A stretch of DNA of 64,000 bases. Origin: Oryzias latipes. Taxonomy: Eukaryota; Chordata; Actinopteri; Beloniformes; Adrianichthyidae. The stretch covers positions 19,934,604 through 19,998,603 of the forward strand of contig NC_019871.2 of NCBI RefSeq assembly GCF_002234675.1. Direction: 5' to 3'. The translations under genes and the position numbers were made by a program. The notes beneath the pieces were generated by a model that did not search any database, was not told where the DNA came from, and was given only the letters and a program-made list of their open reading frames with translations. Each line of letters starts with the position of its first letter. Position 1 is the first letter of the stretch. Below are positions 1 through 64,000 of this stretch, one piece after another.

Positions 1-60
1 CTGTTGATCCAGCAATAATATTGTAGTTCCTAAAACACATTTTAATGTCAAATTACTGCA

Positions 61-165
61 AATCTATCCATCTATAATATATCCATTCATTCATTTTCAT
101 CTATCATCTATCCATTCAATTATCACTCATCCATTAATCCATCCATCCATTTATCATCCATGTAG
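61..165. repeat. Degenerate ATCC/ATCT simple repeat
   Basis: An imperfect tract of tetranucleotides (CCAT, TCAT, ATCT) runs through these bases. It is typical low-complexity sequence next to fish SINEs. Nothing else is recognisable between 1 and 332. Confidence 0.6.
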
Positions 166-332
166 CAGAACTCACAGCTAAGAATAAACAAATCTTGGTT
201 TCGCTGTTTCAGCCTAAATAGCGTTACAGTAGCTTATGTGACAGATGATGAATTTACTGTGGAACTATATTCCAGATCGATGGACAAATGATTTCACGTG
301 ATAAACGTAAAATCATTGATAAAACTGGTGGT

Positions 333-570
333 GGGCTGCACGGTGGCACAGTGGTTAGCGCTCTTGCCTCCAAGCAAGACACCTTTCGAAAACATGCTTC
401 ATGCTAAATTGTTTCAATGGATGTGTGATTGTGGCCCAGCGACAGACTGGTGACCTGTCCAGGACGTCCCCTGCCTTCGCCCACAAGTGGCCGGGATAGA
501 CTCCGGCAGTCCCGTGACCCCGAAAGGGACAAGATGGGTTTAGAAGATGAATGAATGAATGAATGAATGA
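333..570 (+). mobile_element. tRNA-related SINE-like repeat with GAAT tail
   Basis: It starts with GGGCTGCACGGTGGCACAGT followed by GGTTAGCGCTCTTGCCTC, the widespread fish repeat head with an RNA polymerase III A-box-like stretch. The body carries the familiar 'CCAGCGACAGACTGGTGACC' segment, and the element ends in a GAAT tandem tail (about 550-570). The B-box region is decayed, so this copy is old. A reverse-strand fragment of the same head lies near 46,660. Confidence 0.7.
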
Positions 571-1022
571 AAACTGGCAAAATAAAACTTTAAAAAATGC
601 TATGTTCATACAAAAAAGACATACATGCATGTGCTTTTAAACCTTTAAGCAACCCCTAAAAAAATAAGGTAATAGTTTTATATGTAAAACAGCATTTCTT
701 GGGAAACTAATATTTTCTGTTCCCTTTAGGACTCGTCCCAGCAAATCATCTTCCTCCAGCTAACCTTCTCCTGTGCTTCCTCCTTGCTCATCCTCTATAC
801 CTAAAAACTATAGCTGGTATCTCCAACCTCAGCATCCTTTTACCAACATCATCACTGTTCCTCTTAATGGGTCCAAACCATCTCCATCTGCTTCCCTGCT
901 CCAAAACATCTAAGATAAGCTGTTCCTCTGATGGATTCATCCCTGATCCTGTCCATCCTCCTAAAGAGAACCCAAAAATCTTGGTCTTATGAAAAGAAAT
1001 AGGACTATCAAGAACATGTAAA
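571..1022. other. No recognisable gene
   Basis: AT-rich sequence with a pyrimidine-rich part (730-960) and a poly-A run at 1,020-1,034. I see no supported coding region. Confidence 0.5.
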
Positions 1023-1230
1023 AAAAAAAAAAAAGGTATCAGAGCAGGAATGGTACTCTGAGAATGACTGAATAATAGCTGTTTATTTCTTTATAGAGGT
1101 CTATGGGGTTTTGTCTTCTTGGAGCCAGCATGTACTGTCAGTTTGGAACACGGGGGGGGGGGGGGGGGGGGGGTCACTCAGTCCAGTTATCATATACAGT
1201 CAATGAACCTTCTGCATTTACCCAGACTTG
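1023..1230 (+). repeat. MITE-like repeat family M1, copy a, with a 22-G run
   Basis: This stretch (GTATCAGAGCAGGAATGGTA through the terminal GTCACTCAGTCCAGTTATCA) recurs in the window at 36,850-37,430, 48,425-48,815 and 59,825-60,170, with a fragment at 62,925-63,050. The terminal sequence GAACTGGACTGAGTGAC occurs at both ends of the longer copies in inverted orientation. A run of 22 G (1,152-1,173) sits immediately inside the terminus. The superfamily is not determined. Confidence 0.6.
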
Positions 1231-1849
1231 GGACCAGCACATTAAAAACACTGGATTATGCCCCCTTATTGTTGGATTCTACTAAGATAATTGCACAAAA
1301 TGATTGTAATATTCCTGGGGGGAAAAACTGCTCTTTTTAAATAATAAAACCCCACATTCTAGTTACCATAATTGCAATTTCATGCATTGTGTGTCTATTT
1401 TAGACTTTTGAAGAATGATTGTGTGACATTTCAAAATAAAAACAGCGACACATTACAATCTGAATTAAACAGAACCTATCAAATGTCCAAACGGGTTTTC
1501 CACAGAAACACTGGCGGTTCGAGCCTGGCTGACTTTTCAGCTCTGACTAACTCGGGTGAGTTATCCCGGTTTCTTGACTTGATAATTATACCGCAGTGAA
1601 TAGTTCAGAGTCTACTCCACTTTCTAAGCCGACACTGCGTAACCAGGACAGCAGAAGAACCGACCATGAAGGAACCATGACAACCAAGAAACAGGCGCCA
1701 TTAAAGTCCAATGCGTTGGAACTTTCTACGGTTGTCCTGGTCCAAATTTGTCCCGAACGGTTCGTCTGAAAGCACATTTGTCAAAACCAGGCGGAGGAAG
1801 GTCGCTCCTCTGTAGTTACACCGACATAACGGAGACTTTCGCTGAAGTT

Positions 1850-2300
1850 TGACTCCAGAACCTCCGCCTATTATGATCCCACACCAGCCACGGCTCCGTG
1901 TCCGGGCGGAGCAGTCCCACGGAGGGCTGCCGTACTCACCCCGCAGGAGAGGACCATCCCGACCCGGGCGGCGCAGCTCCGGTCCGGCTTCTCCCTCCGC
2001 CCGGACCGAGGCTAGTTGAGACTTCAACGATGAAGACTCACCCGGAGAGACGACGGGCTCCGCAGAGGCTTCAGCGAAGCTGACGCTGGCATTCGGCCAT
2101 TCCTCCTGACCCCAGCAGTAGTAGAGTTTCAGACAGCAACCAAGCAACGGTTCATTTTGCTTTAACGGTGACGTCAGCACGGCTGCTGAGCGGGCCTCTG
2201 ATTGGACCGGACTGAAGGCCGTACGTCATAGTGGGGCCCCGCCTCCTGCCGCATCGCCAAGGCAATGAACGTAAACACTGGAGAAGCATCCCGGAAGTGA
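1850..2300. promoter_or_regulatory. CpG-rich promoter-like region, gene unknown
   Basis: CpG dinucleotides are frequent here in contrast to the AT-rich surroundings. Visible motifs are a perfect CRE (TGACGTCA, 2,168-2,175), an ATTGG (inverted CCAAT) near 2,200, a GC box-like GGGGCCCCGCC near 2,233 and an ETS-type CCGGAAGTGA near 2,290. A GTGAGT donor follows a CpG-rich stretch on the minus strand near 2,040. No coding exon can be assigned with confidence, so this may be the first-exon region of a neighbouring gene running left, or a bidirectional promoter. Confidence 0.5.
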
Positions 2301-3500
2301 AGAACTTTCTGCTCTACAATCATTATTATTCTGTTATTGTTCCGTTGTTTGCTGTCACAGAGGAGCCTCAGATGTTCTTGCCTACATCAAAGTCGTCAGT
2401 TTGGAAGGTTTCTGTCTTTTGCTCTTTACGTTCTGTGAAAACCGATGTGCAGCATTTCAGCCTCACTCCCCAAAACCAGTCTTGCAGTGAACTAGGTTCT
2501 GCCCAGATATTCATACTGAGAATTCAATTTGTCAGACTCATCAGGGCAGTTCCCTCCTGCCTAAATTCTCTGAGACCCGCCTCCGCGATTTTCATGTTTT
2601 CATATTGAATTCGAAAGGCCAAATGCATTTTTAAATTGCAAACCTGAATTGCTTATTGAATTGTCAATAAATAATTGAATCTGAATTTGAATTATTGGTG
2701 GAAAAAAACTTTCATATTCTGCTGTGAAAAGGATTGTTTTCACAAAATGCTTTTTACCTAAACATACACAAATCACAAACATGTTTCTCTGTCTTATTGT
2801 GGTTAATCTGCTCAGATTTTAGATTAGCTAAATGCACATTAGTAGCCTGGAGCCTTTAAATTTTTTTAGGGGGTTTCAAAATTATCAGACCAGACAGGTT
2901 TTCTTTTGTTAATTGTGAAATTTATTCTCAGTTTCTGTTCACAGGAGAGGTAAGTAGAGCGATGCTTTGTAGATGAAACTCTTCTGCTTCAATGTATGCT
3001 GAGACTGTGAACATTATCATTATTTCGCCGAGAAGTCCTGTCCTATACTAATTTGTGGTTAGCAGGAATACATTTAAAACTGGAGTAACATTCTGGTGCA
3101 AGGTTGACTAAACTTTAGAGAATGTGGAACAGCACAAATAAATTACCATTATTATAGTTTAAACACTTAGATAAAAAGTTGTTTACATTTAGGACAATTC
3201 TTTAAATGTGAAATTCTATTGGTGACAGGGGAGAAAACTATAATCTAATGCACATGACTGCTATAAAAAAGGTCTAAAGTATAAAAGGTGAAAATCACTG
3301 AAAAATCAGATGATATCTAAAGAATTCCTCTGACAAACAATGTGCTCTGAATAGAATCAGGAAAATTCCTGGAATAGATTGTCTTTCGGTCTCCTGCAAG
3401 TAGAAATCTGTAGTGGGCAGCTGTAGGTGGAAGCTGTCGTGTGCTGCCCTCAACAGTTGAAGTCCCTCATAAAAAAACAACTTTAATGAAAATCAGTTAA
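2301..3500. other. No recognisable gene
   Basis: AT-rich sequence with only short ORFs lacking family similarity or convincing splice structure. I see nothing supportable. Confidence 0.5.
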
Positions 3501-3504
3501 TTTG

Positions 3505-5065
3505 CCAGGAAACTAAAGAGACAAGTCTGGACAAAAATGATGGCACCTCTGGAAGAGAATCGTGAGCTTTAAGACACGTTAGACTCGAAGTGAGTCTGCA
3601 TCACAGGTGTCTTCAATTTGGGATAAGTGAGTCTGAGAGAATCTCCCAGAAGTTTGGTGTTCCTATGACTGCAGCTGTACAGATTATGCAGAAGGTTATG
3701 GTCCACAGGATTAAAGACAACTTCCCTGGACAAGGCTGAAAGAGGAAAACTGCAGAACCCCCCCCCCTCCCAGACAGATCATCTGGTAAATGGTAACCAA
3801 AGAGCCCAGGAAAACCCCCAAAGAGATTAAGTTACATCAGTGTCAGATAAGACAAAAAAAAGAAAAATACTTTAAGAGTAAATACAATAAAATAAAAGAA
3901 GAGACTAAAGCTAAATGTTCATACAATGAAGCACAGAAGAAAGTTCCTACAGTGAAACACGGAAGAGGCTCCATTATGGTCTGGGGCTGCTTTGCTTGGT
4001 CTGCCACAGTGTCTTAAAACTTTGCAGATTGCTTCAAAATGATCAAAGTTTTCTGGACTGAAATGTTCCGATTCATGTCAGAAAGTTCACAGATCAGAGA
4101 TCTTCCAGCATAAATGGTTTAACGATTAATCGACTTACCCAACCAGATCGATCTGTCTGAGGCAAGTTGTTAATCGAATAGAATCAAATCGACCTATACC
4201 ATTAGAAAACAAAAACTGATCCACCCATCATTACAGTCCAATGTGTGGAACCACTGACTTTTAAAAAGATATCATCATACCATACAATGTGGAGGAATGT
4301 TCTAATATTGTCCCGTTTGTATTATTTTGATGAGGAAAAACAAAATTGGGCTGAACTTTATGAAACTAAAATGTGAAAGAATTTCCCATCAATTCATGTT
4401 TCCTTGTTTGTTTGTTCACGTTTAATTTACACTTGATTATCTTGCAAGAAATACAGGGAATCTGGAAAACTTCAGCTGCACTCTTCAGTACACAGGTATT
4501 TCTCTCGGAGTCACACTGGTTGAATTTTTGGCTAAAGATGTCCTGGATCGATTTTACCTCAATGAATCGGTTCAAATCGGATCGTACAGAATAAACCAAT
4601 AACGACTATGAATTGTATCGTCAACCACAAATTACGATATGAATAAAATCGTTGGTAAAATGAATTGTTCTATCCCTAAAAAACACCAATATTTAGCTGA
4701 GAGCAAACCATTATTGAAGTGACCTTTGAAGATTACAGTCTGTGTAGTTCAGTTTAGCAATTAGCTGTTGTTCATATTTAGCTGATTCTATCATTTTGTA
4801 CAATAATTGGTTTGAAGCCCATTGAGACAATGTGATTTTAGGCAATATATAAAATAGAAATGAAGTGAATCTGGATAAGGAAACCCCCAAACCTGAAGTG
4901 GACCAAAGCATCTGCTGACAGGTGAAGAAGACTGACTGACCAACATTTATCTAGGTTGTCTGTGGTGATTTCTTCAAAATAATGAGCACAAAATATTTTG
5001 GGTCCCATCACTTTGGTCCAGGCTTGCCCCAGGAGTTTGTTAATCTGTTGAATCTACAGAAATGT
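3505..5065 (+). mobile_element. Decayed Tc1/mariner-like DNA transposon
   Basis: The left part reads like the start of a fish Tc1-like element (GACAAAAATGATGGCACCTC, then a helix-turn-helix-encoding region). At 3,945-4,000 the plus strand encodes VKHGRGSIMVWGCF, the conserved SIMVWGCF block of Tc1 transposases. Sequence near 4,985-5,040 (TTTTGGGTCCCATCACTTTG) fits the 3' side. Frameshifts, an internal unrelated stretch (about 4,100-4,680) and stops show that it is dead. Its exact ends are uncertain. Confidence 0.6.
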
Positions 5066-5924
5066 CAGACTTTCAGTGGCTGATGTGCAGGAACATTTTA
5101 CTTTGAAATTGATTGATTTATGGTGATCCCTGAAACCTGACGACATACAGCATCACACTTTAGCTAAACCTTCCCTTCAACAATTTTCCTTTTACTCATT
5201 CATTGTTTGCATATATTATGTCTATTTTTTCTATTCCGTTTATCTTCTATAATAAGACTATATGCCTGGTTTACAACATGTTAGATCCAACCATGACGCA
5301 TTCGAAAGATTACACAGTATAGAGTGGCTGTTTGATCATTTATCTGTATATTGATTAAGTACACGATAAAGTTATGAACACAAAAAGGAGAAACTGTATA
5401 AATTAGAATTCTTCGTAGAATAAAATGCTTTACATTACTACAAGTTTTAGTTCATAGGGTGTTAGAGTTTTGCTCACTTTGCACCGCTAGATTAAAATTC
5501 CTCATTATTAAAGAAATTTCCTTTTTTTTCATAAATACGACTTAGCATTTCTAACTTTGGAAGTTAGCTACAACTGCATAAAATGCCTGTCAAGTGTTGC
5601 ACCCACAGACAGCGTTTTGGGCTGTTTCCTCCATAGCCCCGCCCCTCAGGTAAAAGTGCAGGTGAGAGCGACATGTCCACCTGTCAACTCGTGGCTCTTA
5701 CTATGAGCGTGTTGTGAAGCAGAGAGCTAACGTGAGCTTGCTCTGCTGCTTTCAGCTCATTCAGTGTAACACGTCTGCTTTCCTTTTTTTTCTTAAACAA
5801 TGTTTTTCCCTTTTTTGGGGGAGGAGGGGGAACAGCATTGCTGCTCCAGTCATCACTTTTACTTGATAGCAGCTCAGAAATGAACACAAACAGGGCTGCT
5901 TCCTGCTCGCCTCAGAGCGGCTCT
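5066..5924. other. 3' flank of TBCEL, probably its 3' UTR in part
   Basis: This stretch lies just downstream of the TBCEL stop codon. It should contain the 3' UTR, but I could not pick a convincing polyadenylation signal. No other gene is seen. Confidence 0.4.
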
Positions 5925-8900
5925 TCACTTGGTTTTAGGCACCACCAGGATCTCATCTCCATCTTGGATGCTGTAGGAGTGCAGTGCTCGAGTGTTGTAC
6001 TTCATTTCCTCTGGACCAAAGGCGCTGTCCTTGTTGATGTAGTAAAGTCTCATGCTTTTGGTGGACAGCTGGACCACTTTGGTCAGTTGCTTCCGCAGCT
6101 CTGCTACCGTCTGGTCCAAGCGGATACTAAGCTGAGAGAAAAGACAAATCATTTATGTAAATGATTGCGCTAAAGTCTGTTTTCTGCTGCTTATCTTTCT
6201 ATTAAACTCTTGCAGATGAGCTGCTAAGAACTCTGGGAGATTCATAAGCCTTCACATGTGGCTTCACTACACACATTCACACATTTTCAACAGATGAAAA
6301 GAATCAAAGGCAGCTGCAGATTTTTGTATTAACCTGTTATGTCCCCTGCTGGCTTTGACTATAAACTATCCCAGAGTCCAGGACATTGAAGGACTTAACC
6401 CCGGAAATCCCAAGAACAATTATCTTCTGGGCTTTTAAACTTAATTTTCCTTTTTTTGTGTGTTTGCTCGTTTTGTGTAGCGGCAATTAACAGGGACAGA
6501 TCAAATAAGAGAATAAAAATAAAAATAATTAAACCAGTGACTGTGGCCTGTGGGTTTTCCAGGGTTAAATGTTCCTCTAATAATAATGCAGTCTCACGTT
6601 TTTGACATATTACCTAAAAGTAAAAGTACACAACCTTTATAAAGGATAAATGACAGTTTAAAGACCCACTCTGATGAAAGTTGATAAGGTTTTTGCTTAA
6701 TGCTTACTTTAAATTCAGTTCTTTAACTTTTTTTTTAATGTAGGTCTTATTCTGTGCAAACTATTCTGAAGAGAATATTACAGGATGGCAAACTAACATG
6801 CTCTACTTTCTCCTCACAATGCACCTCCACCCGGGCTCTGCAGCGAGGCTTTAGGTTGATCTCAGCCAGCGGCTCCAACTTCCCGTACTTTGTAACGAGG
6901 GAATGGTATCTATGGAGGAAAAATGCAGAGTTTAGGTGAAGAAAAGCACCTGCATTTAAAAATATCCTGCTTTCCAAAGGGTTAGCTTAATTATCCACAA
7001 AAATGAAACGGCTAAAAACATCTGAAACAACAGGAAGAGCTCCTTAAATCAGGATACTTTTTATAGACAGATTTCTTCATCGACGTTTCAAAGGCATGTT
7101 TTTCCTAAACTGTAATCCTGATTATGTCTGAAAGGGAATTCTGTTGAATTTCTGTTCACTTGTCTAAAATGATCGTTGATACTCTTGTGGAATTTAGAGC
7201 TTTTCAGACGTGTCTTTGTGTCTGCTTTCTCTAAGGCAGGGGTCGGCAACCCACATGTGGCTCTTTCATCCATCTGTTGTGGCTCCCTGTGACTTTGGAA
7301 AATAATGAGTATTTTATGATAATTAAATTTTATTAGTGTGTTCATTTTTCATGGCATTTCAAAGGCGCTGATGGCTCCGTACGAAGCGCGAGCCACGTAA
7401 AAAGCAGCTTCGTAATGAGCTCGTATTTATCGGGCGAGACCTGCAGAGCTGATAGCAGGAGGAGACACGCGGGGCGGCTTCAATTAACACTCCGATCTTC
7501 TGCCGGGAACTTGACGTGCCGTGGGGCAGAGAGCAACTCGCTGATGACAGACTGAGTGTTCGCGCCAGCGTTGCCAGATAGAGTCACAGTTTTCCAGCCC
7601 AAAAGTCATCTGAAAACCGCCAGACCCAGCCAAAAACCGCCCAACACAGCTTTTGTTGATGTTTTTTCCGTACTGGACTGATAAAATAAAAGATTTTTCT
7701 AAATAAAAGATAGTTCTGACTAATAATAAAATGTGTACAATATTGAATATTTCTTCAGCGGGCCGCCTTCTTCCATTCATTTGCTTAACCCGCTCTATCC
7801 CCGCTATAACCTGCGTCCGGCTCTTTCATCCTTGTGCTGCGCAGGAGCGACCCGACTACTACCGTATTTTGCGCTCTCTGTGTAGGACACACTGAGGAGC
7901 GCGGGGGAAACAAATCTCAGCTGCAGAGGATATGAACAGGTGAACAGGTAGAGAGGAAAAGCAGGTAAAGAGGCGGAGGAGGGGCTTTGGCTTCAAACTC
8001 TGTCAGAGAGATGAAAACACGGGCGTCAGATTGAGACGCAGCTTTCCCTGCGGGAGTTGAAGCAGAGACCTTCCCTGGGATGATTTTATGAACTCAAACA
8101 TGGAAACATGATTACCAAGTAGAACTCTTCAAAATAATAATCCTGATCTCTCCACATTCTCAGTTTCTACCATGCATTGATAAACACATCGCTCCATGCA
8201 GCGATCGGACCAGAACATTAGCTCCTCCCACACGCGGTATCATCCTTTAAAGAACATAATGTGCATTTGCAGCGGTGTATGCTTCAGACGATGTCCGATT
8301 GGCCAATCTACATGTCAATCAAGTCCCGTACTTCTCAGTGAGGACTTTGGTGGATTTTAAAGAAGTACTTTTTTTTTTTTTTAATATTTTCTGGCCCGCG
8401 ACCTACACTCCTTGAAGATCGACGTAATGAGCACCTTTGAATAATATATACATGCATAATATAAATAATGATTTCAAAACGGGTTGTGGCTCCGGGTGCT
8501 TTCTTTTTTATTAGGGGCGGTCCCAAATGGCTCTTTGAGTAAAAAAGGTTGCCGACCCCTGCTCTAAGGCGTATAAGTTGTTGTGCATTAGAGTAGAGTG
8601 TGGCCTGTTGGGATGTAGGTTTGTTTTATTGATGGTTCTGTTAGAGAAAACACAGCATCAGCTGTCACAGACCTGTAAGGCAGGTCTCTCTCAGGGCAGT
8701 CCAAGTAGTAACGGATGAAGAACCTCTCTGCATCTTCCCGCTCACTGTCAGTCACAACGCTGCCATTCAGCATGGAAACGGAGGGAAGTCTGCACCATGA
8801 CACGGACAGAAAAGGAGACACGCACGTTTAATCCAACGAACACAGCTCTGTGAAAGATGAAGAACACAGTGAAGGTCCACTCCAGCTCTGCGGCTGCTCT

Positions 8901-11900
8901 GACTCACCGTGCCACCATGAGGCTGCGACACTCTGCATTGGTGTATGCCTGCAGTAAAGGAATCCCCCGCAGCCGCACCTCCTCCAGCTTAGGGAAGAAG
9001 TTGAGCTTCTCAACATCTTCCCATCGGTTTAGACCTACCAAAGAAATGATGGTTAAGAACCGGACACAGACAGGAGGACTGACAGGAACATCCATGGAGC
9101 TGATCACTGGATGACCTTATAGTTCAGCTGAATGAGTTTGAGCCATAGAAACTGGTTCCTGTCACTGCTAGAGATCAGGAAGGTTACTTCCTTACCCCTG
9201 TGGTGCATTTAGGGCCTACAGAACAGAAACTCTTGACGCTAAGAAATCTAACTTGGAAATCTGTCTCTGTGATGGAAAAAGGATAAGCTCAGATCCACCA
9301 GTGTTCTTTCATACTTTAATATTGCAGTGAATTAACTGAAGGATGCCATGCGGCTGTCAGAAGTCAGAGCTCTGTCTCCCCATCGGCGGGAACCATCTCC
9401 AGAGTTATAAACACACTACATCTCCCAGCAACCCCAGCACACAGTGTCTGGATGCCATACACCTGACTCTCATGTGCAATCACATGATCACACTCGGCTC
9501 GACTGAGCCTCACTCAGTGTGAAGTATTGCTTGTGTGTTGATCTAGATCTGATCTTCTGATTCCCTGACCCTGTTGTATCTTTGACTCTGTTTTCTGCTG
9601 CCCGGCCCCGACTCTTGCCTGGATCCTGACTTCTGCTGTTTCTCCTTTGATGATCCTATGTTCCTTATTTATCCCTGCCTGCCTGACCCTGATTTCGCTT
9701 TGTTGGCTTTTAACTAAGCTAATAAACCTGGTGCAATTGGATGCAACCGTCTGACCGCTCTTCTGTCACAAGACGCAGAGCAGTCCGGGTAGTTGGGTGG
9801 TTTCCGCCGCTCCCGCCAATGACCAGAGGGGGAGACAGAGCACTGACTTCTGACAACGGCTGCATTAGTTCAGCCTTTATCCAGAATTCCGTGCTGTAGG
9901 TACGGGCTTGAATTCAGAAAGACCAGTGGAAATCAGCCTTTAGTCCCAACTGCCCTTGTGAGTGGAAACAGGCTGTCTCCAGGTGAAAAATGGTCAAACC
10001 TGTACATATCATGCAGGTGATCGCACAAAGTATCAAGGTTGTTAACCACTCAGTGAACCCATAGAGAAAAAAAATGTTCATACACATTTTTTTCCACAGG
10101 CACACTGTGGGCAACAAGTCATAGTGAACACTTAAGCACCGCATCACTCGTAGTCTTCCTTTAGCTTTAAGGATCCTTCACGATACACTTACTACAGGCA
10201 TGCCAATGGTACGTTCCATTTTCACGAAATTCCTTGAGATGGCCATACGAGCCTCAAGGGAACTGAAAGACACACCTGCTACTCCACTCTATTACCCTCC
10301 ATGGGCCCGGACAACCCCAAAACCCCCAGAACCCGTACAGGTCACCCTCCAATACGGGTGCATGTGACCAAGGCTCAAACCAAAGCTTTTTTTGTTGGCT
10401 TTAATATCCAAAGACTTAAAAAAAAATTGTTTTCATTGTTTGTCTAATAAAAATGATTAACAGTCAATATAGAAAAGACTGTTGTTCTTTAAAAACAGAA
10501 AAAACCTAAACCAAACAGAAATTCATAAATTTAACTTATTAAGATTCTATTCATTTAATGACCCTTTAAATCTAAAGTAATTGCTGCTATAAACCAGCAG
10601 CAAAGGAACCTTTCCCTCAGAAACGCATTACCTGACACAGGTAAACTCAGGAGATGGACTCAGATTTACTGACCTGAGTTGTGAAGATTAATGCTGCGGA
10701 GGTTGGGGAAGAGCCGCTGAAGGACGTCTTTGCTGTCCTGGATGGACGCCAAGTTATTGTTGGCCATGACCAGCGTCTCCAGGCTGGGAAACATGGAGCC
10801 GAACTTGCGGACTTCCGCCCAGTCGTGCAGTCTGTTGTCTGTGATGTGCAGGAGGCGCAGCGTGGGGCAGGCGGGGCTGGAGGTCCTCACACTGCTGTAC
10901 TCATTAAGGCACAGAAACAACTCCTCCAGCCTACACAGCAGCAGCAGAACCAACAGTGAGGAAGGTTTGGTTTCTGAAACAGCAGTTTTGGGGTGAATCT
11001 TCTCTTACTCTGGGATCTGTTGAGTCAGCTGAAGCACAGCATCCCAGGAGATCTGAGTGTTGTTTAGGACCAGGCGGCGAACGCGCGAAAAGGCTTGAGC
11101 CACGTGAGGCTCCAGACGGGACTCGGCCAGCGGGTTGGAGCTCAAGTTAATGAACTCCAAGTTGGGAATATTTACAACAATTTTACTGATCTGAAAAAAG
11201 GAGAAGACGCATGGATTACTTTTTACAAAGCAAAACTGATCAATTCAAAGATGTAAAACAACAGGTCTTCCTTTAACAATCCCGAAAACCTTTTAAATAG
11301 GAAATTCTGATGAATAGAAATCGATTTTTAACATAAAATTAACTGAAGAAAGCTGTTAGTAATCTGCAGCTCATGCTGACATTCTGTCTCTCTAAAAAGC
11401 AACATGCTGGAGATAAACGCCATTTGTTAGCTCATGAAAGAAAATGCTTTAAACTTTTCTTTTCTAGGTCCTTCAGGTGAAAGACAACACACAAACATTA
11501 AATGTGTGAGTGAGTGTTAAGTGAGCAACACAGGAGATTTCTGACTCCAATGCTGAAGTCCTAATTCTTGTCTTTCTTTGTCCCCGATGTCCAGAAGTTT
11601 AATAATCATCTAGCATCCGTGTGAACAAAAAATGTGAAAAACAGCCAGGCAAGAAACTGCACTGAAGCTTAAAGAAAGATGGATGAGAAACTAGAAAAAT
11701 GTAAAAAGTTTTTTACTTCCAAAAGTGATTTTCAGGAGAATTTTTAGTTGTTTCTTACTACCTGGTTGTGTTATGGCTGTGGCCAAATTATGTATTTTTT
11801 TACTCTATGTTTCGTGTGCTTAATTTTCTATATCAGAGTATGGGACATTGCTGTTTTGTGTGGATCTTTGTGTGTCTGTCTGTGTTGATTGTTTTCAGGT

Positions 11901-13478
11901 GTGATGTTAAAAGTCCCACTCAGACGATTTTTTGATCTATTGTGGAAATGTCTTTTAATTATAATTATCTTGTTTATAGCCAAAATCAAAAAAAAATTGT
12001 CGTCTTCTGCAGAGTTCATTGGAAATTCACCTCTAAAATTTGGGCGGGACTGTTGGCCCAGTGCAACCCCCCTCCCCCCCTGTTGCTAAGGGCTATTACC
12101 AGGGAACTTGTGGCCCGCCAGCATATTTTTTGCCTCACAATGACCTTTTTCAAACAACATTTTTTCGTCTGCTCTTAATTCGCAACAATTTTAATAAAGA
12201 AATACTCAGAAATGCAATTTCAAGCTTAATTTTCTGAAAATATGTCCTCCAATTTCAGAGAAATGCCACAAGAACATGTTAAAATAACCCAAAACACAAT
12301 TTTCATGGGAGTGGGTCTTTAAACAGGCGTGCCTGTTGATTGGACCAGATGTGATGTAGGCAACCTTTAAATCATGTGGACCGTCAGTCCTGGGGAAGAG
12401 AGCTCAGCTCTAACACGTCTCAGGCTCTGCTGCACTTTGTGGCACCATTAAATAGTCCAGTTGTGTAGATTAGTGCAGTACATTGTGTAGTGTTGTTTTT
12501 TGGGTCTGTTCTGCTTACTTGTCTTTGTGCAAATTGTGTTAAAAGTAAGACTGAAGGGGTGACCTGCTGTTTTCTTTCTTCTGGTTTTCTTCTGACATAT
12601 AAGGTAAATGTATGTTTGCCACTATTTCCTGCTTCCTTTTATTTTCAGGTTGGAGTATTTTTGTGGATATAAGTGTGTTTGGTTGTTATTTTGACCAAGG
12701 GTTGACCATTTTTGCTTCACCTCCTGAAGTTGTTGTTTATCATTAATGTAAATTCAAGTGCTTTTTTGCTATGAAGCATATTTTGGGGGATTTGATTGTG
12801 AAGTAAAACTACTTTGTGCGGGGATAACATACTTCTGAAAAAATTATAACCTTGTAGCCTTTTTGTTAATGATCTTGAAATGACCAGACACAGCCCACCA
12901 GGAAGCTGCAGAAACAGCACCTCATTCCAGTCCTGCAGCTTGTTGTGAGACAGGTCCACCTCCATGACATGGGAGCAGAAGGCAGCGATCTCCGCCTGAT
13001 CTCCTGCTCTGCTGATGCCACAGCTGTGCAGCACCAGGATGCTGGGCAGGTTCAGGCGATCTGCGGTAACAGAGGAAAGGAGCAGACGACGATACGGGGC
13101 TGGAAATCCAACGTTTGTTTCAGTCACTCTAATCCCGACGGTGCTGGGAAAAGAATTTGCTCTACAGACATGGAGAGGGTAATTATTTCAGGGTGAGCAG
13201 CCCCTGCAACAACAAACTCCTGCAGGGGACTACCGGACTACCGGAGGATCGGATTCTGAGGGATTTCAGCAACAGAATCAGAGCTGAAGGTGACATCTCC
13301 TAAACAGGGTTGGATCTGTTGGGGGCTTACCTTTCATGGGGGAGCCCTGAACACCAGCAGTGGGAATCACCACCATGCCCATCCCAGGCCCTCTGCGGCA
13401 CGGAAAGTTCTCCGGGCTGTACTTCTCATTGAGCGCCTCAACAAACGAACAGCCCCCATTGTCCCCTGGTGGCTCCAT
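5925..13478 (-). CDS. tbcel: Tubulin folding cofactor E-like protein (TBCEL), 429 aa, 8 coding exons
   Basis: TBCEL is a cytosolic leucine-rich-repeat protein related to tubulin cofactor E; the family lacks the CAP-Gly domain and is known to destabilise tubulin. Coding exons (minus strand): 13331-13478, 12921-13060, 11009-11190, 10674-10930, 8908-9034, 8673-8789, 6798-6909, 5925-6131. Together they give 1,290 nt, in frame, against 424 aa in human. The N-terminus contains [17 protein letters not shown]. Residues from about 50 to 310 hold leucine-rich repeats ([54 protein letters not shown]). The C-terminus is a ubiquitin-like fold ([16 protein letters not shown] ... FGPEEMKY ... [13 protein letters not shown]). 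The start codon at 13,476-13,478 follows an in-frame stop in the same exon. The exon 2 donor (GAG/GTGCTG) is weak. Introns carry hAT elements and other repeats. Confidence 0.93.
6660..6690 (+). repeat. End fragment of MITE-like family M2
   Basis: TAAAGACCCACTCTGATGAA matches the terminus of the M2 repeats at 11,908-12,321, 25,680-25,830, 50,003-50,450 and about 54,620-55,125. Only this end is obvious here. Confidence 0.4.
7237..8561 (+). mobile_element. Non-autonomous hAT-like element H1, copy 1
   Basis: The termini are perfect inverted repeats: CAGGGGTCGGCAACC at the left, GGTTGCCGACCCCTG at the right. The element is flanked by an exact 8-bp target duplication, CTCTAAGG (7,229-7,236 and 8,562-8,569), the hallmark of hAT insertion. 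It is 1,325 bp long with no transposase ORF, so it is non-autonomous. It lies in the TBCEL intron between coding exons 6 and 7. A closely similar copy lies at 15,411-17,647. Confidence 0.88.
9355..9855. mobile_element. Solo-LTR-like element with long inverted ends
   Basis: The 501-bp unit begins TGTCAGAAGTCAGAGCTCTG and ends with the near-exact inverted copy (…CAGAGCACTGACTTCTGACA), about 27 bp of terminal inversion. TG…CA ends and flanking GCGGC/ACGGC (4 of 5 matching) suggest a solo LTR. An AATAAA near 9,720 on the plus strand and pyrimidine-rich internal sequence fit LTR character. A TIR-type DNA element is the alternative. It lies in TBCEL intron 4. Confidence 0.5.
9935..10375 (+). repeat. 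Unclassified dispersed repeat family D, copy 1
   Basis: The stretch from GCCTTTAGTCCCAACTGCCC to about 10,375 is clearly related to 60,985-61,825 (same strand) and to the reverse complement of 23,575-24,165. Shared blocks include GGTGAAAAATGG, ATGCAGGTG, TTCACGATACACTTAC and CCATTTTCACGA. No coding potential is seen. Confidence 0.6.
11908..12321. repeat. MITE-like repeat family M2
   Basis: The left end TAAAAGTCCCACTCAGACG and right end (…GGGAGTGGGTCTTTA) are inverted copies of one terminus. The same terminus and body recur at 25,680, 50,003 and 54,620-55,125. It lies in TBCEL intron 2. Confidence 0.6.
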
Positions 13479-14479
13479 GGCTCTTTCTCATCAACGGGCA
13501 CCTCGCCTCAGCTCTGAAGGAGAATGACTTTCAGTTCTGACAGGCTTTCACTGTTCATTCAAGACATACAAGCACACCATTTTATTAATATTATGGTCTG
13601 TCCTCATCTTTAAATCACTGCAGTACACTTCTAATCTAAAATTATATTTATAATACATACATAAAATGCATATTCTGTAACTATATTAAATTCATGTGTT
13701 AAAATGACAAGAAAACACCTATGAAAATAGACACTTTAACACTTAGTTTTTCTATAAGTCTAAAAACTACAAATATGAAGCTCACAAGAACCGCTTGGAG
13801 AACCTGCAGTTTAAGTTTTTTCCATTCTTCTTCATTCAACAGTATTAAAGGACAGCACAGAGGAACAGCAGAGAGAAAAGGGAAAATGATCCATTTAAAC
13901 TTGCAGAAGCTAAAAAACTGTGTCTGTTTTGCACAATCATTTAGATTAATCGAGTAACCATCGTCCTATAAGTTCTCCTGAAAGGTTCCTTGTGTCTTTT
14001 AAGCTCTGCCTTCATTAGAAGGAACAGACTGGGTTCTGTCATCATGTTCAAAGGTAGAAGCAGAGATGATCCTACCTGAAATGAGCCCTGATGATGGGAC
14101 AGCTCAGCACCTTCCTGTGTTCCTGTGCTGAAGGTCCTTCAGAAACACCATTTGTTTTGGATCACTGCGTTCAGGAGCAAAGTTCTGCTTGGTTTTCAGA
14201 ACAAGGATAAAAGAACTGCTGCTGACCTCTGCTGCTGATGCAAAGGGCATCCAGGCAGGACAGGTCCCAGGGATGTGCTGCTCGTCTTTGGCCTGAAGTT
14301 TGACCTCACGCACGGGAGAGCATTCTCAGCGTGACCCTGGTGGAAAAAGGTCAGTTCAAACCATCCATTCATTTTTTCCCCCACTCATCTGGGACCAAGT
14401 CATGGTAGCAGCAGACTAAGCAAAGATACTCAGACTTCCTTCTCCCCAGCAACTTCCTCAAGGTCCTCTAGAACCAGGA

Positions 14480-14995
14480 AGTACCCTAACATTAGTCCTG
14501 TGCTCAGGTCTCTGCACTGTAGCTCAAAGAATAGACTTTTAAGCAGCTCTGCTTGTTTACAAGTCTCTCCATGGCCTTGCACCAAAGTACATCTCTGACA
14601 TGCTAGCGCCATATGAACCATCTTGGACTCTGAGGACCTCAGGGACCTGCCTCCTGCAGGTGCCCAGAGTCAGGACTAAACATGGGGAATCAACATTTCA
14701 ATCTTATGCAGCTAAAAGCTGGAACAGTCTCCCTGAGGTTGTGAGACAGGCCTGTACTGTGTTAATGTCCAAATCTAGACTCAAAACATTCCTATTTAGC
14801 CGTGCATCTAACTGAAGGGTCCCTATTGGCATCTCTTTTCAGTTTCTTTACCCTTTCCTTTCTTTTAAAGTTAATTTTATAATGATTATGTATGTTTTTA
14901 ATCTTTGCACTGTTATGTATTGTGATTTTAATGCACTTTCCTGTTTTGTGAAGCACTTTGAATCACTTTCTGTACGAATTGTGTTATACAAAAAA
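14480..14995 (+). mobile_element. 3' end of a non-LTR retrotransposon (L2-like)
   Basis: The plus strand encodes the typical end of fish L2-type reverse transcriptase ORFs: SDMLAPYEPSWTLR, ESTFQSYAAKSWNSLPEVVR and SKSRLKTFLFSRA. A short 3' tail follows (GAAGCACTTTGAATCACTTT). It is 5' truncated, as is usual. It lies in the TBCEL 5' intron. Confidence 0.65.
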
Positions 14996-14999
14996 AATT

Positions 15000-15180
15000 T
15001 GCCCTGCCTTGGCTGTGGGGAGAAGCATGAGGTGTTCCCAGGCCAGCCGAGCCGTAGTTTTCTACAGAACACCTCCCCAGGGAGGCATCCAGGAGGCATC
15101 TGGACCAGAAGCTCGAACCACTTCTGGATGTGGAGTAGCACCAGCTCTACACTGAGCTCTCTCCAGGACACAAAGGTCCC
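15000..15180 (+). mobile_element. Fragment of another fish LINE tail
   Basis: It contains CAGGCCAGCCGAGCCGTAG and ACACCTCCCCAGGGAGGCAT, sequence I recognise as a common fish LINE-associated repeat. No ORF is intact and the clade is uncertain. Confidence 0.45.
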
Positions 15181-15410
15181 CCTAACTCTACATTTACACC
15201 GCCTTTGGCGCCACGTTCAAGCTACTGTTTTCAATAAAAAGTCTAAGCAAATGTGTGTACATGTAAATTTCGGGCTTCTAAGTTTGAAAGTCTTGCATTC
15301 ACGTGTCGCTCCGCACATCTTTAAGACCCTTTTTTGGGCTCTATGTGCAAAACATGCGGCCACTGAGCGCATGTTGAAAGTTAAACCAGTTGAACTTTGA
15401 CCATTTAGCG

Positions 15411-17647
15411 CAGGGGTCGGCAACCCATGGCTCCGGAGCCACATGTGGCTCTTTCATCCATCTGTTGTGGCTCCCTGTGACTTTGGAAAATAATGACTAT
15501 TTTATAATAATTAAATTTTATTTTAGTTTTTTCATTTTTCATGGCATTTCAAAGGCGCTGATGGCTCCATACGAAGCGCGAGCCACGTAAAAAACAGCTT
15601 CCTAAATGAGCTCGTATTTATCGGGCGAGACCTGCAGAGCTGATAGCAGGAGGAGACACGCGGGGCGGCTTCAATAAACACTCCGATCTTCTGCCGGGAA
15701 CTTGACGTACCGCGGGGCAGAGACTGATGACAGCCTCAGAGTTCGCGCTAGCGTTGTCAGATAGAGTCACAGGTTTCCAGCCGAAAACTCATCTGAAAAC
15801 CGCCAGACCCAGCCAAAAACCGCCCAAAACAGCTTTTGTTAATGTTTTTTTTTCCGTACTGGACTGATAAAATAAAAGATTTTTCTAAATAAAAGATAGT
15901 TCAGACTGATAATAAAATTTGTACAATATTGAATATTTCTTCAGCGGGCCGCCTTCTTCCATTCATTTGCTTAACCCGCTCTATCCCCGCTATAACCTGC
16001 GTCCGGCTCTTTCATCCTTGTGCTGCGCTGGAGCGACCCGACTATCGTATTTTGCGCTCTCTGTGTAGGACACACTGAGGAGCGCGGGGAAACCAACTCT
16101 CATCTGCAGAGGATGTGAACAGGTGAACAGGTAGAGAGTAAAAGCAGGTGGAGAGGCGGAGAAGGGGTTTTAGCTTCAGACTCTGTCAGAGAGATGGAAA
16201 CACGGGCGTCAGATTGAGATGCAGCTTTCACTGCGGGAGTTGAAGCAGAGAATTTCCCTGGGATGATTTTATGAACTCAAACATGGAAACATGATTACCA
16301 AGTAGAACTCTTCAAAATAATAATCCTGATCTCTCCACATTCTCCGTGTCTACCATGCATTGATAAACACATCGCTCCATGCAGCGATCAGACCAGTACC
16401 AGTAGCTCCTCCCACACGCGGCCGCAGTATCATCCTTTAAAGCAGTGTTTTTCAACCAGTGTGCCGCGGCACACTAGTGTGCCGTGGGAGATGGTCAAAT
16501 GTGCCGTGGAAAATTGCCCTCATTAACTGATCTAAAAACATTTCCCATCTCCAGGATTTCAGCTCTGTGTTCATCCAAACAGGCCCTGATAAAACACTGA
16601 GGAGTTAGGAATATAAAAGATCGTAAAATACGTTTTCTTTGCGTTTATTTTATTTTATCAAAGACATTTTGATAATGACCGTACTGCGATTCAGCTGCAG
16701 CTCCGGCTGTATTTGGGAAAAGTCCCGTCCCTTTAACTGTCTCCACCAATCATTCTTGAAGGCTTAATCACATGTCATCAGTCTGACCAATCAGAAGTGG
16801 TTAAAGTCTTCACTTCCTTGTCCCGATTTAGCCCGTAAAGTCGCTCAGTTCTAACAAAAATACCAGCTAAAGCTCTTTTGCGCTGTAGCTTTCCACAGAA
16901 TCCGGTATCAGACCGTGGAACAAGTGAACAAAACAATGAAGCTCCGAAAACCGATCTCCGGCCGTTTTATGCACTACATCTCCCATGATGCATTGGGTTG
17001 TGAGAGTGACAGGGCACAAGGAGATCTGTCGTTAGACGTCTTGAAACCAACGAACACACATCAAACTTTTTTTAAATCTTCTAACTTAACTTTTATTGAA
17101 TCTTTTAGAAAAAAACAGCTGCAGCTTTCTTCCAGCTTTTTCTGACACAATTATCTCAAAAATGCATGTGAGATTGTGGAGGGGCTGTAGATCAATACAG
17201 ACTATGAGTTTCTCCTTCTTTTTTTAAATTTCTGGATGCTGGTGTGCCGCGGGATTTTTTTTAAGGTTAAAGTGTGCCGTGGCTCAGAAAAGGTTGAAAA
17301 ACACTGCTTTAAAGAACATAATGTGCATTTGCAGCGATGCATGCTTGTTCAGACGATGTCCGATTGGCCAATCTACATGTCAATCAAGTCCCGTACTTCT
17401 CAGTGACGACTTTGGTGGATTTTAAAGAAGTACTTTTTAAAAAAAAATCTTTTCTGGCCCGCGATCTACACTCATGTCATTGAAGATCCACCGGTAGATC
17501 GCGATCGACGTAATGAGCACCTTTGAATAATATATACATGCATAATATATATAATGATATCAAAACGGGTTGTGGCTCCGGGTGCTTTCTTTTTTATTAG
17601 GGGCGGTCCCAAATGGCTCTTTGAGTAAAAAAGGTTGCCGACCCCTG
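15411..17647 (+). mobile_element. hAT-like element H1, copy 2, interrupted by a nested hAT
   Basis: It has the same CAGGGGTCGGCAACC / GGTTGCCGACCCCTG ends as the copy at 7,237. The flanking 8-bp duplication is ATTTAGCG (15,403-15,410) and ATTTAGCA (17,648-17,655), one mismatch. Internal sequence is very close to copy 1 but is split at 16,443-17,306 by a second hAT element. It lies in the TBCEL 5' intron. Confidence 0.87.
16443..17306 (+). mobile_element. Non-autonomous hAT-like element H2, nested copy
   Basis: The ends are CAGTGTTTTTCAACC and GGTTGAAAAACACTG, perfect inverted repeats. The target duplication CTTTAAAG is exact (16,435-16,442 and 17,307-17,314). The other H1 copy has a single CTTTAAAG at the corresponding place (about 8,246), giving a paralogous empty site. 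Length is 864 bp, without a transposase ORF. A subterminal palindrome GTGCCGCGGCAC is present. Confidence 0.9.
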
Positions 17648-17679
17648 ATTTAGCATCTTGGATTTGGTAGTGATGTATA

Positions 17680-17995
17680 GATGGCATTCCCATTACTTCA
17701 TGGAAGTGCCAACTGTTTGAAACTTGATCAAGAAAGAAGAAATGAAAAATTATGCTCTGTGCCCAGTCCGAATTACATGACATCAAGTCTTTCATTTATC
17801 AGAATAGAGCTGTGAAAGAAAAACCCTGGAACAAGATTAACAAAATTTATACAGCTTCGGAGTTTTGCACCAAGCATCTTTCAACTGTAGGGGGTGTACA
17901 TGCGCTAGTAAACAGTAGAAAAAGAAAAGAAGAAGAAGCCCCTCCCTGCTTGACCAATGTAAACACTATGGGCAAAACTTAAGTTCAAGAATGTG
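17680..17995 (+). pseudogene. MADF-like domain fragment of a transposon
   Basis: The plus strand encodes SELHDIKSFIYQNRAVKEKP followed by WNKIN, resembling the MADF/Myb-like domain of PIF/Harbinger accessory proteins. A related fragment lies on the minus strand at 39,720-40,080 (ELYDTKSFTFQTRAVKEKAW). Flanking noncoding sequence is also shared (CTTCATGGAAGTGCCAACTG). No complete protein remains. Confidence 0.45.
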
Positions 17996-18649
17996 TGTTT
18001 AGCCTGTTCAAGAATGCCTGTCACAGTGTGTACGTAGCTTAAAAGACAGAGCGGAGGAAACTCATTTCATCTGCTTGTATTCAGGTGATATGGGATCACT
18101 CCACCATTGGCTCACCACCTGCTGGAGGGTTCAAAGGGGCCAGTGCATATGCCCTAGTGGCCCCAGACCCCAATCATGGACCCAGGCTTTTGCGACTTGA
18201 TCAAAAACCGCCAGTAACATCTGTTAAGAAGGAAGGAAAGCAAACAAAACCATGGTTCTATCTGCAGTAAACCTTCCAATGGACAGAAATCAACAACCTT
18301 ATGACCCAAATGAACTAATGAGACTTCATCATAAACACCAGCGACTTCAGTGATGATCATAGAAACCAACCAACTTCTCAGTTTTAGATTCATATTTTTA
18401 AGAAGAATCCAGAATATCGTCTGAGGGAAAAAAGAAAGCAAATGGTTTCTCTGCTTGATCCCTGCTACAAGGCAGCAAATGACCTGGGTTTGGTTTATGT
18501 CATTCCTGCCAGAAATGGTAGATTCAATTAAAAAAAAAAAAACCTTAAAAACCTATTTGTTAAAAAGCTGTCAGGTTTATATAATTGTTAAGATATCAAA
18601 TAAACCAAATCCAGATTGTAGTTTACTTCACCATGAGACAGACAGAGGA

Positions 18650-18910
18650 ACACCTCTGCGGGCTCCCAGAGCTTCACGGTCAGCTGCTCAAAGTCCGGTT
18701 AGCCGCGCGGCGGAGCCCGTGAATGACAGGAAACAGCGATGATCGCGTGGAAACATCCGCGTGACTAAAATGCTTCCACACGAACGCAAACACGAGCACG
18801 GCGGGAGACAGCCGCGACACTAACCTGGATAATCCACCGTGGAGCGTCCTTGTTGATGAAAACAAACCAGCTGTCATCAGGTCTTCCCAGCATTCCGGAA
18901 GTGACGTAGC
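18650..18910 (-). promoter_or_regulatory. tbcel: Probable TBCEL promoter and 5' UTR exon
   Basis: CpG-rich sequence lies upstream of TBCEL. A composite ETS/CRE motif (CCGGAAGTGACGTA, 18,895-18,908) sits at its right edge. On the minus strand a donor CCAG/GTTAGTG ends a first exon at 18,825. That exon contains an ATG (18,891-18,893) followed by 23 open codons. Joined to the acceptor at 13,513 this frame meets a stop one codon later, so it would be an upstream ORF, not the TBCEL start. Placement is by inference, with no transcript evidence. Confidence 0.5.
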
Positions 18911-19440
18911 TCCTCTTCGTTTAATTTATTTGATCATGGACTGTGCAAGCCTGAAATCAAACTACTGTGTTCCCAAGAAGATTCCTGTCGTTCTTGAGCG
19001 AAATTTTATTTTTTGTATTAATAATAATAATAATAATATTGAACTCTTATGATGATTTGAAAATCAATAAAAATGGTAGAATTCCTTTTTTGCATTTGTA
19101 TTTTTCTTTTTCTTTTTTTTTTTTACAATTAACAGATTTTGATATACATATTTATAAATTAGATATGTTATTCTTATTCTTTCTATTATTACAATAAAAA
19201 TCATAAATGGAAAATGATTGAACAAAAATCATATAGCATATGTTTCAGCGTGGACATGATTTGCTGGATTCTTTTCTTTACATTTTTTCTCTCATTGTTG
19301 ACACTGATCATTGAATGTGCTTTAAATGGAAGAGTCAGACTCGGATGTAAAGCAGTAACAAAAAGCGGAATTAAGCACTTTATGGGTTTATTGAGGCACC
19401 AACAGCCTGGCATCCCTTAGCAAAAAGGTGTCTAAGGTAT
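18911..19440. other. Intergenic, AT-rich
   Basis: This stretch holds ATA/TTA-rich sequence and an (AAT)n run near 19,020-19,036. No gene is recognised. Confidence 0.5.
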
Positions 19441-19444
19441 TTAA

Positions 19445-20310
19445 GTGTACTACAAGTATGGCGGACTGCCAGCGGTCTTCACAGACATTTTTAACACCCA
19501 CCTGGAGTCCTGCCATGTCCCCGCCTGCTTCAAAACGTCCACCATAGTCCCTGTCCACCATAGTGGACTCTGTCCGTTTTCTCGGCACCACCATTACCCA
19601 GGACCTCAAGTGGGAGCCGTTCATCAGCTCTCAGCTCAAAAAGGCCCAGCAGAGGATGTACTTCCTGCGGCAGTTGAAGAGAGCCAAGCTGCTGGCCCAG
19701 ATGATGGTGCAGTTCTACACAACCATCTTTGAATCCATCATCACCTCCTCCATCACGGTGTGGTACGCTGGAGCCACAACCAGGGACATAAACAGACTGC
19801 AGCGTATTGTGCGCTCAGCTGAGAAGGTGATTGGCTGCAGCCTTCCATATGTCCAGGACCTTTACGTCTCTAGAACCCGGGGACGTGCAGGTCGGATAGC
19901 AGCCGACCCTTCTCACCCTGGACATGGTCTACTGGAGCCACTCCCTTCAGGCAGGAGGCTAAGATCCATCAGGACCAGAACCTCAAGACACAAGAGTAGT
20001 TTCTTTCCCTCTTCAATCAGACTCATGGACACCTTTTAACCCCCCACTCCCTCCCCAAACGTCACTTATATGTCCAGTCAGTCACCAGTCCACTACCTGC
20101 ACCTTGATCATCCTCAGTTTGCTTTGTTTGCACTACTTACTCTATTTATTTTTCTAACCATTGTGTCATTTTTTAAATTTTGCTTACTTTTGTTCATTTT
20201 TTCCATTCTTAAGTGTTTTATGTTGCACACTAGCATCGAAGCAAATTCCAATTCTGTGAAACTGCTCCGTTCACTGAAAATGGCAATAAACACTCCTTCA
20301 ATCCTTGAGT
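19445..20310 (+). mobile_element. Internally deleted non-LTR retrotransposon (L2/CR1-type) 3' end
   Basis: Part of a reverse transcriptase (FTDIFNTHLESCHVPACFKT) is joined at about 19,560 to the C-terminal region (SVRFLGTTITQDLKW … QQRMYFLRQLKRAK … PSGRRLRSIRTRTSRHKSSF). A CACCATAGT duplication at the join marks an internal deletion. The ORF ends near 20,039 and a 3' tail reaches about 20,310 (CAATAAACACTCCTTCAATC). The catalytic region is missing, so it is inactive. Confidence 0.75.
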
Positions 20311-21397
20311 ATCTTTAGTCTATAAGTTTGGGCTGTATACTTTAAGTTGACTTTTTATATTCTATCTATCCATTGGAAGTTTAAAATGTTTCTTTGAAGA
20401 AGCATTCAGTTAGCATACCTTCTATACTGCACACACATAGTCTATAGTATTCCTGCTGTGCTTGAATGTAAGTATACATGAAGTGTACTACTTTTTGTTA
20501 AGGGAAGGCAAGACATTAAACTGAGGTTCATCAGATGTTTCTGTCAAACAGTTCAGTGAAGCAGAGCATGTATTTGTATATCATAACAAAGAAGCAGAAG
20601 ATCCTAAATTTAATCTCAAAATATTTTCTAAAAGTAAATGCTAAAAAAAAACAAAGGAAACAAGCAAACTACAAATGCTCTTATTCTGTGATATATTTGG
20701 TTTTCTGACGGGTATTTGAATGTTCCAGATCATTTGAATTTATTTCAACTCAAAAAGAAACAGTTTTGTTTGCTTTTGTTGCTTTGAAATAAATATCTTT
20801 AAGTTGAAAATCAATTCTATTCAGACTAACTGTCTTTAAAATTAAACATTGACAAAAACAGTTTTATCCATACACTTCCAAATGCGCGTTCAGCATGTTG
20901 GAGATTAAAGCTTTTTTTTCTTCAGTTTTATAGGTCATTTTACAAATAAGATCCTCAGAAAGTGACGCCTTTACACCAGTTCAGTGTTTAGTGCTATCCA
21001 GCGGGAAAGGTTTCTTCCTTCTTAGTCTGTTGGATGAAGTGAACCATGTAAAAAAAAAAACCAAAACATTCAGCAATTTGCACGCGTGAACAGTCCAATG
21101 AAGTCCTGCTTGTGTCAGTAAGTCCAAACAGGTCCGGAGCTCCTCTTGTTACTGTGTTCAAAAGTATATTGTTTCAGCATTTTGGATGTTTGTCACACTG
21201 GACTTGGATTTCAGATTTACATCCACTTTTAGGTATTTGAAGAAAAAAAATTATAATAAAAAAATTTTCAACAGGAAAATGTTTCACCTTCAATCTCAAA
21301 CCTTCATCTTTTTTAGGCTTTGTTCTTGAAGCCTAAAAATTGTTGCTGTCATTTCTGATATAAAAAAGCTCAGGAAGTAAACTCTTAAATAAGAACA
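20311..21397. other. Intergenic region downstream of macroglobulin copy A
   Basis: AT-rich sequence with no recognised gene or strong repeat. Confidence 0.45.
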
Positions 21398-21513
21398 TTT
21401 TATTACAAAAAATTGGTTTATATTGGAAGGCAAAGACTTCTATGGCCTGGGAAATGCCGCTTGGAACATGACATTGGTCTCTGATGACCCTTTGAGTAAA
21501 AGTTCCTCTCAAG
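21398..21513 (-). other. Possible 3' UTR exon of macroglobulin copy A
   Basis: A good acceptor (TTTTGCAG) lies just above 21,513 and an AATAAA occurs on the minus strand at 21,398-21,403. Donor-like CAG/GTACC lies after the stop codon in the last coding exon. The arrangement suggests a spliced 3' UTR, but no transcript supports it. Confidence 0.35.
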
Positions 21514-21657
21514 CTGCAAAACAGAGAACAAATAGAACAATTCAAAACACATTTATCCCCACCAACCTTATTTCCCCCCCATTTTAATACAAATTTAATA
21601 GTTTCAAAACATTTCAGATGGTACCTGTGATATTTATGGTTACCAGGCTGATCAAAG

Positions 21658-22665
21658 TCAGTGCCTGTCCTTGTGATGGTGGTGGTGATACGGCAGGAAC
21701 TTGTCTTTGGTTAAGGAGGACAGACAGTACTTTGTCACACCGCTAACAGCTGAAAAGAGGTAGAACAGAAGGTCTCAAACCTGAATCATGTCAGAATGTC
21801 AAGCAGTCTGAAACAAAAGCAGCGATCTAAAGAAGTAACCTGGATTGTTGTAGTCATAGATGAGGACATTGACTGCCTTGTTATTGAAGACGAAGTACTC
21901 CTGCACCAGGTGTAACTTATGGATGATGGGTATGTTCTTATGTAACTGAGGAGGCAAAGACATACAGTGAAAACAAGGACAGAAAAAGCCCCCAAAGAGT
22001 GCCCTCCTCAGCTGCACCCCCAGAATTTCACGTACCTTGCGCACATACACAAAAACACGGTTGTCCTTGTAGACCACATGCTCTACATCCACACCGCTCC
22101 TGAGCTGTGAAGACAACCATTCATCTAAAACAATCTTTCTCACACCTCAAGTCAAACAAAAGCGGCTGTAAAGACTTACACTACGCAAAGACTGTGGGAG
22201 AGGACAGAATCCAGTGGGGAGCTGGATCTCCAGGACCACCATGTTTGTGCATAATTGATGTCCACTGTACCTGGAATGGCATGTTACAGGTTGGTAAAAG
22301 ACCATGGACACATGACAGGAAAGTCAAAACCCTAAAGGAAGACTCTGGAAGGAAATGAACCTGAACGATGAGCAGCGCAAAGGAGAAATGTCAAGAACGT
22401 TATTGTAAACTGTAGTTTACTTCACTATTTCTGTGTTTACTTCACATATATGGATAAGTACATCAGATTCACCAAAACCTTAATCTTCCTAAATGATGCA
22501 CAATGTTTCAGCCTGAGGTTTTCAGAACCTTTTGATTACTTACAGGGAAATCATCTTCATGGTTAATTTGAGCCTTTTAGAGCGACTGGGGTGGAGCTCC
22601 AGCTGCACATCCACACTCAGAGAGGTGTCGGGGTTGGCCTTAACCACGTTGTACCAAAGGGAAAG
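21658..22665 (-). other. Copy A exons 31-35: receptor-binding domain and His-rich C-terminus
   Basis: Exons 22544-22665, 22180-22270, 22036-22104, 21840-21945, 21658-21749. The reading includes LSLWYNVVKANPDTSLSVDV, YSGHQLCTNMVVLEIQLPTG, VVYKDNRVFVYVRK and VNVLIYDYNNP. It ends in KDKFLPYHHHHHKDRH and a TGA (21,658-21,660). The lysine found in GFVPNVKSL of copy B is glutamine here (GFCPLPQSL). Confidence 0.88.
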
Positions 22666-25600
22666 CTACCAGAGAATAACACAAGCATGAAAATCGCTTC
22701 TAATCCTTTTTTGTTGCTAATTTTGTCATGAGATTAGTAAACGTTAAATGTTTTTAATCTGCAGAGACCATTGATTAAGTTGAAGCACAAAACATTTCCA
22801 TCCAAATGACATTTTCTCAGCATATGAACTGCCCTGTCAACAGCAAAAACAGATATTTATCACATGACAAATGTACACAAACCTGCACCAAAGCACAGGC
22901 CGTGCCCTTCATCTTCACACTGTATTTTCCATTTATGTCCTGCAGCACCATCTCCTGGTAGAGCAGTTTGTTGTGTGGAGTCAGCTGAAACACGACTTTG
23001 TCATTGGGAGACCAAATGCTGACTGTGCTCGACCACGTAGGAGTATACATGCACTTGGAGTAGAGGGCTATGGCCTTAACAGCCACCATTGTGTCCTGTA
23101 ACATACACATAATGTACATTTATAAAACTGGAAATGTTAAAGTTATCATCAGCTGATCCTGATCTCTCATAATTGCTTTCAAGTCTAGACTGTCAAACTG
23201 GAAATCACTGGTTTAGTGCACCAACCGAGGAGACCTCAAAGTGAGAGCCAATATATATATATATATATAAATTAAATATTTTACATATTTCTCAACTTTA
23301 TTCATCATTTGATGGTGTTTCCCTGTGTCAGGTCCAAGTTTCATAGCACCTGACCCATCCAGGTCTGTGGAGGGTCAGAGAGAGGAGAGACTACATCTGA
23401 GAACAACTTGGCTGCAAATAAAATGGCACCGGACATCATCAGCCGGAAGCAGAAATTATACAATTTACCCTAAACCTAATCCTAACCCTAATCATAGCTT
23501 TAAAAATGTTCAGAATTACAGAAGAAACCTTTAATAAAGGGGAAATTGGCAAAAACTGTATCTGTTAGGGTCACGGGACGTCATGAAAATGGAATGTACC
23601 ATTGTTGTACATTTTGTAAGTGTATCGTGAAGAATTTGTAAATATAATGGAATTTACATGGATTTATGACGAACAGGTCATTATGGTGTTTTTATGCCAT
23701 ATTCTAGTCATTAGTAAGGTTTGAGTACTGGTTCCTTACAGACCATGCACAAATATAGCATGCATGGGGTGTGCACACGAAACGTAAGTGCAGTTAGGAC
23801 GATGTCCACACAAACTACACTATGACTGTCTAATTCCTTAATTTCTAACAGCACACAAGGAGCACACTTATCATGTGAACAGCACTGACAGGCTCCTTGT
23901 ACAGTCCCAAAGATTTGAGGGGGATGAAAAAAATGAAAAATCCATACAACATGCCTACATCAACTTCAGCCGTACATGTAGCCTACTACGGCCTGTCGTA
24001 ATGAATACGTCCATAGAAAAAAAAAGCATGAACGGGTTCACCAAGCAGTCTATGATCTTGATATTTCGTGCCGGTCTCCTGCGTGCCCTGTACAGGTTTA
24101 GGCTGCAAACAGCCCATATCCACCTGTAAGGGCGGCTGGGACTAAGGCTTTATGGGCTGTGACAATTATCTGAGAAAGATCAACTTACTGTGCACTAATC
24201 TGTGCAGTGATTTAATTTAAATCACTGCACAGATTTAAAGTAAACCTTCAGCTTTACCTGAGTGGAAGAAAAGGTACTATAGTAGTTCAGATGCTCCACC
24301 AGCCACTTAAAGGTATGAGATGCAGATCTGAGGTCTCTAGGAGAACCTGTGACTGTCAGCTTAGCCAGGATCACGTAGGAGCTGATGAGCAAAGATGAAA
24401 AGACCGAAGTTTCTGTTTCCACGTGAGACCAGTAGATGACGTCTCCTAAAAAATGGCCAAGAACACACAGTTTGATGGTGAGTCAGAAGATGGCGATGAC
24501 CATTGAATCACTTCAACCGTTAGGAATTCTTACCTTCTTTGATTGCAATCGTGTCGAGGTAGTGCAGCAGTTGAGCACGGGGCTCCATGTCTTTCGCCAG
24601 CGTGAAGACCCATGCAGATATAGCTGCAGCAAAGGGGTTCTGAAGATCTTTGATGGACTCTTTAAGGCAGCACAGGCCCATCTTCACCACAGGGTCCTTT
24701 TACAGATCGAGACAGTGTTTAGATGAAACCCCTTGCTGTTTTTATCGCAACACTCTTTTTTTAATCCCCAGTAACAGTAAAAATAATTCTGTTTTACATG
24801 CAATGATTTCTGTTGCAAACTTTCAGACAACTGCAATAGAAAAATGTCAAAGATGAATATGGTACTTCATTTATGGCCCACTGGTCACAGATTGAGCAAA
24901 GAAACGTTTTAAAAAGACAGTTACATTTTTACCAACACAAAAAGCAAAATTATTAGAGAAAAAATAGGAATGTAGCATGACAATTATTGTAGACACTCAC
25001 ATCTGGAGAGACTCCCATCTCTAGAAAGGCAGCGAGGATGAAAGCATTGTAAGCCACTTCATCGATAGCACAGCCCTGCGGAGGCAAACAATGAAAAGGA
25101 CCGGCTCCAACAGCAGAAGGCGCTCATGTGCAGCCAAAAACATTGGATTTGCTTTCTGATTACCCCCTTTTTCTTGGTTAAATGTTTGCCCGACACTTTG
25201 AAGCAACCGTTTTCTCGCTGTTGGCATTCCAGCCACTTCCTGGCCTCATTAATGACATTTTCATCGATGAAGATATAAGGCTGAGCTTGGTACAAAGTCA
25301 CCAACACCAGAGCCGTGAGCCTGAGGAACGGAGACAAATCAAACCCACAGAGTCAACCTTCTGCATGCTCTGTGTGGTTTTATTTTACCATTACAAAACA
25401 CATTTTTAACAAACTGGTTCAGTTTAACAGAAAACAGATGTTTCAAATAAATATTTCCTTATCTTTCTGACGAAAAGAAGTTGGTAACTTATGCCTTGAA
25501 TAATTCTTCTTTTTTTGTAATTGTGGAACCAAATTAGAACTTAATAGAATTTACTTACTGAAATAGAGTTTTTAAGCAAACAAGCAAAAGGTTTTTTAGC

Positions 25601-28600
25601 AAACTGTTCATTTCTCTGAGCCTGCTGTAGGCTGTAAAAACTCAATTTATTTAATGCAAAAGGATCAAAATGTAAAACTGAAAGACCCACAAAGATGAAA
25701 ATTGGGTTATTGGTATTTTTAACAAATTCTTGTAAATTTTTCTAATGATGAATGACATAAATAAAGTGATTTGATCTTAAAATTACATTTCTGAGTATTT
25801 TTTTGTTCAATTTGTGTGAATCAGTTGTAAATGACTGAAAATAATAGATATAATAGACGTCATAATACAATATAATAATATAATATAATAATATAATAGA
25901 CGTCATTTACCTAGCCATTTACCAAAAGATAATATGAGTAGAGTCACAAATGTTTTGAAATAAAATCCATGAAACGCAGGAAATGTGTGCAGTTTTCAGG
26001 TAAAAAATGCAGAGAACATCACAGGTTTTGGATCTCTAAACACCAGACTTGACAGCAGTTAACACCACTGCTTAAAAGCTTGCAGATACTTCAGCCAGTG
26101 CAAAAAGACAAAGCCTGCACAGTGTTGTCTATCATGTTGTCTTATAGAAGATAAGAAGTCCTTTGCTCACCAAGAACTCCTTGGTCCTGATTCGAAGATG
26201 CTGAAGGCTCCGCTTTTGTCCTTGAAGGACAGCTGGGTCTGGTAAGCTGCAACAGCAATCCATACAAAGTTCAGTTTCACACTCACAGAATGACTGATGT
26301 CAAATAGGATTTGGGGTTTTACACCCCCAAGTTGTCCTAAACTCAGGGGATGGATTTAGAAAACGGAGAACCTTCGACGCTGCTGCCTGATCAGTTCAAA
26401 ACAGGAGCTGACAGGAACTTGCCTTTTTTGAGGAAGTTGACGGCCTCTTCCTCTTTCATGGAGTGCTCCAGCTGTTGAGTCTCCTTCAGGTAGTTGAGGA
26501 CATAAATGTTGATGGCCATTGACGCTATGTTCCAGTCCCCGTTTTCATAAGGAAAGTCAAGCGGTTCTCCCAGGTTGTGCACCAATCGGTTGAGGACATC
26601 GCCTGCGCAGAAGACAGGGGGGATCAAATGGGAATAGTGTTTGATTTTAAATGTAAAGGTCATTAGTGGAGATCATCTGATCCGTTTACCCATCGCTGCC
26701 ACTTTGATATTGAGAGATCCAGGAACCACAACTTCAGGCATCTCCACGTCCATTACTGCTCTCACAACCGGACCTTTTGAACAAACAGAAAACCGTTCAG
26801 CCCCAAATTTGGACTGCTCAGAACCACGCTGCACGTCAGATTACATGGAGCGAGGATAACTGATGACTTTCTGCTATTTTCAGGGTTCCTGATTAAAAAA
26901 ATAAAAGAGTGCATAAACTCACCTTTAGAACAGAGCAGCCAGCTTTCAGTTTGTCTTATTTCAATGCCTCCAGCCTTTGAAAAAATATAGGAAAATAAAT
27001 AAATAAATGAATAAACAAATAAAAACATAAATGATTATTAGTCCTTTTTCTTTAAAAGGTAATTTGAGCAATTTGCTTGGCGTTTGAGAAACTGTTTAGC
27101 TTTTGTACTTTAAGAAGAGACCAGAAAATCCCAGAAAAAAAGGGAGATGCTGCAGACTCACTGAAGAAAAAGCAGATGAGAAAAAGGAGGGAATAAAGAG
27201 AAAACAATTGGAAAGCCACGCGAGCAGACTGCTTCTGTGAACTTCAAGAGAAAGAACAGCTTCACTGCCTAAAGTTGAATTTCATCAGATACTAGATGTA
27301 TGGATATCTCGGTGTGTTTTTGAGCATGTGAGGGGACATTTTCACTCAAAGATTCAGTAAAAAAGAAAAGATGTGGAAACAATCTGGTCCTTCAGTCCAG
27401 GACTGCTGCACGTCATAACAAAACTTCAAGTGATATTAGCTCCACTTCATAATAAATGGGTTTCATCGGTCGTGTTTGTCTACATTCCCAACCTTAACAT
27501 CGATAGATCTCGTCTTCGAGCTGGTGTGGCCTTTTTCTGGAACAACCACGGGGTGACCCTCACAATACGTGTCAGCGTCCACAGCTGCAGCAGTTATCGT
27601 CATGGTCACAGTTCCTGAAACAGATCAGCAAACCTTTCATGAGTTTTGAAAAGCTTTCATCTCTGAAGAGAGGCAGAGCTCGCAGAAGGGATGGCGTAAA
27701 ACGGCCGAGCCTCACCCAAGACCGTTGGAGCTATGGTCCATCTGAGAGTTTTGCTCTTGCCACCACACAGGCAGAAAGTGCACAGGTGACTGGAAAGCTG
27801 TGTCACAGACAAATCCGAGGAATGAGCAGGACTCAGCTTGATCTGTTAAAAAAAAAAGATTTTTAAGCTCACCTTCATGAATTAAACAAACACAAGTATT
27901 TTTCTTTCTGTTAGTTTTTTTGTCATGCTGAATAAAACCTTGCATAACTGGAATAGTTCTCAGTCTTTTGGTGTTGCTTTGAAGAAAATTATGACCACGT
28001 TGAGACATTTAAATGATTTACTCTTTTGTGGCATAATTTTAAAGTTTGTAAAACTGTTATTGATATTTAAGGGGAGCTCTGATGCTCAAGACTACAATTT
28101 CTACAAAATGATCAGCTTGAATAAAGAACAGATTATAACGCGTTAATCCAGGTTTTTCATGACCCCCTTAAAGGTCTAAAACCTAACTAAGATTTAGGAA
28201 AAGCTTCTTTTGCAGGGAATTTGAGATTTGACCCAAAGACATGCAGACATGCTGATCCCAGACTTGACCTTAATGCAGCTCTGGAGGTTGTTGGTGACGG
28301 TGGCCTTCAGAACGAAGCTCTCTCCAAGGAAGACCGAGTCGGGCGTGGCGAGGTGGAGAGTGAAGGGCGGGGAGACGAAGAGAGTTTTCTGTTGAGCCAG
28401 GCCAAAGCCGTGACTGTTCAGGCAGAATGCATCTGTTTCCCAGTTGGTGACGACGCTTGGCACCGTGAGATGCACGCTCCGTTTCCCACTCCTGGAAACA
28501 GCAGAGATGGGCTTTATGTCTGGTGGGGGTTTCCAATTTACAAAAGCGCTCGTCCTGGCTGTTATCAGAGATTTCAGCAAGTAGAAGAACCTGTCCAGTC

Positions 28601-30307
28601 TTCAAATCTAAAGACATGGCTTGTATGTATGTATGTATGTATGTATGTATGTATGTATGTATGTATGTATGTATGTATGTATGTATGTATGTATGTATGT
28701 ATGTATGTATGTATGTATGTATGTATGTATGTATGTATGTATGTATGTATGTATGTATGTCATTGCATGTCAATATTTTACCACAGCTAGAACATGATTA
28801 TGCCAGAATTATTAGCATAAAAGCCAGCTTCAGCTCACATCTGTTGTCTCAAGGCAGCAAAAAAAATCAGACATTCAAACAACACAGAGTAGACATGACT
28901 AAAAAACACTAAAACAGATAAACTTTCAAATAAATGCACCCGAGGGTTCATTTTAAATGAGTCTACGTTGTTTTTAATCACTGCTCTAAAACAGTTTTAA
29001 ATCCTGTATAATTTTCAGTGTTTTCTGATGGGATTGGGTAGTGTGTTCCTATGTTACACCTCTGATGGAAACCACCATCACTTTAACCAAATTAAGTCTT
29101 TGTACTTCAAAGTCACCTCCATCCAAAGATACTAAATCTGTCAGCGTACCTCCATGACCCTTTTCTATATTTTACAATGACGTGTAAAATCTTTTATACA
29201 TTTGAAAAAAAAGCATCAAAAGTGATTTTTTTTTCGTCATAAAATTAGAATTCATCAAAGCAATAAAAAAGTTTTTCTCACCCCACATTGTACAGGTCAA
29301 AGATCCAGGGCACGGATTCAAGAGTGTGGATCGGCTCCAAGGGTTCAACATAAGGACAGGAGTACGGGATCGTTCCGGGCTCGGGAATGGCCGGAACCTC
29401 TCCTGATTTTGAGTCAAACTTCATGAAAATGTCTAAATCTTTCAAGGAAAAAAAGAAATATTTTAAGTGAGTGAAAAAAAACACCTTAAAAAAGAAAAAT
29501 GCTAATGAGGACAAAATAGTATTTCCCAAAACAACAGACCTCTGAAGTATTTTTTTCCTTTAAGCTTGAGGCATTTGGGATTCGAAATTTCTAGGTTTGA
29601 TAAAATTACCATCCCTTGTTTCTAAATAAAAGAAAACCAAATAGTTTAGAAGAGCAAAAATTGTTGTGTGGCATCTATTTGTCTGATACTTACTTCAAAA
29701 ACGGTGTATGCATATTCTCCCTCTTGATTGGTAAATCCTGAAATGCTTCTTTTGGGCCTCACATGCAGACAATTGGAAAAGTCTAAAAGCTCATGAGGGA
29801 TGGAGTCTGGTTTTTGGATGGGCAGAAGGTCAAAGATCTGAAAAAACATCATGAATATGTGTTTATAAACATGTATCCATTTTAATAAATAAGGGATAGA
29901 ATTATAATTGAATGGTAGGATGGAAGTGTTGCTGATATGAACAGAGAGGTGGTGGAAAATGTTTTTGGAATAAAAAGGTGAAAGTGAACGTTTTGGGCAC
30001 ATCCTTAACCTGATGAGCATCCAGAAGCGTTCCAGGCTTCCTGATGGTGGTTCTAAAATCGATGGTGCGCACGCCACACAGGGAATCTGGGTCCGCTTTC
30101 AGACTCAGTTTGACCTTTTCTCCTGGGATGGCGAAGCTTGGATGGTATGTGATTTTTACCTGAAGAATAAACACACAAAATGAATTTTTTTTACAAAAAA
30201 ATAAAAGACATGAGTAAAAGATACTTTTAGGAGATGGAAGTTGCAAAGTCTGTCAACCACTGAGTGAAAAGAGGATCAATTCCCTGAGAAGTAAAGCCCT
30301 GTGTGTG

Positions 30308-30372
<65 letters not shown>

Positions 30373-32074
30373 GATAACTGATAACTGGTAGTGCGTAGCT
30401 GTTTATTGCCCGGGTCTTATTTTTGCCATTGAGCTGGCTTCTCAGGACTTGCCTTACTCGTTGGAGGTATTTAGCTGTTGCAGCTTTCCTTGTTGCCTGC
30501 TCCAGGTTGCCATTTGCCTGTGGAATTCCAAGGTACTTGTAACTGTCCTCGATGTCTGTTATTGTTCCTTCTGGGAGTGAGACCCCTCCTGTGTGGACTA
30601 CCTTGCCTCTCTTTGTCACCATCCGGCTGCATTTCTCGAGCCCGAATGACATCCCAATGTCAGTACTGTAGATCCTGGTGGTGTGGATCAGGGAGTCAAT
30701 GTCACGCTCGCTCTTAGCATATAGCTTGATGTCATCCATGTAGAGGAGGTGACTGATGTTGGCCCCTTTTCTGAGTCAGTATCCATAGCCAGTCTTGTTG
30801 ATTATTTGGCTGAGGGGGTTCAGACCTATGCAGAACAGCAGTGGGGACAGAGCATCACCTTGGTATATCCCACATTTGATGGACACTTGTGCAAGTGGCT
30901 TCCCATTGGCTTCAAGGGTGGTTTTCCACAGCTTCATCGAGTTTCCTATGAAGGCCCTTAGAGTCCTGTTGATGTTGTACAGCTCCAAGCATTCAGTGAT
31001 CCATGTGTGTGGCATTGAGTCATAGGCCTTCTTGTAATCAATCCAGGCTGTGCACAGGTTGGTGTGCCGGGACTGGCAGTCTTGGGCGACTGTTCTGTCG
31101 ACCAGGAGTTGGTGTTTGGCTCCTCTGGAGTCTCTACCAATGCCCTTCTGTGTGTTACTCATGAATTGATCCATGTGCCTGTTTATCTTGGTTGCAATGA
31201 TGCCTGACATGAGCTTCCATGTTGTGGACAGACAGGTTATTGGCCGGTAGTTGGATGGGATTGCACCCTTTGAGGGATCCTTCTGGATCAGGATCGTTCG
31301 CCCTTCCGTTAGCCATTCGGGGTGAGTCCCATCTCTAAGCAGCTGGTTCATTTGTGCTGCCAGGCGCTCGTGGAGTGCGGTAAGCTTCTTTAGCCAGTAG
31401 GCATGTATCATGTCAGGGCCCGGTGCTGTCCAGTTCTTCATACCTGAGACTCTTTCTTGGATGTCAGCCACTGTGATGGTTACTGGATTCTGTTCAGGGA
31501 GGTTGCTATGTTCTTTTCTCAGAGAGACCAGCCACTGGGCATTGCTGTTATGTGCTGTCTCTTTCTCCCATATACTTTTCCAGTACTGTTCAGTTTCCAG
31601 CCTTGGTGGGTCTGCTCGGCTGTTTTGACCCTGCCACTGAGCGTACACTTTTGCAGGTTGAGTTGCGAAGAGCCTGTTTATTCGTCTGGCTTCATTGTCT
31701 CTTGTGTACCTCTTTAGGCGGCTGCTCAAGGCTAGGAGCCTTTGTTTGGCAGTTTCCAGTGCTTCAGGTATGGACATCTGGCTGTATCTCTTTGGTACTT
31801 GCTTTCTCATTGTACCTCTTTGAGCCTCTGTCAGCTTACTCACATCTTTCTGAGTTGCCTTGATTTTGGCCTCTAACCGTTGCTTCCATGGTGGGTATTG
31901 TTTTCTTCCATGGTTGCTCTTGTAGCCAAGCATTTCAAGGATCACTGCTGCTGAAGTGTAAACCAGTTCATTGGTTTCTGTGATGGTTGTGGTAGGAATT
32001 GCCCTCAATGCTTCATTCACAGTTTCCAGTAGACTTTCGGGCGGTACATCACTTAACCGTTGTAGCTGGTGTCC

Positions 32075-32148
<74 letters not shown>

Positions 32149-35100
32149 CGTGTGTGTGTATTTATTTATTTTTTGGCACTGGGGTTTACCGAACTGGTGT
32201 TTTACCAGGAGTTCCTGGTTTTCTGCCACTGACCTCATTCTTAAAACATTCCTCTGTAGGGAACTCAGCGCTGTGAGCCAAGAACTTCTCACAGGAGAGA
32301 ACAGTGTATGCCACCACCTGGATATACGGCGCCATGTCTGGAGTCACTTTCAAAGGGAAGTCAAATTCACCCTGAAGGACTGAAATGGTAAAAGAGTTTC
32401 AGTTTATAACCTGGTATTTTTAGCCTCATGACCTGATGAAAAATACACACCTTCACCAGTGTCCGGAATTTGGTGACTTCCTTGGACGACGATCTCTCCT
32501 CTTGAAAGGACCTAAGAGGAAAAAGACTTATTAGAACATTTGAATGTCTGCAATGGAGGAAGTCTTTGCAGCTCAAAAGCATTTTCAGTGGGATCAATAG
32601 TGACTTCAGTAACTCTGGATGGTTTTCACGGAATATGCAGTTGCCAATTCATGAATACATGGAGATAAAATGAGGCAAATAAAGTCAAACTTCATATCCT
32701 TACATAAATCTTTCTTCAACACTTATAGGACAAATAAACCCCAAACCTTTCACTTAAATGTAAAGCACTTCAGTGTAGGCACACGTGTGTCTTTGTGTTC
32801 CAGCTACAGAGCTCACCTGCAACAATCAGTCTGCAGCAAGAATCGCACACTTAAGGCAACTGTACACCTGCAAAGGCAACTGTACACCTGCAACAATCAC
32901 ACTTCAGCAACAACGGCACACAGACAAACACACACCTGCAATAATCACACTTTGACGACGGCCGCACACCTACCTACCACAAGTGCACACCTGGAACAAT
33001 CTCATTTCAGCAACAACAGCACACTTACAACAACTGCATACCTGTAACAATCACACTTCAGCAACAATCGCACACTTACAACTGCACATCTTCACACTTG
33101 GACAACAGTATTAAACCTACAACAAGTGCACACCTGCAACATTCCCATTTCAGCAAGAACCTTGCAACTACGACATCTGCAGCAGTTGCACATCAGAATC
33201 AAACACAGACCTGCAACAGCTACACATGTGTAAAAACAGCGCAATAGCAACAACTGCACATAAGCCACAACCACATACATGCAACAATCCCACAGCAACA
33301 TCAACCACATAACTGCAACAGCTACAGGGAAAACTCACCAGGAAAATAATTTCCACGATAGGACTGTATTCACTTTCCAAACTGTACTGGATGGTGATCT
33401 CCTCTGTCTTCCCACAACGAAGTGGTTTCTCCACCGTCCGCACTCTCAGGAAACCGCCAGTAGTGGGACCTGGACCAGACTCAGACACCGTGAGGGTTGC
33501 GGATGTAAAGAAAGGAGACTTATGTTTTTCATGTTCTCCGGGTTTGGTGGCGCAGACCTAAGGTTGTTGTCAAAAACAAACAACAATTTGAAAAACTGCA
33601 GATATTGGGCTTGCTTTGCACAAAAGATTTGGTATCTCACTTTTAGAATGATGTTTCCACTGAATCTGTTTGTGTCCAAAGAAAAATGAGCGACACCATT
33701 TTCATCCGTTTCCAGAATGTCCACCTCTTCTGGAAACAAACTCTCAGCCTTGAACAGGTACAGCTTAAGGTGAGCAACAGGTGAGCCACTGTAACTAACA
33801 GCTTGAACCTGGTGGAACAAAAGAACAGCGTCACTGAGAAAACAAAACAAACTGCACTGGGCACAACATGACTAAAAGAGACAGAAACAACAATTACCTT
33901 CCCGTTCAGAGGTTGTCCTTGGGTGTAGGTTTGGGGAGTTTCAAGAAAAGACAGTCGTCCAATGGAGTATGTTATATTTATTCTTTCCCACTTTGTGTGT
34001 GCGATACCTGAAAGGAAAATTCAATTTGGAAAAATGTAATGTCGAAAGAACAAAAAGAAATAAAAATAAAATTTACCACAAAGGGATCTGTCATTTTGTG
34101 TAGCTATGTTGTACTTTGTTTTTATGAGTTTTTACATGTGTAAAAAGAAAAACTGGTTCATGACTTACTTGTAAACTTGTCTCTGACAGTGGCGCTGACA
34201 TCCAGCACATCCAGAAAAGCCTCTGGGTCAATTCCAGTGAAAGATGAAACATCAAACGTCAAAGTGGCACAGCCAGATTCACACAACTGAGAGAACAAAA
34301 AGACACACAAGGTAAAACATTTAACGCTATAATTTATTTAATACTTCACAAGAACCGGTTCTGCTTGTGGACTTAAACAAGTTCAGTTTATTGATAAGAA
34401 AGTCCAACATCTTTCAGAAAGTTTCAGTCATTGCATTGTGTTTACCAGGATTATGGAAGTTTTTTACCAGAGGGGATGAAAACATCTGACATGTAGAAAC
34501 ATATGCTGTACATCCTCTGTGCCTCTCATCCATCAAACCAAATCACCATCACAAAATTTGATCATGTGGACTGATCAATCAACTCACAGATTGGGTAAAA
34601 CATCCTGCTTTCCATCTTCATCAAAACTCAAACATCACCATCCAATCAGTGATGTCCCATAATACCTACCTTTTCCAGTTTTTTATTTTGTTTAATGAAA
34701 TTACTTATGTAATGCTTCTTTTTTATTTTGTTTCTTTTTTCGAAATTACATTTTGTTTTTTTGAAATTACGTTTTGGTTTCTGAAATTTTGTGAAGATTT
34801 CTAAAATTTCAAATTTTTTTATTATTTGTTTTCCTTTCTTCATTATCATTGTGATCTTTAACTTGTTTTTGCATTGACTGATTTGCTGATGTGAAATGAA
34901 CTTCAGGGCCGTAGTTAAACATTTTGACCATGGTACCTGCTTTGTTTTGGTGGTGCACAGAGATGTTCTGTGGAGATGCTCGTAGTCTTTATAGGTGGAA
35001 GCAGAAGAACAATGAATGCGGCTTTTGACCGGCCGGCACACGGTTACCACGGCGCTTCCTCCCACCGGTTTACCACATTTGTACCTAAATCAGTGAAATC

Positions 35101-38100
35101 ATTAATCAAACATACAGGGCTTTCAGATGCAGACATTTAAAGAGACAAGCCTTACTTTGAACAAACTTCCACCTCAAAATGCTTCTGTCCAACACTGATC
35201 TCCTTTGGAATGGTTACTATAATGTCAAATTTGGGCAAAGCTGCAGACAAGAGAAACGTACTTCACCACGAACGTTCCACTGAAGAAAGCTGGAGAATCT
35301 GAAACACCATCACTTACAGAATTTTTGCACTTTGAAGCTCTGATAGAACCTGTCTTGTCCTGCTTTCAGTACTATCCTGTAGTATCCCTCAGAGGCCCCG
35401 GAGCTCAGCTGAAAGGAACGCTCCAGAATGCCCCTGCGAGGTGTTTGGTTCACCCACTGTTCAATGATGATGTTGTGAGGATCCTGTTAAGTAAGAACCA
35501 AAGACTCCGTTGTTCAAATATTCTCCCAAGTCTTCAACTCGTTTACTGAAAGTTCATTTAAACAAACAATTTGTCTGAATCCATAATGTTTATCCTGAAG
35601 CTGCCATAGATTCTTTTATTTCTATCTTTAACCCTGCAAAGCCCAAAACATCAAAGAACTGACAGATTTAAAAAAAAAATTTGGGGGGATTTAAGAGGGT
35701 TTTTCATTATATCCATAAAACATGGCAATATAATGTTTTAAGAGATATAGGCTAAATATAATCAATTGAGATGAGTGATTTGGTAAGTTGTTGTTCACCA
35801 AAATATCAGTTTAAACTTAAGAGGAAGAAAGCATCTTATTTGCCCACTGTCTCAAATGTGATGCACATGCTTTTTTAGTGATATAACTGTATTATAAACA
35901 ATTATAACGAGTTATCAACAAACCTTGCATTATTTAATTACAAGTAGTCATTTTAAAAATGAATAAAAATAGATGAGTCATTATCTCCATACTTTTTTGA
36001 AACTTAGCAGAACTTTTTCTGCCAAGTGTTTTTGAGATTTCATGGAGGACGCCATTTGGAAAGGAGCAGGAAAAGCCCTTCTATTGCCCACAGTGGAATG
36101 ATGATGGACTACAGGGAACGTGAAGGGGTGGGGCTCTGGGAATTGTAGTTTTTGATGGATTAAAACTAAATTTGACTGAATTTATTTCTCTGGTCAGGAG
36201 TTGTTCACCTTTTGGCGTATCACCACAGTAAATCAGCTTCTACTGAGTTGCACAGGTGGTTTGGCAGAGATGCAGCATGCCTTTCCTGACACAACCCTGT
36301 ATTCTACCCAAGCTGGAAAAACCGACACAGAGAAACCAAGACTTGGGCCCCCTTGTGGCTTCACAGTCAGGCAAGTAGCATGAAGGGTCCAACCCTGGTT
36401 TCCCACGTACCAGTCTTGCATGCAGCCAACTGAGCCATCCGGCCGCTTGTTTTCTCTGGTCAGGAGCTCAATATGTTAAGTATTGAAATTTTTAAAGCAA
36501 TAACCATCTAAAAAAATCAACCATCTCAAAAATAGGAGACCTCTAAGAAATCCAAATCCTCTCGAATAATGATGGTTCAGTCTAAGTGTAGATTTACAAT
36601 GCAGGTCAAAGTAAATTTGATTGTTCTTACCTTTATTAAAACAAATTCAAACTGAAAAGAAGAAGAAAAAGAAGAAGAGTTATTGTTTTTGTCGTTGCAG
36701 CTCGTTGCAGCTCATAACATCAGCATTTCTGAGGAAACTTTTCCAAAGTGAAAGTAGAATTAGGTGATTAGTGATCGTTGTTGCGGCTTCTTCACATTTG
36801 CAACTTTTCAGAGTAAAACCAAATCTTAACAAACACCAAAGCTGGAGACATTTCACCTATTGACTCTATATGAGAACTGAACTGAGTGACCCCCCCCCCC
36901 CCCCCCCCCCCCTCGGCTTTCCAAAGAGAAAGTACCTGCTGGCTCCAAGAAGCCAAAACCCCATAGACTTCTATAAATAAATAGCTATTACTCAGTCTTT
37001 ATATTTTTCAGAATAACCATTCTTGCTCTGATACCTTTTTTTAACATGTTATCGATAATCCTCTTTTTTTCTTCTTTTTTCTGTAGTTCAAATTATGAAC
37101 TGAACAATCAGTTGCCTCAATAAAATTTAGTGGTCTGGCATTGAATGTTGATTGACAGATTTAGTGCAGCCCTCTTTCAAGTGGTCGGAGTGTGGCCCTT
37201 CTACAAGCTCACTCCTGATTGGCCAGAGTGGCTGCCATAGAAAGGTCGACTCAGACCGACTTGAACCGCTTACTGCTTACTGACGACATCTGGCTTCAAC
37301 ATGGTGGTGTCCGTATTGCGAAAAAGTTGCAACTGAATGACTTGATTTTGTTGGAGCCGGAAATAAACAATTTTCTATGGACAATGTCACACTCAATCAG
37401 TCCAGACTCAATGGTTTCACCAAATGAAAACTAGACATCATTAGAAGAAGAAGAAGAATCTGTGTAGAAGAAGATTCTGAGAGTCCACCTCACCTTCTCA
37501 TCAACGGGCTTTAACTCTTTGTTCAACGTGACCGCTCTGAAACGCACTGAGAGACAATGAAAGACATTAATTCCAAGTTTCTACTGTAAAAAGTAGGAAC
37601 ACTGTTTTAAACATGTTCTGGGCTTCATTTCATCTCCTCTCAGGATCTTAACCCAAAGGTTCATCTAAAAATCTCCTGAAAACTGGATTTAACAAAGAGG
37701 GAAGCTTTGAAGCTTTTCTTGTGTTTCTGCTAGATGGAGCATCAGACCTTCAGGATCTGAGAATGGAAGGTCTCAGAGGCTGCTGCAACAACAAACATTC
37801 AACTCAACATCTTCTCTGGGACAATAACACACTAGCATACAGTGAGGCTAAACATTTGGGAGAACATCTGAGTGCTGCAGTCAGGAAACACAAGTACAGA
37901 CAGAAAAATAACGGCATCTTCATCCATCCAATCATCATCATCAGGCCATATCTACCTGTCTGTCCAGGATTATAGATGGCTGTGTCTGTTTGGATGAAGG
38001 TTTTGGGTTTGAAAGTCTTGATGAAAACCTTTTTGACCTCCTTTGAGTAAACCGTCTGTCCTTCTACTGTCACCTCAAACAGCTGGATTTCACATTTTTC

Positions 38101-38632
38101 CACGAGAGGAACCTAAAAAATCAGACGTTTTAGACTGAAAATCCTCTTACTTCATTACAAAACAAATCTGAATGAGAAAATCCACAGGTTCAATACTTTT
38201 AGGGATTAAAAACAGATCAAAAATAATACGAGCTCACATGAAATGAAAAACATTTGATGAAGCTGTTCCTGGTTCCTTTCCTTAACAGGCTCTTGCTACC
38301 GGTTTCAGATTTCAAATAGACGCTCATGATCACAAACTCGCTGGGCTCCTGAAGAACTGCACAGAACTGAGTCTTGGTTCCAGCTTGAAGAATGGCAGGA
38401 ACTGTAACCAGGAAATACCTGCAGGCAAATTTAAACACGCAGGATAAAGTTTGAGTCTGGAAAATGACACCATGAATGAATGCTCAGACACCTACGTATC
38501 ACATGATTCTGCTGATGAGGATGACTGCGATGATGACGAAGATGAGCCTGAAACCTGATCTTGAACCACTAACATCCCAAAAAAGAGGAGACAACGCGTC
38601 CATGTCCACATGGGAATCCCAGAAAGAGCCAT
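21658..38632 (-). CDS. a2m-like: Alpha-2-macroglobulin-like protein, copy A, thioester-less, 1,480 aa in 35 exons
   Basis: This is a secreted protein of the alpha-2-macroglobulin family, whose members trap proteases after bait-region cleavage. I joined 35 coding exons to 4,443 nt with no stop or frameshift; human A2M is 1,474 aa. Most exon lengths match the human gene exactly (53, 21, 85, 110, 127, 122, 52, 84, 157, 75, 91, 69). The order is signal peptide, N-terminal macroglobulin domains, bait region, CUB and thioester domain, receptor-binding domain (listed separately with exon coordinates). The thioester motif is destroyed (PYENGDWN). The open frame and good splice sites argue against a pseudogene. 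The gene is in tandem with copy B upstream. It could be described as ovostatin-like or A2ML1-like; orthology is not resolved. Confidence 0.92.
23575..24165 (-). repeat. Dispersed repeat family D, copy 2 (inverted)
   Basis: The reverse complement aligns with 9,935-10,375 and 60,985-61,825: GCCTTAGTCCCAGCCGCCCT at its start and TTCTTCACGATACACTTACA further on. It sits in the copy A intron between exons 29 and 30. Confidence 0.55.
25680..25910 (+). repeat. M2 repeat fragment and ATAAT-rich tract
   Basis: AAAGACCCACAAAGATGAAA starts a fragment of repeat family M2 (25,680-25,810). It is followed by an (ATAAT)n-like AT tract at 25,865-25,903, bracketed by two copies of ATAATAGACGTCAT. It lies in a copy A intron. 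Confidence 0.45.
26690..28491 (-). other. Copy A exons 19-23: post-bait MG7/CUB region
   Basis: Exons 28269-28491, 27716-27842, 27493-27614, 26923-26974, 26690-26773. The reading includes SVHLTVPSVVTNWETDAFCL, GESFVLKATVTNNLQSCIK, LCTFCLCGGKSKTLRWTI and GSLNIKVAAM. The last four exon lengths (127, 122, 52, 84) equal those of copy B and of human A2M. Confidence 0.88.
28622..28762 (+). repeat. (ATGT)n microsatellite, about 34 units
   Basis: A near-perfect ATGT tetranucleotide array lies in the copy A intron between exons 18 and 19. ORFs across it (Met-Tyr-Val-Cys periodicity) are artefacts. Confidence 0.95.
29282..30159 (-). other. Copy A exons 15-18, including the bait region
   Basis: Exons 30010-30159, 29694-29837, 29540-29621, 29282-29438. 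Exon 15 encodes FAIPGEKVKLSLKADPDSLC, exon 16 IFDLLPIQKPDSIP … VRPKRSISG, exon 17 a short KQGMVILSNLEISNPKCLK segment, and exon 18 the bait proper. The bait runs from about DLDIFMKFDSKSGEV through PAIPEPGTIPYSCPYVEP to the conserved WIFDLYNVG. It is acidic and proline-rich with few basic residues, and contains a cysteine. It shows no alignable similarity to the bait of copy B. Confidence 0.85.
30310..30371. repeat. (TA)n microsatellite, distal edge of the inserted LINE
   Basis: An almost pure TA tract abuts the point where the reverse transcriptase reading frame of the inserted element is cut off. Confidence 0.9.
30372..32082 (-). mobile_element. Truncated non-LTR retrotransposon, R4/Dong/Rex6-like reverse transcriptase
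   Basis: The minus strand encodes a reverse transcriptase fragment: NWTAPGPDMIHAYWLKKL, SNYRPITCLSTTWKLMSGII, WIDYKKAYDSMPHTWITECL, GIYQGDALSPLLFCIGLNPL, then YMDDIKLYAKSE with the catalytic DD. One in-frame TGA (30,776-30,778) separates two parts that share a frame. The fragment stops just after YALPVISY where a TA tract begins, so the C-terminal endonuclease part is missing. It lies in copy A intron 14. The clade call is by remembered motif wording and is uncertain. Confidence 0.75.
32083..32140. repeat. (TA)n/(TG)n microsatellite, proximal edge of the inserted LINE
   Basis: A TA tract flowing into TGTGTGTG bounds the 5' side of the LINE fragment. Confidence 0.9.
32234..35483 (-). other. 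Copy A exons 6-14: macroglobulin domains before the bait region
   Basis: Exons 35318-35483, 35156-35240, 34937-35084, 34169-34286, 33898-34007, 33641-33808, 33339-33557, 32451-32511, 32234-32379. The translation reads DPHNIIIEQWVNQTP … SLPKFDIIVTIPKEI … LCESGCATLTFDVSSFTG … ITYSIGRLSFLETPQTYTQG … VQAVSYSGSPVAHLKLY … EFDFPLKVTPDMAPYIQVV, all family-typical. Phases are consistent throughout. The exon 13 donor (GAAG/GTGTGT) was chosen by analogy with copy B. Confidence 0.9.
32810..33325. repeat. Degenerate CA-rich minisatellite
   Basis: Repeated variants of CACACCTGCAACAATCACAC with TTCAGCAACAAC spacers run through about 500 bp of copy A intron 12. Units vary in length (about 25-60 bp), so it is an old, irregular array. 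It ends 14 bp before exon 12. Confidence 0.75.
36262..36450 (-). mobile_element. tRNA-derived SINE family S, copy 1 (reverse)
   Basis: On the minus strand it starts CGGCCGGATGGCTCAGTTGG, a tRNA-like A-box region, followed by a B-box-like stretch and the tail block also seen at 62,240-62,275 (CCTTTCCTGACACAACCCTG on the plus strand). It lies in copy A intron 5. Confidence 0.6.
36631..38632 (-). other. Copy A exons 1-5: signal peptide, Ser-rich linker, first MG domain
   Basis: Exons 38496-38632, 38238-38418, 37956-38112, 37494-37546, 36631-36651. The start ATG (38,630-38,632) opens a hydrophobic leader (RCLLFFGMLVVQDQVSG) followed by a serine run (11 Ser within about 15 residues) before the conserved YFLVTVPAIL. 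The fifth exon is a 21-nt microexon (FEFVLIK), conserved in length with copy B and with mammals. The first-exon donor is GTAGGT. Confidence 0.88.
36850..37430. repeat. MITE-like family M1, full-length-looking copy with a 23-C run
   Basis: The left end is TATTGACTCTATATGAGAAC then TGAACTGAGTGAC; the right end (CAATCAGTCCAGACTCAATGG) is its inverted partner. A 23-C homopolymer (36,890-36,912) sits just inside the left end. The right half matches 62,925-63,050. It lies in the intron between copy A exons 4 and 5. Confidence 0.6.
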
Positions 38633-38700
38633 GACGGTGAAGAACCTCAGAGGCAGGGCTGCTTAAATAGATCCAAACTCCACCCAGCATGAAGATTACA
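38633..38700 (-). promoter_or_regulatory. Putative TATA-like core promoter of copy A
   Basis: TATTTAAG reads on the minus strand at 38,662-38,669, about 30 bp upstream of the start codon. This would imply a very short 5' UTR, unless the real start site is further upstream. Confidence 0.35.
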
Positions 38701-40975
38701 TCCCTCACAGCTCATCCTGACTCATCGCAGAAGATCACTGCCTCTGACGAGGAACCAGAACACAACGTCTCTGTACATCACAGACAGAAAGTAAAATTTC
38801 TCCAGCCGATGGATTTTTTTTCTGATGGGATTCTCCTCCTTTCACGGATTCCTACAAATGAAAAATGCAGAGAAAAACTGGAGATCACACAAACATTACA
38901 AAGACCAGCAAACAAAGCAAATGCCTCAGTGACTTATGTGAAAAGCTTTCAATAACTATCAAATGTAAGAATAGAATACAGTTAGAAATTCATCATTTCT
39001 AACTGCAAACACTGGATGTTGGTCCTCATGCTTCAATTATTTCACTTCAAGCACAGGAAGAAAAATTCTTCATTACACTTTAACTATAAAAAAATAATTG
39101 AATGGAAAAACCATCTGACTTTAACTTTATCCTGCATCCTTTAACTAATCCATCAACTTTTTTAACATGACACCATGTAAAACGGCAGCATTTGGTTGTT
39201 CCCGTCAAAGACGAAACTGCAGCCTTAAAACTGAACATGCAGCAACAAAAACAAGAAACCTGGTTATCTTCTGATGAACACACTGCAGTTAACAGAGCCG
39301 ACGTTGAGCCGGCTGGGCTCATTCCTGCTGATATGAAGCTGGAACCATATCTATGGACCTGAATGTGATTCATCTGAGAGCACAGAGGAACAATGTGTTA
39401 CTCAGACAGTCAGTACAGAGATCAGTTTGATTTCAAAGTTCCACCGTGTCCATCATCATCCTCTCTAACCAGAGCTACCGTGTGTAGAAGTTTAAATACG
39501 TTTGAGCAACCTTGAAATGTTCTGGTGACCTTAAAACTGAGAGAAAACAACTGCAAGCACTGATGGTCAGAGGAACGGCGATTCATTAACAACTGTAGCA
39601 GAAAACCTGCCAGGCAAGGCAAGTTTATTTGTTTTGCATATTTCATGTCAAAACACAGTCCAGTTGACCTAAGCCTACATTCACAACAGAAACATACCCA
39701 ATACGAGCATGTGTCAGCCTCCTACAGTTGGAAGAGGCTCAGTGCAAAATTTTGAAGCTGTGCAAATCTCCAGGCCTTTTCTTTCACAGCTCTAGTCTGA
39801 AATGTAAAAGACTTGGTGTCGTATAATTCCAGCCAGGCACAAACCACAACTATTAATTTCTCCTCAAGGATCAGTGAATTGGTTAGTTCAAAAGGGGCCC
39901 AAGTCCACAATTTTTCAAAATAGAGATATTATATGTTTTATGGTCTTCAAGGGAAAAGCTATCTGATCAAGTGCAAGCTATACAATTAAAATAATTTCCT
40001 GGAAAAACAAACCTCTTGGACTTGGACCCCTATTGAACTAACCGATTCAATTTTCAAATGGTTGGTACTTCCATGAATTACAACAAATGTCACTTGTCAC
40101 TATCAAACCAGAGTCCCCGATTAGTCAAAGTTTAACCCGGTTTAACTTTCATCACAAATTCAATGAAGTCTGCGTTTAGAAGTTATAGCCCAAAACCTTT
40201 TGTAGAAACTTGTGTGGCGATGCGTGAACCTGAGAGTTTTAAACATGGGAGTTTCAAAAGTTGGGTGTTTTCGCATGGTCATCATTCTAGGAGTCAGCCA
40301 TGTTGGCGATATCAAAACATAAACCAACGTTTGAGGACGACTCCAGAACTCTGCTTTAAGGCAAAGTGAAGCTTTCCGCAATTTAAATAAGGAAGATCTC
40401 CCTAATTTTCAGGTATTCTGGGTTGCTGATTCTTTCCTCATATGTAACTTATGAATTGGTCTGGAACTCTGGAATTCGAGTTCCAGACATTTCACAAGCT
40501 CACCTCCGCCTCGCTCTCCTCCTGGCTGTTCGCTTTGCCGTAGTCTGGCCTTAACCACCATCAGTGTCTGGGCTCTTGAGTCTCTTCTTGTTCTGTGTTC
40601 ATCACAAACACTCAAGACGGCCCAGAGCCCAACCGCCAAAGACTACTGACTATGTCATGTGTTCCTGTTTCACTCCGAAATCTTTCAGTCGCAGTTTCAA
40701 GATCTCTCCTTATTAAATTAATGACTGTGAACTGAGCTGTCACAACAGGTCATACAGAGAAACTCAACTGCAGTTTTGCTGATTGACAAAAATTGTGAAG
40801 ACCTAGTATGAGGTGACAAAGAATTTGATGACAGAAACAAGGCATCTATGGATTTTTAGCCTCCAACAGAATTTGATAAGAGTTGGGAAAAAATATTGTA
40901 AAAGTTATCATTTTAGCAATGATTTCTGCCATTGATTAAATTTCAGGAGAAAAGACAATTTATACTATAAAGTAA
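38701..40975. other. Intergenic between the two macroglobulin genes; MADF-like remnant within
   Basis: Mostly unremarkable sequence. Between 39,720 and 40,080 the minus strand has ELYDTKSFTFQTRAVKEKAW plus flanks shared with 17,680-17,995, the same MADF-type transposon remnant. A SINE- or LINE-like origin of the rest could not be shown. Confidence 0.45.
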
Positions 40976-41003
40976 TGACATTACTATTAGTGTATCATCC
41001 ATC

Positions 41004-41875
41004 TGTTGTGAGTTTTGCTTGGCATGCTCTCCACTCTCCTGGTCTCTACCTGGTGTGCCTAATCACTGTCATTCATTCCACCAGTGAGCAACAGTATTTA
41101 GGACTGACAGCATGTCACATTCAAAAGCATTCCATTTCAAACTGTTCCATTCCTCTCCCCTCCACTGTCATCCTGGCGATCGAGGCACTGGCGATCGAAG
41201 CACTGGCGATCGAGGCACTGGCGCCATCTTCAACCAAAGGTTTTGGTCCCAAACATGTTGACTGTTGCAAGATGGCAGACGCAGAAGGCCAGCTCCATCG
41301 TACCATGTTAGTCAATAGGTATGGCTGTCAACCTCTGACCTTCCACTTTGGGTGTGGAGTTTTTTGTCGGCCTATTTCCCATCACTAAAGTGATCAACCT
41401 TGTTGGTGTCCGCCTGCGGCTGTTACCCATGCATGTTCACCCAACGTTCCATTTGTCTAGGCTGAAGCCCACTCTGAACTCTAATTTGGATCCCGCTTCC
41501 AATTCCCCTCCCGCTCGGATTGTCGATGGAAGCCCTGCCTACACTGTTGAGGCTCTTCAGAAGTCTCACCGTCGGGGAAGGGGGTTTCAGTATCTGGTAG
41601 ACTGGGAGGGCTATGATCCTGAGGAGCAGTCCCGGGTGCCTTCTCAGTTCATCCAGGACCTTGACCTTATTTCTCAGTTTCATCTTGATCACCCTGGGCA
41701 GCCTGTTGCACCTTTGGTGACGGTTCTTAGTTGGGAGGCACCGTCATGATGTGTGGTGAGTTTTACTTGGCATGCCCTCCACTCTCCAGTCTCCACCTGT
41801 TGTGCCTAATCAGTCATTCATTCCACCTGTGAGCCACAGTTTTTAGGTATAACACACTCTTTACTAGCTCATTGT
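41004..41875 (+). mobile_element. Deletion derivative of a Ty3/Gypsy LTR retrotransposon
   Basis: The segment 41,004-41,115 (TGTTGTGAGTTTTGCTTGGC) is repeated at 41,750-41,865 (TGTGGTGAGTTTTACTTGGC), consistent with paired LTR fragments. Between them the plus strand encodes the end of an integrase with a chromodomain ([20 protein letters not shown] then DWEGYDPEE). The gag, protease and reverse transcriptase regions are absent. A 15-bp unit (CTGGCGATCGAGGCA) is repeated three times at 41,174-41,221. Confidence 0.7.
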
Positions 41876-42003
41876 GCCTTAGCTCATATTCCAGCATTTC
41901 ACAGTGCTCACAGTTTTTGCCTGGCTGTTACTGACCCCTTTTTTCTGTCCCTGGTCAAGGGTTGGTCTGTTTGTTTCTGATCTGTTTTTTCTGCCTCTGA
42001 GTT

Positions 42004-43027
42004 TTGGATTTTCATTTTCTGGGTAATTTGTATATGGCTAAAGTCCAATCCACCAATGGGGTGAGACAAGGGGGCATTCTCTCTCCTATTCTGTTTAATT
42101 TATATTTGGATGAATTGTCTCTTAAACTTAAAGCCTGTCACACTGGTTGTGTGGCTGGAGATCTCATTATCAACCATTTGATGTATGCTGACGATCTAGT
42201 TGTGTTGAGTCCAAGTACTGCTGGTCTTCAACAATTGCTTAACATCTGTTCAGCTTATTGGCTTGGTAATTACATCTTTAGTAATGCACAAAAAAAAGTC
42301 TGAATGTGATTTCTCGGACAAAAGAAGACAATAAACAAAAATTCCCTGATTTTTACCTTTCAAATGCAGTGCTTGTGTGTTCTCATAAGATCAAGTATCT
42401 TGGGCATGTCCTTTCAGAAGACTTGTCGGATGACGCAGATATATCTACAGTGTTGTGTGGTATATGGCCAAGCCAACACTCTTTCTCGAAAGTTTGGTAT
42501 GTGTACAGAAGGAGTCAAGGGGACATTATTTAAAGCATTTTGTACTCCTCTGTATACAGCTCATCTTTGGGTGAACTATAAAAGTGCCAGTATGAGAAAG
42601 CTGCAGGTGGCGTACAATGATGCTCTAAGAGGGCTTTTAAAAAAGTCAAGGAAGACGAGTGCTAGTGAGCTGTTCGTTTCTCTCAGAATTTACACTCTCT
42701 GGCCTCTATGCGCTCACTCATGTTCAAGTTTATCTGCAGATTAAATGCTTCATAGAATACTCTCATCTTGGCTATAAGTAACAATAGATTTAGTGCCATA
42801 CGCTTCCAGTCAAATTAATGGAAACACTGGAGGGACTGTCTTTTTATTTGTCATTGTAGCTAATGTTTTTATGGTGTGGTATGTATATGTAATCTTTTTA
42901 TCTTGGTATTTTTTTGTTAACTATATACTGTACCTCAACTTGTGTATTTTTGACACCGTGTATTTTTTATTTTTAATGTAGTGGGTCTGTGTACTCCTTT
43001 TTACTGATTGGACCATGAGTCTGGAAT

Positions 43028-43075
<48 letters not shown>

Positions 43076-43080
43076 GAAGA
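42004..43080 (+). mobile_element. Frameshifted non-LTR reverse transcriptase fragment with CT/ATCT tail
   Basis: The plus strand reads GVRQGGILSPILFNLYLDEL and HLMYADDLVVLSPS (catalytic ADD), then shifts frame into YLGHVLSED and SMRKLQVAYNDALRGLLKKS. The element ends in (CT)n then (ATCT)n at 43,032-43,075. It is dead through several frameshifts. The LINE clade is not determined. Confidence 0.7.
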
Positions 43081-43236
43081 CAATATTTATATATACAGAT
43101 GTGTGTATGTGGTCTTTATTGTGTTAAAGCTGGTGCTGTTTTAATTTGACATTCTATATATTTCTTTAGATGAGTGTTGTATTCTCTTTTTTTCTGTTGG
43201 TTTGGGGTTTAAGAACTGCAGAACATCCACTCATGT

Positions 43237-43499
43237 TTTATTTGGTCTTATTTTGGTCATAAACCTTCTTTTAATGTATTTCATACTTTTCATCTCTTCT
43301 TTTCAACTCGTTCACACAAAGTGGATCACAGAAATAAAACCATGAGCTTCACTTAGGACAGTCTCTTTACTGAACTTTTAAAACTCATAGTTTATACAAA
43401 AGTGATGCTTAATGTCTCCTCCTGGAGGTAAAATGATGAGGTTCAGGCATGTACTGCCACCCGCATTCTTGTGATCTGAAGTGCAGCAGTGACTCCTGA
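43237..43499 (-). other. Probable last exon (3' UTR) of macroglobulin copy B
   Basis: An acceptor (TTGTTTTCAG) lies above about 43,497 on the minus strand, and an AATAAA occurs at 43,237-43,242. Because the preceding exon already contains a stop, this exon would be untranslated. It does hold 17 open codons in the phase-compatible frame. Confidence 0.4.
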
Positions 43500-44454
43500 A
43501 AACAAGTGAGAAGAGATACATTTTCATTTTTATTTAATTGGTGTTTTTAGGTTAACAAGCTGCAGAATGAAGAGACAACGATGTTTCAGAAATAAAAGCC
43601 CAAACATCAACCAGTTTCACTCAGTTACTATAAAACAAAACAAAGTAAACTCTCAGATGGACTAAGAGAATTCAGCAACAGAATCACTCAGATGGTTTTA
43701 AAGGGATGGTTGTGTTGAGTTTTGGGTTGAGTTTGAGGCCAAACTACTGCAGTGAATGTAGAACAGCAGGTAAACACCTGCTGTGGCCTGCAGGAGGCTC
43801 ACATCTCACGTGAGGAGAAGCTGAGATGTTGATGGATCCTCCTATTTCCTGTGGTCTGCTCCTCTGCCTGTTTTAGGACTGCTTTGGCTGCAGCGTTGTG
43901 GAAAATCATTTTACAATTTTACAGCAGAAGGCCACTCCTCAGCTGCCCTGGCCGGGTCATCAGCTGAAGCTCACATTCAGGAGGAACCCTAACCCTAACC
44001 CATACTATGGATCCTTCTGAGACCATGGGACCATGGGTTCATGGTTCTGCATGGAGCACCACACATGTCTGTTCCATGTTTGAGAACCTGTGGATCCAGT
44101 GCAGACGTGTTCTTTGACAGGATGCCTAGAAAGGGGTGCTTTAGGAATTTGGGGGGTAATTTGATCCTTTCCCCTTTTATCCTATGTACCATTTTAAAGG
44201 AGAAATGAAAAAAATGTTAGTCTTACACAGCCTCAGTCTTACACCCTGAGGCAGATCCATCTATAGGGATAAATGAGCAGCTAATATCACAAATGCAAGA
44301 GATGTAAATAAGCTTCCTTTGACACAACCAGAGGAAAATGCAAACATTGACGAGCCAGGTGGTTTGAACATGTGACAAGAAGAGGGGCATCTTTGTCGAG
44401 GCTGCTCGCTCTGGGAGCCAAACTATGCTCAGGTGGACAACAGTTGATGGAGGT

Positions 44455-44575
44455 GTTTGTGTGTGTGTGCGTGTGTGCACGCATGCACACACGCACACAC
44501 ACACAAACACACATCAACACACACAAAAATGCATACAAACACACCCATAGATACACACCCACCCACACAAACACA
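44455..44575. repeat. Inverted TG/CA dinucleotide repeat
   Basis: (TG)n with GTGTGCACGCATGCACAC at its centre passes into (CA)n, so the tract is self-complementary. It lies in the intron before the last exon of copy B. Confidence 0.8.
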
Positions 44576-44621
44576 TTTGCATGAACAAAGCCATTTTTTT
44601 GTTTACATTTTTTCTTTTACC

Positions 44622-45832
44622 TCAATTTTGAAAAGTATATTCGGCCTCAGCTCGTTCACCTTCAAAGAGAAAATAGGACAAGTTCAAATCAAATTCCACA
44701 TTAAGTTGTCCCTTAATTTAAAAACAATACTTAAAATGAATCATTTATTAGTTTATTGATCAGATATTTTAGGAGTAAAGTGATTTACTTGGCTGGTAAT
44801 AGTCGTAGAGTGTGACCACAGCAGGTTTGAGGTTCTGCACGACGTGCTGCTGTTCGAGTACCAGGCTGTAGTTCATGGGTAGCTCCTTCACCAGCTGTAC
44901 ACACAACCCCAACACAGATTACAAACTAGGCAACAAACTCAACTATGGTTGTGGTAGAATTATTCTGAAGCCTCTTCTTACCTCTCGAAGGTAAACCAAA
45001 ACATGGCCGTCTTTGTGCTCGACACGATCCACGAGGGGTGCTTTCTTGATCTGCAAAGAGCAAAACCTGAGACTTTTTATTTCTGTCCTTAGAAGCACCA
45101 AAGCTTTCTCATTCAAAATATAAAAAGAAACCAGGAGAAACAAAAATTGAACTTACACTGTCTAAAGACTTCACGTTCGGTACAAATCCAGACAGTATTG
45201 TGATATCTATGATCACCATGTTTGTGTTTGTCTCTTTCCCAGTGTATCTGCAAAGAACAAGAAATTATTTGTATCAACCAACATTTCTAGAGCACTTTTT
45301 TCATAATTTGCAGTTTTTATGTTATACAAATACAACATTAAACAGAACAGATATGATTTTTGAAATAGAGGAAAAATAAGTTTCTAACAAAGGAGAAGGT
45401 TTGAATAAAACTACTATTTCGATAAACTTTTTTTTAAAATAGTATTTTTGATAAAAAGATACATTTAAAAACATCTAATTAAAATGAGACACTTTAGTTT
45501 TAGTTTGTGAAGCTCCACAAAGTCAGATCCTCAGGGAGGCTTCACAAGAGAAGGCTTGGACCTGACCATCACCTGAGGATCAGAACTCAGAACATTAGCT
45601 CTGAAAATAAACTTCCACTTCTGCCTGCACTCATTCCAAAACAACACAGTCTAAAAGTCACCAATAGAAACCATGATCTGCGTTTGTGTGTATGATGTGT
45701 GTTGAATCTTTACAGGGAGTTGAGCTTCAGAATCACTCTGGGTTTCTTGGTTGATAAGTCAGCTTCCGGTAGAACCTTTATACTCAGGGTGTTTGTCTCT
45801 TGGGGGGTGGGGATGTTGTAAAAGAGAGAAAT
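44622..45832 (-). other. Copy B exons 31-35: receptor-binding domain
   Basis: Exons 45714-45832, 45157-45247, 44982-45050, 44789-44894, 44621-44659 (stop 44,622-44,624). The reading includes [50 protein letters not shown] and [15 protein letters not shown] lysine matching one of the two receptor-contact lysines of human A2M is retained (NVKSL). The last reading is AEAEYTFQN then stop, where human A2M has AEYNAPC and further residues. Confidence 0.85.
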
Positions 45833-48800
45833 CTGCAAAAGAGAACACAAAATAGTCAATTCTTTTAAAGATCAGTTGTGTCAATATTTATTTGGCCTTG
45901 GAAGAACTGGTGGACCATCCTCTGCTATAAAAAAAACTGCTGCTTCTTTTCTTTCCTCTTTGATCCTATGTGTCTTTTTAAAGGGGAAATATAAAAATTG
46001 AATCTGATTTGAGTTGTTTCTTCAAAAGTCTCTTGTTTTCAAATACTTGTGAGATCAGACAAATAACTTATCAGTTTTTAGATAAGTCATGTTAATTGTT
46101 GGAACTAATCAAATGCTGATGCAGATTCATCAAAACCTCCTCTTTGCTTTATTCTGCTCTTTAGCTATTTTCGGCAAATTGTTGAGGTGGGCGGAGCAAA
46201 CCCATGCTCATCCTACTTTAAACTGCATTCACACCTAATGTGACATCCATGGCAGGGGTGTCCAGTTTCCGTGTTAGGTCAATGTTCAGAGCTCCGTGTT
46301 TTGGGTGTCGCAGCCTAGTGTGTCCAGGTGTGTTGTAGTGCAACGTGGCACAATATTTTGCAGAGTTCAAATATCTGAGCTAGGGCTAATGGTATGTTCA
46401 CACCGGGCTCAGAAACGCGTGCTCAAGTGGTCTCTTTCAATGACAAGTCTGTGTAAACACGCGAAAATGCGTGTTTCTGGCTTAAAAAATGCACATTTCA
46501 GTATTCAGAACACTTGTTCTTATGTGTCTGTATGCAAGTTTTTAAGTGAGTTTCGGGCTCTATTGAATTAACTTGAAAGGTAAAAGCAGCTGATCTTTGA
46601 GCTTTGACCTGTGATGTGTTGATGACTTAATGATATGTTTCTTATTTGCGTGGAGACCTCTGAGGGGTGTCAGTGCTAACCACTACACCACCCTGCAGTC
46701 CCAACCCTTTCTTCCTAAAATTATTTTAAAGGCAAAAACCTCTTTTTTTTCATCAGGAGCAAACCAGACCCACATGATGCTATCTCACATGATGCTATCT
46801 TGCTGATGCTGTCACTGACCTGCACTGAAGCACACGCAGATCCTTTCACCTCAAGGTTGTAGCTTCCTGTCATTTTCTGCAGCACGCTCTCCTGATAAAG
46901 AAGCTTATTGTCTGGATTTACGTGGAACGTCAGCTGGCCGCTAGGAGACTGAAGAGTGACCGTGCTTGAACCGCCTGGAGTGAAAACCAGACTGGAGTAC
47001 AGGGCCAACGCCTGGAGGGCCACCACTGTGTCCTTCAAACACAGGACACATTAGAGATCACAGCAACATCTGTGCTGACTCATGAAAAGACATTTTCTTC
47101 AGAATCATTTTCTCACTGAAGAAAACAAACTTTGTAAACTTTAAACCTTTATCTCGATAAAACCAAAGTGCAATACCTGAGTGGAGGAGAATCCTCCGTA
47201 GTAGTTTTGCTGTCCTGACAACCACCTGACAATGCTTGAGGCGTAGCCCAGATCTTCAGAGGTGGGAGATGCTCCTAGTTTGGCCATTAGCACATAGGAG
47301 GTAATCTCCACTGAGAGGGAATCAGACTTCTCGGTTCCTGTTTGTGACCAGTGCAGGAACCCCCCTAAAGGAAGGAAACATTTCACATTACCACGTGTTG
47401 TGGGGTTTGTGTGGTGACGGCATGAATGCACAAAGTCCAAATTTCCCAGATCAGTTCACCTGGTTTCAACCCCCATACAGGTTTGTGTGACTAAGGTAGT
47501 CAAATTACATTTGCTCTCCACTAAAATGACTTGATTCGGCATTAATATTGTCACTATGCTAAACACTAATCTTTAATCCAACTATAATTTATGTGTTTTG
47601 TCAGCCATCATTTTTATTGTGAGAAAAAAATACTCATTAATCTTAGCAAAAACTACTTCTAAGTGGAGTAACGACTAAAGAGTAAAAGATTATCCCTCTA
47701 AAAAATGGAAGCCCAACACAAAGACCTCTGTGAGTTTAAATGAAGGGACAAAAAACGTCAAAACAGCACTGTTTATATATATTTGGACGTTTGGACATAA
47801 CCGACCTTCTCTTATTGCAGAGTTGTCAAGCTGCTTCAGAAGATGATCACGTGTCTCCATGTCTTCTGCCAGCGTGAAGACATAAGCTAGAAGAGCTGTA
47901 GTGTAGGTGTTGCTGAGGTCGCTCAGGGACGACTTGAGGCACAACAGGCTTTTATTCAAAACATGGTCCTTTTCCATTGAATAAGAAAAAAATAAATATT
48001 ACTGTTAAGTCTTCATTATATGTAAAGAAGATGCCTTGAATGTCTTACATACATTTGGGGAAATTTTCATCTCTAAAAAGGCAGCAGTGATATAAGCACT
48101 CAGAGTAACTTCATCAGACACTCCACCCTGCAGAGATTAAAAGGAAGAGAAAGACATTATAGTACAGAATCCTAGATAAGGATCCTAGGAAGATGGATGG
48201 ATGGTACAGAATCCTCAGATTTGACTCTCAGAGCGAGTGTTTCTCTAAACTTGGTTTGCAGGCGGACATTTTTTTTATTTGGGGGTTCTTTAATTATATT
48301 TTGGGTTTAGCTACAAACTGAAGTTTTTATTAAACCTCGATAGCTTTAATTTGACAGGAAGAGTTTCCAAAAGCAATAGATATTTTTGCTTATTTGTTAA
48401 AACCGACAACAATTGAATGTATGGCTGGAACATTGACTGTATCAGAGAACTGGACTGAGAGACGTCAACCATAGAAAACACTCTGTTAGAGTGTTTGACA
48501 GAGTTTGTTGGAAGGTCACACCCCTTACACTTGAAAGCAGGTTACACCAAATCTTTCAATCAATTAAATGTTGGACATGGAGGCCAGCAGGCTCCACCTA
48601 TTTTTACTGAGATAACTGATTGGTCAGTTTATAACTTTAATAACTTGCACTACAGATGATCAAGAATGCTTATTCTGACAAATAGAATGACTGAGTAATA
48701 GCTGTTTATTTCTCTAAAAATGTTTAGAGGATTTTAGCTTCCTTGAGTCAGCAGGTACTTCCTGTTTGGAATTCTAGAGGGGAGGGGTCACTCAGTTCAG

Positions 48801-51800
48801 TTTTCATATACAAAAGCTCTGAAATAAAAAACTAAAGCAAAAATCTACGCTGTCTAGATTGAAAATTTACGAAGTATACCATAACCTTACCTTCATTCTG
48901 TTGTTGAAGAGTTTTCCTGATTGTTCGAAACAGCCATTCTGCATTTGTTTTCCTTCAAGCCATCTCCTGGATTCTTTAATTTTCTCTTCATCGATGTAGA
49001 TGAAAGACTGCGCTTTGTAAAAAGATCTCAGTACAAATGCTGTCAGCCTAAAAAAAACCCAAAACAGTATTTCTCTGTGAGTAACATTTACACAAGTTAC
49101 AGCACTTAAAAGAACTTATCATTTCCTTTTTAAAACAACCTGGACTCCAGAAAATTTTAGTTTTAATTCATGCAATAACTGATGACCTGATATTTTAAAA
49201 CAGACTTAAACAGACTTTGAACAGACTTAAATGCATTTGCATATGCGTCGAGCCTGATTTACCAAAGATTTGTGTAAAAACTTCTGCAAAATTGATGGCA
49301 AAATAATACAAGGTTGCACGTAAAGGCCCTTAACTCCACATTCATCCAGGTGGTTGAGTGTCTGTAAATGGCTGCTTTGCTGCCATTGATGTAAGAACGT
49401 GTAATGAGACTATGAGGGGCTTCAAGCTTCGAAGAAGGAAGAAAAGCTCCAAATAAGTTATCTAATTTGTTCCAGTTTTGAGTCATTTGAGTAAGTTGCC
49501 CAGAGAGTGCAATGTTTAAATACACTTAATTTGTGAGTGAGTGATTTTACCCAAACCCAAAAGAAGTTTTAAGACGTTGTACTCCTGCTGCTCTCACCAT
49601 GTGTTGCCTGGTCCTGATCCAAATGTAGTGTAAGCCCCTTCACTGTCTTTGTAGTTCAGTTGTCTCTGGTAGCCTGAGGCAAAAACACAGAAAAGGTATA
49701 AACACAATTTGTGGAGACTTCATTTTGCAGTTCTTCTTATTAACATATAATAATGCATAATAGGGAAGGAAACTGCCGGAACGGTTTTGAAGAAAGCTTT
49801 CCCTCCTCTCTAGTATCTTTGGATGCAGTGATGAAGGACGTGAGTGTGGTTGGTGTGAGTGAGGGGGTTACCGAGGAGATGGATGGACGGGTTAGACTAC
49901 AAGCTCGAGATACAGTGTGTGAGTCCCTGGCTCATTTACAAATATCATTGCATTTTAACAAGGGTTTTAAGCAAAAGGTAAGTGCATGTTGCTTATGGTT
50001 CTTTAAAGACCCACTCTGATGAAAAATAGTGTTTTTAACATGTTCTTGTGGCATTTTTCTGATGTTTGTCGACATAAATAAAAAAATGTAAACATAACAT
50101 TGTATTTCTGAGTATTTCTTTATCCAAATCATGAATCAGGAGCAGACAAAAAAAAGGTTGTTAGAAAAAGATCATATTTCTGACGTTGAATGTTATATGC
50201 TGGGCAGGCCACAAACTCTCTGCTCCGCTCCATTCTGCTTCATCCACTTATAGACAAATAGCTCCATGTAGGTCTTTTTTTTCCTCATCTGAGCTGACAT
50301 CTGACTCAAAACTGTACGGCTGGATAGCTCCAACAATGCTCGCCATTTTTGTTGCAGAGGTAATGTTAGCTTGGGTTTTTGAGGGGCTGTAGACTAGTGG
50401 TAGAGCATGTAAACAGACGGAATGCCACAACTCTCACTCGAAAAGTGTAAGTCTGTAAAACCATCAGACCGAATATGAAGAAAGTGAATCATTGCATCCA
50501 TACTGCATACCAGCATGTTTGCATTGAAAGTGTCAAACTCATGCTTTGCTAAATTTAAGAAGGATTAAGTACTTATTGTTTTATTACATAACACTGGGCT
50601 TAGTATAAGCCAACTGAAAGGTTTTCTATTCATTTTTACTTGCTTATTGGTAAATTTAAAAAAGGGCTTTTCAGAATGTTCCGTCATTGTTTTGTTATAC
50701 GCCAATCATTGAACCTAAACAAAAGTGTGACCCAAAAATTGAGGTTTGAACTGAGTCATGGGGAGAGTGAATTATTGCATTTTTAGGAAACAGAGAGCTC
50801 TCATCATATGGAGGGTAAAAGGGGGCCGGTTGCTTTTTTTTGTGCTAAAAATGGCATAATCATATTTAAAAGACCACTGGAAACTCTGTAAAAATAGATC
50901 AAAAGATGATCGTAGTAGAACTTAAACTTGATAGAAAAATACTAAGGATTCAAGAAAAGTGGTTTGGCACTAATGGAAAAATGTTAAGTATTAGAAATAC
51001 TTGCCACTCTTCAAAAACTGGGACACCTTTTCATTGATCTCTGGGGTCAGCTGTTTGGTGCTTTTTAGGTAATGAAGAATGTAGATGTCAGGAGCAAGCA
51101 GAGCCATGTTCTGCTCTCCACATCCATATGGCATCTGCAGCAGTCCATCCAGGTTCTTCAAGGCACGCCCCAGGATGTCACCTTTACAAAAACGGTCAGA
51201 TATAAATTGCAGTCAAAGCTTTTGTGTTTCAGAAAGATCCGTCTCAGCCCCTTCCCTCCTGTCTTCAAAGATTTCTGCAAGCTGACCTGATTGGTTCTAA
51301 TTTCAGACATGATTTGACTTAACTTTGAATAGAATAAATGAATACAATAAAAGGTGAACAGAAAATTAAATTGAATCTTAGCACATGCAGTGTTCCTGAC
51401 AAATGATTAAAGTTCCAGTGAATTTGTTGTTTTACCAAGAACTGATACCGTCCCACGGGCAGATCCTTCAATCACATTGTCAGGAAGTTGGATCTCTGTC
51501 GTCTCAGTCAAAGTGTTTCCTGCAGAAACAAAAATGATTTTACAGCAAATAAATGACTACACTAAACTTTCTTTCCTAGTAATAAAATATAGAAAACAAG
51601 TTGTTGTTATTACTAAATAAAATCTGTCAAAAGAACAAGAATTTGCCTTGGTAAGATTTCCTAAATGAATTGTGATGTCCTGATCTGTAAAGTCAAAATG
51701 AATCTAGAAATGATCTATAAACACTCATATTTAGGTGTGTTGCACAGATCATTGGAAATATTGTCCTAAGATGAGCATGTATATATTTAAAGCAGGTACT

Positions 51801-54800
51801 TTTATATATTTACATGCATGCTTATCCATTTTTCTCTCCAAAACAACCTATTTTAAGTGGTACAACAGTTCAACTATCCTTCTTTCTAGATCAATTAAAA
51901 TAAAACTAGAAATTTTAAAAATTACATGTAGTCTATACTAGGAACAAACTGGTTTCATTAGAGATAATACTTTAAATTTGATATTTTCAAGATCCAACGA
52001 CTCAAGATATTCAGTATTTATTGTCTTGAGTCACTAGGAAGGCAGATCTGTCTTATATCAAGTGCAAAAAGATATTTAAGATAGAAACTAGATAAAAAAT
52101 ATTTGGTGATATTTTGTGTCTTTTTTCTGTGGACTAAATTAGAAATCAAAAACTATAATACAAACCTTTTACACACACAACAAAATATTTCATCTGCTTG
52201 TCAAATGGCCCCTTTAATAATAAAACATAGAAGAAAAATATGTTTTTCATATCATGCAATGCACTGCATTCTTCCTACCATTTGGACACAACAGCCAGTT
52301 GTATGCCTTTGTTACCTCAACTCCTTCAGCCTGAGAGAAAGCACAAGGCGATGGTCACCGTTTGGTTAGTCGCAAATCTTAATTAATCTAATATCTGACA
52401 TCCTTTGCAAAGTTAACCAATATTAAAATGAAGCTTATTATTTTACTCTGTCCAGTGCAGGTTTTCAATATTAGGGCTAATGTTTTTTTGCCATAAAATA
52501 ATAATAAAATGAAATATTGAGTGGAGTTTTCCATCTATCTATGGTAATCTACAGTATGACTGTTCAAGTTCAGGTGGAACAAGGTCAGAACAAACCTTGA
52601 CTATAAGAGATTTGGTGACTTTGTCAATGCGGCCTCTTTCTGGGACCTTCACGATCTCGTTGTCACATGAAGCATGGGAAGGTACAGCCTCGGCACTGAC
52701 TGTCACATTCATAACCCCTAAAAGTAAACACACATGTTGATTTCATCACTTCAAACATGTTAGAACTGTTCATCGGTGTATTTGACTAAAGCCTTAGTCC
52801 CAACTACGGGAACATCTGACCAAGAACTTAAGTCGATCACTGACATGAAAGTCAGAACTTCACCTAATGCAATAGAAGCCAAGTTCCAGCGGAGGGTTTT
52901 GCGTTCATTCCCACACAGGCAGGATGTGTACTGGTCACTAGAGAGGGCAGTGAGGGTGTAGTCTGATGAGGGGGTCGGAGTTACCTCCACCTGTCACAAA
53001 AACACAACAGCGTTTTGTATTCAGTGTATTTGTTTAGGATTCTGGAAAAGCTGGAAAAGAATGTCACAAAACAAGTCTTTTTAATCTAATTACAGAGCAG
53101 GCAAAGGAAAAAAAGATGAGGGCGAAATAAAAAGAAATGTTATTTCATTATCACATGGTCAGTGAAGAGTGCTGGGGTATCACAGGTTCAACCCCACCAA
53201 GCTGAAGCCAGAGGAAATCGTTCACTACCATGATGCAGCTGCTCAGGTAGTTGAAGACAGTTGCTTTCAACTCAAAGTTCTCCCCCCTGATGATGGAGTA
53301 GGGCAGGGTCAGCTCAAGGAAAAAAGGCTGGAAGACGGTAATCTTTTGACGAGGAGCCAGACCAAAACCTTGAGAGGACAAGCAGAAGGTTTCTGTCTCC
53401 CAGGTGGTGATGGTGTCTGGGACAGTGTGAGCCACAGTCTTTTTTCCAGACTCTCTTGATGAAAAAAAAATGAAAATGCTTTCAGTCAGATTGTATGTTA
53501 TTGCACAGAGCACAGCATGAACACACTGAATGACTTAAGCAAATCTACTTAATTGAGAAAGAGCTTATAGTAGCAAAATATTTTGGTCAAATCTTTTTCA
53601 ATTCTTTTTTTTTACAGTAAAGGATTACTCCAATCATCTTTTCTTTTATTTTCAAAGTGTTCCTAGTGGTCTTTGAATGATCATTTTGGCATTTTTTGGC
53701 AAAATAAACAAAATTGTCTTGTGTTCTAGGACAGTGTTTTTCAACCAGTGTGCCGCGGCACACTAGTGTGCCGTGGGAGATGGTCAAGTGTGCCGTGGGA
53801 AATTGCCCTCATTAACTGATCTAAAAACATTTCCCATCTCCAGGATTTCAGCTCTGTGTTCACCTAAACAGGCCCTGATAAAACACTAAGAAATTAGCTA
53901 TATGAAAGATCATAAAATACTTTTTTCTTTGCGTTTATTTTATTTTATTAAAGACATTTTGATAAGGATGACAGGTACCGCGATTCAGCTGCAGCTCCGG
54001 CTGTATTTTGGAAAAGCCCCGTCGCTTTAACTGTCTCCACCAATCATTCTTGAAGGCTTAATCACATGTCATCAGTCTGACCAATCAGAAGTGGTTAAAG
54101 TCTTCACTTCCTTGTCCCGATTTAGCTCGTAAAGTCGCTCAGTTCTAACAAAAATACCATCTAAAGCTCGTCTTTAGCGGTGTAGCTTTCCACAGAATCC
54201 GGTATCAGACCGTGGAACAAGTGAACAAAACAATGAAGCTCAGAGACGCGATCTCCGCCGGCCGTTTAATGCACTACATGTCCCATGATGCATTGGGTTG
54301 TGAGAGTGACAGCGCACAAGGAGATCTGTTGTAAAACGTCTTGAATCCAACGAACACACTTCAAACTGTTTTTAAATCTTTTAACTTAACTTTTATTGCA
54401 TCTTTTAGAAAAAAAACAGCTGCAGCTTCCAGCTTTTTCTGCTACAATTATCTCAAAAATGCATGTGAGATTGTGGAGGGGCTGTAGATCAATACAGACT
54501 ATGAGTTTCTCCTTTTTTTTTTTTTCATTTTTGGATGCTGGTGTGCCGCGGGATTTTTTTAAGGTTAAAGTGTGCCATGGCTAAGAAAAGGTTGAAAAAC
54601 ACTGTTCTAGGACATGGTTTCTGCAGAGCGGCAGGAGTTCATGAGAAATTTGTCTCAGAGTTGTGGGTTTGGCTGCTGGTGCAGAGTAAAACTGCGCCCA
54701 TTTCTCATCATCTCTTGTTTTATACTTTCTCCCACTAGCTTACGGCCCCTCACAACCCAAGCTAACATTACTACTGCTATAAGCAATATCGGAGCTATCC

Positions 54801-57800
54801 CGCCATAAAGTTTTGATCCAGATGCCAGCTCAAACGAGGAAAACCAAGACATATATAAATCTAATTGTCTCAAGAGGATGCATCAAAATGGAGTGAAGCA
54901 GAAAGCTTGTTACCTACCGATTGTAGTTTGTTCTTAAAATCTGCAAGCTTTTTCAAATGACATTTTACTCTATATACTCGATCCACTCTCGTTTACCATG
55001 ATTTAAATAAAGAAATACTCAGAAATGCAATTTTAGTCATAATTGTCTTGATATATGTCTTCCATCATGAAAAAAATGCTAAAAAACATAAAAATATAAT
55101 TTGCATTGGAGTAGGTCTTTAAAATGATTTAAACTGACAAAATAACTCCCTGCACTAAAGCGGAGTATTAAATTATCAGAAAAGTTACTTTTGTGTTTTG
55201 TTGTTTTTATACACTCAGTAAGAACTATGACATTTTTAAAATCCCAGATGAATTCATTGTCTTTCAGACTTACCCAACTTCCACCAAGTCCCAAATCCAG
55301 GTTTCAGGGAAAAATGTGCGGACTGTTTCCACTGGTTCAGGACCTGCGTCATAGTCATAAGCAACAGAAGCCATGGCTTCAGGAGCAGCTCCAACTGCAC
55401 CTGGTAGACCTGGTGGAGCTCCCATCCTGCTCATTAGAGGAGGGCCATTTAAGCCATCTCTATAGAGGCCTATACCTGAAAGATCCAGGAAACAATTTAA
55501 CAGTCATTTCATTTGCAGCAACTTCTTGTCATGTGACACTTTTTATAAGTTTTTTCCTTACCCCCAGCCATTCCAGTGTGGTACATCCTCCCTTTAAACT
55601 TGAGACATGTGGGTACTTGCAAAATCAAGTTTGTTGCAACCTTCAATCCTGCATTCTAAAGAATTCAACAGAAACACCAAGAACAAGCTCAGAAAGGTTA
55701 AGCCATCTGTGAAAACATTATATATGCAAAAGATAATAAAATGCAACTATAAAATGATGGAAAATGTGTTACAGAACTGTAAGGTGTTAAATGGAGCTTT
55801 GTAATCAGTAATTTTAAATATTTTCATAAATTAAAATGTACAGATAGGGAATTAAGATCCCATGATGCTCCACTGTGTCTGCTCTATAAGTGTGTCGAGC
55901 AGAAAATTTGACACGAGTCAAAAAAAGTTAAATTTAAAAATCTGTTGAAAATAAGTTACCTGGAACATTGAATAGGCATCACTCTGCCCAATATTTGGAG
56001 GGTGAATATAATCTGGGGAAATGTATCTCTTTGGTCTCACAGGCAAACATTCCGGCACTTCTTGAATTTCATAAGGGATATATGTTCTTCTTAAAGGCAG
56101 AAGGTTATAGATCTGAAAATGAAAACAAAGTAAATACCTGAACAACAGGACAAACCCCCCCCCCCTGAAGTTAGCTTTCACGGAAAAGGTGAAATTGGAA
56201 CTGTCTTCCTATTGGGGATCACATGGTTGTTCAATAGGTTTTAAAGGAGGCAGTTACCTTGTCTGCATCCAGAGTTCCACCTGGCTCCTTAATGAGCACG
56301 CTCTGATCTATAGCACTGACACCACACAGTGAGTCTGGGTGGGCGGTCAACTGCATTTCAGCCTCCTCTCCTGGGACAGCTGAGGAGGGGGAAAACTCAA
56401 CAGACACCTAATAAAAACACAGAACACACATACCATTGATGTTGTTTTTAGAGAACAAATGATTATCTATTATCTACTAGTTAGATGATGGTTTGAGATC
56501 TCCTGCAATTTCTATGTTAAGCCATCAGATTAAGACTCAGCGGGTGCCTTATTTCTTTACGCCTTAATAATAATATTAATAGATTTCATTTAAAGCGCAT
56601 TTCAGGTCACTCAAGGCTACTGAACAGATGAAAAAGAACAAACAATAAACGATTGCAGGAACTATCACTGGCATCAAAAACGCAACAAAAGTTATAGTTT
56701 GGGTACAGAACAGCTGAAAAGCTCTGTCCCCCTCACTGCTGAGGCTGGTTAAAATGAAGGGATCTGAGTTTGTCTGTATGTACTGGACGGGTACGAGGGA
56801 GTAAGTTGTGGACAGCTTTGAAGGTGAACAGCACAATTTTGAAATCAATTCTGAATTTGACAGGGAGCCGGTGGAGTCGCTGAAGACAGGGGTGTAATGT
56901 GGTGGAATTGGGGAAGTGTTACTATCTGAACAGCTGTACTGAACAGGAGTACATTTTTTACATGACACAACAGTCACAACATGACTATTTAAACTCACCT
57001 CATTCTTGAAGCAGTCCCCAGTGGAGAGGGAAACGTAGTGCGCTATGAATTCCTGGCTCGGGAGAATGGCGTAGACAACAATCTGGACAGTTGGCGCCAT
57101 GTCAGGAGATACGTCCAATGTGAATGACACTTCTCCCTGATTCACTGCAAGAAAAAGTTATTAAAACCAGAAGTCCTCATCATGTGCTTTCATTAGCATA
57201 CAGTATGATGAGCTGTGCTGCAGTGTGTGCTGAAACATAATGATTGAACCTTGTTACACACCTGGCACATCGTGCACCTGGATCGTTTTATGTCCTTGCA
57301 TGTAAATGGATTGTTTGGATAAGACCTGAAAAGTTCAAGAGAAAAAAAATTGTTCAATGCTAAATGTTCAATGCTGCAACAAATAATCTAATCTAACAAA
57401 CAATCTAATCTAATCTAATCTAATCTAATCTAATCTAATCTAATCTAATCTAATCTAATCTAATCTAATCTAATCTAATCTAATCTAATCTAATCTAATC
57501 TAATCTAATCTAATATCATCTCATCTCATCTAATCTGTGACATGTTTTAGATGTTTTCTGAACTAATTTTCCTTCACATTGTAATTTGTGTAAATTCTAG
57601 GTTTTCGGTCAACCCATACAATCATAATTGTAAATATTCTGCACTTGGATTTTTGTTTTGTTTCTCTTGATTTTAGCATGTTCCTCTTTAGCCTCACCAG
57701 GTTTAGTTTGATCATGCACAGCTGTCTTAATTTAGTTAATTATCCGTAGTATATTTAAGTGTCTGGTTTTTTAGTTCTTCATTGTCAGGTCATCTGCTTT

Positions 57801-60800
57801 GTCACCTTTTTTTGTTTCTCTATTGTTTTGTCATGTTTAAGTTTAGCCATTAAATATTCCAGTTTATGCCACCAAGCCTGGTCTCCTGTAAAAATGTAAA
57901 CATTTCACGCATAATGTATAATAATCTTTGAAAGAGCCAAAAATCATCTCCCACATCATGGGAGAGGGATTTAAGCATTTAAAGTGCAGCTTTACAATTT
58001 AGCGCTTTGAGATTTTACCTAAAATATAAAGCGCATTCTAAATAAAATTTATTATTATAAGAAAGATTGTGGAAGCCTACAGTTGAAAGTGTGACGCTAA
58101 ACTGTATAGGTACATATTGCCAAGCTCTACAGACACATTACAGAATCTGAATACTCACCAGATACACGACATCCACGGAGCCCTGGGCTTCTCTCACTAA
58201 GGTGTACTGGATAATGATCTCCTCATTCTTGTTACAAGAAAGAGACGCCTCCCTCTTGATCTCCAGGGAGCTGGCTGTTACAGCATCAGGAGAAGGAGGC
58301 GTGGCCACATTAATGGTGTGAGAACCCAACTGATAAAAAACTTCTCGATAACGAGAGTGATCCAGGGATGGTTTGTCGCTTACCTTAAAAGGGAGTTTAT
58401 TTTTAACATCTTTAGAAAGACAAGTTCAGGGTCTATTATGCTTAATGCATCATAATATTGTAATGTTAGCCGTTAGCCTTTAGCTTTACTTACGTGGAGG
58501 TTGATGGTACCAACAAATGAACGTGTACTAATTGAGAAAGGGGCAGTTCCATTGATATCAGTCGTAACTATGGCCTGTTCTTCAGGTGACCACATCCTGC
58601 CAGAAAGCACATGTAACTGCATTCCAGCTATGGGAGTGTCGTTGTAGTAAACGGCTTTGACCTACGGAAACAATAAGGATATATTCATTAAAATGTAAGT
58701 ATGAGTTATCTGTTTGATGAGATATTTTTAAGAACCAGCAGAACTTACCTTTCCTTCCAGAGTTGAATTTTGGTTGTAAAGCTTGGGGGTGTCAGTGAAA
58801 GATAGCTTCCCAATAACATAGGAAAGCTGGATTGTCTTTGCCTGTCCCAGTGAAATCTCTGAATATTTAAAAAGAAAAGTGTTCATTTTCAGTGGTTCTA
58901 TGTCTGCCCTCGTACTGTTTTAGCATCTCCCCTATGCCCTTTCAAAATAAAGAGCAAGGCTAAAAAGCATTAACACTTGCCTGTCCCCTCCTCTTCTACC
59001 AAAGCCTCTACCTTCAGCTCATCGCGCAAAATCTTTGCATCCATTCTTGTGAAAGTCGACATACTGAATTCAAGGGTGGTACAGCCACTTTTATCTGTCT
59101 GGGAATTACAACAGTCCAACAAATCATCAGGACGTAATATGATGTTGAAATTCATGATCATTGTTAAAAACTGGTGTGAAATTCAATCCAGACTGTGTTA
59201 ATTATTGTTTTCATAGTTTAAAACCATCACCTTCAAGTCAATAAGTCAATGCATTATCAAAACACCTGAAAACATCTAAAATCTTTCTATTGTAGTATGT
59301 CCTGCAAAAGGCCAGTACGAATCACTTTGGACCATCTGTGAATCAAAAATTAATGATGACCTGCATATTTGCAGCATTAGTTTTGTTTCCAATTTTATAT
59401 GGAATTCTGTTAGTTTTGTTGTCCGAGGGTTGAATTTCAGACTAATGTCAACTATTTTCTTAAAGAGAAAAATGTTCCTTCATTTAAGCTAATTTTGTTG
59501 TCAAACTGCCAGCTGTCCTTCAGCCTTCTCAAAGTGTACTGAGAAAATGTGGCATAGCACAGAATCGTATTGTTTTTTGTTTGTCTTTTAACAATACCCT
59601 TCAAGCCATACCTGCTTAATCTTTCCAACACATGGTTCAGTTATCACGGGAGAACCATCCTCTTTTTTTACGGTAACACCATAATAAAAGGGTTGAGAAG
59701 GTCGGCACATCTTAACAGAAATGGTTCCTGGCACAGGCTGTCCAAATGTGTACCTATTTAAAAATAATAATTTGAAACAAACACATTAGACATTGTTTTC
59801 TTCAAAGGGTAAATAATTCTTTATGTGAAGAACACTGACTACATAAGAGAACTGGACTGAGTGACAAATTCCCATAGACTTCTATAGAGAAATAAACAGC
59901 TATTGGTCAGTCATTTTATTGGTCAGAATAACCATTATTGCTCTGATACCTTATTTTAAAATGTTTTTAATAATTTTTCATGAAATCCTCTCTGTAGTTC
60001 AACTTATTCAAGTTATAAACTGATCAATCGGATAAAAGTAAGACGAGCCTCCTGGCCCTCACATCCAACATTCAAAACCTATGATTTACAGATTTCGTGA
60101 AGTCCGCTTTCAAGTGGTAGAGGTGTGGCCTTCCAACAAGCTCACTCCTGATTGATGAGAGCAGTTGCCATATGTGGCAAGTGGAGTCCCACTTAGAAAG
60201 TGACTCCACCTGTACGCACCAGCACAGGTGCAATAAGCCCTCTGTTCACCTGCAGAGGACTTGTAAAGGTGGCTTCCCTCTGGCAGCGTGAGAATCAGCT
60301 TTAACCTGCTGCTTCCAGGTTGGGCCAGCTGAGTGTAGCCTCAGAGAGTGATTGTGCTGATTGCAGCTGTGTGCTCTAGGGATTCCTGTTGGTCATCCTC
60401 CTAAGGTGCACAGGTATCTATGTTAGGTAGGTTCTGTTTATTATTTTGTATTTAATATGCTTTCTTTGTAGGTGCCACTGTTTCACCTGCTGTTTTGTCT
60501 GCTGTATTAGGTACTGTTGTGTTTGGTACCACTGTTTGGGCGTTGCTGCTTGCCACGTTACTGGCATTTTCTATTTTGGACTTTGGAGCCATCCGGTCAT
60601 GCCTCTGCTCTCGCCCCTTGCCAACTCACCAGATGGGACTGGGGGCCGGAGTTTCCCTACATCGTACAATGGAAGGGCATAAGCTGCTGACGGTGTGCGA
60701 CATGTGTGTGACCAGTGGGCGTCTGGACTATGTTGAGCCTGGGGACTGTGCACTGGAGCTGTGGAGGATTGTGTGCAGGCTCTAATGTGACCCAATAATT

Positions 60801-63800
60801 TGTGGTTTTAAACTTAGTGTTTCTTTCAGCGATTCTATTTTGTATTAAAGATTTGAATTTGTTAAGTTACTTGTTTCAGCTTCTTGTGTGGTAGAATCTT
60901 GCGTTTAATTATGTTTTTAGTTTTCTGGTGGCTCCACTGGAAAACCATAATGCCACACAAAGAAACAAGGACTGAGACCGACTCGGACCAATCACAACTT
61001 AAGCCTCAGTCACAACTGTCTGTACGGGTGGATATAGGCTGTCTGTGGGTGAAAAATGGACAAATCTCCATGAGGAATGCAGGTGGCCCCTACAAAACTT
61101 TAAGACTACACGGTGAGCCCGTAAGGCAAAATGTTCATTTGTATTTCTTTTTACGGGCATGCTGTGAGCAGCAGTTGGTAGGGGACACTTATACAAGACC
61201 TAAGGATATGTTAGGCGGTAGGTGAGAAGCAGGCGTTTCATACAGATTTTTCATTCCTTTGGACCGTCCTGAATCCCACCTGAATTCCATTAATGCTGTT
61301 CACATGTTAAGTGTGGGCTTGTTGTGGATCCATTGCATGCAACCTGGCTGTTAAAAATAAGAAAGTTAGACAATCAGAGCATAAATTGTGTGGGTATCCT
61401 ACAGGCATCTTATGACCACTTGCATGTCATGTGCACACCCTGTGCGAGCAGCATTGTGTGGGGTCAGTAAGGAGCCAGTGCTCGCACCTTACTAATGACT
61501 GGAGTGCTGCATAAAGGGTGCTGTGCAACAGCATTACCCATACATAATAAGTGCGTATTGCATAACTTACATATTCCCAACAAATATTTAGTGATACACT
61601 CACTGCACACACAACAATGGCAAGTTCTATTTTCACGAGTTGGATACGCAAGCCTCAAGTGAACTGCAAGACTAAAGTCAACTATTTTCTTAAATAGAGA
61701 TTACATTTGCTAAATGTTCCTTGAACTGCAGGAGCGCTGCTCTTAAGATAACGCCCCTCATTTTTACAACCCCCTACAGAACCGGACAATCCAAAAACCT
61801 GCTGCATCCATATGGGGGTTGACCCACGCGGATGCGGCTATGTCCAAATCTGTTGTTTGGAACTGGAATGGGTTTGCTGCCACAGACGTGGAGCAAGAGA
61901 CCCCACGCTGCAACATTTGCCAAAAACCCATCGCAGTCGAAGGCTCTCACTCTAGTGGCACACGCTCAGTCCTCTTACACACGCTGTGCCCCGACACACG
62001 TACACATACTCATTCCACAATGCCTATATAGTTAGTTCATTAATTAGATAGTTAGTTGTTACTGTTATTTTTTAAGAAAGAATAGTGTGTTGTAATGACT
62101 CCTGCTGCTTCATCTTCTTCTCCGTGGAGAAGACGGGATTTTATTCTTCTTTCACTTCTGGCTTCTCCCATCAGCGGTTGCCACAGCGAAACAACTCTCC
62201 CTTGAGGATAAGTCGCATGGTTAACTTGGCAATGTTTTACGCCAGATGCCCTTCCTGACGCAACCCTCTCAATCCAACTGGGTTTGGGACCGGCACAGCA
62301 GCAGAGAAGGGAATAGGGAGCAGCCCGGAATCGAACCTTAATTTCACGGACGGAAGGCACTGCAAACCATCACGAGCTAAACCGGCCCCCTAGAAGATGG
62401 GATATTAGTAATTTAATTAAAACCTTAGACCCCAGATATGAGCTTTATTGTTAATCCTTTAGAAAATGGTGGAGCTACTCTCAAGGTGAATGTTTGTCTT
62501 CTTTTAGTCTAGACTACAAAGTGCGACTTAAAACACAGCTGGGACCTTAAGTAAGTAAGTAAGTAACCTTTTTATTTTGGACAGGTGAAAAAAGTGCAGA
62601 ATAATAAAATAAGATAAAAAAAAGACAACAATTATATAAAACAGGAAAATTATTTAAAACAAAATTATATAAAAAACACAAGTCCAAAAGGGAGTGAGAA
62701 GAAGAAAAATCTTATACTTACTGTTTTCAGAGTGTGTTCATTTATTTATTATTCATCCCAGAAATGGGGGTGACATTTGTCTTGTGTTTGATTAAACAAA
62801 AGCAAAATTTGCTTTAAGCTGTTTGCCAATTGTGCTAATTACTTTTCTTAAGTGTGTGTGTGTGGGAGGGGGGTCGGTGAAAAAAATTGGATACGAATAA
62901 AAAAAACCCGCCATAGTGCACATAGTGCATGGTGGCGTTATTGCGAAAAAAATGGTAACTTAATCGACTTAGTTTGGTTGGAGCCAGAAGTAAACTACTC
63001 TCTATGGGTAATGTAACACTCACTCCAGTGCTCTGATACAGTCAATGGAGAAAACTCAAACTTACTTTGCACAAACTTCTGCAGTAATCTCCTCCTGCCC
63101 AATACTCACTTCCTCTTTTACATTTAGTGTTACCTCAAATTTAGGCAAAACTGAAAGGAAACAACAAAAGCTTTTTGAATGTAATAAATGGAAACAGAAT
63201 GAGTATGTATGCAGATCCAAAACCTTTACTTACCATACTTCTCCACCTTGAAGCTGTGAGAAATCTTATCATCACCCACTGACAGAACAATTTGGTGTAC
63301 TCCTTCACGTGCCTCAGAGCTGAGGGAGTAAGAAAGCGCTAATATTTTACCATCCGACGTCTCATTGAGCCATTGTCCAATTCTGTTCCCATGAGGATCC
63401 TGTTTGATGACATGAATCATAAGGATAAAACTTGCGTCATACTGATGAAATATTCATGGAAAAATGCAACATTTAAAAGAAAGAGAAATACATAGATTGA
63501 AAAGCCCTTCTACTGCCTCTAGTGGAATGATTTTGAACTACTGGGCAGAAAACATGGACAAAGTTATAAATAATAGGTTTTAAAGTGAATTTTAGATCAT
63601 GCTAAAGAGATGAGTCTCAGAAATCCATGTATCAAATGTGACATGAATGGTTATGTAGGGTTAGAGATATTAGTCCGAAACGAAATAAAAAAAAAAAGTG
63701 TTGTTCAAACAAGTGTTTTGCAGGCAAACCCGGATATTATTTTACTTGTCACAGAAGACCCATAGTAACGCCACCCTGAGAATCTGATCATTTTCTTGTT

Positions 63801-63902
63801 GACTAAGCCAAACGATAAAAATATTGAGGGAATCATTTAAGGAATTATAAAACCAAGTGAAGAGTTAATGTGTTGTCTCACCTGCAGTTCGATGACGTTG
63901 AA
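44622..63902 (-). CDS. a2m: Alpha-2-macroglobulin, copy B, thioester-containing, 5' part outside the window
   Basis: This is a secreted protease inhibitor of the macroglobulin family. Thirty-one coding exons (5 to 35 by analogy with copy A) join in frame to 3,927 nt, or 1,308 aa plus stop. Exons 1-4 (about 176 codons: signal peptide and start of MG1) lie beyond 64,000. The thioester motif PYGCGEQNM is intact (51,108-51,131). The bait region is glycine/alanine/proline-rich. The reading frame closes with TGA at 44,622-44,624, slightly earlier than in human A2M. Two introns use GC donors. The gene is in tandem with copy A, same orientation, with the same intron positions and phases. The window's right edge falls in the intron upstream of exon 5. 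Confidence 0.93.
46655..46705 (-). mobile_element. SINE head fragment (reverse)
   Basis: The minus strand reads GGGACTGCAGGGTGGTGTAG then TGGTTAGCACTGACACC, the same repeat head as at 333-570. Only about 50 bp is recognisable. Confidence 0.5.
48425..48815. repeat. MITE-like family M1, copy c
   Basis: The left end CATTGACTGTATCAGAGAAC with TGGACTGAGAGAC and the right end GGTCACTCAGTTCAGTTTTC are inverted partners, 390 bp apart. The internal block GAATGACTGAGTAATAGCTG matches copy a. A G-rich stretch occupies the place of the long G/C runs of the other copies. It lies in a copy B intron. Confidence 0.6.
50003..50450 (+). repeat. MITE-like family M2 copy
   Basis: It starts AAAGACCCACTCTGATGAAA and contains CTCCGCTCCATTCTGCTTCA and GTAATGTTAGCTTGGGTTTT, blocks found inverted at 54,620-55,125. 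It lies in the copy B intron between exons 24 and 25. Confidence 0.55.
51436..53454 (-). other. Copy B exons 19-23: post-bait MG7/CUB region
   Basis: Exons 53229-53454, 52864-52990, 52596-52717, 52279-52330, 51436-51519. The reading includes [80 protein letters not shown] and [20 protein letters not shown]. All are strongly like mammalian A2M. Confidence 0.9.
53732..54604 (+). mobile_element. Non-autonomous hAT-like element H2, second copy
   Basis: The ends CAGTGTTTTTCAACC and GGTTGAAAAACACTG and the body match the nested element at 16,443-17,306. The 8-bp target duplication TTCTAGGA is exact (53,724-53,731 and 54,605-54,612). Length is 873 bp. It lies in the copy B intron between exons 18 and 19, beside an M2 repeat. 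Confidence 0.9.
54613..55125 (-). repeat. MITE-like family M2 copy (inverted)
   Basis: The reverse complement of this stretch matches the M2 copy at 50,003-50,450, ending at GGAGTAGGTCTTTAAA on the plus strand. The H2 element at 53,732 was inserted at or near its left edge. Confidence 0.5.
55274..56112 (-). other. Copy B exons 16-18: bait region
   Basis: Exons 55960-56112, 55562-55655, 55274-55475. Exon 16 encodes [17 protein letters not shown], exon 17 [19 protein letters not shown], exon 18 the bait, which includes [20 protein letters not shown] followed by a YDYD motif and the conserved [14 protein letters not shown]. The bait is flexible, rich in Gly, Ala, Pro and Met, and partly collagen-like. 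It differs completely from that of copy A. Confidence 0.87.
57370..57530 (+). repeat. (TAATC)n pentanucleotide array
   Basis: About 30 tandem copies of TAATC with a few variants at the right end. It lies in the copy B intron between exons 12 and 13, close to exon 13. Confidence 0.95.
59825..60170 (-). repeat. MITE-like family M1, copy d
   Basis: GAACTGGACTGAGTGACAAA at the left and blocks ATAGACTTCTATAGAGAAAT and AATAACCATTATTGCTCTGA match the copy at 36,850-37,060. It lies in the large copy B intron. Confidence 0.55.
60985..61825 (+). repeat. Dispersed repeat family D, copy 3
   Basis: AAGCCTCAGTCACAACTGTC, GGTGAAAAATGGACAAATCT and TTCTATTTTCACGAGTTGGA correspond to blocks in the copies at 9,935 and 23,575. 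It is the longest of the three. No coding region is recognised between 60,171 and 60,984; that stretch shows GT-rich unique-looking sequence. Confidence 0.5.
62095..62394 (-). mobile_element. tRNA-derived SINE family S, copy 2 (reverse)
   Basis: On the minus strand the head reads GGGGCCGGTTTAGCTCGTGA with a B-box-like GGTTCGATTCC about 40 bp on, typical of tRNA-derived SINEs. The body and tail share GATGCCCTTCCTGACGCAAC (plus strand) with the copy at 36,262-36,450. It lies in the copy B intron between exons 7 and 8. Confidence 0.65.
62925..63050 (+). repeat. M1 repeat fragment
   Basis: ATGGTGGCGTTATTGCGAAA through CAGTCAATGG matches the right part of the M1 copy at 37,298-37,420. It ends 15 bp before copy B exon 7. 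Confidence 0.5.
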
Positions 63903-64000
63903 CTGTTGAAGAAAAAAAAAGCACAAAGTTTACTTAACATGGACATACTTTGATGTGCAACTTAGGGTCTCAATTACTGTAGTAAAAACAAGTTTGACTT

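What the first reader, a model, noticed from the sequence alone, without database searches (positions are those of the whole stretch)
26423..26602. Macroglobulin copy A has lost its thioester but stays fully open
The thioester exon reads PYENGDWN where the family has PYGCGEQN. Both bond-forming residues are replaced (Cys to Asn at about 991, Gln to Trp at about 994), while sequence on both sides is well conserved. I could join all 35 exons (1,480 codons) without a stop, frameshift or broken splice site. A decayed gene would not look like this. The family precedent for a thioester-free inhibitor is chicken ovostatin. I infer a non-covalent protease trap or a new binding role.
Basis: partly seen in the sequence, partly recalled or inferred. 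Interest (0 to 1): 0.78.

Follow-up and report, generated by a model that had tools for sequence, protein, structure and literature searches.

The report
Fish macroglobulin without its protease warhead
A fish gene of the alpha-2-macroglobulin family is complete and shows signs of selection to keep it, yet it has lost both the reactive bond that grabs proteases and residues of the switch that springs the trap, so it probably does a job other than trapping proteases.

Summary
On the minus strand (38632-21658) 35 exons join into 1,480 codons with no stop. Exon 24 (26602-26423) reads PYENGDWN; the 13 other A2M/CD109-type thioester exons read in this genome have GCGEQ. One donor is GC, but copy B shares it. 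The gene is not decaying neutrally: a codon model gives omega 0.44 on the A branch, and omega = 1 is rejected (2dL 15.1). Of 18 cysteines invariant in copy B, human A2M and human A2ML1, A keeps 17; the one lost is the thioester Cys.

MG1-MG6 exons evolve near background (omega 0.31 vs 0.26); the MG7-CUB-TE-RBD exons are accelerated (0.49 vs 0.18). Residues that hold and respond to the bait-region plug (R732, F735, D897 of human A2M) are H, E and S. Copy A also gained 14 cysteines over copy B.

I favour a protease-uncoupled, probably collapsed, disulfide-linked carrier or holdase. That function is inferred; expression and orthologues could not be tested. New variant of a known kind.

The parts
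21658..38632 (-). Copy A, thioester-free macroglobulin gene, 35 exons, 1,480 codons
   Evidence: spliced model; Pfam MG2, MG3, MG4, A2M_BRD, A2M, TED and A2M_recep all over cut-off
26423..26602 (-). Exon 24, thioester exon, PYENGDWN in place of [10 protein letters not shown] splice donor follows
   Evidence: copy B has the same GC donor
26541..26543 (-). Codon AAC, Asn991 in place of the thioester Cys (human A2M Cys972)
26532..26534 (-). Codon TGG, Trp994 in place of the thioester Gln (human A2M Gln975)
25176..25178 (-). Thr1104 at the position of human A2M Asn1088 (His in A2ML1 and C3)
   Evidence: alignment, coordinates; role of the residue from PMC7864068 passages
29317..29328 (-). Bait-region C-terminal plug in exon 18: His753 and Glu756 aligned with R732 and F735 of human A2M
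   Evidence: role from PMC9352918
27520..27522 (-). Ser916 aligned with MG7 Asp897, the partner of R732 after cleavage
   Evidence: role from PMC9352918
35009..35011 (-). Gained Cys292 in the MG3 loop that carries intersubunit Cys278 in human A2M (loop 267-289)
   Evidence: aligned with C278 by phmmer but with residue 272 by MAFFT; loop limits from PMC8167298 passage
33552..33554 (-). Gained Cys450 in the MG4 loop that carries intersubunit Cys431 in human A2M (loop 423-443)
   Evidence: aligned with residue 426, five columns from C431
29356..29358 (-). Gained Cys743 inside the bait region
44622..63902 (-). Copy B, thioester-intact paralogue, exons 5-35 (exons 1-4 are not in the window)
   Evidence: exons 2 and 3 found just beyond the window end
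51005..51181 (-). Copy B exon 24 with PYGCGEQN, followed by the same GC donor

Best explanation
Copy A is a macroglobulin that has been uncoupled from proteolysis. It keeps the MG-ring scaffold and the conserved disulfide cysteines under selection. It has lost (1) the covalent warhead (Cys and Gln of the thioester and the neighbouring Asn/His position), (2) residues of the plug that keeps the molecule armed until the bait is cut (R732 to H, F735 to E, and the MG7 partner D897 to S), and (3) many sites conserved in copy B and the human proteins in the TE and receptor-binding domains. Most likely mechanism, inferred: the protein holds the armed native state poorly or not at all and is made in a collapsed form, linked and stiffened by extra disulfides, and works by non-covalent binding of ligands (carrier, decoy or holdase). 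Shown here: sequence losses, open gene, omega below 1, module-specific acceleration, cysteine gain. Inferred: the collapsed state, the extra disulfides, the ligand-binding role, secretion and expression.
For: Open 35-exon gene. Of exons 5-34, 9 of 30 differ in length from copy B, all 9 by multiples of 3. Under simulated neutral decay, with assumed indel and splice-site rates, the chance of an intact gene is about 2e-6 at 0.02 substitutions per site. Codon model on 846 codons of five paralogues: omega_A 0.44 vs 0.22, omega_A = 1 rejected with 2dL 15.1; E2-15 0.31 vs 0.26 (2dL 0.2; omega 1 rejected with 6.5); E19-34 0.49 vs 0.18 (2dL 21.0; omega 1 rejected with 8.9); omega_A against background is similar on three topologies. 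Sites identical in human A2M and A2ML1: in the ring A alone lost 24 and B alone 19; in linker-bait, MG7, CUBn, TE and RBD A alone lost 97 and B alone 17. Of 18 Cys invariant in copy B and the two human proteins, 17 kept, the one lost being the thioester Cys. 14 Cys only in A against 1 only in B; the same count is 3 and 2 between the two human proteins, and 3 and 0 for each of them against B. Mutating F735 in human A2M markedly raises the collapsed form, which surplus trypsin does not cut in its bait (PMC9352918 section 6). Oxidised disulfide dimers of human A2M lose protease capture but gain holdase activity and bind cytokines (PMC13069473 passages).
Against: R732A in human A2M has only a slight effect, and some native protein that still responds forms even in the plug mutants. 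The plug alignment is by sequence only; with a two-residue gap the two sites would read L and V instead of H and E. An omega that is raised but below 1 is also what relaxed constraint on a gene losing its use would give. The two loop cysteines are not exactly aligned with C278 and C431 by MAFFT, and 14 random positions would hit both loops 5% of the time. Copy B also differs from human at the linker residue M607 (K; A has R) and at the receptor lysines. The ring is less conserved overall, so the test has less power there; against the fish paralogues A alone lost 24 and B alone 13 even in E2-15. In the codon model copy B or the C2 copy as foreground also departs from one omega in E19-34, downwards (2dL 12.0 and 14.8 on topology 1), and the C2 branch is saturated. 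The excess of lost invariant sites in TE over the rest of the C-terminal part is not significant (33 of 87 against 9 of 39, p = 0.15), and with Xenopus as outgroup the relative-rate test outside TE is not either (chi2 0.4). No ligand, transcript or protein was seen.
Confidence: 0.5

Rival explanations
1. Ovostatin-like, non-covalent steric protease trap: copy A forms a tetramer that still collapses round a protease after bait cleavage, without the thioester.
For: Thioester-lacking chicken ovostatin and C5 still change conformation on cleavage, and tetramers trap without covalent bonds (PMC8267569 and PMC8167298 passages). A bait-like stretch and the A2M_BRD domain are present. Copy A has a Cys in each of the two loops that make the intersubunit disulfide of human A2M, copy B in neither. 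Plug mutants of human A2M can still respond in part.
Against: Plug residues strictly conserved in all human family members (Arg730 and Phe733 of A2ML1) are replaced, and so is D897. The linker-bait, TE and RBD parts are the fast ones (A/B branch ratios 4.0, 5.6 and 8.2 against 1.4 in the ring).
Confidence: 0.2
2. A gene that recently lost its use: relaxed selection, still open by chance, on the way to a pseudogene.
For: Copy A is fast (relative-rate chi2 16 to 39 over the C-terminal part, three outgroups) and omega on its branch is about twice background. A neighbouring copy D in the same cluster is a frameshifted fragment.
Against: omega = 1 rejected overall and in both modules. All 9 exon length changes are multiples of 3. 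The 17 structural Cys are all kept while other invariant sites are kept at 201 of 323. The ring is not significantly accelerated. An unconstrained gene would probably be broken by 0.01-0.02 substitutions per site, whereas the motif and several other key sites have each had time to change.
Confidence: 0.2
3. A signalling or complement-like function comparable to C5, another thioester-free member, in which proteolysis releases or exposes a ligand.
For: C5 shows that thioester-free members can respond to cleavage (PMC8267569 passage).
Against: Pfam lists no anaphylatoxin or C345C domain in copy A at E 0.001, the best solved relatives are A2ML1 and A2M, and plug residues are lost.
Confidence: 0.05
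4. Assembly or sequencing error at the thioester exon.
For: None found.
Against: At least 6 nucleotide changes in one motif, one extra in-frame codon in the same exon, and further losses at key sites in exons 18, 21, 26 and 29.
Confidence: 0.01

Closest known systems
Chicken ovostatin (ovomacroglobulin)
   Same: Alpha-macroglobulin without a thioester (stated in PMC8267569, passage)
   Different: Ovostatin is a working tetrameric inhibitor that changes conformation on cleavage; copy A has lost plug residues as well.
Human A2M
   Same: Domain order and structural cysteines; 631 bits to chain 6tav_A
   Different: Copy A lacks the thioester, the plug residues and D897, and has 14 cysteines absent from human A2M
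Human A2ML1
   Same: Best solved relative, 657 bits
   Different: A2ML1 is a monomer that depends on its thioester to inhibit (PMC9156758 passages)
Complement C5
   Same: Family member without a thioester
   Different: No anaphylatoxin or C345C domain in copy A; weaker match, 113 bits
Copies B, C, E and F of the same cluster
   Same: Same exon order where found; copy A shares 46-49% identity with B and C in ring and machine exons
   Different: All four carry GCGEQ; omega in the MG7-TE-RBD exons is lower outside the A branch (copy F not in the model)

Membership tests
Alpha-2-macroglobulin superfamily | MG domains, bait-region domain, TE and receptor-binding domain in order | tested here: met
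   7 macroglobulin families over their Pfam cut-offs, in order; an eighth listed family, SVA, overlaps the A2M region
Alpha-2-macroglobulin superfamily | 35-exon organisation as in a fish A2M-type gene | tested here: met
   35 exons in copy A; exons 5-34 have the phases of copy B; hilsa A2M 35 exons (PMC6650032 passages)
Thioester-containing protein | CGEQ thioester motif | tested here: not met
   NGDW
Thioester-containing protein | Asn or His near the thioester (A2M N1088, A2ML1 H1084) | tested here: not met
   Thr1104
Protease-responsive macroglobulin | Bait C-terminal plug R732/F735 and MG7 D897 | tested here: not met
   H753, E756, S916 in the alignment; copy B has R, F, D. The response itself was not testable.
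Ovostatin-type thioester-free inhibitor | No thioester | tested here: met
Ovostatin-type thioester-free inhibitor | Disulfide-linked dimers assembled into a tetramer | tested here: inconclusive
   Cys292 and Cys450 lie in the two loops but are not exactly aligned with C278 and C431; assembly not testable
Ovostatin-type thioester-free inhibitor | Inhibits proteases after bait cleavage | not testable with these tools
   needs protein
LRP1 ligand | Two lysines of the receptor-binding domain (recalled; K1370 and K1374 of mature human A2M) | tested here: not met
   P1387 and R1391; copy B also lacks them (V, D)
Pseudogene | Stops, frameshifts or broken splice sites | tested here: not met
   GC donor shared with copy B
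Pseudogene | dN/dS of 1 on the branch | tested here: not met
   omega_A 0.44, 2dL 15.1 against 1; a branch average cannot exclude a very recent loss of use
Complement C5 | Anaphylatoxin and C345C domains | tested here: not met
   no such Pfam match at E 0.001

The most novel reading that the evidence does not exclude
A vertebrate macroglobulin that has lost warhead and trigger residues together, while its ring is kept under ordinary selection and its cysteines have risen to 32 where copy B has 19 in the aligned part: a permanently collapsed, disulfide-armoured macroglobulin selected for its binding or chaperone side-activity, that is, the second function of A2M split off into its own gene.
Probability: 0.35. 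Interest if true: 0.72.

Novelty: new variant of a known kind. Interest (0 to 1): 0.52.

Why it matters
Human A2M both traps proteases and carries or chaperones other proteins, and the two are hard to separate in one molecule. A natural paralogue with the trap removed and the scaffold kept would let the second role be tested directly, by knockout and pull-down, in a laboratory fish. It would also be a natural test of the plug-in-channel model of macroglobulin activation.

Tried and rejected
A mutually exclusive exon with an intact thioester inside gene A was looked for: the only CGEQ-encoding stretch in the window is copy B's. The GC donor as a sign of decay was rejected, since copy B shares it. 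A simple A-B dN/dS was run first, but dS is near saturation (pS 0.66, pN 0.36), so paralogues C, E and a C2 copy were added. The ovostatin-like trap was my first reading and was demoted after the plug and D897 were aligned. Clustering of losses inside the TE domain is only suggestive (p = 0.15 for TE against the rest, 0.05 for 984-1001 within TE). Paper searches aimed at a thioester-free fish macroglobulin or at ovostatin: one search found no paper, and no title or abstract start in the other listings names one. I saw passages of 9 papers (one of them, PMC9352918, also one whole section); PMC7768046 and the other listed papers were not opened. Most subscription papers are not held, and the carp study by Mutsuro and others that I recall was not seen. 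Left out of the codon model: copies D (fragment) and F, and exons not found by tblastn in all five sequences (20 of the 33 exons 2-34 used); this favours conserved exons and leaves out the bait exons 16-18. The branching order of A, B and C/E is not resolved (one search support 55-85; prefers different topologies for the two exon sets). A search of the genome with copy A's own TE region was tried seven times and never answered, so more distant thioester-free copies were looked for only through the Pfam TE model, whose counts are lower bounds.

Full report
Observation. I rebuilt the gene exon by exon, placing exon ends by eye: 35 exons from 38632 to 21658, 4,443 nt with the stop, 1,480 residues, no internal stop. 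All 34 acceptors are AG; 33 of 34 donors are GT. The remaining donor, after exon 24, is GC in a strong context, and copy B has the same donor there. Pfam sees a complete macroglobulin; the TE domain scores 212 bits against 339 in copy B.

Context. Copy B (exons 5-35 in the window) is an intact-looking paralogue with PYGCGEQN. In a tree of the C-terminal part, A and B group apart from human A2M, human A2ML1 and Xenopus A2Moo with support 100, unrooted. When the genome search answered it placed the window on contig C13 of a 734-Mb assembly in 25 contigs; from size and contig number I recall medaka, Oryzias latipes, but no call names it. The cluster continues with four plus-strand copies, which I call C, D (exons 19-30 only, with a frameshift in exon 24), E and F. 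I read the thioester motif in all 22 matches that begin within the first 24 positions of the TE profile. Sorting them by motif and similarity, not by a tree, 14 are A2M/CD109-type: 13 have GCGEQ (the fragment D included) and copy A does not. The other 8 look C3/C4-like: GCGEQ in 4, GCLEQ in 2, GCVEQ in 1, GCGES in 1. Two further loci on C9 (L043, L044) gave no thioester exon and were not classified; they could be other thioester-free members such as C5.

Is it decaying? Four lines say no. Exon length differences from copy B, in 9 of 30 exons, are all multiples of three. A neutral simulation gives 3.3 stops on average at 0.02 substitutions per site, and an intact-gene chance near 2e-6 once assumed frameshift and splice-site rates are added; the thioester motif itself carries 4 replaced residues that need at least 6 changes. 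Of 18 cysteines invariant in copy B, human A2M and human A2ML1, 17 are kept and the one lost is the thioester Cys; other invariant sites are kept at 201 of 323. A codon model on 846 codons of A, B, C, E and one C2 copy gives omega_A 0.44 against 0.22, and omega_A = 1 is rejected (2dL 15.1, p = 1e-4).

Where did it change? The acceleration is modular. In exons 2-15 (MG1 to MG6) omega_A is 0.31 and background 0.26 (2dL 0.2). In exons 19-34 it is 0.49 against 0.18 (2dL 21.0), and 1 is still rejected (2dL 8.9). Three topologies give the same contrast; as controls, copy B and the C2 copy as foreground also depart from a single omega in exons 19-34, but downwards. Protein branch ratios A/B are 1.4 in the ring, 4.0 in linker and bait, 4.5 in MG7 and CUBn, 5.6 in TE, 2.8 in CUBc and 8.2 in RBD; 0 of 100 bootstrap pairs reverse ring and machine. 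At sites identical in human A2M and A2ML1, A alone lost 24 and B alone 19 in the ring, but 97 and 17 in the machine (Fisher p = 2e-4). Against fish paralogues the figures are 24 and 13 in exons 2-15, and 87 and 7 in exons 19-34, so the ring is not wholly untouched.

What exactly was lost? Besides Cys and Gln: the Asn/His position (T1104), both glycines of NYYGGF (S1244 and T1245), the plug residues R732 and F735 (H753, E756), and D897 (S916). The human work read here says that the plug fills an MG2-MG3-linker channel in the native state, that its retraction triggers collapse, that F735A markedly raises the collapsed form and R732A only slightly, that part of each mutant still forms native protein that responds, and that the collapsed form is not cut in its bait by surplus trypsin (PMC9352918, section 6 read; PMC9156758, passages). 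Other passages state that tetramers trap without covalent bonds while monomers and the PZP dimer do not, and that thioester-lacking chicken ovostatin and C5 still respond to cleavage (PMC8267569).

What was gained? 14 cysteines over copy B, with one lost; each human protein against copy B shows 3 and 0, and the two human proteins against each other 3 and 2. Two of the 14 sit in the two loops that form the human intersubunit disulfide (loop limits from PMC8167298), with a 5% chance for random placement. One is inside the bait region. The paper on the trigger notes that a bait cut within a disulfide loop does not trigger collapse.

Reading. Losing the warhead alone would leave an ovostatin-like trap. 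Losing warhead and plug residues together, with the ring held near background constraint and cysteines added, points to a molecule no longer meant to respond to proteases. That step is inference. Relaxed selection on a gene going out of use and an ovostatin-like trap are the main rivals, at 0.2 each.

Limits. No transcript, no orthologue, no structure. The alignment at the plug is sequence-based; with a two-residue gap the two sites would read L and V. The branch average mixes time before and after the thioester loss. Only exons found in all five paralogues (20 of 33) entered the codon model.

Noticed in passing
L040 (G000:C1:27874047-27874838): A C3-like copy reads GCGES in place of GCGEQ, so its thioester Gln is Ser. 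Four other C3-like copies have GCGEQ.
   Followed up: no
L043 and L044 (G000:C9): Two TE-domain matches on C9 for which no thioester exon was found in the stretches fetched; possibly C5 or other thioester-free members.
   Followed up: no
G000:C13 about 20.01-20.18 Mb (L009-L026): Four further macroglobulin copies on the plus strand; in copy D only exons 19-30 were found and exon 24 has a frameshift, yet it still spells GCGEQ.
   Followed up: partly
L027-L031 (G000:C2:10.008-10.132 Mb): Five macroglobulin copies with near-identical thioester exons, probably a recent tandem expansion.
   Followed up: no
26422-26421, 51004-51003 and 58980-58979, minus strand: GC-AG introns: both copies share one after exon 24, and copy B has a second after exon 9.
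   Followed up: yes
30230-32161 minus: Two open pieces of a reverse transcriptase in intron 14 of copy A, same strand as the gene, separated by a stop.
   Followed up: no
41339-42300 plus: Chromodomain and reverse-transcriptase pieces between copies A and B.
   Followed up: no
10669-11004 and 12720-13187 minus: One piece matches leucine-rich repeats, the other tubulin-specific chaperone E (E 1e-5); likely exons of one TBCE-like gene.
   Followed up: partly
21661-21696 minus: Copy A ends in a histidine-rich tail, LPYHHHHHKDRH, absent from copy B.
   Followed up: no
16437-17326 and 53726-54624; 7238-8580 and 15426-17666: Long dispersed repeats, mostly 70-100% alike in translated comparison, likely a mobile element family.
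   Followed up: no
copy A protein: Only 2 N-glycosylation sequons in 1,480 residues, against 7 in the 1,308 residues of copy B.
   Followed up: no
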